Source: Aurantiochytrium sp. KH105 (taxonomy: Eukaryota; Sar; Bigyra; Thraustochytrida; Thraustochytriidae). Taken from it: DNA of 64,000 nt. Under the pieces are notes generated by a model. That model did not search any database, was not told the DNA's origin, and saw only the letters and a list, made by a program, of their open reading frames with translations. Each line of letters opens with the position of its first letter. Position 1 is the stretch's first letter. The stretch is from assembly GCA_003116975.1 (NCBI GenBank), contig BGKB01000011.1:372001-436000 (forward strand), given 5' to 3'. Positions 1 through 64,000 of the stretch are shown here, in pieces. A program made the position numbers and the translations under genes.

Positions 1-1
1 C

Positions 2-148
2 GACAAGGCCAAGGCTGGCGTCAAGGCGGCAGCAGCGGCGGCGTCGGGACAGACGCATGATGACCGCGTCGTGAGCAAGACGCTCACGTACCTGCGCAAG
101 AAGACCCTCGTCAACGAGTTTGGCTGCCATGGCAAGAGCAAGCTCTAA
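2..148 (+). CDS. C-terminal end of an unidentified protein (partial)
   Basis: The first bases hold an open frame of 48 codons that enters from outside the window and stops at TAA (146-148). The readable tail has an alanine run (AAAAAA), then a mixed basic/hydrophobic end with TLTYLRKKTLVNEFGCHG and a final KSKL. Codon use, rich in GAC, AAG, CTC and GTC, matches the complete genes further on, so I take it as the real 3' end of a gene. I do not recognise the family from 48 residues. It points the same way as the next gene, about 1.2 kb downstream. Confidence 0.6.
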   Translation, partial: DKAKAGVKAAAAAASGQTHDDRVVSKTLTYLRKKTLVNEFGCHGKSKL

Positions 149-1353
149 ACGCGCAATCAAGTTGCTAGAAGTCAGGAGCTTGGCATGCTTGCTCTTCTTT
201 GAGAGTGAAAGCATGATGTGCTTGCTCTTCATGGCTTGCCTTTCAAGCATGGCCTGCCTTTCGACGTGAGTCGTGGGTGGGCGGGCAGACTGGCGAAATC
301 GTAGAAAATAAACAGCTACTCCTGTGTACATAGAATAACCACAATATCAAATCAATGCTCAAGTCCGCTTTTTCTCCCTCCTCCTTCACCTTATCATTCA
401 TTCCCTCTTCGCCGTTGTGGTTCTCTTACTTAGCATGCTCCATCATCCATGTGTGCAGTCAGCTACAGCACCAGCAGCACCAGGAGCACGCACAATGATG
501 CCCGGATCCTTGTGCACGCAGACGCACGCATCATCAAGACGCTGTGCACCAGCCTTCCTGCATTCTTGACCAGGCTAGTGGCCACACCAATCTGCACTAC
601 TATACCTAAGCTCAACAAGCTATTTGCACTGCTAGCTCCTACCGCCGCGATAACTGGTCGGCCTCCCCACCGGGCGCGCAGGCGCTGCAAGGCACGCGCG
701 GCAAGAAGATGCGCCGCGTGCAACTTGTGCAAGCTGTAGAAGATGGCGACTTCTTTGTTGCCTTCGGGTACACCTGGCTACTGTGTATAGCACGTGCCCT
801 TCAGCCACGGGCTCCGGCACCTGCCGCCTCGCGCCTCGCCTCGTCTCGTCTCTCGCCTCGACAGGCTGCGCGTCCCGGAGGCCGGAGGGTGACGGGGGCG
901 GGAGCGGAGCGGTCCGGAGGCGGCACGGAGTCCAGTTTCCGTGCGGCCCCGACGGCGGTTAGCAGGGGCGCCTGGACCAGCACCGCGCCGGAGACTCATG
1001 GCGCCAAGAATGGACAACTGGGACACACTCTTCCTTGCTTGTGCGCCCAAACCCAAGCAGGCAACAGCAAGCAACCCGGTACACAAGCGACGGCGAGCGA
1101 GCGATTCGGAGAGACCCGAAACTCCGCGCGGCCTCGAGGACCGGCGGCAAGCCGGCATCGAGGTGGCGTCCGCACGCAGAAAGCGCGAAAGAGCGCGGAA
1201 GAGCGCGAGCTCGCAGCTCCGCAGCGCGAGAAGAGAAGAGAAGAGAAGAGACGCGAGAGCGCTCTCGATAGGCGCGCGCGCGCGCGCGCGTCTCGCGAGG
1301 GTTAGTCGTGGAACGTCACCCGGTTGAAGGAGAGCGAGACGAGAAAAGGAAAG
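149..1353. other. Spacer and 5' leader of the membrane-protein gene; no gene seen
   Basis: The first part (149-450) is moderately AT-rich and is likely the 3' flank of the upstream gene, with short direct repeats of a CTTGCTCTT/GGCATGC type. From about 640 the DNA becomes GC-rich with many open frames on both strands, none with a recognisable product. Just before the next gene there is an AGAAG-type purine tract (about 1231-1255) and an alternating (GC)9 tract (1272-1290). Confidence 0.6.
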
Positions 1354-2319
1354 ATGGACAAGATCAACAAGCTGCAGCAGCAGGCGACGAGGACTCTACG
1401 CCAAGGAAGCTTTCGACTCAGCAGTGACGAGGATGGTGAGGAAATGCACGATATCGACCTCGACAAGGACGTCTTTGCGTCCCCGGTAGGACCGGCAGAG
1501 TCGAGCGGAAGCCGCACAAGCTCCGTATCGAGCGACTCCAGAAGGCGTGGCTGCAGCCATCATGATGAGAATCGCCCCGTCAACATTGAGCTGGCTGTGC
1601 TCGCAGGATTCTCCGGCCTGGCGTCCCTTGGCTTCATGCTGGGATCCCTCGCCGTCTGCGTCATGCACGGGGGCGCAACGGGGCTCCCTGTGGTAGCAAT
1701 TGCTGGACTCCAAGCTGTCAGCGTGGCCATTTGCGCGGCTACGGCCGCTTGGGCGATGAACAGAGCCTGTCTCTGGCGGCAGCGCGTCGTCGAGTCTCTC
1801 CTCCTCGGTATCGTTGCCTCCTTTGGTCTCACAGTGTCCATCCTCGCCATTGCAGACCTCGTGGGCCAGACCGAACGGGCGCAGCCCCGCATGCTCACGG
1901 GTCTTTCGGTGGCCATGAGCATTGTCCAGGTCTGGTTTATCGTGCTGTCGCGCTGGCTATCACAGAGCATGCCCGAAGGCTCCTCGACGACTCTCGTGCA
2001 CCACATGGCCGCCCTCGACGTGGCGTGCCTTTTCCAAGGCATTGCCGTGGGCGTCTGCTCCTGGCTCGAGAACAGGGACGTCGAGCACGATACCCGTCTC
2101 GACATTTTAGCCACCTTGTTGGTGAGCATGGGCGTCTTTATCTACGCGGTGGTCATGTTGCTCATCATTAGCAGCACTGAGACGCGCAAGCGCGGCTCTA
2201 GTGGTAGCGACGCGGGATCGCAGTCTTCTTCCCCGCGTTCTTCGCAATTTTTCGATTTTGATCTCGGCATGCATGGCGATCCGTACGCGTTTCATTCATC
2301 GCCAGTTGCGCTCGCATGA
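1354..2319 (+). CDS. Six-TM membrane protein with a degenerate CDF-like layout
   Basis: A protein of 321 aa. The ATG at 1354 has A at -3; the frame extends a little upstream but without another ATG. Residues 1-75 are polar, serine-rich and acidic (SSDEDGEE, DIDLDKD), so cytosolic and possibly phosphorylated. Six hydrophobic segments follow at about 79-103, 110-135, 145-170, 180-203, 214-237 and 248-274, then a short serine-rich tail. The order and loop sizes recall cation diffusion facilitators (TM3 after an RVVES turn, TM5 starting HHMAALD, TM6 after a short polar loop). The CDF metal ligands are not there: TM2 has no Asp/His pair, and the His-to-Asp spacing in TM5 is five or six instead of four. 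It may be a metal-independent relative or an unrelated six-TM protein. The membrane call is firm; the family is a guess. Confidence 0.75.
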   Translation: MDKINKLQQQATRTLRQGSFRLSSDEDGEEMHDIDLDKDVFASPVGPAESSGSRTSSVSSDSRRRGCSHHDENRPVNIELAVLAGFSGLASLGFMLGSLAVCVMHGGATGLPVVAIAGLQAVSVAICAATAAWAMNRACLWRQRVVESLLLGIVASFGLTVSILAIADLVGQTERAQPRMLTGLSVAMSIVQVWFIVLSRWLSQSMPEGSSTTLVHHMAALDVACLFQGIAVGVCSWLENRDVEHDTRLDILATLLVSMGVFIYAVVMLLIISSTETRKRGSSGSDAGSQSSSPRSSQFFDFDLGMHGDPYAFHSSPVALA

Positions 2320-3581
2320 CCTTTTCCATCATTGTATCCTGAACTCAATCCCAAAAATTCTTTACTCTATGCCTTTTCTTGTTCTCCTGCAATTAAGACT
2401 GAGATTTATTCGCTAAAGGCTGAGCCCTAAGCAGAGCTCCATTCTACGAACTCTCAAGGCTACACCCAAGAAAAAACTGTGCTCCGAGGTCCTTTCATCA
2501 AGGGCTACACCCTAGACAAAACTTTGCTCGAGATCCTTTCATCGGGGGCTACACTCTTCTCGAGGTCCTTTCATCAAGGTCTACGCTCAAGTCATCGATC
2601 GCTCCAGCCCTTGATGGTCACCTCTTCCTCCATGATGATGTGACAGGTGTCATCGGTAGGTTGAGGTTTTGTTACGCGCGGTCATGCAAAATCCAGCGTC
2701 TTGCTCAGGTTGCACGATGAAATGTGCTTCCTATGCTGGAACAGCGAACTGCAGTTTGTAGTTGATCGCACCTTTGTGATCCGTACAAGTAAAGATCTAG
2801 CCTGATACTCAAGATTTTGTGCGGGCTTCAACGTCGATGTTGGAAAAATTGTCTCTTTTTTGCAGGGACACTGCCTACCTTGGAGAGAGAGAATTGCCTT
2901 GGCTGATATTTTGATTCAAGAATACGATAATCGCCAACGCAGAGAAAGGCAAAGAGTCGCTTGGTCTTTGGGTCAGCCTTTATCTTTTCCCGAATGAAAG
3001 GAGCAGAGGTTGCTGCCTGCTGGCGACAAGAACTACAAGGGAATCTCAATCAAGGGCAACAGAGATCATCATCGCACATTTGAGTTTGAATCTCGTAGGT
3101 GGACTAGTCTAGGTAGGATACAGAACTTGCGGGAGGCAAAGCAAAGACCTGCCCCACGAAAGCACAAAATGGCTCGCGGGGAAATCAGAGAAAACATAAC
3201 ACACAGAAAAAAACAAAAAGAGGGGTAAAGAACACACCAGAGAGCACGATTGAAATAGAGCAGAGCAGAGCAAAAGCAGAGCACGCCAAAAACAAAATAC
3301 CACATACAGCGCCGCAATAAGGGGGAGAGCACTTGAAAAAGGAATAAAAGGAAAACGCTGACGCGTTATCCGGCTCTTGAATCGCATGACGACGTTTGTT
3401 TGTTTGTTTGTCGCTTGTCGTTTGTGTTTGTCAGAAAGAAAAGAGTTTAGGTCGGATGCTGTGGGGTCTTGAGTCTCGAGAGTGTCGTTCGTGAAGAACG
3501 GCAAAGGAAATGTCTGTGGAAAAGTGGAAGAAGAGAAGAAATGACAGGCACACACTAGCGAGAGAGAGATATCTCTCCTCT
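2320..3581. other. Convergent 3' spacer between the membrane protein and the RNA-binding protein
   Basis: This AT-richer spacer holds the 3' ends of two convergent genes. It contains a short degenerate repeat near its start (2445-2600) and a purine-rich stretch (about 3110-3350) of A-rich, AGAGCA-like words. Open frames here are short and low-complexity. I see no gene. Confidence 0.6.
2445..2600. repeat. Degenerate short tandem repeat 3' of the membrane-protein gene
   Basis: The block with GAGGTCCTTTCATCAAGG and GGCTACACC appears at about 2482, 2527 and 2559, with a fourth partial copy of the second half at about 2454. Spacing is irregular (about 45 and 32 bases), so it is a decayed tandem repeat. 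Confidence 0.6.
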
Positions 3582-4382
3582 TTAGTGCTTGGCCTTCTTC
3601 TTGGGCTTCTCATCCTCGTCAGAGTCGCTGTCCGAGGACGAGTCGTCGTCACTGCTCTCCGCAGCGTCGCGCTTCTTGGAGGAGGCCTTCTTGACCTCCT
3701 CCTTCTCGTCATCGGAGTCGTCCGAGTCGGAGTCGGACGAATCCTCGTCGGCGGCAGCAGGCTCGCTGGCGGGCTCCTCCTGGGCCTTCTCAGCCTTGGT
3801 CTCCTCCTCATCTTCAGAGTCGTTGAACTCGACGCGCTTGGGGTTCTTCTTCTCCGGGGCGGCATCGTTGGAGGCGGGCGCGGCGTCGTCGCCGTGGGCA
3901 AAGCGGCAGGTGTCGCCAAACTTGCACGAACCGTTGTTCTGGAACGCGAAGCAGGGCTTCTTGGCGAAGCCGCCGCCGTTGTTGAAGCTGTTGCCGCCAG
4001 CAGGGGCGCCAGCGCCGTGCGAGAAGCGGCACGAGTCGCCAAACTTGCACGAACCGGACTTCTGGAACGAGAAGCAGACGCGGTCACCGCCGCCCTGGCG
4101 CTCGTTGCGGCCACCCTGGTTGCCACCAGCGGGGCGGCCCTCGGCAAGAGCGACGGCGATGTTGCGGCCGTCCATGTCGACGCCGTTAAGGGCGCCCATG
4201 GCCTTGTTGGCGGTGGCCTCGTCGGCAAAGCTGACAAAGCCAAAGCCGCGCGAGCGGCCAGTGTCACGGTCGGTGCACAGGCGCACGAAGGTGGGCTCGC
4301 CGTGGGCGCCAAAGGTCTCGCGGAGCGAGTCCTCGGTGGCGGACCACGGGAGGTTGCGCACGTAGAGCTTGGTCTCGGTCAT
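3582..4382 (-). CDS. RNA-binding protein with one RRM and two CCCH zinc fingers
   Basis: A protein of 266 aa, likely an mRNA- or splicing-related RNA-binding protein. The RRM spans about residues 4-81, with RNP2 LYVRNL (6-11) and RNP1 RGFGFVSF (45-52). A glycine/arginine-rich linker follows. Two very similar CCCH fingers of C-x8-C-x5-C-x3-H form lie at 103-122 and 144-163, both with the core CKFGD-S/T-CRF. The rest (about 178-258) is an acidic/serine-rich tail of SDSD/SSDD runs with a final KPKKKAK nuclear-signal-like cluster. The ATG at 4382 is preceded by CAAG and starts immediately before the RRM; the frame stays open upstream only through a pyrimidine-rich leader without an earlier ATG. 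The two fingers are almost identical and probably arose by internal duplication. Confidence 0.92.
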   Translation of the reverse strand: MTETKLYVRNLPWSATEDSLRETFGAHGEPTFVRLCTDRDTGRSRGFGFVSFADEATANKAMGALNGVDMDGRNIAVALAEGRPAGGNQGGRNERQGGGDRVCFSFQKSGSCKFGDSCRFSHGAGAPAGGNSFNNGGGFAKKPCFAFQNNGSCKFGDTCRFAHGDDAAPASNDAAPEKKNPKRVEFNDSEDEEETKAEKAQEEPASEPAAADEDSSDSDSDDSDDEKEEVKKASSKKRDAAESSDDDSSSDSDSDEDEKPKKKAKH

Positions 4383-7300
4383 CTTGCTTGCTTGTCTGAG
4401 TCTGGGTCTGGGTCTGAGTCTAGGTCTTGGTCTTGGTTTGGACTTGGAATTGCGGGTCTGGGTAGCCTGGGATTGATTGCCTCTCCGCTCCCTGCTCTCG
4501 TCTCTCTTGTCTGTCTGCGTCTGTCGGTGCTTCTTCGAATCAAAGCCCGCCGGTTCTGGGCCAGAACCAACCAATTTCCTCCAGACGGGTGGGTGGGTGG
4601 GTGGTGGCCACGCGCGGCGGCGGGATCTCCCTGCTGCCCCCGCCTTTTGACTGGCTGCGGCGAAAGTCGTTCGCGCGGACCAGTCAATCCCGGGACCCCA
4701 GCGCGCGCTCACGGCTCGCTCGGAGGCTCGCTCGGAGGTTGCCGCCGCTGTAACGTCTGGAACGCTGGCTTGATCAGAACTTCTGGAGCGTCTATCCGTT
4801 GAGTGGAGTTGGATTGCCCGGCGGCGGCGTCGATGCTTGCGCGAGGTGTGAAGTAAATAAAGCGAGGGAGGAGCTGCGCGCGGGAGAGCAAAAGGGGAGG
4901 AGAAAGGATGGGAGGAGGACTTGACAAGATTGGGCTTGGCTGCGGCCGAAGTCATGTGTTCTTTCGATTTTACACTTCATGGACGGCGAGCGTGACGGCG
5001 TCCTGGTAAAGTACGAGCCTGGAGGCCCTCGTTGCAGTTGACGTCAGTGAAGTTTTGCGTGAGGCTGTCCCCAGACGAGGACTGGTAACCGCAGTGCAGC
5101 TGCCGGTGGCGGCTCAAGAAAACAGCGTTGTACGCTCAAGATGCAGAATAGAAGGGCCGCTTGCGTCGCTCGGCCCGGGTAGCGGCCGGCGGAAGCGGCC
5201 CGGCCACACTCACATGTCAACCAGAGTTCCTACTTGGGCCATGGCATGGCGGGATGCCACAGAGCAGGTGCGATGTGATGCGTCATCAGCCGCAGCTGCA
5301 GCGCAGAGGGAACGGACCTTATGGACGCGAGCGAAGTCTGCACCTCATGCGGCTGGCGATTGGTGTGGTGGCTGGCCGTAAGCCAAAGCGCCTCAACAGG
5401 GAAAGGAAAGGAGAAGGGACGAGGTTAATTTCCACCGAGACGCAAGCGAGGGCGAAGCTGGCACACTCGAGCGAGCACGCGCGTGTGTAAAACGCACCCA
5501 CCAGCTCTGAAAGCCAGAAACACAAGGAGTGAGGAAAACTCTTGACTCATCGAATGCCTGACTTTTCGAAAAGACTATGGCCGGAACCGAAAATCAACCA
5601 GCAGCCAGCTGAAACTTGCACAAGACAGACAAGGTCTTGTCGTTGGCTGCTCAGGAGACAGCGCAAGAAACAGGAGGCAGAAACAGGCAAGCTCTTGACC
5701 GGGACGCATTACGCCGGACTGACACTAGTCGATGCGTCCCACGGCAATTTCAAGAAAAGGAAAAACGCGAGAAAGCTTCATAAGAGCATCTGGCTGCTCC
5801 CCGTAGCTGTAGGAGGTGGATGAAAGACTCGAAAATCCACATTTACGGTTTTGCAGACCGCGGCTGTCTGACAGTAAAACGGCACGCTACCATGGGATAG
5901 AGAGGACCAAGACGTAATGGGGCAAAGGTAGATGCTCATGACTACGGATAGGGTTATGGACGCCTTTTTCTGATGTTTAATCGGACCAAAAAAGGCTGCA
6001 ATTTCAATGGAAAGTTTCGAGTTCGTTAGTCACGCAATTTTGAAGGCTTGTATCGACTTGCTGCAGAAAATCTGCCGTCACCTGGAGGGCTCGATTTCAT
6101 CACTGTCATCGTCGAGAGAAGTTGCAAACTTGGTCAATTCTATCGAGGACGAGCATGGGATGAACGATGACAAGGCAAGGCAGAATTCTGGACGTGTCCC
6201 TCCCTCCCAATGGCGCAGACGATGACATCCTGTGCATGGATCCGCATGGGGGAGTACTACGCTTGGTAAGTATGCTTCGTTGTGGTATGCTTCCTGGTTC
6301 TTGTCGGCCTGTGCGACAGACTTCGCTGAGCGGAGCACCTGTAATTGACCAAAAAAATCAAGGAGATAGTCTTTTTTTTTTTCCCTGGAAAAAAAAAGGG
6401 CGTTCTCAGGAGAACGGGTTCCTTCCGGTTCCACGGCTCCCAAGCCAGCGGCCGAAAAACTCGGGCTGGATGCAATCGAGTCGTCCGAAAGCGCAGCTGC
6501 AGCGACTGCGAAGCCCTGGGGCCTGAAGACAATGACCGACGCGGACAGCTCGTACGCAAGCGGCAGCAGCCGGGTGTCTGATTGGGTGCTGTGAGCAGAT
6601 CTGGATGACGCAAATCCTTGTCGGCCCGGGATCCGAGGACACGATTGACGTTACAGTGCTTGGAAACCCTACAAGAGTTTCGATCTCTCGTCGGCCACCA
6701 TGGCCACAGCCGCGCCGCTCCACGGAGGCCCGGGAAGCCGTTGCGGGGGTCGCACGAGATGGCGACGTCAATCTATCTCGAGACGAAGATGCCGCGTCGC
6801 GGTCGATTGTCTTGCCCTGGGACCTTGCGCGTTGAAGGCAGGCAAGGCAAGCAGGCTGCAGCTGCAGAACGAACGCGCGAGGCGCAGTTATCTCACAATA
6901 GCGACATACTTTGCATCACCTTGCAGGCAGGCGCCAGCTGCAGCCTGCGACAGCCTGGCTGGCCGGCCCCGTACGCGGCAGCATACGTATACGTACGCTG
7001 TGCGAAGCTAGCTCTCCCAGTAACCATGAAAAGGGTTGTGTCGTTCCTGTAGTTCTTGTCGTGCGTGCGTGCGTGTGGCGTCAAAATAGCAAGCGCGAGA
7101 AAGCGACCGAGCGTCGGATTGGCTCGTCATTCTTGCTGGTTCTTGCAAGCAACTGCAACTTGAAAGGCATGCGAGAAGTCCGCGTACGTTACCATTCGAA
7201 GAAAGGGCGTCGGAGTTGGGTCCTTGGGTCAATTTATCTTTTTACAGATCTTTGCATCGAATGTTCATTTCCGTCCGATTCACCAATGCATCCGTCCCAT

Positions 7301-8772
7301 CCCAAGTCGCCCTGAGAGGCGCGAGCAGGACCGTCACAGGAGCCGCCTGCGATCGATGGCATCGATCGCACGGGTCGGAACCCAGTCGGAAGCACGCCCA
7401 GATCATGCTTTTCTTCCAGGAACTGCGCGGCAACCTCACTTGTCGCGGCCTGCAGCCAGCAGCAGCAACTGCTGCAGTCCGTGCTGCCTGCCAGCTGGCG
7501 GAGGGCAGGCAGGAGAGAAAGAAAAGCCTCCATGAATCCACCACCGTGGCCACGCTCGGCTCACCGCGCCGCCATCTCGAATCGACTGGCTGCTGACCTG
7601 CCTGCTGATTCGATAAGGAGGTCCTCGCTTTGCTTTTTTGCTTTTCTTTGCTTCGCTCGCTCGCAAACGCAGCTTGGCTGGCGACTGACTGCCAGGCAGG
7701 GGACACCAAGATGGCGGCAGGGGCTGCCGATCTCGGTCTCGGGAGGCGTTGCGATTCCTGGGCAGCGAGACCGCCGTGGCGAGCAGAGGTTTTGCGTGAC
7801 ATGGCACGGCGGCATGGCAGCAGCGATCTTTCACGGATTTCAACGCGAGGCCTTTCTTTTCCCAATCATCCATCAATTCATTCATTTATCCATGCAAATA
7901 AAGAAAACGAATTTTGTCCAAACGCAAGGACGCCACGATTGGCCACGCTGCGCCGCGTCAACTTGAAGGCGATGCGAGCAGCGCGGCCGCCCTTGGTTTG
8001 GTCCATCTGAAATAAAACCTAGGTGCCATGCGAGCGAGCACCTCGCTCGCTGCAACAGAAATGCGACACAAATAAGAAGCTAACTGCGGCCAGCGAGAAA
8101 TCCCGGCAGGCGCTCGCACCTTCGTTCACGAGGCAACGTCGGCCGTCCATTGTCGGCAGCAGCTGCAGCAGCCAGGCCGCGCCGCAGCCAGCCATTGAAG
8201 CTTGCGTGGATGGATGGATGGATGGATGCAACGCGGCGGGGAAGGGAAAGGGGTCGGAGCCGCGCAGTCGGCGCGGCGCGGGCGGACTCGGACGGCCGCG
8301 AAGGAGGCGCCACGGCGACTCGCGAAGCGCGCGCCCGGTGGGCGAGCGGAGGGCGGCGGGGGCAGCTGGGGAGGCGCGCGGAGGAAGACACAGCGTCGGA
8401 GCTGCAGCTACCGGTGGGCTGTGGGCATCGCGAAGCAGAGCAGGACACACCAGCGGCCAATGCCCCGCGAGAGGGGCACATAAGTACAGGACCCAGCGAT
8501 AGTTTCAGTGTCTCTCCAATTCATAGACGCCGGGTCCCGCGCGCGCACACATCGCGAGGTTTGAGGGAGAGATGGTCTCGCAGGTCCCACAGCAGCGTGC
8601 GTGGTGCAGCTTTAGGGGCGCTTCCAGCTGGGCCCGCCGTCAAGCGACTGCGGGCGTGTCCAGCGAGGGCGAACCCGCAGCAGGGCCGAAACGACTTCAC
8701 GGTCCTGTAGAGGCGCGCGTGGCACGCAAAGACGCGGCGAAGACGCCGTGGTCGCACGCGCCCGGCTCCCGG

Positions 8773-8810
8773 TTCTTTTCTTTTCTTTTCTTTTCTTTTC
8801 TTTTCTTTTC
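8773..8810. repeat. (TTTTC)n pentanucleotide microsatellite
   Basis: About seven perfect units of TTTTC in an otherwise GC-rich spacer. Confidence 0.9.
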
Positions 8811-9390
8811 TGTCCCTCTCCTTTTCCTTGCCGGCCACTCCGGGCCGCGCGCGCGGTCGCCGCCTCGCGCCTGGGGCAGCGCGAGGCGACGCGAGGCGAC
8901 GCGAGGCGGGCGGCCTCTCTCGCGCGCGCCAGGCCGCGCGTCTGGCAGGCCGCGATGCGGCGGGCGTGCGGCCGTCGTTCCTGAGAGCGCTTTGGAAACT
9001 TCACGAAAGGTGCAAAGAAGGCCGCCGCGGCCGATGGGACGCGCGAGTAGGAGCTGAGGGATGGGACGCGACGGCGGCGGCTGCGGGAAAAACTAGGGGC
9101 CGATCGGCCGCGCAACTCTGCCTCTCGGCGTCTCTGCGTCGGGGGCCCAGAGTAGATGGGTAGAGCCGTGCGGGGAGAGTTGCGCTCTTTTCTGCGAGCA
9201 TGGGCACGGCGGACAGGCGTAATTCTATGGGGGCTTTGACGGGTGAGGCTAGTGACAGAGGGAGAAGGTGGAGGGGTGCAGCCTCACAAGGAAAGGGGGC
9301 GGCTGTGAGGGAGCGTCGGTTGGGAGGGCGCAGAGGGACGGAGACTGGTCACCTGGCGAGTCACCGTGCCGGACATACCACAGTCCAGAG

Positions 9391-9430
9391 CAAGCGAGCA
9401 AGCAAGCGAGCAAGCAAGCAAGCAAGCAAG
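9391..9430. repeat. (CAAG/CGAG)n tetranucleotide microsatellite
   Basis: About ten tandem units alternating CAAG and CGAG. The same AAGC-type word recurs in many other spacers of the window and directly before some start codons. Confidence 0.85.
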
Positions 9431-12153
9431 AGAGAGCAAATGGCAAGCAAAGCTAGCGAAGAAAAGCGATGCGTTGCGCCTCTTTCCGGTCTCCCTCCAG
9501 GCACGTGCGATCGAAAGGATCAAGAAGAAAGAGTATGGCATTGAATTGGATTGGTTTGAATGCGATCGCTGTCGCGGGCGCGTATGTATCATTTTCCTGT
9601 TGGTCAGCCTCGATGCGTTGCAATGCATTGCATTGCAATCCAAGAAATGCAAGAAGTGTATACCCTGGCGCGACGTGGCGATCGTAATGTAACGCGACGC
9701 CACGCGACGCCACGCCACGCGACGCGACGCGACACGCGCGAGCAGTCTAATTGCGGTGTATCATGAGGTGTATCATCCGTGGGAAGCTGTGCAATGCAGC
9801 CCTCTCCGACGCCTTGAGTCGTTGTTTCGCGGTGCAGATCTTCTTATCTTTGCACGCTCTCTTGCATTGTGAATTGGCGCGATCTGTTGATCAGATTGTG
9901 GAGTGAATTGCGTTGCGATTCTCCGGAGTCTTTGGCGGTCGTGGACACGCGCCACACCACCGTGAAGCGACGTCGCGACGCGTCGCCTTTCGTCTCGTGG
10001 ACGATCAAATTTTGACTCGCGCGCCACGCGACCTGTGCGTCTTGCGCGCGCGGCAGCCTGCCCCGCGCACCACTCGGGTGCATTCTCGAGAGACCGACAT
10101 GAACCAGTCCAAGCGGCAACCGTCGTGCCGCCCTCTGCGTTTCCTGTTTTTTCAAAGTCATTCCTCGAAATCCTTTTTCTTGATGTTCCCGTCCAGCCGT
10201 GTATGTCTCCTGCGTCCGTGCTGCGATCTGTTGCGTCTATTACGCAGCGAGTCCGTCGTCGCGGTGTCTGGTCTGTCGCCCTCAGGCAGTCAGGCGGACG
10301 GGTGTAGGCTTTCCGTGTCCTTGCCTGCCTTGCGTCTGTCCTGGCCAACGACGAAGTCCCGGAAGCAGGCAAGGCAAGGCAAGATGCAACAAAGCAGAGA
10401 AACAGTCAAGATAGCGACGCCAGCCAGCCAGCTGGCCAGGCGCGCTCGCTCTCTCCTCCCGCAGCGTCCCACAGCGAGGGGAATTGGTAGCGGTCAGGCG
10501 GGGCGGCAAGCGTGTCATGCTGTAACGAGACGGGCGGCCACCATGGCCAGTCGAGCCAGGCAGCCAGGCAGCCGCCAGCTGGCTGGCTAGCCTCCTGCCT
10601 TTCTTTCTTGTCCCCTGCGCTCCGCCGTCGCCTCGTCCGCCCGGCCGCGCGGGCCTGCGCGCCTTGTGCACATACCGCTGCGCGCGGGCCTGCGCGCCTT
10701 GCGGCCGCCGCCAAAGGGCGCCAAAGGGCGGGCAGGCGGGCAGGCGGGCAGGCGGCTGGTCTTTCTTTCTTCCTTTCTTTCTTTCTTTCCTTCTTAATCT
10801 TTTTTCCTTTTCTTCCGCCGGCCGCTGCCTGTCTTTTTGTCGCGATGTTTCCCCCCTCACGCGCACGCTTTCTTCCTGCTCTCGCGGCGCTTCCTCCCTG
10901 CCTTGCCTGGCCGCCCTCGGCGGAGTCCAAGTTCCGCGGCAGGCGTGGCCGCTCGACTCCAGGCATGCACGCGGGAGAGGCACGAGGGCTGCAAGCAAGC
11001 AAGCGAGCGAGGAAGACGGCGGTCTGCACCGCTTCGCTCCGCTCTGCCCGCCCTCCCGAGGGCCGGCGCTCTCTCGGGGTTGCTTTCTTTTCCTTTCGCT
11101 CTGCTCTCCTTTCATTCCCCCTTTCTTCCTCTGCGGCGGCTGCTCGCCGCGCGGCGGGGCTTAGCGTTCCGCATAGGAGAGGTCTAGGCCCCGCGTTCCG
11201 ACAGGACCATTGTGCAGGCGGAGGCGAAAGCAGTTCCCCAACCCGGCGACGCGAGAGAGTGAGGCGAGGCGAGGCGAGGCAGGGCAGGGCAGGTAGGCAG
11301 ACAGACAGACGCGAGGAAGGTCGCGCGCAAGCTCGCTCGCTCGCTCGCTCGCTCGCGCGTGGGCCGCCTGGCGCACGCTCGATCGGTCGCACGCCCGCGC
11401 ACGCGCAACGGAGAGGCGAGGCAAGGCGAGGCGAGGCAAGGCGCGGCTCGCTGTCTGGCGGAGAATCTGGCCGCGCGTTCGGCCGGTCTCGCCAAAGCGC
11501 AGGATTTGAATTTTCTCTCTATCTCGCCCTTGTTTGCTCTGCTGCTGGCGTCGTGTCGCGTCGCCCGAAAGAGCTGGCCGAGCAAGGTCGAGACGAGTGG
11601 AGCAGAGCCGAGTGCTGAGCCGACGGAGCGACCGTGCCCGACTGACTGGCCGCCACTTTTCTTTCTTCCTTTCTTTCTCTCCTGTTCTTCTTCTCTTTTA
11701 TCACCTTTTTCGCTCCGACGAGCGAGCCAGGCAAACAGAAAACCCGCTCAGGCACCTCGCTCGGTACGACCGACCGTTCGCATTTCGCTGGCTGCTCGAG
11801 CGCGACGGCCGCATCTGCGTCGCCAAGTCATCGTTGGGGCCGCTGCCGCCGTTGGTGCTGGCTGTTTCCCGAGCTGTGCGGTTCCCCCTTCTCTCGCGGA
11901 GGCCTCTTCCCTGACTTCTTTCTCTCCCTCTTTCCCTTCCGCCGCGCCCGCGCCTGCAAGCAAAAAGCCTTTGCGCGCGAGCTCAGGCTCAGGCTCACGC
12001 CGCCCTCGTCTTGCCGCCCGGCCCCACCCGCGCGCGCGCGCGCACGTAAGCCCGCCCCGCCCCGCCCCACCCGTCGGCCTCGGCAGCGCTGCCTTGCAAG
12101 GCGGCGCTCGTGAAGCCAGGAAGACGGCGCCTCCAGGCCACGACGCAGGCGCC

Positions 12154-13227
12154 ATGGCATCCATGGAGGCCTTGAGCAAGGTGGAGGCTGTGACCAGCAA
12201 GGGCGTGCGCGAGAGCGACGGCCAACGCGACTGGAAGGCCTTCAAGATGACCGCCGCCGACCAGCCGGGCTTCAAGGCGCGCAAGGAGGGCGTCTTCGCC
12301 GCGACGCGCCACACGCCACAGTTCCCGGCAAAGCGTGCACCGCAAGCCGCCACCGCCAGTGCTGCTGCTGCAGACGAGGCCAAGGACGACGGCGAAGCAG
12401 TAGCCAGGAGGGCCGCCAGCGACGCGGCCGTCAACGGTGCACCCGCGCTGCAGGAGAGCCCCAGCGCCTGGTCAGAGCTCGTCGAGCCGGAGACGAAGCG
12501 GACGTACTGGTTCAACAGCAGCACAGGCGAGACGGCGTATGAGAAGCCAGCCTCCGCTGCGGCGTCAACCAAAGCAGCAGACCATCAAGGAGGAGCGAAA
12601 AAAGGTGAAGCCCCTACTTCTGCAACTGCAGATGCCCAAGTAAAGACCGGGGCTGCAAATCTCAAATCGACCGCGAAGCGCACACGCGCACGCACCACCG
12701 ACGCCGACACAAGGACAACCACCACGTCGGCCTCCGCGTCTTCGTCGGCGACGATGATGAACGAGGGCCGCAAGCGCGCCGCCTCGGGCGTCGCGTCGCA
12801 GCTCAAGCGCCAGCGCTTCTCGAGCGAATCGAGAAATCCGCTCGAGCAGGCGCAAAACGCCCTCGCCCGCCAGCAGGCTCTGCAAGCCGCCGCCGCACGC
12901 GCCATCCCGGGCGCCACGCCCGCCGCCACCGTCGTAGCCGACGCGCAGCAGGCCGAGGCCTCCGCTTCCGCCGCCAGCGCCGAGGCCGCTGCCGCCGCGG
13001 CAGCCGCTGACGCAGCCCGTCAGTGGACGCGCGTGCTCGATCCCACCACGCGCCGTACCTATTGGTTTCACAAGCAGACCCGCGAGACGACCTGGACGAG
13101 GCCAGCAAGCCTTGGCCCGGAGCGTAAGAACTATTGGCTTCGCAGCCGAGATCCGGACACGGGCAAGCTCACCTGGTACAATAGGAAAACCGGCGAGCCC
13201 CGTCGCACCCATCCGCTTGCAGGATGA
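12154..13227 (+). CDS. Protein with three WW domains, two of them degenerate
   Basis: A protein of 357 aa. The ATG at 12154 lies in a strong context (GCC before, G after) and no stop precedes it for a long way, but the upstream part is GC-rich leader without domain content. WW1 (about 104-132) has the first Trp (106) and a YWF core, with Tyr where the second Trp should be. WW2 (about 290-317) is complete: W291, YWF, second Trp and Pro. WW3 (about 327-354) has the first Trp and a WYN core but no second Trp. Between WW1 and WW2 lies an alanine/threonine-rich linker with basic runs (KRTRAR, GRKRAA, LKRQRF), pointing to the nucleus. WW domains bind proline-rich ligands; a link to transcription or splicing is likely but is inference. 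Confidence 0.88.
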   Translation: MASMEALSKVEAVTSKGVRESDGQRDWKAFKMTAADQPGFKARKEGVFAATRHTPQFPAKRAPQAATASAAAADEAKDDGEAVARRAASDAAVNGAPALQESPSAWSELVEPETKRTYWFNSSTGETAYEKPASAAASTKAADHQGGAKKGEAPTSATADAQVKTGAANLKSTAKRTRARTTDADTRTTTTSASASSSATMMNEGRKRAASGVASQLKRQRFSSESRNPLEQAQNALARQQALQAAAARAIPGATPAATVVADAQQAEASASAASAEAAAAAAAADAARQWTRVLDPTTRRTYWFHKQTRETTWTRPASLGPERKNYWLRSRDPDTGKLTWYNRKTGEPRRTHPLAG

Positions 13228-14594
13228 TGATTTTCCCCATGATTATCTATGATGAGCACGTGCACGAAGCCCGCAGTGCTCCTCCCTCCATACACAATCC
13301 TGAGACAAAACAGTCAGACACTCATACCATATGGGCGAGGGTCGCCGCCACAAGTATTTGCGGCAACTCCGTCCCTTTTTTCTCCTTTACTGCTCTGCGT
13401 GCCCATTTGCGGTCCACTTCAGCAAGTTCATTCATTCATGAGACACGCGTCATGGGCCACAGAGCTCGTTGGCGGCGTCGTGTTGCGCCGCACGGGAAAA
13501 AAAAATGAACGATACGTACTCGAACCTACTCAATAGACGACGACAAGGAACACGATCGAACGGGACGCGGCCGAGTTTGGGAGAAAAGTCCTTCTCGCGC
13601 CGTCGTGACTCTGTTTTTGTTTTTGTTTTTGAACCATCCGCTTTCCGTCCAAGCCGCCGCTTGCGCCTCGAAAACTTTTGAGTCTTCTTCTTATCCGTAT
13701 TGTAGCTAGCCAGAACCTGAACCATGAGGTTTTTTCCTTTCCTCGCATCAAGTCTTGTTTGTCTTGACAACCGTGAGATTGGTTGTATACCTGAACCATG
13801 AGGTTTTTTCCTTTCCTCGCATCAAGTCTTGTTGTTTTGACAACCGTGAGATTGGTTGTATACCTCTCCTCACATCAAAATTGTCTCTTTGAATGTGAGG
13901 TCCCTTCTATACGTTTCCTGCGCATCAAAGTTTGTCTTGAGAACCGTGAGATTGGATTCATCTCCTCTAATCGATTTCCTCGCGTTGTGAGTTAAGATTG
14001 TCTTTGTGGATTATGAGGCTTCATTTTCACGTTTCCTATGCATCAAGTCTTGTTTGTCTTGCGAACCTTGAGGTGTTCTTAAAACTCTCCTCACATCCGA
14101 TTTTCTCGCATTGTGAGTTATTAAAATTGTCTTTTTGAATGATGAGACCCCTTTTTCTGTTGATAGATCTTTCCTACGCTTAAAGTCCTTGCGAACGATG
14201 ATGTTTTGCTTGTCCTTCGCATCAAGATTTATTTTTAAACCCAATGTCTTGTCTTTGTCGACCATTGCACTTTGATCGAGAAAAACAACGCGCCGCTTTT
14301 ACATTCGTTCCATTCAAAAGAAGAAAAGTTATTTTACACAGGCAAGGAACTAAGATGATCTCCTTCTGGCAAAAAGTCCTTCAAGCAAGTAATCTCCAAG
14401 CAACTAAAATACGGCCAGACTTGCACGAAAGAAGACAGCGCCCAAATTTCTTTGGGTGCGGACATTCAGTACTTTTTGGTGCAAGCGAGCATGAAAGATA
14501 AATTGGCAATGGCCTTGCGCGAGTTCGCCCGACTCACAGACCCCCAGAGGGATGCAAGAACAAACTAAAAGAAAGAGGAAAAATAAAAGGGCTT
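13228..14594. other. Convergent 3' spacer with a repeat array; no gene
   Basis: AT-richer DNA between the 3' ends of the three-WW gene and the TPR-Aha1 gene. Its centre is a degenerate tandem repeat (13717-14265). A TTTATT at 14228-14233 is an AATAAA polyadenylation-signal candidate for the minus-strand gene, some 360 bases past its stop. No supported gene. Confidence 0.6.
13717..14265. repeat. Decaying 74-bp tandem repeat
   Basis: A unit beginning CTGAACCATGAGG starts at 13717 and again at 13791, nearly identical over the 74-base period. The words CTCGCATCAA, TTGTCTTG and ACCGTGAGATT then recur in shorter, mutated form until about 14265. Confidence 0.8.
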
Positions 14595-16256
14595 TTAGAC
14601 GCGATCAGGCAGATTCTCGACAAAAGTTGCAGTCACCTTGCACACTTCACGTCGCAAAAGCCGCAGCAAGGGATCGAGGCTGGCCTTGTTCGGCTCCTCA
14701 AAAACGCGCTTCGTCGTGCACGAGACATCATAATTACGCGCGTCGACGCCATTGGCAATGTCTGGCATCTTCAAGGTACCGCGAGCCTCCGTCACTTCGG
14801 CCCCATCAGGCCCCACCTCGCAAGTAGCTTTCCAAGAGAGACTTGCAGACATATCATAAACACCAGCAGGCTTGCCGCGCGCAAGAATAATCTGCGCGTC
14901 ACCATCAACCTTGCTCACCTTGTCCACAAAGACGACCGCTTTGCGTCCATCCACGACAGTCTCGACGCGCACAGTGCCGAGCGCCTCTTCCAGGCCCTGC
15001 TGTGCCGCCTTGGACACGTCGCGCTCCTCCCACGTCGTTCCATTGGCATTCCACGCAGACGTCGACGAAGTACTCCGCTTGACAGCATCAGCAGATGCAG
15101 TGCTGGGACTCGGAGAGGCAGACTCGCCGGTGCTCGAGTTGAGACGTGCTGGACCCTGGTTTTGCTGCAGCAAACGCTCGTCCTCGGCCGAGCGTTGCGT
15201 GCGAAAGTAGCAATAGCCCTTCTTCCGGGTCTCTTCCAAGATCTTGCGGTCCTCCTCATCGAGCTCAACGTCGCTGTCGCCCTCGGCCTCGCGCTTTTCG
15301 CGAGCCTCGCGCGCACGCTGACGCCGCTCCTCGGCCTCCTTTTCGCGCTGCGCCTTTTCCGCAGCTTCCTTTGCCTTGCGCTCCTCTTCGATGCGCTTGT
15401 CCTCGGCCTTGCACCATTCCTCGAAAGGAACCTGCGAGCCATCTGCCTCGGTGGCCTTTTTCCACGCGTCGCGCCGTTTACGCTCTTCCTCAATCTTGCG
15501 CAATGCCGCGCGCTTGCGCTCCGCCTCCTTATCTCCGTAAACGCCGCCGGACTGCGACGCTTTTTGAAAAGCGGCTGCAAATTGCTGCTGCTGGTCGGCA
15601 CGGGCCTTTTCCAGCTTTTGCTTGACGGCATTGTACTCGCGCACGGCCTCCTTGTTCGTTCTGTCCATCTTGAGCAGGCTCACGAGATCCGCCTTGGCCT
15701 CGTCAAGATCGCCCATGCGGGCATAGGCGACACCACGTCGAAAGAGCGCCTTGACGAGATGCTTCTTCGCCTCCGCCTCGGCCACTGGCGCCGCGTGCGC
15801 GGAGCGAATCGCGTCCATGGCCTTGCTCGCAAGAGAGCGTGCCTCCTTCCATTTTCCCTCACGACTCTGGGCCACTGCACTGTTCAAACGCAGCGACACC
15901 GTCAAGGTTGTCAACTGCACGCGCACGTCCTCGTCGAGTACCTCGGCATCGAGCTTCCACAGCTTTTCAAGTACCTTGAGCCCTTTGGCGTACAGCTTGA
16001 CGGCCTCTTCATTTTCCTTCTTTTTGAAGAACTCGTTTCCCGACGCCTTGCAGCTCTCTGCGCGCGCGAGTCGTTCCTGCGCTGGCCAGTTTTCCCCGTC
16101 GCGGTCTTCACTGCTCTCGCTGGACACGCTCAGTTCGTCCTCGACGTCTTCGACGTCTTCGGAGACGCCCGCGGTGCTCTCGCTGGTCGGCGGCATCGAC
16201 TCGTCCTTGGCGACGTCCTCCGAGTCGGCGCCTGCGATCTTCTCTGCCTCGGTCAT
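14595..16256 (-). CDS. TPR co-chaperone fused to an Aha1-type Hsp90-activator domain
   Basis: A protein of 553 aa. Residues 1-60 are acidic. A TPR region spans about 61-217 (ESCKASGNEFFKKKENEEA is a typical first TPR helix; a later one has KALFRRGVAYARMGDLDEA). A long charged helix/coiled coil of Glu/Lys/Arg follows (about 240-326), then a GYCYFRTQ motif (347-354) and a serine-rich linker. Residues about 398-530 match the N-terminal domain of Aha1: W-x-E-R-D, VDKVSKVDGDAQ, a SLSWKA strand and a GTLKMPDIA strand. TPR domains of this class bind the MEEVD tail of Hsp90, and Aha1-N stimulates the Hsp90 ATPase, so one chain may do both jobs. The second Aha1 domain (SRPBCC) is absent. The ATG at 16256 (A at -3) is the first one in frame. 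Confidence 0.9.
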   Translation of the reverse strand: MTEAEKIAGADSEDVAKDESMPPTSESTAGVSEDVEDVEDELSVSSESSEDRDGENWPAQERLARAESCKASGNEFFKKKENEEAVKLYAKGLKVLEKLWKLDAEVLDEDVRVQLTTLTVSLRLNSAVAQSREGKWKEARSLASKAMDAIRSAHAAPVAEAEAKKHLVKALFRRGVAYARMGDLDEAKADLVSLLKMDRTNKEAVREYNAVKQKLEKARADQQQQFAAAFQKASQSGGVYGDKEAERKRAALRKIEEERKRRDAWKKATEADGSQVPFEEWCKAEDKRIEEERKAKEAAEKAQREKEAEERRQRAREAREKREAEGDSDVELDEEDRKILEETRKKGYCYFRTQRSAEDERLLQQNQGPARLNSSTGESASPSPSTASADAVKRSTSSTSAWNANGTTWEERDVSKAAQQGLEEALGTVRVETVVDGRKAVVFVDKVSKVDGDAQIILARGKPAGVYDMSASLSWKATCEVGPDGAEVTEARGTLKMPDIANGVDARNYDVSCTTKRVFEEPNKASLDPLLRLLRREVCKVTATFVENLPDRV

Positions 16257-17391
16257 CGTCGCGCGTGTCAATCGGCGCCACGCCTCTGGGTCTTTGGCCA
16301 CCTCGCGACTCTGGTCGCTTTCCCCTGCCGCGCGCGCACGCAAGTTTCGCCCTCGTTCGGGTTTGTCATTCGAGAATGCACATGCGCTCACCAAGCTTTT
16401 CTGGAAACCTGCGAAGCGGTCCAACGCTCTGCCGCGCCGCGGCCGTTCTTTTAGGTCTCTTCCTGAAAAAGCTCCTCGTGGTTCGGACTGACTGGGACTG
16501 ACAGAGATAGGGATGAGGTAGCTCCAGCGCTAGTTAGGTTGGTGTCTATCTCGTGCGAGCGGCAGCAACCAACTGTTTTCGCTGACCATCTTGCTCAGGT
16601 TTCCTGCCTGCGCTCGCCTTGACTGAACTTGCCAGCTCTCGAACGCGAAAAAGGGCTGTACCGTGCACGAGAGATGTCCCAGAAGAAGTATGATCCCGCT
16701 ACGGCGCTGTAGACGTCGGCTAGTCGAAACCCGGCGACCGTTCGCCGGTCCCGCGGCAAGTGCAGAATGCGCCAGCCGCAAGTGCGCTATAGGCGGCGGC
16801 ACAGTTCAGAATGGCGCATGCAGCCTATTTATCATTTTGGCCCTGCTGCCAGGCTGCTGTAACTTCAACATCACCAACCAACAACAACAACACCAACAAC
16901 AACAACAACTATCACCTCGCCATGGTCGAAGCAATCCCACTTCGAGACAGGTCGAGGCGAGGCGGTGCCCCGCGTCCGAGAGCGCGAGCGCGCCACGAAC
17001 AGCAGCAGCGCGGCGGGAGGGCGCAGACGACGGCCGGCCGCGCGGCCGCCTCCTCTCGCTCCCCGCGCGTCCCTCGACCGTCCATCCCTCCACGCTCCAT
17101 CCGATCGCAGCAGAGCAGAATTCAAACCGGCAGCGAGCAAGCTCCGTTGCAGCCGCTGCCGCGGCGCGCCCGTGCACGCGTGCGGCAGCGCAGCGCGGCG
17201 CAGCGCAGGCGGCGCGCCCGAGGCGAGGCGCGGCGCGGCGAGGCGAGGCGCGGCGGCGCGAGGCGAGGAGCGGCGCGGCGGCGCGGGGCCAGGAGAGGCA
17301 GGGCGAGACAGAAAAGATAGGGCAAGATAGGGCGCCGGCGAGCAGGGCGGGTTTGAATCGGTTTGAATTTGAAACAAGGCCGCGCCGAAGT

Positions 17392-17470
17392 AGAGCAAAG
17401 CAGAGCAAAGCAGAGCAAAGCAGAGCAAAGCAGAGCAAAGCAGAGCAAAGCAGAGCAACGCAGAGCAGAG
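17392..17470. repeat. AGAGCAAAGC decanucleotide array
   Basis: Seven or eight nearly perfect head-to-tail copies of a 10-base unit, with the last copies mutated (AGAGCAACGC, AGAGCAGAGC). A looser version of the same words occurs at about 3255-3290. Confidence 0.9.
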
Positions 17471-17815
17471 CGGGGAGCGTAGCAGCGCAGCGCTTTCTTG
17501 CTTGCGTGGGCTGGCTTGCGTTGGCGTGCGTGCGTGCGTGCGTGCGAGCGAGCTTGCCTGCCTGCCGCGCACGCCGCGCCGCGGCGGAGCGCGAGAGAGG
17601 CCGCGCGGTCGTTGGCCTGGGAGGAAGGCGAGGAGGAAGCAAGGGCGGCAGCGAGCGGGCAAGCGCACTGCTCGCGCCCGAGCAAGGGAGCGAGCGGGGA
17701 GAGGCCTCTCGCGCCGCGCGAAGGAGGAGGCGAGCAAGCAAGCGGCTGTCCGCGCGCAGTGGCGAGTGCGCGCGACGCAGGGGTGAGCGCAATCAAGAAG
17801 GCGCTCGCATTCAAC

Positions 17816-17872
17816 CCACGAACGAACGAACGAACGAACGAACGAACGAACGAACGAAAGAAAGAAAGAAAG
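17816..17872. repeat. (AACG)n followed by (AAAG)n
   Basis: About ten AACG units change to four AAAG units and then unique sequence. Confidence 0.9.
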
Positions 17873-18945
17873 ATTGGTGGTTGATTGGACGCTCGAACGA
17901 CCGCAGGAACGGCCAGCACGCAAAGCACGCAGGCGCAAGGGCCAGGACGCCCGTGCCTTCGATCGCGGACGAAGGATCGCCCTCGGCGCTGCCATCAGCC
18001 ACCCAAGCAAGCAAGCAACCCAGCCAGCCAGCCACCAAGCGACCAAGCAAGCAACAACCGAGCAAGAGCGGCCCCTCGCAGGCCGCTCGCTGCCTCTCTT
18101 GGCTGCCTCCTTCCTTCCCGTCTCTGCCTTACCTGCAGCAGCGCCGCTCTCTCGAGCTCGCCGTGCTGTGCTCGCGCCGGTGCCCTTACCCTAGCTAGCC
18201 AGCCCTCCGTCTCCCTCTCTGCTGCCTGCCTGGCTCTGTGTCTGTGTGCTGGCGTGACAAAGAAACGAAGCCCAGGCGGAGAAAGAGAGCGACGGGCCCC
18301 ACCGAGCTCTTCCTCCGAGGCTGAAGCGTGGAGAGAGCCCGCCGCGGCCGCCCGTGCGGGAGCGGAGGCAGGCAGAGGCCGCGCGAGCAGCGCAAGCAGA
18401 GCGAGCAAGCAGCAGCTGCAGCGCGGGCGGAGGGCGGGAGAGGCTCATCGCGGTGGAACGAGGCGAGATTGTCGAGAGCGGACAAGAGGAGGAGAGAGCG
18501 AGCTAGCTGGCTGGCTAGGTGCGGGGCGTGACCAGCGTCTACCGCGAGCGCGAAGAGGGGAGGGTGTCGGCCCGTGGAGGGAGGAGCCGGGCGGCGCAGC
18601 AGAGGAAGAAGAGCGAAAGCGGGCTCGTCCTGCGTTGAGTGGCGGGGCGAGGCGTGGCGTGGCGGGCTGGGGTAAAGGAGAAGAAGGAGGCGACGCGCGC
18701 ACGACACGCAAAACCCTCAACCAACGGCACGGCATCCGGCGCCGCCGGGCTTCTCTCTGCCTGCCGGCCTACCTGCAACTATTATCAAGCTGTGACCGGG
18801 AAAGTGTGGCGCAAGCAACCTCAGCCTCATTGGCAGGCATTTCATTCCATCTCATTTCATTCACTTCGCAGGCGAGAGGCAGCAGATCTCTTTGGAGAGG
18901 TGGGGACACAGGCGAGGGCCGGCAGCGGTGGCAGGCGGACGCGCC

Positions 18946-21900
18946 ATGGCCCCGCAAAAGGTTTGCGCTCACGTTGTCGACGACGACGAGCGGAGTGATT
19001 TCGCAAAAAACAAACTCAGCGTCAGCGTCAGCCTTAGCTCGTCTCGTGGACGGCGCGACGAGCGCAGTCTCGCGGTGGAGCCCTCCTCCTCCTCCTCGTT
19101 ATTATCGTTGTCAACGACGACATCCCCTCTCTCCGCGTCACACAGCTCCAACAGTCTCCGGCGCGCGAGCTCCGCGAGCGCCGGCGACGAGACCAAACGC
19201 GACCCGCCTGGAGCGGGCTGCGTACTCTATACAGACGACGCCGGCAACGCCGGCGACGCCGCCGGTGACGGAACCATCAAAGTTGACGTAGATGTTGCAT
19301 TGGACAATCGCTTGCAAGGGACCAAGTCTGTTCGCCTCGATCGCACGCAACGCGGGCACCGTCAAGAGTCCGTAAAAGTCTACGACCTGGCCAGTGGTAC
19401 GCTGGCCGGGACCACGTGTGTTGACATTTTCGTAGCTGACGAAGACCACGAGCACGACGAGCGCCCGAGCCAAATAACTTGCTCCAGCAACGAGCACGGC
19501 AGCATGGGCCAAACCTTGAACGAGTCGGGACAGCTTCAGATTCAAGAAATTGCCCTGGGACGTCGCTCCGTGGACGGTCATGACGAGTCTCCAAACGTCT
19601 GTACCGAAGTAGTGGCGGTTGCGAAATCGCCGCCAAGGCCCGATGCTGCCCCGTCGCCTGCTTCGGGCGCGCCCAAGAGCAGAGCGCGGAGCGGCACCGA
19701 GACGCTTGGCGCGCTCAAGACTGCGGGCTGGCTCTGGTATCATGTTCGAATGATCTGGAAGCCGCGCTACTTTATGTACTTTGAAGGCGGCCATCTCATC
19801 TTCTTTCGCCAATCGAAAACGGAGCAGGAAGCGCGCGCGCAAGGGCGCGACGGCAAAATCGATCTCACGCGGGACTCCATCGTTGAAAAGTCCGGCAATC
19901 GCCGTCACAAGCGATTTCGGCTTAGCATCATCCGGCGAGGCCAGCCCATGGTGCGTCTTGCTGCCGACGACGCTCACGAACGCGAAAAGTGGGTCGACGC
20001 GCTCTGCCAGTTCTGCGGCTTGCACTACAGCCAGTCTTCCGACACTTGCGGACCTGGGGCGCGGGGCGCCTTTGTGGCTGCTGGGGCGGGCGGCGTCAAG
20101 GGCAATATGGCCATGCTCTCGCAAGCTAGTCAGGACAGCATTGACGTGCTGCTCTCCTCCGTGACTTCAGCCGCCTCTCTGGAGCTTTTCCAAAAACAAA
20201 AGTTGAAGCAACAGGTGCTCGCGCGAGAGCAAGAACAGCAAAAGCAGCCGAAGCAGAAGCAGCATAGTCAGGCACTCTCTTCTCACCCACGACAAGAAGA
20301 CGGTCACCAAGAGCTCTTCAAGCATCAAAGCTTTCGTCTTCGTTTGCCTGCGGCTCTCACGCCTTCCAAAATGACCCTGCCCTCGACGGCCTCTGCATCG
20401 CTCTCCTTTTCGCCCGGTCTGCATCATTCGCCTTTGGACGGCGCACGGCGTCATGAACGCGCTGACTCGCTCCATATGGACCACTTTGCCTCTCCCATGC
20501 AGCAACGACAGCACAGACACATGGTGAATCAGCAGTTCATGCACTCGAACTTTGATGCAGATGTCGATATGGACATTGGTCTGGATCTTGGTCCAGACCT
20601 CGACCAAGGCCACGCAAACCTTTATTCTTCCTTTTCAAAGCCACGAAGCGGCAGCCATTACCATTCCCGCAACTGGTCACGCCGACCGCGTGTCGCCTCT
20701 GATGCCTCGCTCGCCCAGCACTTTGCTCAACTTGCGCGTGCTGTGGTCGCGCTCGATGTAGACGCCGTGCGCGACTGCATTGATCTGCTCGGGGATGCCA
20801 CTGTGCCCCCGGCCGACTCCCATACTTTTACTTCGAGCGATGACCCCACGATGCACACTCCCAAAGGCGATGAGGTTTCCCTGGCGCGTATGGACACTGG
20901 CATCTCCTCGCAGGACGCCAACCTTTCGTCGGGTACACCAAGCACGCCGGCATTGCATCTCTTGTTTGACGAGACGGACCTCCGCCTTGTGGACAATGAG
21001 CTGCATGGCGCCGCGCGTAGACGGATCATCGAGTTGCTTGTGCAGCACAATCCACGGGCGGCTTGCGCCAAGATTCAGAATCGCCGTCTTGACTGCTTTG
21101 AGGGCGACTATGTTTTGCATGCCGAGCTCCGCCGGCCGCAGCCCGACCTCTGTGTGCTCGAGTCAATTCTCCAAGCCTCTCCAGAAGCACTCTATCGTTG
21201 CAATGAGATCACGGGTGAGTACCCAATCCATTTGGCTTGCGCAACGCTTCAGCTCAGCGCGGTTCGCGTTCTCTTGCGCCATGACCCACATTGTGCCACC
21301 ATGCGTAATGGCAAATCTCTCGAGTACCCTTTGCACGCCGTACTCAATCTCTGCACACCTGATGACTGTCCCGAGGAGACGGACGACTATGCGGTCATGC
21401 ACGAGCCCGAAGTATTGCAAATCATTGATGCCCTGAATAGAGCCTTTACGCGCACGTTGCGGCGATCGCTACGGACCTTTGACTCCGACTCGCCCTCCTT
21501 CACGTCCAGGAAACACCGCTCGACACCGGACATGGGTGCATCTTCAAGGACCCAGCCGGCAAAGGGCAGTCCAACCGCCCACGACCCTCTCGAGGCCACG
21601 AATGCATCGGCGCAGTCCGTACTACATCTTGCAGCGCAATTCCACTCGACCCGCGTCGTGCGACGTCTTTTGGAGCTCGCCTTTGCAAGCGGTTCCATTA
21701 ACAAGATTCTCGAGTCCCAAGACTACGATCTCCGCACCCCCTTACACATTGCTGCGGCACGCGTCGACGAGACAGAGTCCTTGGTTGCCCTCGATGTCTT
21801 TATCGAGCTCGCCCGAAACTTTTATCATACCTGGCTCGATCGACATGGTGCTTCTTCTGCCGCGTGCATCCGCAAGGTCCCGCTACGCGCATATTTGACC

Positions 21901-22089
21901 AAAGACTTGAAACCGCGCGCGAATGCTTGTGCACATTCCGCCAAGGGTCGCGGACTTTCAACGCGCGCTCACGCGAATCCGCATGCTTCGGGTTCTCCCG
22001 CGTCACCTAGCGTGCATGGTGGAGAACCTTCTCTGTCAGGATTGCCATCGTTCTGGGGGGTGCTTTTCTGCAGACCCAAGGCCTCTTGA
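18946..22089 (+). CDS. PH-domain and ankyrin-repeat signalling protein
   Basis: A protein of 1047 aa, single exon. The ATG at 18946 sits in a GCC-ATG-G context. The first 250 residues are Ser/Asp-rich and probably disordered. A PH domain covers about 258-358: it starts GWLWYHV, has KPRYFMYFEGGHLIFF, and ends with the helix EREKWVDALCQFCG that carries the conserved Trp. A Q/K-rich helix (LFQKQKLKQQVLAREQEQQ, about 413-443) and a His/Ser-rich stretch follow. The C-terminal third has ankyrin-type units: EYPIHLACATLQLSAVRVLL (about 760-780), SVLHLAAQFHSTRVVRRLLE (about 890) and TPLHIAAARVDETESL (about 930), with weaker ones before. PH domains bind phosphoinositides or proteins, so a membrane-recruited scaffold is likely; the partner is unknown. 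An AATAAA lies at 22289-22294. Confidence 0.92.
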   Translation: MAPQKVCAHVVDDDERSDFAKNKLSVSVSLSSSRGRRDERSLAVEPSSSSSLLSLSTTTSPLSASHSSNSLRRASSASAGDETKRDPPGAGCVLYTDDAGNAGDAAGDGTIKVDVDVALDNRLQGTKSVRLDRTQRGHRQESVKVYDLASGTLAGTTCVDIFVADEDHEHDERPSQITCSSNEHGSMGQTLNESGQLQIQEIALGRRSVDGHDESPNVCTEVVAVAKSPPRPDAAPSPASGAPKSRARSGTETLGALKTAGWLWYHVRMIWKPRYFMYFEGGHLIFFRQSKTEQEARAQGRDGKIDLTRDSIVEKSGNRRHKRFRLSIIRRGQPMVRLAADDAHEREKWVDALCQFCGLHYSQSSDTCGPGARGAFVAAGAGGVKGNMAMLSQASQDSIDVLLSSVTSAASLELFQKQKLKQQVLAREQEQQKQPKQKQHSQALSSHPRQEDGHQELFKHQSFRLRLPAALTPSKMTLPSTASASLSFSPGLHHSPLDGARRHERADSLHMDHFASPMQQRQHRHMVNQQFMHSNFDADVDMDIGLDLGPDLDQGHANLYSSFSKPRSGSHYHSRNWSRRPRVASDASLAQHFAQLARAVVALDVDAVRDCIDLLGDATVPPADSHTFTSSDDPTMHTPKGDEVSLARMDTGISSQDANLSSGTPSTPALHLLFDETDLRLVDNELHGAARRRIIELLVQHNPRAACAKIQNRRLDCFEGDYVLHAELRRPQPDLCVLESILQASPEALYRCNEITGEYPIHLACATLQLSAVRVLLRHDPHCATMRNGKSLEYPLHAVLNLCTPDDCPEETDDYAVMHEPEVLQIIDALNRAFTRTLRRSLRTFDSDSPSFTSRKHRSTPDMGASSRTQPAKGSPTAHDPLEATNASAQSVLHLAAQFHSTRVVRRLLELAFASGSINKILESQDYDLRTPLHIAAARVDETESLVALDVFIELARNFYHTWLDRHGASSAACIRKVPLRAYLTKDLKPRANACAHSAKGRGLSTRAHANPHASGSPASPSVHGGEPSLSGLPSFWGVLFCRPKAS

Positions 22090-22614
22090 ACGAACCGGGA
22101 TCATGAACACTAACAATCCTTATTATCATATTTACCTTTTTAGTTCTTTTGCACAAGTGCAAAGCAAATCCAACGAATCGTCTGCTCTGATTTTAGTCAA
22201 GCATGCTTTGCTTCGAGCTCCTCGACCGCGCACCGCACGATGAACCTTTCTGAGCATAAATATCAGTCTGGTGACTTTTCCTGAAGCTAATAAACAATCA
22301 AGATCTCTACCTCGAGCCTTTATTCGTGTCGAAAAAGAAAAAAAGTAGAAGAAGAAGAAGATTAAGAAGAAGAATGCCAATTATCGGGGTTCATTGTCTG
22401 CTTTAATCGGTAGGAAAAAATCGTACAAATCTGGCAAGAAAAACCTCGGCGAGCTTTTGCCAGGGCGCAACTTGGGCAATTTACCCTCGTCAAATCATGG
22501 TGACCTCGAAAATTGACAAAACACTTGAAGAGCTCTTGTGCGCCACAAATCGAGCAATCGGCAGATGATGTCAAGACAAGAGAAAACTGTACGAATATTG
22601 GCTTAAGTGTCTTG
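22090..22614. other. Convergent 3' spacer with facing polyadenylation signals
   Basis: A short AT-rich spacer. The plus strand has AATAAA at 22289-22294, and the minus strand has AATAAA at 22324-22319, only some 25 bases apart and facing each other. A GAA-rich run sits at 22336-22375. No gene. Confidence 0.6.
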
Positions 22615-25600
22615 CTATGAGTCAGCGTTTGATTTTTTGATCGTCTCTTCTATAAGCGACTCGACGAGGTCGAGGTAGCAATCCTGGTCCTCCAAATCCT
22701 TGATCCAAGCCTTTTCAGGCTCGCGGAACTCGAGCATGCTGGTGAACTCATCGTCAAAAGCCGTGTCCTGTTCGTCTGCAAGCGCCTTACACTCGTCGCT
22801 TTCCAAAGAGAGCCACTGGGCAGAGTTGTCATCCTCGTTCTCGTAGAGTGAAACAAGAAGCTCTCCATTTTTGTCCATGCGAAAAGAGGGAGAAAAGCTC
22901 GAGCTCGCTTCGTCGCCTTCATTCGCGCCATCTTTACCTGTATCGACGTGCAAGGCGTTCGGTGCACCATTGGCCTTTCTGCTTGCTTGGTCCTTGATAT
23001 CTGCGACCTCGTTGTTTGGGCGACGCATAGCAGCATCATCTTGCGCGTCTTGGTTGTCTGCATCGCCTTCATCCGCGGACCATCCTCCACTCGAGTGGGA
23101 AGCCGCATCGGTGTCCATGTTGTGATTGTGGTTTCGTTCTTCAAGGGACGTCGAGAACCGGTGGACAGTGTGGCGGAAAGACAGCGAGGTTGACCGCATA
23201 CGTGCCTCGGCTGTAACTTCAAGATCCTCCTCGTTGGTAACAGTGGCAACCGAGATGGAGCGATCATCATCAGGTTGCGCATCGTCTATCTCGTCCGAAC
23301 TCAAGGCTGCTTGGCTGCTGTTACTTGCAGTGTCTTTTGCGTCACAGTCATCGGAGCCTTGCTTTTGCGGAGCATCTTTGGCGTCCTCTTCATCACTCGA
23401 CTCTGCTGCCAGCTCTGCGCCTTCAAGCATAATGAGGCTTTTGCGTCTCTCCCGGTTCTTTTGTCGCGAGTTGTTGTGCTGCTCTTGCAAGCGATTAATC
23501 CGGCTCAAAATGGACGACCCAAGTTTTCGTGGCGCAGTGACGAATGGACTTGCCTGGTGGACGTCGCCAGCTACCGGAGCGGATGCGGATCGAAGAAATG
23601 CTGGACGCTGTGGACGTGAAGGTGGAGGTCCCACAGGAGGTGGAGAGGCTTGCGCGCGAGGCTCTTCTTGCGTCGCTGTCGAAGAAGAAGAAGAAGAAGA
23701 AGAAGAAGCGGTGGCTTTTCCGGAGAAAGCAGGGCGCGGCGGTGATGGTGGTCGAGCTGCATCAGATGCGAGAGGCGCGGATTCATTTTGCCCCGAAGAA
23801 TCTCCGGAGCGTGGGGACCGTGGAGGAAGCGGAGGCCGCTCCTTTTTTGTCGAAAACGATTGCGATACTGCGCTAGGATTGATTTGCAAATCCTTCGTTG
23901 AACTACCAGTTGTGTTTTTCTCTTTTTCGCCAGAATCAATCTTTTTGCTGGCTTCAGCGGAGTCGTCTCGATTGGGTTCCGTGGGCCTAGCATCTTCAAC
24001 ATCCTCCCTGTCGCCCCCGCCCTGGGCAAGGTCAATATCTTGCGTGTCCTCATCCTCGGTCTCGTCGGCGTCTTCGTCCGCTTCGTCGCCTTCTTCGCTC
24101 TCGTTGCCGGGATCATGGTCCTCGTTGTACATGCCGACTTCGCTGCCCATTCTCCGACGTGAGACGGCGTCGATACTTGCGCGAGGACTCAGAGCCTCTG
24201 ACATTTGCTCGTTTTCGGAAGAGTGAGACGCTCCGCTATCGTCATCTTCAGAGTGCCCCATTCGTGCATTCTCGTTAAGGTTGTCATTGTGTAGAGACTC
24301 CTCACTTTGGGCATCCTCATCATTACCATGTGCATCGCTGTCACCATGCGCATCTGCATCATCACTATGGGCATCATTATCAACATCATCTGCATGATGC
24401 GCACCATCAGAGGTTCTTTCATCATCGATTTCGGAGTGCTCACTTTGTTCGCTGTCTTGATCAAGGTCGGCTTCCGAGTGCTCACCATCTTTATCGAGGT
24501 CGACTTCCAGGTGCCCACCAACTTGATCAAGGTCGACTGCCAGCCTCTCACCATCTTGATCGAGGTCGACTTCAGATTGCTCACTTGGCGTGTCGTTGTT
24601 GGAGACGTCATCATCATCGTTGCCTTGCACTTGTCGTTCTTTCGCCACCTCGGCGATTTCTTTGGCATCATCGGTGCTGGATGATCTTCCTGCATGGACT
24701 GGCGCGACATCTTCTCCAGTGGAGCCGCTTGCATCTCGATGATCAGGAGACGACGATTTTTCATCCTCTGAGTCGCTCAAGAGATCGTCTGCACGGAGAT
24801 GACGTTTGCCGTTTTCATAGCTCGAACGACGCGGGTCACGAATGTCTTGCAAGACGCTGACCTCGCTTGCAGCGCTAGATTGGTGCAAGTCCGAGTCGGA
24901 ATCAAGCTCGCTGTCTTGGGCTTGAGAGTCGTCAGCGCTGTCTTGCCGAGCGGATCTGCTCGCTTCGCCGGGTGTCTGGTCCTGCTCGTGGTTATGATAA
25001 GATATTTCGTTTTCACTTGCGGAACTTCCATCGACAGATTGTGCAGCTTGACGGCTACTGCCGTGGGCAGATGAACTGGATTCAGTCTCCACATCTGAGC
25101 TGCCAGCCTTTTCATCCCGGTGGGAAGGATGTGACTCTTCATCTTGCGAATGGCCGGCCTGTTCAACGATTTCATCATCATCAGTGTTCTCTTCGTGGTC
25201 AGTGTGGACCGCCTGCGCATCTTCCCGAACATCGTTCGCATCTTCGACTTCGCTTTCGACCGCATAGTATCCACTATCGTCACTTGTGGCGCGAAAAGAC
25301 CTCGAGCTGTCGCGCGAGATGAGGGCGCGAGCAACGGCGCCACGAAGGTCGGCGTCATCAGGATGAGGCGATTCGGCACGTTCTTGGGTCTCGTTGCGAT
25401 CGTCCTCTGCATCAGTCGACTCAGTCGTTGTCCTTGTCGCAGTTCGGGTTGTGATGGTGACCTGGTGCACGGTTTCCTCGAGACTCTGCTGATGCTTGCT
25501 GGCGCCACCAGGACCCGAGACCGCTGCTCCTGGAGGGGTATTTGCCGGGGAACGAAAGTCATCCTCGCCAGGCTCTCGACTGTCATCTTGGTGGTCATTT

Positions 25601-26532
25601 GCTTGCGTGGTGGCACTATGCCCGTTACTTCTTCGAGCGGTATCGATGAGTGGGGGGCGTTGCCTTGTGGCGGCTCGGGAAGCATCCTGGGAAGGAGCAG
25701 GCGATGAGGATCGAGACGTGGGATGAGCCTCTTTGGGCGTGGATGTGGGCGAAGGGGTAGTAGGGGGAGGCGCCGGGTTTGCGTCGATATTGTCGAAGAT
25801 TTGGGCACGTATGTCGTTGTTGTGTGCGCGAATGAGCTCAGGGTTTTCCCAAGAGCTTTGTCCTGTGCGCTTGTTAAAGTAGTAGTGACGTTTTCGCTTT
25901 TCATCCCAATGCTTGGTCCAATTGCGCCCGGGTGAGGTTGATCCGGCTGAGTTCCCAGATGTGTGAGATCCTGCAGAGTGCGGCGAGGTGGTATTTTTGG
26001 CGTTGGCGCCTTTCTCCGCAGACGACGGCGACGAAGTCTGGGCGTCGTCCTGCTTTCGAGGTGGAAATTTGATTTTGACCTCGTCGGGCTCGGTCCACTG
26101 ACGTTGCTTGGTAGCCGTGTTAAAGTAGTAGAGGCGTCCATGCTTGGCACTATATGCGGCGTACCATCCGTTTCCTGTGTATGGCGTTCGCGATGATGTC
26201 AGTAACGTCAACCTCGGCATGGCGGTTTTCGTTCAATGTTGCAAGTCGTTGCGCTTCCTCCCGCGGAGGGCGAGGTGAAGAGAGTTTGATACCAGATGAC
26301 GAAGAATGCATCGCGAATAACGCTCGCGGTGTCTTCGTTGCAAGCAAGCTGGCCTTCGAGCGTGCAAGTTGTCGCGGCAGCGAAGATGCAAGAGCACATT
26401 TTTCGGCGTTTGGTCTGTCTTGCATGATGCTCGTTTGCGTTGGAGCGCTAACGTACCTAGCTTTTGGGTCTTCTTGCCTGCGGAAGCGCCAGCGGTGGCG
26501 CCCGTGCCGGCGCCCGTACGCGCGTCGCTCAT
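22615..26532 (-). CDS. Two-WW-domain protein with a long acidic disordered tail (two exons)
   Basis: Exon 1 is 26532-26457 and exon 2 is 26174-22615; the product is 1211 aa. Exon 1 encodes MSDARTGAGTG...KKTQKLG and is preceded by CAAG. Joining it through the intron gives an uninterrupted first WW domain (W29, YYF 41-43, W52, P55). WW2 is also canonical (W111, YYF 123-125, W134, P137). The remaining 1070 residues are Ser/Asp/Glu/His-rich with no fold I recognise. They include four 11-residue DLDQDGE-type repeats (24427-24577), a SSSSSS run from a GAA-type microsatellite (near 23680-23710), and a conserved-looking C-terminal patch with W, LEFREPEKAW and DLVESLIEE. Likely a nuclear or scaffold protein binding proline-rich partners. 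An ATG at 26220 would give a different start but lies inside the proposed intron and loses the basic lead-in. Confidence 0.88.
26175..26456 (-). other. GT-AG intron in the two-WW gene
   Basis: The minus-strand donor is AG|GTACGT at 26456, and the acceptor is ACACAG| ending at 26175. A CTGAC branch-point candidate (26202-26198) lies about 24 bases before the AG. The intron is 282 bases, phase 1: the last G of exon 1 plus GA of exon 2 make GGA, and the frame is kept exactly. It is the only intron I can support in the window. Confidence 0.8.
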
Positions 26533-29500
26533 CTTGAGCGGCCCAAGCGAGCGAGTAGAAACAAAGCGCTCAGCTTTGCATTTTTTCTTTTTGCAAAGAG
26601 CGAGAAGCAATGATGATGTGCACAACTCGGCAACTTGGCAAATGACAAGTAATTCACCACCTTTGTGCACGGCATGGCTTGAGCAGTGGAGCACGAAGTG
26701 CATCTTTTGGTTGAGCGTTTCTCACAGGGGAGGCGTAAAGTGTCAGCATCTTAGCGAAAGCGCGCAGAGCGCGTGAACAAACGAGCAAAGCTACACAGCA
26801 AAGCACAAGCCCAATTACCCCACCATTTTCCGTAAAGTCGGACCTCTTTTTCCGATTTTCCATTGAAGCCTTTTTTAGACCTTTTCTCTTTTTTATAAGC
26901 CTATTTTTATCCTCATCTTGAAAAAAAAGAAAAAGAAAAAAATCGTTCTCTCGAGAAAGAAAAAGGAAAAAAAAAGAAAGTATTATCGGGCCTCCGCGGC
27001 CACGACGCTCCAGTCACTTTCACTGTGGTTCCCAATGTGTCCTCGCTGTGGAGACGAAAGGCGGGGGCGAATTCGCGCGCGTCCCCACAGCGAGCGCAAA
27101 ATACGAAGGCCGTGGGCGCGTAGGGGTGCGGTAGGCGCGCGGAGGGCCGGGGGCTTACGAAAGGCGCCGCCGCCTCCGCCTCCGAGCTGCGCCGCGGCAT
27201 GCGGCGCGCCTCCCGCCGTGCCGGGCCAGTGCAGGCGTGCTGGACGGAGCCGCGGGAGTGCGAGCTCGCGGCTCTGCGGCCTCCGCCAGTGCGTCGCGTG
27301 CGCGAGTGCTGCATTCGTAGTGCTGTGCTCGGGGCCGGAGCCGAGTGGCATGCGGAGTGATCTTCGTGGGTGGCTGGAATGGCCGAAATGGACAGTGAGA
27401 TTGAGATCGGCAGCGGTAGCGGCAGTGACAGCAATGCCGTGCCACGGTCGGCTGGTGCGGAACCTTGGGCGTGAGGAGCGCGCTCAGCGCAGCGGCGACA
27501 GCGATTGGCAGTCCATGTGGAAACCGCATTTCCTTCTCTTATGCCTCCTCCCTGCTTCTTGCGCCGACGAACTTTTTTCTTTCAACCAAGGTCGCATGCG
27601 TCCTCTCTGTCGCGGAAGGGCGGCGTGGCGCCGGGCTCGATGGCTGCAGAGGGGATAGGCTGGTTGGCTTTTGGCTTCTGGCTCCTGGCTCAACGCCGCG
27701 GCGCGCCACTTTTCAACCAGACAGCCTGCAGCGGGGGGGCGGTCGGACCTACGCCAGCCTTGCAAGCATATTCGCGTCAAGTCTTGCGGTATAGCAATCG
27801 TGAGTGTAGAATCTTATTGCGCCGGAATTGGCCTTGTTCTCCGTTCGCCGCTCCCCTTCTTCCCCCTCACAGGCGACAGCGACATGACAGCGTTAGCGAC
27901 AGCGACATGACAGCGACAGCTACAGCGTGCGTGCGTGCTTGACGGTGGGTTCCTCGTTAGCGCTGGCGGCGAGGGCGGCAGAAACTGCGCCTTCTTCTGT
28001 GGTTCTTCCCTCGCCAATTTGGTCTGTTCGGTGAACGAGCCACCATGGCCTGCAGCGACCACCTAGGCGACAGACATGTGACGCCGGCGACGGGGGTGGC
28101 TCCCACGCAGACCGCCTGTCTCGCTGGCCATGTCGTTCTCATCGACTGGTGCTCCGAAAGAAGGGAACTGGCTAGCAGGCACGGGGCGTACGGAGCAGGT
28201 CACGCGACTCGACGCACAAACCGACTTGACCGTGCTGCACGAGAAGTTCCGCCAGGGATTCGGCCTTTGAATGGTATATCAGGCCGGCGCTCGATCGCGC
28301 GGCCGCTGAGCTGGTACGATTGCTCCAAAATTTTGGTCGCCGCGACAACTTCCGCCTCAAGTCAAGCAGCGCAGTAGCAGTAGCAGCAGCAGCAGCAGCA
28401 GTAGCAGCAGCAGCAGCGACCACCTCCGGCTGCGGCTTGATTGTCAGCTCTGGCTGCTGGCTGAGCAAGACGGCACGATCACATTGGCAGCAGCTGCAGC
28501 AGCTGCAGGCTAGGCAGGCGCCGCTGCCAAAAGCCAAGGAGCAAGTTTTCGCGAACGCGAGAGCATCCCAAGGACATTTCCTTGGCCTTTCCACCATACC
28601 ACAGTTTTACCTCAGGTGCGTCTGGCCGTTGGTCCTTTTTTCAATTCTATGGGTGGGTGAGCGGTGGGTGGGTGGAGCGATCGAGGAGCAGGCCGAGGAA
28701 GGCCGCCGCTCCGAGCCCAAAAGGAGCAGACAGACCTTATGCCCGCGGCGCCACAGCAAGGTGGCAAGCACGCACGTTCGCGCAGTCGAGGACGAGTCGG
28801 TCGAGGGGACGCAGCACAGGGACGCAGAGTCGGGGACGCGGGGACGGATGGGCCATCCTCCTCATCCCGTCTCACGTTTCCTGTCTGTCGGTCTGGAGTT
28901 CGCGGTATTGAGGGCAACGTTGAGGGCGACGGAGACAACGAGTCCGTTTCCCTCTGTCACTGCGACGCCGCGGTCATTGTGTTGGCATGGTATCGCTCGC
29001 ACGTTGATGAGGTAAAGCAAGGGCGCTGCTTGACGTCGACCACGGCAGGTCTAATGGTCGCAGTGGTCGATCGATATCTTGCTCGGCGAAACCACCCCTG
29101 GCTACACATAGCCAGCCGCCAGGCCGCTAGGCCACAGTGACAGCAAAAGTTGGCGAATACCGCAGCGCACGCTCGCTTAAAAATGAACGATACGACGCGT
29201 TGGTCTGTCGTAGAGCGAGTAGTAGAAGCGCACCTCATGCTTTGGCGGAAAGCGTGCGCTCTGAAATGAAACTCTGCCGCTGGTGGCAGTGGCTGCTAGC
29301 TTGGCGGCACAGAAAGTCCAGACCGGCCAGGGGCGCCGGCGGACGGACGGACGGGCGCCACTTACTTCCATTCTCTCCTCTCCTGCCAGGGCCAGATCTG
29401 TCTAGCCCGTTGCTGGAGCAGCAAGCATCAGCATACAACAGCAGACGGTGGAGCGCCTCTTCGTCGTTCCTTTTCTCGACAGCGACCAGCGACCGACAGT

Positions 29501-30416
29501 CCTGTGTGTCGACTTTGCGAAGCGGAATCGCGCTTTGCTCGAGCCGCAGCTCATCGCATCTAGAACATCCACCTTGCTCTTGGTTTTGATCTTATCTCGG
29601 GCAGCCAACCGACCGGCGAGCCGGCGGCCAGCCACCCACCATGGCCAGCGACGACGCGTCTCGCGCGCAGCCACCTGGTTTGCGAGGGTGCAGGGAGCCC
29701 CCGGGATGCGCGTCCAGCGAGTAGGCGCGCGTTGGCCTGCGCACTTGCATCATAATGTCGCGCATTGCTCGTCCCGCATCGCTCAGCTCCTCTACGCCCA
29801 CCACGCCACGCCACGCCAAGGTGTTCGCTCGCTCACTCGCCAGGCTGCCGAGCGGAGGCGGAGGCGGAGGCAAGGACGCCGGTCGCCCTGCCGCTGCTGC
29901 GTGCCGCGCGGTCTCCCGCCGGCGGCAGGTGGGCGAGTGGGCCTGCATCCACCAGCAAGGCATCTCCTCTCGCTTCGAGTTGGGCACGTGCAGGTCCGAG
30001 AGGACGGAAGCGAACAAGCGCAACAACTAGCGATGGAGGGCCGCGGCCGGCCATGCACGAAGGTCTACTCGTCCATGAATACTTGGATTCACGTCGCGGA
30101 CTGAAGGGCCACGATGGCTGCCTGTGGCCAGGCGGGAAAAGATCAAGCAAAGCAAAGGAAGCGGAGAAAGGCGGAGAACGTCAACTTGACAGCGGTCTTC
30201 GAAGCGATCGGCCGAGTGGCAGGCTTGACCGACTCGGGTCTTGCCCATTTATCGTGACATTCGACTTGGGTGGGCCTGGACCGCACTTGACCTCGACTCG
30301 CTGGCCCACTCGAAACGGAGACGGTATCGCGTTACGCGTCGCAAGACGGACTTCGATGAAACATACTCCCTCCGCGCCAAGTGGCGGGCCGCGCAGCGAC
30401 GGTATTGATCCGTATT

Positions 30417-30514
30417 GATCGATCGATCGACCCGACTGTGATGATGAGGAATCACACCTTCGATCGATCTATTGATCGATCGATCGATGAACCGACCGAC
30501 CGACCGACCGACCC
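30417..30514. repeat. (GATC)n and (GACC)n arrays
   Basis: Two GATC-type tracts (about 30417-30430 and 30461-30488) followed by (CCGA)n at 30490-30512. Confidence 0.85.
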
Positions 30515-33500
30515 TCAAGCTTTTCATTCTGAAGACCAAGATGGCGCACATCCGTCACACGCTGGACTCCGAAGGAGGCGAATGAGTTTACCTCCGACAC
30601 GAGCGGTGGGTCACCGGCCGGCCCTGGCTGGCTGGTCGGCCGAGCGAGCGGTCGGTCAGCCACCGCGGCTAATGCCTGTGTCAAGCAGGTCGCCATTTGT
30701 TTGCGTGCTGGTCTGTTTTACAGCCAACACGCTAGCTCGCTCGCTAGCTCCCTCTCGCCCGTGCGTGCTTTGTTTGCACGTCTAAACGGTCGCAGCCGCG
30801 CGAACTCGAACCGGAAATCTATCTCTCCGTGCTCGCAGATCGAGCGGGCCGAGCGACGTGGAATCGACGCCTCGCGCGGCGGCCAGGTGATTTCTCCCCA
30901 GCAGCACGGAGAAGGGCTTCCACTGTGTGGCACGCGAAGCGACCAACCAACCAACAGCCGGCTGCGAGCCCTGGCTGGCGACGCGGCCAATGGGCAGGGA
31001 CGCCGCGACGCACCAAGAAGATTTTACCTTGAGCGGAACGTCGCGCGACGGCTGCCGCACGAGGTCACTGAGATGGATGGCGCAGCCCAGGTGGCTGCAC
31101 GGGATTGCTGACGAGGCACCAGCAAGACGACGCGAATCCTGTTTCGCGAAGCATTTACTTGCGATGTTTTACTTGTCTTGGCATGGTCTTGCGATTCTTT
31201 TGTTGTGGGTGAGTGGCGACGTGAGGTTCTCGCGGCCGGCAGGCCTGCGATTCGACTTGCGTTCAAGTCTTCTTTCTGGCTGCTCACTGTCAAAGATTTG
31301 ACGAAGAAGAAGAAGAAGAAGAAGATTCTCATCATCCAGGCCTCGCTCAGAGTGCAGCGCGCTCCTCTTGGTGAGTCCTCTCACATCCCGGCCGCCGCGC
31401 TTCTCTCGGAGGCTGGAGTCGCCCTGGCTGCAGCTAGCTGGTTTGCACTGCCTGCTGGCCAGTGGTGCCCGTGCAGAGTGACATAAGCCTTTGCGCACAA
31501 CAATTTGCTCTCCCTCCAACGCGAAAGAAGCGAAAGCACAACTCGCCCAGCCGCAGATCCGGGCGCAGCCTCCGGCGGCTGGCTGGCAGACCGAGGCTGG
31601 CTCACTCGTCCGCGTGCATGCCGGCCCTCGCAGGGAGGAAGCAAAAGTGCAACGAGGAGCGGCCAGCTTCCAAACTTTGTGCGCAAGCAGGCAAGCGAGG
31701 AAGAAAAGAACAGACAGAACCTGCTCGGCTGCGACTTTGGCGGCTGCAACTTTCTGTGCTGCAACTACAGCTTTCTGTGCTGCAAAATTTGTCGCTTGCT
31801 TGCGAGGTGTCCAAGACTTGCGAGGGCGTGGAGGATCGATCAGCCGGAGACGTACGAGCGCGCGACCGGACGTGCGTCCGGGCCATCGCATCGTTCGCGT
31901 CTTCCGGCAAGACTCGCTGCAGCTGCAGCTGCCACTGCTGCTGGCAGCCACTGTCGCGCGTGCCAGCGAGCAAGCCTCGTCACTCGTCGCCTCGTCCCCT
32001 TCCGGGAGGGCGAACCCGAAGAGGGAAGCAGCTTCTCTGCGCTCGGACCTTGCACGCACACCGCCCAGGGCCGGCCGGCGGCCGGGGTCCGGCGAAAGGC
32101 GGAGGAGGAGCGGCAGCGTCCAGGCTCAGGGGCAGCGGCGGGCTCCGACGCCCCGAGCGCGCACGTCCGCGAGAGAGATTGGATTGGATTGGGTCTGCTT
32201 TGGTTTGGTCTGGTTTGATTTGAACTGCTTCGAATTTTCAAATCTTCGGTTTGGAACGAAACGAGGCGCTCACGCGAGGCAACGCGAAGCGACGCGAGGC
32301 GACGCGAGGCGACGCAGCACATCCAGCGCGAGACACGGCGAGATCGAGGACGAGGCTGGAGTCGAGACTGGAGACGAGACTGGAGACGAGACTGGAGCCG
32401 AGACTGGAAGCATCTGCGAGGCGACTAGAAGCGCGCGAGACGAAACTTGCAGACGAGGGCGAGCAAGGCCCGAGACGGGACGCGAGACGACGCCGCAAAG
32501 GAAGGCAGGCCAGCAGCACTAGCATTAGCACTGCATCGCAGACAGTCGCGGAAAGGGATTCCTTTTGGCGCACTTTCGGAGGTTGGTCACCGGATCGCGA
32601 GACCAAATTCTCCCGGTTGACCCTGCCCCCCGGGGCACCCTCGCTCCCTCCGGATCTGCCCGCACGTGCCGTGCGAGGGAGAAATCCACCCAATACACTG
32701 CCCCTCCGCTCTACTGCACTCGACCTTCGTCTTTTGCGGCGCCTATCGAGGTCCCGTGCCAGGCTATTTTTAGCATTGGCCGGTCATCAGTCCTTGTGAG
32801 CTACCCAAGTTGCGCAGCGAGGCAAGTATCGATTGCTTCGCTCGAGGTGTGGCTGGCTAGCGAGTGTACAGGCTGCCCGTCCGCCCGTTCGCCCGCCCGC
32901 CCGCCACCCTGCGTCGACCGCGAGGCTGCAATCCAATCCGGCACGCTCTGGCGGTCGGTCGGTCAGGCATCTCGCGCACGCACCTGGCTGCTGCCCCCGT
33001 GCAGTTAGCTCGCTTCGCTGAGCTGCCTGCAGGCAGGCCCCGGCCCCAGCCGGCCCGCTCCTGGCAGGCGTCATCTGCCATCCATCCAAGCAGCAGCAGC
33101 AGCAGCTGCAGCAGCAACAGCAGCAGCAGCAGCTCAGCTAGGTTTGGCAGTTGAACTCACAACCTACCTCGCGCGGGCTCTCTTCCCTGCTCCGCTGCTT
33201 CTCCCCGCGGCCCCCGCGTCCCCGCTGCGGCCGCGCCCTGCCCTGCCCTGCCCGCGTCCCTGCCTCCTTCCCTCCCTCGCTCGCGAGCTCGGGCGCCAGG
33301 CGCAGACAGACAGACAAAGTCCGCGCGGCCGCCCGACGTGCGCTGCCGGTGGCTGGCCCTGGCTGCGTGGAGTCGCCGGAGCCGGCCGGCGCGTCGCGTG
33401 CCACGAGCCCGAAGCGGGCGCGCGCCCCCCCCCGGTCGGCGACAGCGGCGGCTGCGAAGTGCAGGCAGGCAGGCAGCGACAGCGGCGAGGCGGCAAGTCG

Positions 33501-33620
33501 ACGGCCGCGGCCCCGGGGAGTGAGCGAGCCAGCGAGCTCGCGCAAGCTAGTCTCGCCTCGCCTCGCTTCGCCTCGTCTCGACGCGTCGCGTCGAGCGTGG
33601 CAGCTGGTCTCGGCTAATCT

Positions 33621-33650
33621 GGGCTGGGCTGGGCTGGGCTGGGCTGGGCG
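33621..33650 (+). repeat. GGGCT array with G-quadruplex potential
   Basis: Six runs of GGG separated by CT, ending GGGCGG. Four or more G3 runs with 2-base loops is a classic quadruplex-forming pattern on the plus strand. Confidence 0.85.
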
Positions 33651-34200
33651 GAGACAGGTGGTTGCCTCGCGCTTTGCCTTGCTTTGGCTCGGGGTACGTG
33701 CGAGTCGCAAACTCCGATCGCGGCTGGCGGAAGGAGAGGAGGAAGAAGAACAGAGGAAGGAAGAAGAGACGACACGAGAAGAAGGAGCTGCAGCTGCTGG
33801 TGCTGGTGCTGGGAGCAGCCACCAAGGGCACTCCAGGCACAGCGGCCGCGCTCCGCTCCGCTCCGCTCCTGCCGATCGCTCGCTCAGCCTTGCGTTGATT
33901 GACTTTGTTGCGATCGCTTGGCTTTGGTACCGGGTTCTCCCAAGTCCTCGTCCTGTCTGTCTTCTCCAGGCACGCAGGTAGTGGTCCTCGTCGTCTGTCA
34001 GTGTGTCTGTAGGGGTCGGTAGAGTGGCCAGCGAACGACCACCAGCGACAAAGCAAGAGCCCACCAACACTTCGCAGAGGGAGCAGGAACGCAAAAAGAG
34101 CGAGGTATACGCACTACTACTACTACTACTACCAAGTACTACATTGTCTCTACTTTCTGGTTGACAGCGAGAAGGAGCGAGTGGCAACTGGCGGCAAACC

Positions 34201-34274
34201 CCGATCGATCGGTCCATCGACCCATCGATCGATCCATCTATCGCCCCATCAATCGATCAATCGATCGATCGACA
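34201..34274. repeat. (ATCG)n-type array with CCATC interruptions
   Basis: GATCGATC words alternate with CCATC, over about 75 bases. Confidence 0.85.
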
Positions 34275-36427
34275 CCCGCCAAAGCAGGTCTTGCTTGGTG
34301 AGATAGATTGAGCTCGCTAGACCGGAGACTAGACTCACCTTGGTCCCCGAGGCAAGACTAGATTTTCGATCAACCAATCAACAGGCGACTTCTTCACCAG
34401 CGCCGCCAAACCAGGCCAGACGAGCTCTGCCCGAGCAGGCAGGCAGACAGACAGGCAGGCAAGCGCTGCGTGCAGGCCACTCGGCGAGGCGCACCGCTGT
34501 CCAAGCTTGGCTAGCTCGAGGGGCTCGTCACGCTCGCTCATATCATAGGCAGGGCGCGCGCAAGAGACGGCCAGTCTCTCTCTGTCTCCTCAGCAGTGTC
34601 CGTCGGCGCGGGCGAAGCTGAGGCGCTCCTCGATCTCCGCCTTTTTCCTCGTCGGTCCATTCGCTCGCCCACGGCGCTTGCGTTGCCTGCGTGAGCTCTT
34701 TCTTGTTTCTTTTCTTCTTTCTTTCATTCCTTCACCCATCGCCACGCATCCATTCGCTCGCAGGCTGGCTCAGGTCGGTCACGTCTCCTCCACCCGCCCG
34801 TCGTTCTCGCGCCCGCCCATCACGCCCGCGCCTCCGGCCGTAGCTGCGACTCGTCCCGACGGCGCTGGTGCTGCGGTAGCGGCGGCCAGCAAGCGCTCTG
34901 CGGAGCGAGAAGACCAGCCAGGCCCCGCGCACGGTGCGCCCCTGTCATCCTTCTTTCCGCAGCTCGGGCCGAAGAGGAAACGAGAGGAGAGACGAGACAG
35001 ACGAGAGACGAGAGCGACGCCGAGGCAGGCAGGGAGGCAGGCGACCAACTAACTGCCGCGAGGCGAGGCTGCGGCGAAGGGAGGAAGAAACTGCGTCGCA
35101 CATCGCGGAGTAGCCTCTGCGCAGCGCGACGAGGGCGCAGTGCAGTGCAGGCAGGCAAACAGGCAAGGAAGGCAAGCAGAACCCGTTCGAGGCGCGTCGC
35201 GAGTCGATTGTCTCACCCATCCATCGATCGATCGACCGTCGACCGAGGCAGGCGAGCAGGCACCGGCCAGCGTGCTCGAGCGCGAGGTGAGCGCTGCGCA
35301 GCGCAGCGCGGCGAGGCGAGGCGAGGCGAGGCGAGGCACAGCGTGGCGTGGCGTGGCGTGCCCGGCGTGACGGGTCGAGAGACGTGGCGCGCGGCAACCA
35401 GCCCAGCCAGCCTAGAACCCGCGAGAGACCGACCCTCTTTTCTTTCACCGCACGGAACGCGTTGAAAGAACAGAAAGAACGGGGCGCCCTGTTTTTTTTT
35501 CGTCGCCGCCTTCTTCACCTTTCACCCAACCCCACAGTCGCTCGCAGCGGCGGCAAGTGAGAGGGGAAAAAGTTTTCCTTTTTCTTTTCTTTTCTTTCCT
35601 TCCTTCTTCCGGGGGAGCTGGAGGACCGAGCGTCCGCTCCGTCCACTCGAAATCCGCGACGGCGAAGCAAAGAGCGAGGAGCCCCCCGCGACTCCCGCTC
35701 GGGAAAAGACTCGAGCTGGCGCACTAGCCACCCGCCCAATCACTCGCTCGCTCCGTCCCTCCCTCCCTCGCTCAAGCACGCACGCTCAAGCACGCACGCT
35801 CACGCACGCTCGCGGGATCCCTCTCTCTGTGGCACGCCGAGAGCAAGTAAGCAAACAAGCACGCAAGGAGCGGCCGGCACGCGACGGCTGCGGTACCCAA
35901 CGCGAGGTGGCGACCGACACCCAGCCAGGCCAAACAGGCAATCGCATCTCATTCGTCGCGCCGCATCCCCGCGCATCGCGGCGTCGCGGGGCGAGGAAGC
36001 GGGCACGCGCCGCAGCCTGGCTTACTAACGGACGCGGGGACGCCGCGCGTTCGCCAGCGAGCGTGGCTTGGGCTTTGCAGAGAGGAGGGAGGCTTGCTCG
36101 CCCGTCCGCGTACGCACCCGCAGGCCCGCGACCCGCTTCCTGGGCCCTCCTCGAGTCGACCAGACCGAGCCGAGCCGAGTCGAGCCGAGCCGAGCCGGGG
36201 CAAAGGCGGCCGGGACGCGGCTGACGAGGCGCCTCGGTGACTTACAACAAGGCTAGGCGAAGCGAACGCAAAAGTCAAACCCGGACCGACCGGACCGTGT
36301 GTCTGGCAGACTCGCAAGCGAGCCAGCAAGCAGACCAGATTCGACGGCCGGCTCAGACGGCAAGGCAAGGGCTAAGCTAGCTACACAAACCAGCGAGCGA
36401 GCGAGCCAGCGAGCGAGCCAGCGAGCC

Positions 36428-36756
36428 ATGATTGCGAACGTGGCCTCGACACCGGCGTGCGGCGTGAGCTACGCGTTACCTCCGTCCCCATACGCGCTAG
36501 CCTATCCGAAGCGGCGGCGCGCCCCAAATGTAACAGCAGCAGCAGCAGCGGCAGCCGCAGAAGAACAACAGAGGGATTTCGAGGAGAAACAACACTTGAA
36601 GATGCAACATCAGCACCAGTACAAAAGAAGGCGGCGCTCCAGCGTAGTTGTCGAGGAGAGAGCACACAGACAAGAGCACACGGGCATGGACCACGAACCA
36701 AACTTTGACCTCGCAGATCTCGACGCCTTCCTCAACGAGCACGATGCAGAGACCGA

Positions 36757-36794
<38 letters not shown>

Positions 36795-38692
36795 CAGTGA
36801 CAGCAGGGAACACCACCATCTATGAAGCAGACGCGCACAGCAAAGATGACTGGGCCTTGCTTCAGCCTCTCGAGCAGGATACGCTTATTGCCACTGGCGA
36901 AACGGAGGTCCTCGACGCGTGCGCCACCAATCCCTGGGCCACAAATACACCAACCCCAGGCCTTGGCCGCAACGGCACAGAGGCCCGCGAATTCGCCACG
37001 TTTGATGATGATGACACCGCAGACATTTCACTCGGTGGACAGTCCTACCATCGAGGCTGGCCGCTCGACGATGTCTTTCCTTACGACAGGGACAACATGT
37101 CCAACACGCCCATCAACGTCCCGATTACGGCAATGAACCACACGCGACCCTGGCATCATCATTCTCTTCCGCCCCTCGACCCCTTTCGCAATGGTGGCCT
37201 CGATGGCGCGGCCGAGTCAACACGCTACATCGCCCACGCTGGCATGATGTCCACACCCTGCAGTCATAGCCATGGAGGAGTCATGACCTCTGCCCAGGTC
37301 AGCTATGAACCTGCAAAGCCATTCTACGGCCCTTCCGCAGCAACCTATGTACACCACCACGCGCACTCTTTGCCCCACACCCCCGCGTCGTCGGGTCCCC
37401 TACCATTGGCCCGGAAACCAATCGTCGAGCACATTTCCACGAAGCGCCGGCGAAAGCCAGCAAGCCTGAAAACCAAGGCCAGAGCCTCTGCCTCGTCTGC
37501 TTCTTTGTCTTCGTCGTCGTCGTCATCATCGTCTTTCTCGTTTTCCTCTTCCACCTCTGTATCCTCCACATCATCCACCGCGACGACCAAGACCGTCACA
37601 TCTACATTGGATTCAACAGTGTTGAGCCTGCCTTCTTCGCGAAACATCGCTGCCCCACTGAAGACGCCCAAGCACAACGCCAACGCGACAAACACCTCGA
37701 AAAAGTACGCCTCTGCCACTCCCATTCCTGACGTCAAGAAAAAATGCTCAAAAACCACTCCCAAGACACAGACATCCAAACGCGTGCGCCGCGTTGTGGG
37801 TCAGGTGACCAAGTCTCGCCCCGTCTCCTGGGAGCTCGAGGCCATCATGGCACTCGTGCAGCGTATCAAGATTGATCCCCGCGCCGCAGACAGCGAGGGC
37901 CTCGTATTGGCCCAGGGACACTCCTTGAATCCGCGCGACTTCAAGGACATTGTGCACGCTCTCGGAGCACGCGTCCAAGAGGTTGACTCGCCCAGCTCGG
38001 CGCGTCGAATTCAGCTCGAGCTCGCGCCCGCCTTTAACCCGATCTACAAGCCCATCAACAAGCCGCTCCTGCGCATTGGCCAGGATCTCACCTACGTGAT
38101 GACCTCGGACATTCCCATCAAGGAGCGTCGTCGCTACGATGTCTTTAGCGACTTGCAAATGGGCACTGAGACGGCCTTTTGGTGTGATCAGGGCAATGCT
38201 CACTCTGTCCTCGATGTGTCCAAGAATGTGCAAACCCTGGGGTCCGATGGTCGTCACGTGAACCCGCGCACCATCCAGGTGGCCCACGCGCTTGCGAGCC
38301 GTGTCTCCCGCCTGCTCGATACAGAGGTTTGCGTCATGAAGTGTTTTTACTATGCGCTGTGCACGCGAGGTCCGCCTAAAAAGCGCCGCAAGAGCGAGAC
38401 GGCCGGTGTTCGTCCCACGCCCACGCCGCCTGCGACGCCCATGAGCGCCTCGCGTCCGCTTGGTTTGCACAAGCACATTTATATGCTTTGCGAGCAGTCC
38501 ATCGATGATCGTCACAAGTGTCTTCCCGGGGCTCGCGTGTGGCTTGTGCGCTACTTTATCAAGGGCGACCTCGATCCGGCACTGGCCCCGCTCATTGACA
38601 TGGCTCCTGAGGCTACTGCAGACGTCGGCGCCAAGCCGACCGTCATGAAGCGGGCGCATTCTTCGGAAGCTACTGTTGAGATGCTTGCTTGA
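36428..38692 (+). CDS. Family member A: putative transcription regulator with the shared C-terminal module
   Basis: A protein of 754 aa. The ATG at 36428 directly follows a (GAGC)n leader and has G at -3. The N-terminal half is low-complexity: a first Ala run (about 37-44), a basic patch KRRRRSS (66-72), an acidic-hydrophobic patch NFDLADLDAFLNEHD (92-106), a second Ala run (about 111-121), and a serine block (356-385). Basic clusters KRRRKPAS (339-346) and KRVRR (451-455) could be nuclear signals. The module shared with B and C covers about 499-724: LNPRDFKDIVHALGAR (500-515), KERRRYDVF (565-573), WCDQGNAHSVLDVSK (585-599), VNPRTIQVAHALASRVS (611-627), CFYYALCTR (639-647), LGLHKHIYMLCEQ (678-690) and VWLVRYFIKG (704-713). 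I do not recognise an established family. The composition suggests a DNA-binding regulator, which is inference. Confidence 0.92.
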
Positions 38693-38933
38693 TTGCTCCA
38701 AGGCTTTCCTCGTACAAACAAGAACAATCCTGTCTTCACCCCTTCGATCAATTATCCTGTAAAACTATAACTCTCAGATCTATAAATTCTCTTTCTTTTC
38801 TTGCTACATTGCAGAAAGGTCGAGCGAATGAGCTTTGTCTCGTTGGCGACTAAACGACTTTTGCGACGAATTTCTGCTTGTCTTGTGCTCGGAGAGGGTC
38901 GGGATGGCAAGATCCTACTTCATTTGAGGAGAG

Positions 38934-39630
38934 ACAATCGCAAAGCGCGAGCTCACTTTGTTTGGAAAAAGGACAAACGCAAAGCGCGAGCTCACTTTGT
39001 TTGGAAAAGGATAAGAGGAAAGCGTGAGCTCAGTTTACTTGGAAAAGGACAAGTGGAAAGCGTGAGCTCAGTTAACTTGAAATGGATAAGCGGAAAGCGT
39101 GAGCTCAGCTTGTCTGCAAAGGAAAAAACGCGAAGCAAGCTGCAAGCTCAGTTTGTCTGCACGCAAAGCATGAGCTTAAATTGGTTGGAAAAGGTCACGG
39201 GTAAAGCGTGAGCTCAGTTTGTTTGAAAAAGGACAAACACAAAGCGCGAGCTCAGTTTGTTTACAAAAGGACAAGTGGAAAGCGTGAGCTCAAGTTTTTT
39301 GCAAAGGGAAAAACGCGAAGCAAGCTGCAAGCTCAGTTTGTTTGGGAAAGGACAAGCGAAAAACACAAGCTCAGTTTGTTTGTAAAAAGATAACGCAAAA
39401 CGCAAGCTCAGTTTGTTTGCAAAGGGGAAAACGCGAAGCAAGCTGCAAGCTCAGTTTGTTTGGGAAAGGACAAGCGCAAAACGCAAGCTCAGTTTGTTTG
39501 TGAAAGGACAAGTGAAAACGCATGCTCAGTTTGTTTGGGAAAGGACAAGGGGAAAGCGAGCTTAGTTTGTCTGAACAAGCGCAATGCGAGCGTAGTTCGT
39601 TTGCAAGAGGACAAGCCTAAAGCTCACGTT
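38934..39630. repeat. 38-39-bp minisatellite with a GAGCTCA core
   Basis: About 18 copies of a unit near AAAGCGYGAGCTCA, GTTTGTTTG and GGAAAAGGACAAG. The first two copies (about 38940-39015) are nearly identical with a 39-base period. Later copies change GCGTGAGCTCA to GCAAGCTCA and are interrupted by a second word with CGCGAAGCAAGCTGCAAGCTCA at about 39130, 39310 and 39430. Short open frames here are a by-product of the period, which is close to a multiple of three. Confidence 0.88.
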
Positions 39631-40323
39631 CACGAACAGGATCGGGCTAGAAATGCGACGGATGGAAGGCGTGCTTCTGGACAAGCTCACTTCCACAAAC
39701 CAAATTGAGCCAGCTTCGTCGGGAATGAAGTGAGCGGAAGACTTGATCCTGCATGACAAAAGGGACTCATTTCGATTGAAGCGAAAACCGAGAGGAGCAC
39801 TCATTTACGAACAGAGTTGAGTCAGCTTTATTCAAAGTGCGACAAGTGAAGAGTCCACGTTCACAAACAGAATTGAGCGAACTTGGACGGGGATGAAACG
39901 ATGAAAGGAAACCTTCTCTACCACACACGGAATCGATGCCATTAAACTCGGGCGAGACAAAAGCGCATAGTGATATTAAGTAGAAAGGTCTAAAGCGCAC
40001 GGAATTGAGCCCGCAACGTTGTCGTTGAAAGGCGGCGACTGAGGAATTCGCATCTTCAAACAAAGCCAGACAAGACCATTTCCGATAAAGACAAAAGCGG
40101 AAAGGTTCTTCATCACGTACGACATCGACCTGAATTTGACCGAGACCAGACGGATCCATCGAGCCAGTTTTACCAGAAAATTATGACCTCACCAGGCTTT
40201 CACTTTGGTGACGCATCTATGCGGTCCTGCATGACTTGTGACACGGTTGTGTTGGGTCCTTTCGTTTGGCGACGCCTGCTTTTCGTTTTGCGCAGCCCAG
40301 CAACATTGAGAGTCCTTTCAAGG

Positions 40324-40645
40324 AAGACTCCCAAAGCCAGCGCTGATCTTGCCGAGGCTTATGGACACGCTTCAGGCCCAGCAAGCCGAGCGGCAGGCCG
40401 TGCTGGACAAACTGCAAATGCTGCAGAATGAGCTGCAGGACACCGAGGATAAGAAAAATGCTTTCGAGCAGCAGGTCGCGGACCGTGCCACAAAGCTTGA
40501 CCGCGCCTCGCGTCTCATTGGCGGTCTCGGTGGTGGGAAGACCCCCTGGACGCAATTTGTTGCAGATCTCCGGGTACAGTACGAGAATGCCTTGGGAGCT
40601 ATTCTGCTCTCTTCGGACGTGATCGCCTACCTTGGTGTGTTCGCA
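40324..40645 (+). pseudogene. Dynein heavy-chain fragment (stalk CC2 to AAA5), frameshifted
   Basis: About 107 codons resemble the region where the dynein stalk coiled coil returns to the ring. A heptad helix with LDKLQMLQNELQDTEDKK is followed by LDRASRLIGGLGGGKTPW and then LLSSDVIAYLGVFA, which correspond to the conserved ER-A-LIGGLGGEK-RW and SSG-IAYLGAF motifs of dynein heavy chains. The first 12 codons (40324-40359, PKASADLAEA) are in another frame; one extra T at 40359-40360 separates them from the ATG at 40361. After 40645 the frame runs on to 40813 with unrelated sequence. A dynein heavy chain has more than 4000 residues and the rest is not in the flanks, so this is an orphan piece, not a gene. 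Confidence 0.72.
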
Positions 40646-41184
40646 GACGTACCGATCCTCGTGCATCGAGGGATGGATGTCTTGCACAGCAACAGAGACA
40701 GTGGCAAATCGATCAAAAGACATAGCAAAGGCAAGACGCAGGCAGTAGCCGCTGTCACAACGCCGCAAGAAAGAGACTTGTTCGAGCACTGCAAACAAAT
40801 AAACAATCAATAAACAATCAGATGTGAAACTGATACATTCTTCAAAACATTGTGCAAAGGGTCAATTCGAGAGTAGTACAACTTGTAGTAGGTATGGAAA
40901 GGCACACGGCAGTGGGAGGAGGAGTGAGTGCGCATAAGCGACGCGTCCCGGCAGGGTCGACAACGCCGCTTAGGAGAATGCGAGGCACACGAGGATGCAG
41001 CGGGGTACTGACAGCAGCGTCTGACTTGCATGCATGCTGCTCGAGAGTCTCGCGAGAAAAGTTAATGGGGCAATGGTCACCTTTTCCGTGAAAAGGCTGT
41101 TGAGGTCCGCGCCTCCCGTCTTTTGACACACAGGAAAGAGGGAAGCGGGGCGGCAGCGGCAAATGCGGATGCAACGCAAGCTGC

Positions 41185-42163
41185 TTAGAGGACGAAGCGG
41201 TCGAGCTCCGGGTGCAGCTTACCCTTGACAAAGTAGCGGACGAGCCAAATCTGCGAGCCTGGGAGGATCTTGTGACGGTTGTCGACAGACTGTTCGCAGA
41301 GCACGTAAATGTGCTTGTGAAGACCAAGAGGCCAGGAGCCCGAGAGCGAGCCCTTGGTCTTGCGCAGATTGGACTTGGAGCTCGGTCGGGCGCAGAGCGC
41401 ATAGTAAAAACTTTTAATGATTGGTCGCTCCATTTGTGTGAGACCCGAGACGCGGCGCGCAAGGGCGTGCGCAACCTGGATGGTGCGCGGGTTGACATGT
41501 TTGCCGTCAATGGCGGATTCTTGCAGAGGCTTTGAGCAGTCGAGCATGCAGTGCGCGTTACCCTGGTCGCACCAAAAGGTCGTCTCGCCAGTCTCGAGGG
41601 TCTGATCGCAAAAGGAATCGTAGCGGCGGCGGTCCTTGAGAGGCACGGTTGCGTTCATGATGAAGGTCTTGTCCGGCTGGATGAAGCGGATGCGGTCAGA
41701 GCGCGCGTCCGGCTGAAGAGTGGTGAGCACCTTGGGGTCGATGAGGTCAACGCAGTGGCGGCCACTCGACGCACCATCGACGAGGTGAGCACCAAGGGCT
41801 CGCAGGATGCTCTGGAAGTCGCGAGGGTTGAGATCGATTGCGTTGGGATGCGCCTGGTTGAGAGAGCTCGGTCTTACCGCCGAGGCGGCCGACGAGGGTA
41901 CAAGACGATGCTCTTGCTTGAGCTGCTGCTGCGCTTGGTTCTGGGTTTGAACAAGTGGCAGGTCAGGTTGCTCGATCTCAATGTTGACTTCGCGCTTGAT
42001 AGGCTTAGACGCGGAAGACTGCGTCCGCCTGCGCTTGTTCGCGCGGTCCTCGGCCGCCTTTTGCAAGGGCATCGTTCGGTGCTGACTAGCGTACATGGGG
42101 ACCACTTGCTGTGACCGGTTGCTGAGATCGGGCAGCGCGCCCGAGTACGAGCGCTCGTTGTGA

Positions 42164-42200
<37 letters not shown>

Positions 42201-42660
42201 ACTGGTGAAAAGGGCGCTTAAAGTAGACGTTGCAGCCCTCCTCGAGTTGGACGGTCTGGATGCTGTCGTCCGATGCAAACTGGGAATACTTGAGCATGTC
42301 GTCTTTTGGTGAGACCGGCTGGGAGACGCAGGCGGTTCCTTCGCTAAGGTCGTCCTCGATGGTGGAAGCAAAGGGCAACAAATGCTCGTTCGATGCCCAC
42401 CACTCGCTCTCGTCGAGAGGGGCGGCCCACTCGCCGGCCCAGTCGCGGGAGTCGCTGCTGCTGCCCTGCATTGCGCCGAGGGACTCGAGGTGCTGGTTGA
42501 ATTGCTGCTGCTGCTGCAGCTGCTGCATCTGCTGCATCTGCTGCATCTGCTGCTGCTGCTGCTGCATCTGATGATGTTGCTGCTGGTGATGGTGACTCTC
42601 GAGCATGTGCTCCATCTGGGGCTGCTGGTGGTGCGAGATACTTTGATAATGGTACTGCAT
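41185..42660 (-). CDS. Family member B: Q-rich putative transcription regulator with the shared module
   Basis: A protein of 491 aa. The ATG at 42660 is preceded by CAAG; the frame extends upstream only through leader without an earlier ATG. Residues 1-55 are Gln/His/Met-rich, with a second Gln run at about 155-165 (both from CTG/CAG repeats). An acidic/aromatic patch (DWAGEWAAPLDESEWW, 73-88) resembles an activation segment. ANKRRRTQS (207-215) is a nuclear-signal candidate, followed by IKRE (221-224), a sumoylation-type motif. The shared module fills about 276-491: LNPRDFQSILRALGA (277-291), KDRRRYDSF (342-350), FWCDQGNAHCMLD (362-374), VNPRTIQVAHALARRVS (389-405), FYYALCAR (418-425), GLHKHIYVLCEQ (446-457) and IWLVRYFVKG (471-480), and ends the protein. 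It is the shortest, minimal form of the family and lies tail to tail with member A. Confidence 0.92.
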
Positions 42661-45600
42661 CTTGCTTGTGCTTGCGAGTTGGTCTGGCTTGGGCTCGGGT
42701 TGGTTGCAGGTTTGCCGTGGCTGGCTGCCGCGGTTGAGCGAGCTTTTGCCCTCTTTACCCCGCCGAGCTCTTAAGGCTAGCCTCTTACGTTTCCTGCCTG
42801 TTTCCTTCCTTCCCGCTCTCTCTCCGTCCGCGGCGTCCTTGCCTTGCGGTATAGCTTGCGATATGCCTTGCCGTCGTGGATGGCCGGACGGGCGCGCGGG
42901 CGCGCGGGCGGGCGGGCGGGCGTGCTGGCCTGGTCTCGTGCAGACGGGCACAAGGTGGTCGGGCTGTCGGGCGCGCGCGTGAGCGGGTCTGCCTGGCTTG
43001 GACGCGGGGCTGATTCGGGTCTGCTGCTCTCCTCCCCGCTCCGTTCCTCTTTCTTTCTTCTTTCCTCGTCTGTCAGTCTGTCTCCCGTTCAGCCTCGTTA
43101 GTCTGTTTTAGCGTCTGTCAGTCTGCCCGCGTCTGTCTGTTTGTCGCGCCTGCGAGAAAAGAAAACTAAAAAGAAGGAAAAGAAAAAAGAAAAAAAGAAA
43201 AAAAGAAAAAACAAGCGAAAAGGGAAGAAGGCCAGAAGAACAAGGAGCGAAGAGGAAAATAAAGGGGACGCGCGCTGCGGGACCCTCCCCCCCTCGGCCC
43301 CTGGCAGCGCGAGTCTCGCCGCGCCGCGCCGCGCCAACGACCACCGCCCTCCCGCAGCGCCCAGCAGCGGCAGCGGCAGCCGGTCGGCCGGTCGGTCGGT
43401 CGGTCGTTCGGCCGGCCGGCGCTCGAGAGCCCGCAGTCGCGGCGCCGCTGCGGGGCGAGCCACCAGGGGCGAGCGAGGAGAAAAAAGAAAGAACGAAGAA
43501 AAGAAGATTGAAAAGAAAAAAAAGAGCGTCTCAGACGGTCTACACAGACAGACAGAAAGACCCGGAGAGAGCGAGCTCGAGCCGCCGCGCAGGCAGGCAG
43601 GCAGGCAGGCAGACAGCCAGCCCGCCGGCGCTCGACTCGCTTGCTGGCGCTCGCTCGCTCGCTCGCTCGCTCTCTCGCCGTCTCACCCTCCCTGGCTCCC
43701 TTCCGCGTCGCTTCGCAGGCGGCGGCCTGTGAAGGGCGGCTGTGAGGCGGGCTGGAAAGGCAGAGGCAGGCAGGCCCAGGTCCCCGCCCACCCGCCGCGG
43801 TTCCTGGGTCTTCTTCGGGTGTTCCGCGCCGCGCGGCTTCGGAAGGAAGGCGGGAGGCGGCCAATGGAACGAGCGAATGGAGGGGTCGCTCGCGCCCGAT
43901 CGGTTCTTGGCCTGCGCGCTTGCTTGCTTGCCTGGCTGGCTGGCTGGCGGCGACGCATGAACAAACGCGACGCCGCCCTCGCGCGGAGAGGACAGCGGCC
44001 AAGCGGCGCCGGCGTCGGGAGCCGCGACGAGCCCCGCCGAGACGCGCGGAGAAAGGAGGAGAAACAAAGAGGACAGGAATCGAGACTGCCGCGCCGCGCC
44101 GTGCCGTGCCGTGCTGTGCTGTCCACAGCGATGACCCCCAGCGCCCGCAGCGGCGGCGGGGAAATGGGGCAAAGCTGCGGGGCGCGGGGCGCGAGCGTTC
44201 GCTGCGCTTCGCGCACGTCGGGGCAGAGGGGAAACGGGAAGTTCCGCAGCGGCGTTGCTGCGAACCCACAGCGAGTTCGCAGTTCGGGCAGCGCCAGCAG
44301 TTCAGCTGCGGAGGGCCCGTGCCTGCGCCCCTAACCGGCCTGCTCTTTTCCCGCCCGTCTGTCAGTCAGTCTGTAGTAGAACGTGCGTAGTATGTCCGAA
44401 GCGCGTCTGTCTGCTTTTCGCGCCTGGCAGGAGGAGGCGGAGCTGAGCGCGCGAGAATACAATCGAAGAAAGCCCAACGCACGGCGCGCGGCGGTAGTAA
44501 GGCAAGAGCGGAGGCAGCGGGGGGGGGGGAGATGGACCGGCCGCGAAGAAAAGCGCCGACAGCTAGGAATAGCTGCTGCTGCTGCTGGGCGGTTTGGTGC
44601 GAGAGGGTTCGTCGGCCGATCGATCCATGGATCGATCCTTCGATCCACAGAGCGTCTCTTTTTCATCAGTAGATTATCCGCCTCGCTGGCAAGGATGGAA
44701 AGGTGCATGGGGTCCTCCCAGGAGATACGGAGAGAGGGAGGGAGCGAGGAGGGATCCGCGTCGCGCTCCACGGCGCGCCCAGCAAGGCAAGGAGGCTCGA
44801 GGGCTGGTGGGTTGGCTTGACTTGCATTCATGCTCAAGCATGCGTGCACGCATCCATCCAGTGATTACGCGCCATCTGACAGGCAGGCACGCAGGCAGGC
44901 AGGCCAACTGGCAGGCCGAGCAGGCGGCAGTGCCGGGGTCGTGTGCTGAGTGTGTGTCGCGAGACGCTGCGCTGTGCTGGAGAGCACGAGCCAGGCGCAT
45001 CTTGGCGGTCCAATCGCAGCCGGGAGGGAACGAGGAGAGGCGTCCAAGGTGCCCGCAGCCGCCCACCGAGCGGAGAAGGCGGCGCCCGCGCCCACAGAAT
45101 GAAGCGGCACTTACCGCAGCAAACAGAAAGCGAGAAGCTTCTTTCTCACTGTGGAACGCTGCCTCTGCTCCGGCGCGGGCTCCGACCGCCCGCGCTGACT
45201 CGACCAGCCTGAAGAACCCTTTACGCTCTCTGTCATTCTGTCTGTCGCCCCCCGGAGCCCTCGGGGTTCCGTCCGGACGGGTGGCGGGGGTGCGCCGCGG
45301 CTCGGCACCCTGAGCAAGCGGTGTGTATGCGCAGCGTTGGGTCGCGATGTTCGCGTTCACGCAACCGACGGGGGGCGGGCCGTGGGCAGGCGGGTCTCCC
45401 CTGCGCAACATACTTGCTGGGCCCGCCAGCCGGGATGAAAGAAATTTTGAAACAAAATGAACGAAAGAAAGAAAGAAAGAAAGATTGTTTGGGTGAAAAT
45501 CCGACGCACGGGCGTTCGTTGATTCGATCAGTCAACTAACTGATCGACCGACCAGTGACGGATCGAGCGACCGATCGACCACTCGCTGGGCTCGAGACGG

Positions 45601-47823
45601 TGGCCGGGGGAGAAGGTAGGTAGGGCGGTGGGCCACCGCGAAGGCAGGTGGGCAGCCAGCCACCTGTATCCACGACCGGCCGCTCTGGCTGCGCTGTGCT
45701 GTGCGCGTAGGTGTGGGCGCGCGCGAGGACACAGCACGCTCCACCGCCAAGGGTCTACTACAAACTCAGCTTCTCGCCGAAAGCTCTTGCTTCTCGGCAA
45801 AAAGCTACGATCTGTGGATGTAGCGCAAACGCCGAAGAAAGGCCCGACCGGAGGACTAGGCTGCGGGGCCACGGGCGGCGGCGGGCCGCGGGGAACCGCA
45901 GCCCCGCTCCGCCCCTTCGCCCTTCCTCGCACGCACCCGCGCCAGTGGCCACCCATCTCCGCCGTCGCCATGAATCGCGGCAGGCAGCCCTGCCAACCAT
46001 GCATGCTTGTCTCGCCACGCCAGCCAGCCTGCCAGCCGGCCAGCCGGCCAGCCAGCCAGCCAGTCAGACGCGGCGAGGATTGATTGGCGTGGCGCGCCTC
46101 TTCCACGAGCGCGAAGAAATGAAGCGCAGCGCGGGGCGCCGCGGCCGGGCTCCCCCACACCCGATGAGAGCTGGCTGGCAGGCGAAGCAAGGCAAGGCAA
46201 GGCAAGGCAATGAAGGCGAAATGATGAGGCAAGGCAAGATCGCCGTCGCCTGAACCCTCTCGCTCCGCCGTTCCCGCGCACACTCTCCTGCACTCGCTCG
46301 CTGCCGCCTCGAAGGCACGCACGCACTCTTGCATGCTGCTGCTGATGCATGCAAACCACGTACGCAATCCACGACGCCAGACATGGCGCGCTATGAGCAC
46401 ATAGCGCAGTACCCCGGCGTAGGTGCGGGCCGACCTGGCTGCGACTGCGGTAGGCTGGCCAGAGCCCAGCCGAGCCCGCCGCGCGCCTGGGTCGGTCGCT
46501 TTATTCGTACGCAAGCAGGGAGAGAGCAAGCCTGGAGACACTCGGGCGGGCTTGGCCCTCCGTCTGTGTGTCTGGCTGTGTCTGTTTGTCTCACTATGTG
46601 TGTCGCCTCTTGTTCTTTCTATTCCTTTCTCTCTTTCTATTCTCTACTTTACTTCCTTTTTATACATTCATTCTTTTTTTCTTTTTTCTTTTTTTCTTTT
46701 TTTCATTCTTTCTTTCATTCTTTCTTTCGACCGAAGGAGGAGAAGGAGGAGGAAAGGAAACGCGGGTCGTTGCTGCCCGCTGCGGCTGACTCCGAGAAAG
46801 GCGCAATCAGCGCGACCACTCGAACAAGGGCACGTAGCCACAAAAGCAGGCAAGGTTGCAAGCAAGGTTGCAGAGGCAGGCAGGTACGGGCTGCGGCTCG
46901 ACGGCGCAGAAAAGAAATCGAAGGCGGCGAGGATGACCTCCTGCAAGAGCTACGGAGCAGCCTGCTCCCGCGCGCGAAAAGGCGGAACTGCGGCAAAGCA
47001 TGCAGGATCAGCCAGCCACAGTTCATCTTGTTTCCTACTTTCTCCCTCTCTGAGCTCCCGCCCGAGGAGTACTACACTGTGGGGTCTGCGTAGGGCAGCA
47101 GCCACGGGCGCCTCCCTTCCCTTTCCCTCTCTCCTTCCGAGGGCGTCGCGTCGCCCGCCGCTTCGCTGAGCTGCTTGCGTCTCGTCGCGTCGCCTCGCAG
47201 CGGGTCGAGTCGAGCCAATAACGCGGCCGTGCCTTCCGACCGACCGAAGCATGCGCCGAGCCGAGCTGACCCAGCCAGCGACCACAGCCGAGAGCCAAGG
47301 GCACGCCAGTCTGCACGGCGGCAGCCGAGAGGTCGGTTTTCCACCGTGGAAAGCGGCTTCGTGTCTCCTGCCTGCGTCCACAACCAGCCACCGGCAATGG
47401 CCACAGCCACAGAGGCCGGCCACACACTCGCCCTTTCCCCTCAGCTGCAGCGCAGCCGCCGTCGTGGAGTCCGCTCCGCCTGCGGGCCCCTTTCTTTCTC
47501 CTCCCTTTCTCGCTCTTGCTTTCGCTCCGCGCGACGGACAGAGACGAGGAGAGATAGATAAAGGGCTTCTGGCTGATAGAGATGCAAGCGATGGCAAGGC
47601 GCAAACTAGGCAGCCAAGATACGCACCGCGTCAGCCCCTTCCGCTACCGAGAGCAGCGGCGCGAGCGCTGATCGGTCGGCCGGCCGGCCGGCCCGGCCTC
47701 GGACGGGATGAAGCAGGCGGCGATGGCAGGCGTCGGGAATCTCCGGCCCCGTGCTGCGCTGCGGACGTAGGGCGGCGAGACAAGGCGAGCGGGCAGGCCA
47801 AGCAAGGAGGCGCGGGGAAACAC

Positions 47824-47846
47824 CGATCGATCGATCGATCGATCGG
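47824..47846. repeat. (GATC)n array
   Basis: Five tandem GATC units followed by GGCC and CGACCGACC. Confidence 0.85.
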
Positions 47847-48390
47847 CCGTCGACCGACCTCACAGTAGCGTGGGGCCGGCGGCCTCATGTGGGCCACGGT
47901 GGCGTCACAGATGCAACAGCGAGTGGATTCTGACGTACCACAGTGGTAAAGGAGGGACTTACCGTGCTGGAGAGGCGGCGTCGATTTTGCAGCGCCGGCG
48001 TTTGCGGCACGGAAGCAACCGACCAAGCAAGAGCAAAAATAAATAGAAACAGGCCCGTCGGCCGCACTCGCTCGCGCCGGAAATAAGGACAAGGAGGAAC
48101 GTAAAAAAGGAAACCGCGCAGGCCAGCCGCTCGCTTGCAGGCCGCACGTTGGAAGCGAGCGGTCCCTACGGTCCTGAGCTCTCCCGATCTCTGTATGTCT
48201 GTTTGTCTCCACGTCCGTCTGTCTGACTGTCTGTCTGTCGGTCTGTCTGTCGCCACACGAATGGACGTGCTGACGGTGGGCGTGCACCCCGAAGCAGAGT
48301 TGACGTGCGGACCAGGTCTCCCCACGCTTCACAGTGGATGCTGCAGCGGGGCCGCCTGGAGGGCAATTCTTGGGGTCGGCTTGCGGTTTA

Positions 48391-48500
48391 TCAACGATCG
48401 ATCGATTGGTATGTCCTTGGATGATCGATCATCGAGCCAGCCAGCCAGCCAGCCAGCCAGCCAATCGATCGATCAATTATTCGATCCATCCATCCACTGG
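48391..48500. repeat. Compound GATC / CCAG / CATC array
   Basis: CGATCGATCG, then GATGATCGATC, seven tandem CCAG units (about 48438-48462), again CGATCGATCA and a CCATCC run. Confidence 0.85.
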
Positions 48501-50942
48501 TTCGTCGGTCAATTGCCAGTGCCCGATCGATTGATTGGGTGCACCGCGTGCGGCCCAGAAGGGGCGGAAAGCCGCGACGCCGTTGCCTGTCTGTAGTTAG
48601 TTAGTGTTAGTTAGATAGTTATAGTTAGTTATTCGGTGGCTCTCGGCTGGCTGTACTGCTCGGGCGCAAGTGGACTCGCCGTGCTGTGGAAAAAAAATCG
48701 ATCACTCGGGTCAGCGTCTCGCCGCGAATCGCTCCCCTCTCTTCCGTCCTCCGCTCCGCTCCACTCTGTTACTGCCGCCTCCGCGGGCCGACCATCTCGC
48801 CATCCTTCCGTCCGCGCGGGCATTAACATGTAAATCTTCTAGTACGTTCGTTCATTTTCATCTCCGCGCGGGGCTCAGCGGCCTCGAGGCGCCGTTTCCC
48901 CACCTGGCTGCCCGCAGCGCCTTCCGCATCTGCGCGCAGGGCGCGACGCGGGCCTCCCACGCTTCACAGTGGAAGGCGCAGTGCGGGGATCTGGAGGGGC
49001 GAGCGAGGAATTCGCATTTATTCTCCTTCTTCTCCTACTACTTTTTCTTCCGCGGCGGCGGATCGGGCGTGCGGGCCGGTTGGCTGGCTGGCTGGCTGGC
49101 TCCGCTCGTGGCTGCAGCGCAGCTGGTTGGCTGCATATGGATTGGCAGAGAGCGGGCTCGGACTTTTCAATGCAGCACGGTCTCGGGGTGCCGAATGGAC
49201 TCCACGCCAGGCCGCGCAGTACTTCTGGCACCAAGCACAAAGAGGACGGGGTGAGTGCGTGCGTGCGTTGACGTGCAAGCCTATGCCCTAGTGAGCGAGC
49301 GAGCGAGCGAGCGAGCGTGCGTAGACTTTGATCAGCACAGCAGCCCGCCCCACTGTGTGTGTGGCGGAGACCGCCCATCCATCAATCAATCCATCCATCC
49401 ATCCAAAAAGAGAATAAAGAAAGTCCCTGCACACAGCACGGCAGCGCAGCGTCGCGCCGCGCCGCCAGTCGGTCTCCCTTCTGCACGCACGCGCGCCCCG
49501 CACGCGCGCGCGAAGCACGATAACCAAGACAAAGGAGCGAAAGAAAGGCGCTTTCTCCGCGTCGACGGCGGCAGGCTCCGGCCTTCCTCGACGCCCCCAA
49601 GATGTCTGAGCTTCGCGCTCGAGCCGCTAACTGCGAGCCTGCATTCCTTGAGTCAGCCAGCTTGGCCAGTATAGTCGGGCCCACGAGCGCCCGCAGTCAG
49701 TGGGCGAGAAAAAGAGCGCGGCTGGCGGCGGCACGCACGCACGCACGCACTCATGAGGGCAAATAGGCTGCAGCCGAGGCTGGTCGCCCGCCGCTCAAGC
49801 ACGACAAGGTTCGCCCTTCCACACCCTGGGTTCAACCACGGCCCGCCCCTGACGCTTGCATGCAGTGCAGGTTATGCCGTGACCCTGGCTTGGCCGAGCG
49901 CGAGTGAAAAGATCGAGATAAGATCGGGGCTGCATGGAGGCTGGAAAAGCTCGAAAGCGGCCAAAAAACCGGCAAGAGGACAGGCGACCCATTCCATTTT
50001 TTTTGTTTTACTTTCTTTTTCCCCCTCCGCTCGCCTAAGCCTCTAGCAAAATGGCGGCTCGCTTGGTGGCGGTTGGGTTGGACATCGCTCAACGCGCACG
50101 GCGACGACGCCAGCCGCTCTCTGTCGAAGCGAGCTCGTCGTGGCATGAAAAGGATCAAGACAAAAAACAAAAACATAAAAGAAAACAAGTGAGTGCCGTG
50201 ACCTACGCACCGACCGACCCGTCGCGTCGCTTACTCCAGCGAGCGCCCCATCGCGCCTCCGATCGACCGCCCTCGCACGCTCTCCTCGAGCCCGCAACAA
50301 ACGCTCGCTCGCGACGCCTCCCCCCCACGAGCCCACGCGCACGGAAACCGCCCGCTGGGGAGGAGGCCTGCGAGGCGCGGCGCCTGCTGCTGAGAGCGCC
50401 CGGGAAGCCCTCCGACCCGCGCCAGAGGGGACCACTGCCCTACATCACCTCTCCACAGTGTAAAAGAGCTTATCGCCCTTCTCTTTCCTTTTGCGAAGCA
50501 GCCACACAACCGCTGTTTCTTCTCAGGATGGACGGCCGCCCTCGCGCCGCTGCCGGAGCGCGCGATGGACGTGCGCCGCGCGGGGCTGCGCCTCGTCGCG
50601 TCGCGACACAGCTTCCGCAAAGGACGAACGAACGACAGACACCGCGGCGAGCGGATTGTGCTGCAGAATGGCGGCCAGCTGGCGATGCCGCGGGGTTGGA
50701 TCGAGTCGCAAAGGCGAGGGAAGAGTAGAGGGCAGAAAGCCCTGGCTGAGCTTCATCCGGGCGCAAGGGCGCGGCGAGGCGGACTTTTTCCGAGTCCCGG
50801 ACACGCGACCGAGGCGAGGAGAGCGAGGCGAGGAAAGCGAGTCGCGTCCCTGGACCCGCCAGCGTTTGTGAGCGCGTCGTTGTTGGTTGGCCAAGCTTGG
50901 GGTTCTTTACTCGAGCGAGGATCGACGCGACCGACTGATGGC

Positions 50943-50995
<53 letters not shown>

Positions 50996-51015
50996 GGCTG
51001 GCTGGCTGGCTGGCT
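50943..51015. repeat. Long (GCTT)n then (GCTG)n array
   Basis: About 12 uninterrupted GCTT units change into about five GCTG units. It is the longest perfect tetranucleotide run of the window. Confidence 0.92.
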
Positions 51016-53052
51016 GTCTGGCTTGCGCGAAACAGGCACGCATGCAGGTCCGTTGCGCTCTTCCCGCGCTCGATTCAACCCTGCGGCCACAGCCATTTCT
51101 GGCGTCCCTGCGCGCTTCGAAATGTACAAGCCGTGCAATCAAGAGCGGAAACGAAAGAGGGCTCAAGAAAGGGAAACGGAAACGAATGGGCAGCAAGACG
51201 TCCGCGCTTTCTCTGATCATGATAAGCCAGGCTGCCTCGCTGCGACTGCGCGCCTCATTCGTCCCTTCGCTGGCGCGGCGGTCGCGCGTCGAAGGCCTTC
51301 CTGGCACCGCCGTAGGAACTCACTCACACAGCTGTCACTGCAATTGTGAACATTGTGCGCGTTCATTTTAGCCGCGCTATGTTGTCGACACCAGCCAGCC
51401 AGCCAGCCAGAGCCCGATCCGCGCAGCACGAACGCCGCCGCTCAATGCGCGAGGTCTCCTTCTCCTCCTCGCGCCGACCGAAGCGGCGCGGACACGTCTG
51501 TCGATGGGTCCAGGGACCGTTCTCCTGGCCGCCGCCGAATCCCAGAGTTGAGCGACGGCGGCGGAGGAATGGCCGACGGCTCCCAAGAAACGCAGATATG
51601 AATGAACGCAAGAAGTTTTCGTTTCACAGGCCAGCCTGGGGTTGCAAAAAGAAAAGAATAAGCAAAAAGCAGCCGGCCTGCCCGCCAGCAGGGGCGGAAG
51701 CCTAACTGCAATCAATTGCAACGCATGGCCGTTGAAATGGACCCCGGCGCGAGTCTCAGCCCCGCGCCCTGTCCCGTCCCTGCAACCGAAGTGAGCCCGC
51801 AAGCCAGCCACCCTGGCCGCGTCTCAGCAACGTCGCGTGCAGGCAGCAGCAACAGGCACGCGCAGAATGTGCGACTTGGATGCCGTCGGTCCGCTCGCGC
51901 CAGCCTTGAGGCGCAGACGAGTGGTGGATGGGTGATTGGGTAGATCCTCTCTGCACAACAAATGTGCTGGTGATTCGGTTGGCTTGCAGTCAGCTGCAGC
52001 ATAGTCGGCAAGCAAAAAGGCCACTTGCAGCTGCATGTACCGTCCGCGAAAGTTGTGCACGAGCTTGTGGTGGCGTCGACTCGCTCTTTCTATTCAATTC
52101 CCTGCCAATTTCATGCCTCAAGGAAATGGACAAGTAGAAACCTCTCCTCAAGTTGCAGTTGCTCGATTTGGTTTCCACCCAAAAAAAACAGGAAGCGTCC
52201 GTGGCCGCTACTGCTGCAGCTGCTGATGGATGACGGCCGCGAGGGCAATGAAAGGCTGACGTAGTAGGACGCACAGAAACGCAACGCAAGTCTATTCAAG
52301 CCTAGGCGTCGCAGTAGCAAGCAGCTGCAGCCTGCCAGAACAGCCGCTTTGGGCGGTTGGCTGTGGCCATGGTGGCTGACTGTTGCTTCTGCTAAACTGA
52401 CAACGTGCGGCGGTGGCTTACTACGGCCACTGGCCTGCCCCGCAGCGCACGAAGGCCCCACCCCTCCTATTCAGCAGTGGGGGCTTGGCCCCGCACATCA
52501 CCGCAGCCCATTCCCGGCGTCGCCCCACGCGGACTCCCCGGCGCGGAGGCGAGGGAGGAAGACGTGTCTAACTTCCTGAAAGACCCGCCAGTGACGGGCG
52601 GTCTATCCACTGTGTATAGCTGGCTGTGGAGAATGCAGGCCAGTGGTGGAGGGGCGTGCTACGTGCAGAAAAACAAAATAAAAACAAAATGGGAAGGTGA
52701 TGGGCGGGAAAGTGCGAGCGTACCGCGCGCGCCTGCAGATGCGCGTTGAAATTCTTCGTTGGCGCGTTGACATTTTCGCTACACGGTGGACGGTGCTCGC
52801 GTGGATGCTGGCCAGTTTCCGCTCCGTGGGGGCGCGACGCAGCATGCGAGCCGCTGCCGTCGTCTATCTTCCCTCTCATCCACCCCCCGCGAGCCTGCCT
52901 GATACAAAGCTGCGAGCGAGCGCGCACAATTCCGTTTCCCCCCCGCCAGGCTCCGTCTCATCGTTTTGGGGACGCAAAGCAGGCCCGGCAGCGGCAGCTG
53001 GCTGCGGCATGCGCGGCGGTGAGGACTCAGGTCGACGCGGGTCGGCTCGGGT

Positions 53053-53106
53053 CTCGACTCGACTCGACTCGACTCGACTCGACTCGACTCGACTCGACTC
53101 GACTCG
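53053..53106. repeat. (GACTC)n pentanucleotide array
   Basis: About ten perfect GACTC units; shorter GACTC runs also occur at about 60404-60416. Confidence 0.92.
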
Positions 53107-54399
53107 TCTCTCGACGACGCGAGAGGATTTCTTGCAGAGGCGGGAAAGTCCCGAGTGCGAGCGAGGCCTGGCGGCGGGCGCGGAGGCACGAGCGGCCGCC
53201 TTTCGTCCTGGAGCGAGGGCGCGACCGACCGTACTGGCGTGGCATGCAGATGGCATGGCACGACAGGCTGCCGACTTCGTGCCACGAACCGTCTCGCGTG
53301 GCACCGCCTGGCCTCCCTGCACCGCGCCGCACCTTTCCTCTCTCGTCCCCCACCTTCCCCCCACCTCCCCCCACCTTCCCGTGTCGTACTGGACCCCGCG
53401 CGGGGCCTGCGAACGCGCGAGTTCTTCTCGGGCGCAGCGCGTGCCAGCCAGACAAAGCGCGAGCGAGGGATCGGCCGGGTGCGAATGGGAGTGTAGCGAC
53501 GCTGCAGCAGAGCGTGCGTGCGTGCGCATGCGTACGAAGGGGCGTGTGCGTGCGTGCGAAGGTGCGTGTGCCTATTCTTCTTTTTCATCGTTTTTTGTTT
53601 TCGAAAGCTCTTTGCCACCAGGCACCGCGTCTCCTGCACGGCTCAGGTCTCATTAGAGCTCTTTCGCGGCATGTGCAAAGAACGAAAAAGAAAGTGTTGG
53701 AAGCATGCGGCGACTTGCGACGCCGCACGTCGTGGATTCAGCGAGAGAGCTCTTGCTTGCATCAACACGGCTTGACTTTGGGTTTGTGGTGTCGCTGCCT
53801 TGGCTTGGCTTGGAGACTTGGTGAAAGCAAAACAGATGGGTTGGTGTCTGGTTGGTAGGTTATTTGTCTGGCAGGGATGGATGTCGGAACGAAAAGCCAG
53901 CTTTCCGACGCCGCAAGACCTCCGCGATGCGTTGATCGTCCCTGAAAAAAAAAGTTTTACCACTCCAGGCTACTACCACCTGCAACTGCGAAGTTTAAAC
54001 TAATCTGCGCTGGCTGACCGAAAAAGAAATCGTCGTGGCTGGCATACTATCGCTTTCGTTTCAAGCGTTTCTTTCACACCTGTGAAATTTGTCCCTTGGC
54101 TCAAAATTGCGCAATCGTGGGAGCCTCTCTTGTTTCTCCGTCTGTAGTGTGCTGAGCGGCCTTGAAATCCTCTTTCTATGCTGCTTTAGGCAGCTCCTTT
54201 CAAGAGAATCACTGCTTTGAACGATTTGCCTTTTCGCAAGTCGTGCGAGTCTGTATCACATGATAATGTGCGTCATAAAGCATCCGCAGGCATAGTCGTA
54301 CTTTCCTATGATGGGTTTAGCGTGTTTCGAAGAAAACTTGTCTCTAGTTCCTTGGACGCGTGGGTGCGTCTTGCGTTCTTTCAGCTTGCTTCTGCTTAC

Positions 54400-55215
54400 A
54401 GTTAATAATTCCTAGGCACACAATGCAAGTTTCTACTTTGAGTTTAACAAGCTCGCGCATATTGCGATGTATTCGATTGTTGCGACGTGTTGCCTCGACG
54501 ACGAGTGTGATAGCCGCACGCAGCTACGAGCAAGAGCGTTTTGTTGATGAGCTTGCACATCTTGTGCTCTTTGAGCTTGCTGGTGTTCTGTCTTCTACAT
54601 ACAAAATTAGCGTTTCGATGCGTACTCTTGTCTCTAGTTTGCCTCTCATTGGCTTCTGGCGCTCCTTTTTCTGCCGCTACGTTGCCTCGACGAGTGTGAT
54701 AGCCGTACGTTGCTTGCGCGTCTCGTTCAGCTTGCTGGTAATCTGTCTTCTAGATAGAAAATGAGCCTTTCCAAGTATAATCTTGTCTCTAGTCGGCCTT
54801 TGATAGGCTTACGGCGCGCTTTTGCTTGCTGCTACGTTGCCTCGATGAGCGTGATAGCCGTATGTGGCTTGCGCCTCTTGCGCTCCTTCAGCTTGCGGGT
54901 ATTTTGTCAAGTACATGAATACAATAAGCGATTCGACGCATTTCAAGTGCACGTTTGACAAGCTTTTAGTGCTAATTTTGCTTGCTGCTACGTTGCCTCG
55001 ACGAGCGTGATAGCCGTATGTGGCTTGCGCCTCTTGCGCTCCTTCAGCTTGCGGGTATTTTGTCAAGTACATGAATGCAAGCAGCTATTCGACGCATTTT
55101 TAGTTCACGTTTGACAAGCTTTTAGTGCTAATTTTGCTTGCTGCTACGTTGCCTCGATGAGCGTGATAGCCATACGCGTCTCTCAGCTTTTCAATAAACA
55201 GGCTTGCGCATCTTG
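54400..55215. repeat. 155-bp tandem repeat array
   Basis: A block with CTACGTTGCCTCGA and GAGCGTGATAGCC recurs at about 54483 (divergent), 54676, 54831, 54987 and 55143, with periods of 155-156 bases in the last four. The copies at 54831 and 54987 are almost identical over the whole unit, including TTGCGGGTATTTTGTCAAG. It lies in the AT-rich spacer 3' of family member C. Confidence 0.88.
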
Positions 55216-55489
55216 CGCTCGTGCAGCTTGCTGCTATTTTGTCTTGTACATGAACACAATCAGTGATTGGTACCACACAAGTACGACGCTTACGATTCTA
55301 CAAAATAAGCCGGGGATCACAAGCGTTAGTTAGGACAACAACTACTTCGCTGCGAATTTGTTTCTCTCCCTTGCATCCACCTTGAAAAGGAATAATATGT
55401 GTTTATACCAATGTTGCTTTGCAATGGCTGGCGACTCGTATATGTCTCTTTGTTCAAGAGTCGCCGCCATTGTAATTTCTGTCAAATTC

Positions 55490-58070
55490 TCAAGAAGAAA
55501 AAGGACGTCGCTGGAAACGCGCCGCGCGTCTCTGTTGCAAGCTGTGATCATCCAGTTGCTGCTCTTCGAACGGAAGATCATAGGGATATTGCGAGGGATC
55601 TAGATCGGGGTGCTCGTGCTGATATTCCACCCGCGTTGTCGGGAGAAATGTCACGGCACGCGGAGAGGGACGAGGCCTGGCAAATTCCGTTGCAGGGTGA
55701 TACTGCTGCTGCAGCATCGGTGCCTGCAAATGACCCTGCTGACGCAACGTTCCCCCCGGCTCCAGCGGACTCGCAGGTCCCACCTCTGCCCGCACGCTGG
55801 GCATACCCTCTGGTGCAGAATGCCCGCTTGTGTACACTTGTGTCGAAAGCGTTGCAGGTGCCGACAAGGGTTCGCGATCCAGATTGACCTTTTCCTCAAC
55901 TTCGTGTTGAGCAGTGTCCAACTGCACAAAAGGTTTCAAAGCAGGATGCAATTCGCCCTTGACAAAATATCGCACAAGCCACACGTGCGAACCCTCCAAC
56001 ACGGTGTGCCGACCTTGCACGGTCTGCTCGCACAAAACGTAAATGTGCTTGTGTAAGCCGAGCGAGACAAAGTCACTTGGCGTCGCCCGTCGACGCTTAC
56101 GCTTCACCACGCCGCCCGACTCCTGTGCCGACGCTTCGCCCTTTTGAGCACCTGACAAAGTCGGAGCTCCCGTCGAGCCACCAACGCCATCACCACCTCC
56201 AGACTTTGCCGCAGCTCCAGATTTACGGGGCGAGGGAGACTGCGATGTCCGTCCCTTCGGCGAAGGCATGCGTCGATCTGTCGTGTCTGACTCGGCGCGA
56301 GACCGTTTCGGCTCGCCCCGTGAACACAACGAGTAGTAATAAGCTTTTAGAACGGGAATTTCCGTATCTTGCAGCTTACTCACGCGGTTTGCCAACGCAT
56401 GCGCAACCTGAATTGTACGCGGATTTACCTGCTTGCCATTTTCTGGCGAATACCGCAGCTCCTTTACAACATCAAGAACGGAATGCGCATTGCCCTGATC
56501 GCACCATTGAGCCATGCCACAATGGGGTATGGCCATCTCGTTGAAAATGTCAAAACCACGTCGGTGCTTGATAAGAATACTGTTCGACATCTTGTACGTT
56601 TGTCCTTCGCGGACCAAGGACATAGGCGTATCAATAAGAGTCGGAGGCAGAGCCTCGCGCCCAAGAAGTTCCACGCGGTGTTTGAATGGCGACGGCGCTC
56701 TCGCTGCCTTGTCCCCCTCTCCGTCATCACCATCGTCATCTTGTCCGGCCCTTTCAGTGACAGATCCCGCACCGGACAGACTGCTGTTACCTTTGGGTGA
56801 TCCCTCTTGCATCGCCTCTTGCTTCACAATCACACCTGGCTCGCTCTTGACGTCGCCTTGCACCGAGTCCACCATGTCAGTGACCAGACGAGCGCCCATG
56901 GCAAGCATCAGGCCATGAAAGTCCCTTGGTTTTATTGCAACCTCGCAGCCCTTGGGGAAAATAACGGGCTTGAAGGAAGAACTTGGATTGATGCAGTCCG
57001 AGTGAGGCCTTTGTTTCAAACGGCCCCGCCGCGACTTGACCGCAGATCGACGACTCGTTGTCGGAACCGAGCCAGACGAAGTGGTGCGATTCAACACGCG
57101 CGAATGCGGCGTCCACTTCATCTGGCCGGGTCCGCCTGCCACGCCGCCAATGCGAGAGCGTGGCCCCGGCCACGGCGACATCTGCCGAGGCGGCGGCGCA
57201 TGCATCTCGGGGCTGTAAAATCGCGGACCATATGGACTTCCTGTCCACGCCGCAGGAGTACCGGGTCCACGAGCCGAGATTGGCGCATTTGGAGACAAAC
57301 ACTCGGTGGCCACACTCGCACCATCGTCCGAAACTCTACTCGTTTGCACTTGCAAATGGTGCCTTGGCTGACTTCCAACATACATGTTGGAATGCATACT
57401 ATGCAGGCTCTGCGTACGGTTCATCTGGTGGCCTTCTCCCATGTACTGGCCATGCCCTGCTGCAAAGTTATCCCCTCCACGAAATGGACCTGCCGCATAC
57501 CCGTTGGCTGTCGCGTTCATGCCGTGCGAGGCTGGATCGGAATAGATGGGATGCCGCATGGGGTGGCGCGTATCATGAAAGGACTGAGCACGCGGGAGAC
57601 GCCGCGGAGAAACGTCATGTGGGCCGACGGCCGAAATGCCTGCTCGAGGTGCCTGCCGGTGTTCTTGATGCAATGGATAATGTTCAGAGTGGTATTGCAT
57701 CGGCGTCTCAAAGTTTGAGACGAGGCGAGGGCTGGGTTCCTGCATTTGCATTCGCGGCTCCTGATAGCCCGGCGGCGGTATACCGGGCGCTTGCGGCATC
57801 ATCCTGCGAGAGTCCCAAGGATCTGCAGCGTTTCCCCCTGGGCCGCTTGTCGCTCCGACTGCAGAACTCGACAAGCGACCGTCAGCGAGTACATGATCGA
57901 GCGGCCGGCCTTGCGCATGGGCATGTTCATGGTAAGAGGTTGATGCCGAGGATGACTTGCTTGGGTGGTCATGGACTCCGAATGGCGCTCCGTGATGAAC
58001 GCCGCTCGGATTCCTAGTTACGGTTTGTGCTACAGGGCTCTGGCGCGCAACAGTATTGCTGCTACTGCTG

Positions 58071-58107
<37 letters not shown>

Positions 58108-58675
58108 GGCTGCTGCTGCTGCTACTACTATGAAGGTTGGCATATACAGGAGAGATTGCAACATCTGAGGCAAGTTCATCATCGGGATCCTCATGTTCAT
58201 GTTCAGTTTCTTGCAGCAGACCCAGCATCGTGTCCTTCATGTCACCGAGGTCATCCAAAGCATCCACGTTCACATCCCAGTCTGCTAGAGAAGTTTCTGC
58301 GCCAAGCTCTTGGTTTGCGATTTCTTCGCCCTCGCGGATCTCTTCTTGATAATGCCGACGCTCTCCTGAAAAAGGAGCAAGTTGGTGCTGTTCTCGATGC
58401 ACAAACATCCGTGCATCTTCACCTCGTCCTTGGTTGCGCGGATGGGGGGGCAGATGCTGATGATACCGCTGGTGCTGCTGGTGCTGCTGATGGTAATCTT
58501 GTTCTTGTGAGTAATGATAGGGTTGAGACGAGCCTCCATCTGAATACGTTTGATGAAAGACAGGATGCTGACCGTGAGAGCGCTGCTGCTGACGATAATG
58601 CTGACCGGCACCTGGACTCATCCCATCACGCATCACCTGCATCCTCGTCCTCTCGTTACCGGGCCCGCCTGCCAT
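55490..58675 (-). CDS. Family member C: large putative transcription regulator with an expanded shared module
   Basis: A protein of 1061 aa. The ATG at 58675 has G at -3. The N-terminus is Gln/His-rich (27-80), followed by an acidic-hydrophobic patch (SLADWDVNVDALDDLGDMK, 129-147) and a serine run (183-206, from an AGC repeat). Residues 210-540 are Pro/Ser/His/Gly-rich. A basic stretch SRRSAVKSRRGRLKQR (541-556) is a nuclear-signal candidate. The shared module lies at about 581-917: IKPRDFHGLMLAMGARLV (581-598), KHRRGFDIF (703-711), WCDQGNAHSVLDVVK (724-738), VNPRTIQVAHALANRVS (750-766), AYYYSLCSR (778-786), LGLHKHIYVLCEQ (872-884) and VWLVRYFVKG (898-907). Compared with A and B it has two insertions: an acidic one with VKSE and VKQE sumoylation-type motifs (609-612, 617-620), and a Ser/Gly/Lys-rich one ending KRKRRR (858-863). 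A tail of about 140 residues follows the module. Confidence 0.92.
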
Positions 58676-61471
58676 ATCCTTTTCTACAGACCGAGACACT
58701 TTTCTGGCCGCCAGAGAGACAGAGACGGAGAGCACGAGCGGTCTTGCGCCACGCGAGCCGAGACGAGACGACGCGAGACGCGACGAGACGAGTTTGCAGG
58801 CAATTCGAAAAACGTGCCTTCACGAGTCCCTCTGCTTCTTGTGCTTCAGCCACCTCACAAAGTGAGACAGAGGGAGTCAGAGGCAGAGGGACAAGAGAGC
58901 CTGTCTTGTCTTTGTTCACGCTCCGTGTTCACGCTCCGCTCAGCGACCTCCTCCGTACACCGCGTGAGCTCGCCCGGTCGCTCCTCCGCGGCGTCTGACG
59001 CGCTTGAGCGCGAGCGGAGCCAGGGTCCTCCTCCGTACGCCAGCTTCGGCCCCGTGTGCAGAGTGATGCGAGATGACGACGGACGCGCCTCTCGCGCACG
59101 CCTGAATGAATGAACGAACGGGCGGTCTCGCGGCGGCCGCAACGCGGCGCGGGCGGGCGGGAGGGGAGGAAACGGGAAGGGGCGTCTGCCCGCGGTGGCG
59201 GCTCGCGTGCTCGCCTGCCTGCGCGCTCGCTCGCGGGCGCGCGGAGGCGGCGTCGGCTGGTCCTTGGTTCGTTCGGCCGGTCGTTCGAACCGAAGCGACG
59301 CCCGATCTTCAATGCGCTCCAGTCCAACGCGCCGCTCCGCGCCGCGACGCGACGCTGCTCGCGCGGCCTCGGCGCGCGCGCGCTCGCTGCTCGCGCGGTC
59401 CGCGGCGCTGCGCTGCGCGGCGACAGCGGGTCCGTGCGCTCCGGGTCGTCGGGCTCCGGCGAAGGGAGTCTGCCCTTTCAAATCGAATCAATCCCCCCCC
59501 GGGTTGAATTTTTAAAACCTGGCGCCTTGATCAACGCGCCGTCCGCCCCGCCGGCCGCGCCCGCCTCGCCTCGTCTCGCGCGAGCGGGACGCTGCGCCTC
59601 GCGCCCGCGCGTCTGCCGCGCCGCGCCGCTCTCCGCCGCGCTGCGCGGGCTCGCGAGGTCGGGGTCGACGGGTCTCGTGGCGCCGGCCGCCTTTCGAGGA
59701 ATCCCGGACTAAAATAGGGGGTTTAAAAAAAAAATGCACAGGCGGGAAACGGAACGCGGCCCTGCTTGCGGCGCCTCGCCGTTCCGTTTCGCGTTCCAAC
59801 CGCAGGTGTCTGCTGTGACTGCACGAAGAAGCGCTGTCGCGCCCTTGCGTGCGCTCTCTCCCTCGCGCCGGCTGCCGCGCTCCCCACGCCTCGTACCCTC
59901 TCTGCGTACGCCCCGCGCCCGGCGGAGCGGTCGCGCTCGGCCGGCGGCCTGGGCCCGCGCGGCTGGCTGGCCAGGCTGCTCGCGGGCGGGGGAGTGAGGG
60001 AGCGGAAGCGTGAGACGCGAGTTCGCTTTTCACGCTCTGATCTCGAGAATCTCGCGGCGCGGGAAGAAGAGGAAAAGAACGCCCCTCGTTGGCGCACGGT
60101 CGCGTTCTCTTCGGCCGTTCTCTGCGCGTCGCTACTGCTCTGCACCTCTCTGCTCTACGCTGCACACGGCCGCGGCCGCTGCTCCCGCCGCTGCAGCGCG
60201 CGCGACCGAAAGCCTCCGCGCGGCTCGCGCTCTCCTCGCGCCGGCGCCGCGACGCGACGCGCGCTGGGCTGGGCCTTGGTGGCGAGCCGAGGGCTTTCCT
60301 TCCTTGCGATGGGCGCCCGAACGAAGGTCTGTCTCTCTCTTCCAGCGGCACGCGCTGCAGCTGCTGCTGGAGCTCCTCCTCCTCGACACGAGACGACTCG
60401 ACTCGACTCGTCGCGCGCTCGCTCGCTCGCTCCCTCCCTCGGTCGGCGAATCCTGCCCGAGCGAGGGTCCTCGGCCCGGGCCGCGCGAGGCGTGGCGAGG
60501 CGTCTCCTCGCGTCGCGTCTCCCGGCGCGGCGTCCTCTCGCGTCTTCGTTCTGGTCCGCGTACGGCAAGTCGCAGTCGCTGATGTAGGGGCCAAGAAGAT
60601 AGAAGCACGCCGCGACCCTCCCTGCCTGCCGAGCGAGCGACCTCGCGCCGCTCTCCGGGCGAGGGACCCGCGGAGTCCAGGGCCTTGCGCGCCCGCGCGC
60701 CTGCAGCCTGTCCGCACGCCTGCCTCTCTGCCTGCCTGCCTCCCAGGCTGCCAGCGCGAGCGAGCGAGCGAGCGAGCGAGCGGGAAAGTGGACGCAAGAG
60801 GAGCGAGCAGCCTGCACGTCGTTGCGCGATCAAGGGCCGACGTACGCAGGAACACGTCGCGCGCCTTGCTTGGCCTGACCGGCGAGCGCAGCCGGGCCTC
60901 CCCGCCGTCGCTCGCGCCGTGATGCAAGAGGGCGCGCGCGTTGCGTCTCTGCCGCAGCGAGCCTGTCGGGGATGGATAGTCGCGACCGTCAGACTTTTGC
61001 AGGGCTCAGTTTTTCGAGCAAATGGCGCTCGGGGCCCACCTCGTCCCCGAGGCAGCCTTCGTGACAGCCGTGGCGAGGGCGAATGATGATGTGCTCTCTG
61101 AATGGAAAGAAAGGAGGGGAAGGAAGAGAGAGGGAAAGGAAAGGACGCCGTCCTTGGCCAACGCCCCGAGGACGCGCTTGCCTCGCGCGAGCGACCAGAT
61201 AACCGAGCCGACCGACGGTCAGTCAGAGCTCTTCTTTGCGGCTCCTGAACGCTCCTGAAAAAAAAAAAAGCGACACCTCGCCTAGGTCCAGCTTGATGGT
61301 GCAACGGTTATTCACTCATTGGCGATCGATCAAAACAAAGTAAGCTAGCCCAGCGCCGCTGCCGCTGCCGAGCGCGGACGAAGCAGAGCTAGTCTGTGCC
61401 TTTCCGTCTGTCTGTCTGTCATTTTGACTGACTGGCTGCCTACCTACCTGCCTGCCTGCGCGCTCAGAACG
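58676..61471. other. Divergent GC-rich spacer; no gene seen
   Basis: It is the shared upstream region of member C (leftward) and the kinesin gene (rightward). It contains CGAGACGA words (58755-58790), GCGCGG runs, GACTC runs (60404-60416), GCTCGCTC/GAGCGAGC runs (60417-60432, 60760-60781) and CCTGCCTG runs just upstream of the kinesin ATG. An A-run (61257-61269) precedes about 200 bases of lower GC content. Frames on both strands are open for long stretches but translate to Arg/Ala-rich sequence. Confidence 0.6.
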
Positions 61472-63334
61472 ATGACGGCTGATAACGCGAGGAGGTCCAG
61501 CGAACTGGCCGACGCCGTGCGCAGAAACCCACGGCGAAGATGCACCATTCATAACCTTTGGCACGGAGGTGGCAACAGTGCCAGTGGCAGCGGTGCAAAG
61601 GACAGCGAGGAAAAGCTCACGCCCGAAGATTCTCATCAGGCGAGCCTCGCTCCGCAGACGTCCGCTGCCCCCTCGCCAGACCCGGCCCGCGACGCCTCTC
61701 TCGACGCAGAAAACCTCGTCGCAAAACCCAGACGAAAAAAGCTTGTGCCCTCCAAAAGCACCACCATCAAGACCAACACTAATACCAAAACCGTTGTGCG
61801 CTCGTCGCAACCTCAGCAGGAAGATATTCCACAGCCCCAAGAGCCGTCAAACGTGCCGATCGATGAAAATGACAGCCTCCACAACAATCAAGCACGCAAA
61901 CCTCGACGCAAACACTTCACGCAAAGAAAGCGCAGCCTCCCTGCTCCCCCGCCAGTACCACCGCACCAAAAGCCGCTAGAGACCACGCCGCCGACGAAGC
62001 GCCAAAATCCAGCCCCGCCCAAGCGGCGCCGGACAACCGAGGTCCAAAACGACATCCAAGTACTCCAGGCCAGCGTCCAGGCCCAAGTAGCGGCGCGTGC
62101 TGCCCTCGAGGTGCATGCGTCTTGGCTAGAAAAACGCAACAAAGAGCTCACAATCGCCGCTGCAGAAGCCCAACAATGGAAAGAAGCCCACCTCATGGCC
62201 TCCGAAGATGCCGACGCTCTGAGAATGCGTTGCACAGATCTTGTGCAATCTCTCCGTCGCGCAGACTCCACGAGACGCGCTCTGCACGAAGCACACATGA
62301 CGCTTCGAGGAAATATGCGCGTCTTTTGTCGTCTTCGCCCCGGAACAGGCGCAGATGCCTTCAACGCGCAAACAGGCACCGTCGGCGATCTCCGCGTGCG
62401 CGCTCCAGCCTCCAAAACTGTCGACGGCCGCGACGAGGCAGCCAAGGTTCTTCACTTCAAGTTTGACTACGTCTTTCCCGACGACGCACGCCAGTGCGAC
62501 GTCTTCGACGAGGTTCAAGGCCTTGTGCAGAGCGCTCTCGACGGCCACAACGTCTGCATCTTCGCCTATGGCCAGACAGGATCGGGAAAGACGCACACCA
62601 TGAGCAATCACACCGGTGCTGACCCTGGAATCATCCCACGCGCGCTAGAGCTCATCTTGCGTGAACATTCGCAAAAACCCAGGCTCAGTCTCTTGGAAAT
62701 CTACAACGAGGAGCTTCGTGATCTGCTCGCCCCCGTCTCTGCTGATTCGCAAGGCAAGCGCTCCAGAAATGCTGGCAAGCGAAAAGCTGCATCTAGTGCT
62801 GCTGCGCCAAAGCTTCGCATCCGCATTGATCCTAAACGGGGCAAACCCCAACTTCAGGGCCTCAGTGAGGTGGCCATTTCTAGCGCAGCTCACGCCCGAG
62901 ACCTTCTTCAGCGTGCAGAGGATTCGCGCATGGTTGCGCGGACCAATGCAAACGAGCGATCCTCGCGATCGCACGTTGTCCTTACGCTTGCACTCGATCA
63001 TGCAGATTCCAATACCACGAGCCGCATCCACCTTGTTGATCTTGCCGGCTCCGAGCGGATCGCCCATGCAGGCTCAGATCGATCCGCCAAGCAGCTCAAA
63101 GAGCAATGCAGCATTAACACCAGTCTGGTGGCCCTCAAGAACGCGCTCCGTGCCCTTGCTACTCAGCAGACCCACATTCCTTTTCGCGACAGCAAGCTCA
63201 CATATCTCCTTCAGGATGCTCTCGAGTCACAGACGTGCAAGACGCTCATGCTGTGCAACTTGTCGCAAGACTCGGAAAACATTCCAGAGTCTCTCAACAC
63301 ACTACGCTTTGCGAGTCAGGTTCTGCAAAATTAG
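61472..63334 (+). CDS. Kinesin-14-type minus-end motor (C-terminal motor domain)
   Basis: A protein of 620 aa. The ATG at 61472 (A at -3) is the first in the open frame. The order tail-coil-motor and the neck RGNMRVFCRLRP (279-290) identify a kinesin-14, the minus-end-directed class that works in spindle organisation. The N-terminal 190 residues are Pro/Ser/Lys-rich with basic clusters PRRKK (86-90) and PKRRR (183-187), suitable for microtubule or nuclear targeting. A short coiled coil spans about 192-275. The motor domain (about 280-620) has P-loop GQTGSGKT (367-374), switch I NERSSRSH (494-501), switch II DLAGSE (523-528) and the microtubule-facing motif HIPFRDSKLTYLLQDAL (568-584), all intact. 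A basic insert (SQGKRSRNAGKRK, 426-438) sits after the LLAPVS strand. The protein ends right after the last motor helix, and the stalk is short for the class. Confidence 0.95.
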   Translation: MTADNARRSSELADAVRRNPRRRCTIHNLWHGGGNSASGSGAKDSEEKLTPEDSHQASLAPQTSAAPSPDPARDASLDAENLVAKPRRKKLVPSKSTTIKTNTNTKTVVRSSQPQQEDIPQPQEPSNVPIDENDSLHNNQARKPRRKHFTQRKRSLPAPPPVPPHQKPLETTPPTKRQNPAPPKRRRTTEVQNDIQVLQASVQAQVAARAALEVHASWLEKRNKELTIAAAEAQQWKEAHLMASEDADALRMRCTDLVQSLRRADSTRRALHEAHMTLRGNMRVFCRLRPGTGADAFNAQTGTVGDLRVRAPASKTVDGRDEAAKVLHFKFDYVFPDDARQCDVFDEVQGLVQSALDGHNVCIFAYGQTGSGKTHTMSNHTGADPGIIPRALELILREHSQKPRLSLLEIYNEELRDLLAPVSADSQGKRSRNAGKRKAASSAAAPKLRIRIDPKRGKPQLQGLSEVAISSAAHARDLLQRAEDSRMVARTNANERSSRSHVVLTLALDHADSNTTSRIHLVDLAGSERIAHAGSDRSAKQLKEQCSINTSLVALKNALRALATQQTHIPFRDSKLTYLLQDALESQTCKTLMLCNLSQDSENIPESLNTLRFASQVLQN

Positions 63335-63626
63335 ATTGAATTTTATGGCAACGGAGACTTCCAATGAGCAGTCAGTTAGCTACCTTACAAACGTAACGAG
63401 GGTGAACTCATCTTTGCTTTACTGCATAATCTTATCCGAGAGACAAAAGAACGATTGCTGCTTGCTGGAAACGGTATGCTTGTCAACTCAAAAATACTGA
63501 AATCTTATCGTCTGAGTCGGGGCAGGCCAAACTACTTTTGCTATCGGCATGTATACTATCATCAATCTTCATCAAAAAAATTTACACCCTCACGCGACAA
63601 AAACCTGCAAGATAGATCGAGCAATT
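63335..63626. other. Short convergent 3' spacer
   Basis: AT-rich, 292 bases between the kinesin stop and the stop of the minus-strand transporter. No gene or clear repeat. Confidence 0.6.
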
Positions 63627-64000
63627 CTACGACGCACTCTGCGATCCAGAGGGATGTTGCGCGCACTGCAATGTCGGGATGAGCGCCGCTGTGGCGAGAA
63701 AACTCAGAGCACAAATCCAAATGAGATCTGGCAGTCCAGCAAAGTCCGTGTACGTGATATCCAATGACGACATGACCGCCGCTGTCAGAAAACCAGACGC
63801 GCTGGCACCCACATCAAAACATGTCAAATACACCGAGTACAAGATGCCAGGCGAAAGAGCTCGCGCCAAAGTGGCTTGCTTCGCATCATTGGCGTCCTCG
63901 GCATCAGCACGCACGCTCCTGTCCAGTCGCTCACCAAGTGCAGCTGCACTGTGCTGCTTCCGTACCCTATTCAAAAGCGAGAAACTGTAGTGTGTTGCCA
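63627..64000 (-). CDS. C-terminal end of a polytopic transporter, probably folate/biopterin (BT1) type (partial)
   Basis: The minus-strand frame is open from the window edge to TAG at 63629-63627, about 123 codons. After a polar stretch it reads LARALSPGILYSVYLTCFDVG, then SASGFLTAAVMSSL, a DITYTDF turn and LPDLIWICALSFLATAALIPTL, followed by a short polar tail. Two hydrophobic helices split by an ITYTDFAGLPD-like turn are what the last part of BT1/folate-biopterin transporters (major-facilitator fold) looks like: a PPG-type start, a glycine-rich helix, an IT..DF turn and a final helix. The membrane protein call is good; the family is tentative because only the end is visible. It is convergent with the kinesin gene. 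Confidence 0.65.
   Translation of the reverse strand, partial: ATHYSFSLLNRVRKQHSAAALGERLDRSVRADAEDANDAKQATLARALSPGILYSVYLTCFDVGASASGFLTAAVMSSLDITYTDFAGLPDLIWICALSFLATAALIPTLQCAQHPSGSQSAS

Follow-up and report, generated by a model that had tools for sequence, protein, structure and literature searches.

Three linked genes, here called A, B and C, share a module within the window (the whole stretch of DNA that was analysed, 64,000 nucleotides) on contig C11 of the Aurantiochytrium sp. KH105 assembly (76.0 Mb in 367 contigs), which raises the question of what this module is, how old its three copies are and what the proteins do. The three probably make up a set of gene regulators that has had no name so far. 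More specifically, with a probability of about 0.6 and on the strength of a predicted structure, A, B and C would be nuclear, sequence-specific DNA-binding regulators, and their module would represent a new family with the helix-plus-five-strand fold of the NAC, WOPR, CG-1 and Ssr4 domains. The genes and modules (the latter bounded by the PRDF and KG motifs, translations checked) are as follows:

36428..38692, + strand: gene A, 754 aa; its module spans residues 501-713
37928..38566, + strand: module of A
41185..42660, - strand: gene B, 491 aa; its module spans residues 278-480, and its N-terminal part is 21% Q
41221..41829, - strand: module of B
55490..58675, - strand: gene C, 1061 aa; its module spans residues 582-907 and contains two insertions
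55955..56932, - strand: module of C

The three frames contain no inner stop and carry all seven motif groups in order, as the initial annotation had described, and the module ranges that it proposed (A 499-724, B 276-491, C 581-917) lie near those given above; the two insertions in C are also present. When 443 frames of the window (stop to stop, at least 80 aa, low complexity masked) were compared among themselves by BLASTP, the modules matched one another far beyond chance (A-B 3e-64, A-C 1e-33, C-B 1e-25). At an E-value of 1e-6 there were 18 frame pairs, namely 12 mutually overlapping ones, the three among A, B and C, two that involve antisense frames of these genes, and one short tandem repeat. 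Since the pairs beyond A, B and C are overlaps, antisense frames and a repeat, no other gene type in the window has a close copy at this threshold, in agreement with the earlier description. The N-terminal parts had been called unalignable, and indeed A, B and C gave zero masked matches at E 1 (unmasked, a single 18-residue B-C match at E 0.066). The best 25 of 43 inverted-repeat pairs around A and B showed nothing beyond CAG-type runs and the similarity that the two opposed genes have as paralogues.

A search of 5.8 billion proteins, covering those that share exact five-residue words with the query, revealed nine family members outside the window (P0004-P0012): three from Hondaea, two from lgn, one from jgi and mmetsp (transcript) and three from jgi. 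Charge and motif counts used all 12 proteins, alignments A2 and A3 and the Pfam scan of members used 11 (without P0012), and the tree, profile alignments and block tests used nine of the 12, with P0004 and P0007 (near-copies of B and A, respectively) and P0012 omitted. Two elements were found in all 12 family proteins, W[CA]DQGNAH, whose W, D, Q, G, N, A and H are invariant in 11/11 aligned rows (near-copies of A and B included), and IQVAHALA. Their neighbourhoods in the window, located by translation, are:

38180..38203, + strand: WCDQGNAH of A
41551..41574, - strand: WCDQGNAH of B
56483..56506, - strand: WCDQGNAH of C
38258..38296, + strand: VNPRTIQVAHALA of A
41458..41496, - strand: VNPRTIQVAHALA of B, at a site of low model confidence
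56390..56428, - strand: VNPRTIQVAHALA of C

The genes A, B and C are repeated on contig C50 (93-95% identity to the Hondaea proteins over the aligned parts), and the assembly therefore carries two diverged versions of the region. Between C11 and C50 dS is 0.06-0.11, the Hondaea proteins being closer to C11, and the two versions may represent a hybrid or a diverged diploid. The module is conserved and constrained: its dN/dS between the two contigs (A 0.157, B 0.049, C 0.348 with the C insertions included) is lower than that of the rest of the gene (A 0.370, B 0.200, C 0.421) in all three cases, although these are point estimates and the gap in C is small. This agrees with the constraint on the motifs proposed by the initial annotation. 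That annotation had also suggested counting copies in the source genome; with B or the distant relative P0010 as query, three loci per contig set were found and nothing further significant (at least 8 matches with B and at least 10 with P0010, C being counted as two pieces and the last two of the 10 having E 0.155 and 0.218).

The relatives also date the triplication. Hondaea fermentalgiana (Thraustochytriidae) has a counterpart of each gene, FCC1311_051632 for A (98.3% over 357 residues), FCC1311_051612 for B (97.1% over 491 residues) and FCC1311_051602 for C (98.3% over 753 residues), with neighbouring locus numbers and one contig size (165,712). Identity falls to 73% over A residues 87-352, because the Hondaea gene model omits a stretch. 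This Ser-rich stretch (37263-37619 of the window) is open here and a multiple of three in length, and judging from the sequence it may be an intron, since it ends in GT...AG and its removal would yield the Hondaea protein. The nearest protein from another source shares 80% identity with A, 85% with B and 64% with C, and A, B and C share 45-53% with one another. In a tree of nine proteins A grouped with P0006 (95/95), B with P0005 (100/99) and C with P0008 (98/97), P0010 and P0011 stood apart and the placement of P0009 was unsure. Each type thus has its partner in a different source, so that the three types predate the separation of these sources. A recent local duplication, as implied by the words "expanded locally" in the initial annotation, is not supported in view of this pairing, each paralogue being closer to a protein from elsewhere than to the other two. 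Together with the neighbouring locus numbers and the shared contig size of the Hondaea counterparts, this marks A, B and C as ancient paralogues that have been maintained separately. The family may still be called lineage-specific, as all relatives with an organism name in the five-residue-word search come from Hondaea, a thraustochytrid; 0/21 pattern matches in viral contigs and 0/75 in bacterial and archaeal genomes were confirmed as relatives.

By sequence the module fits no established family, and here the initial annotation was correct. With E-values up to 10 allowed, a Pfam scan of 11 members returned five families in one member each (best E 0.018), and an NCBIfam scan of A, B and C reached E 0.017 at best. 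Sequence searches of the PDB, run with B as well as with the family profile, had no match under E 0.04, and the best one lies outside the module. NAM (PF02365), Gti1_Pac2 (PF09729), CG-1 (PF03859) and SWI-SNF_Ssr4_N (PF08549) matched 0/11 members at E 10 with HMMER filters on. The HMM-HMM comparison proposed earlier, performed with hhalign for the module profile against CG-1, NAC and WOPR (profiles of 9, 3, 3 and 2 sequences in these comparisons), gave no proper match. In the genome, NAM had 0 matches and the controls were likewise without any match, and a WOPR match of E 0.108 was dropped, as the stretch contains a stop and long K/R runs. Shuffled profiles scored as high as the real ones in 50/60 (NAC) and 13/60 (WOPR) local alignments. 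The corresponding figures for semi-global alignment were 22/100 and 75/100 without the loop, 27/100 and 69/100 for the strand core only, and 21/100 and 82/100 for helix plus core. Ordered block placement gave 719/1000 and 83/1000 with all-column shuffles, and 869/1000 and 80/1000 with within-block shuffles, the WOPR blocks landing out of register. Among the matches listed in searches of the open-licence literature, no description of the A/B/C family was found.

An AlphaFold2 model of the B module (41188-41853) shows a fold of a helix and five strands; a run headed by A on the three-row alignment A1 had a pLDDT of 33.7. Elements of the B model are listed below, with coordinates from the model and the translation:

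41797..41817, - strand: first predicted helix, after the PRDF motif (model 13-19; translation checked)
41539..41583, - strand: long predicted strand with WCDQGNAH (model 91-105), putative DNA contact
41386..41430, - strand: predicted strand with IIKSFYYALC (model 142-156)
41296..41334, - strand: predicted strand with LGLHKHIYVLC (model 174-186)
41227..41250, - strand: last predicted strand, IWLVRYFV (model 202-209)

In a structure search with this model the 11 best rows represented five proteins, all of one published structural group, and were separated by a gap from the next row. The solved members among them were NAC domains (ANAC019 3swm/1ut4, ORE1 7xlj, rice NAC1 3ulx), the WOPR domain of YHR177W (4m8b) and Ssr4 (7k7v). 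The best 50 structural rows included no zinc-finger, p53-like, WRKY, GCM or CG-1 domain, which does not amount to an exclusion. For CG-1, PMC9252788 describes the domain as lacking a solved structure in 2022, and none was found by sequence for the genome's own CG-1 domain. The same source places NAC, WOPR, CG-1 and Ssr4 in a subgroup of the WRKY/GCM1 clan and treats a DNA-binding role as unsupported for two families of this subgroup. Thus one predicted model matches the NAC/WOPR/Ssr4 group, and the module, for which the initial annotation could name no established family, groups by predicted fold with these domains. The regulator role proposed there is compatible with such a fold.

The module nevertheless differs from each of these families. 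NAC domains lie N-terminal, whereas A and B carry the module at, or close to, their C terminus; the WKATG motif of NAC (PF02365) is missing from 12/12 family proteins and the NAC (NAM) sequence profile does not match the module. The RWTDGxxWSPSR element is present in both solved WOPR domains, but RWTDG and WSPSR of WOPR (PF09729) are missing from 12/12 family proteins. That the module works like NAC or WOPR is moderately supported; a claim that it belongs to NAC, WOPR or CG-1 is not.

Three other explanations have to be weighed. The fold match of this beta-rich model could be accidental, the module then being another beta-rich domain; the Z is modest, the alignment thin and the confidence mixed among models, yet the five proteins behind the best rows all belong to one published group with a gap after them, and we consider chance very improbable. 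Alternatively, a module of the same fold might recognise no DNA and instead bind proteins within a chromatin complex, in the manner of the Ssr4 N-terminal domain in SWI/SNF and RSC. This domain (PF08549) has no Pfam match in 11/11 family members and is given in PMC9252788 as fungi-restricted, with its DNA-binding role unsupported there. Such a role for A, B and C is unlikely, as the modules and their loops are all net positive and a trio of diverged paralogues whose N-terminal parts differ from one another would better suit regulators.

The remaining alternative, that the module is a far-diverged CG-1 domain from a CAMTA-like gene with the DNA contacts of CG-1, was suspected from sequence ahead of the fold search and seems quite unlikely. 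The genome does carry two true CG-1 (CAMTA-type) loci (C31:6147-6491 and C14:208880-209224, about 100 bits each, presumably one per contig set), but these are separate from the A, B and C genes. CAMTA proteins have ankyrin, TIG and IQ parts, and no Pfam match to any of them was found in A, B or C at E 10; nor does Pfam CG-1 itself match the members, as reported above. With a CG-1 profile of two domains (Pfam-confirmed as CG-1) and the genome's own domain, semi-global alignment without the loop was equalled by 3/100 shuffles, but the strand core by 8/100 and helix plus core by 27/100. Of six freely placed blocks the last three fell, in order, on VIKCFYYALCA, LHKHIYVLC and VWLVRYFV, and the placement was equalled by 45/1000 all-column shuffles and 11/720 block orders (the true order counted); within-block shuffles, however, did so in 104/1000 cases. 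DNA binding by CAMTA3 requires W26, W75, H88, YY102/103 and Y132, and W118 less so (PMC10417383), and H88, YY102/103 and Y132 (W118 less) have counterparts by eye. This mapping was made after both sequences had been seen, though, and the H88-bearing block was placed elsewhere than RTIQVAHALA. Local profile alignment (2/60 shuffles as high) and hhalign likewise put CG-1 elsewhere, at YVMSSDVPLKDRRRY, a place at odds with the strand order. Over all these alignments and placements the sequence signal was marginal for CG-1, weak for WOPR and nil for NAC.

The preferred reading thus stays that of DNA-binding regulators: the family is real, old and constrained, new as a family on a fold that, by the model, is already known, and its members are probable DNA-binding regulators. 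The twisted sheet would lay one long strand (WCDQGNAH and the following residues) against DNA. The variable loop between the FYYALC and LGLHKH strands (17-85 residues, net positive in 12/12 family proteins) is basic and may provide nuclear import signals and an additional DNA contact; NLS-like patches were recognised in A (PPKKRRK) and C (VKRKRRR), with weaker ones in B:

41335..41385, - strand: variable loop of B between the FYYALC and LGLHKH strands (charge count, translation)
38372..38395, + strand: basic patch PPKKRRKS in the loop of A, putative NLS
56087..56107, - strand: basic patch VKRKRRR in the loop of C, putative NLS
42022..42042, - strand: basic patch ANKRRRT upstream of the module in B, putative NLS

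The long low-complexity part before the module could be an activating or partner-binding half. It is net negative in 9/12 family proteins (A is +4, C 0 and P0012 +2; P0009 and P0012 are incomplete). The three paralogues would then act at related sites with different partners.

If this is right, the NAC/WOPR/CG-1 fold gains a regulator family from beyond plants and fungi. Knock-out and target mapping in thraustochytrids, which are mentioned in the literature as studied omega-3 oil sources, could then start directly from three conserved linked genes. More speculatively, and with less than an even chance, plants and fungi would not be the only lineages to have shaped master regulators of their own (NAC and WOPR, respectively) out of this ancient fold, also shared by CG-1: thraustochytrids may have done so independently, arriving at a small set of them that reads DNA with a new strand, WCDQGNAH. 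A third large lineage would then have put the fold to a use of its own, and the family could reveal how CG-1, NAC and WOPR are related.

Other genes of the window were noted as well. Two WW-domain stretches each occur in the frames 11359-13227 (+) and 22615-26220 (-) (Pfam E 1.2e-12 and 7.3e-16); these two frames, among 10 that were Pfam-scanned, share the domain but have no match to each other at E 1e-6. A short tandem repeat (54447-55084, -) with AQATYGYHxRRGNVAA-like units in its frames lies just past the 3' end of gene C. The frame 18892-22089 (+) encodes a PH domain and ankyrin repeats, and the 3' end of frame 61424-63334 (+) encodes a kinesin motor domain (E 1.6e-89, profile positions 23-324 of 327).
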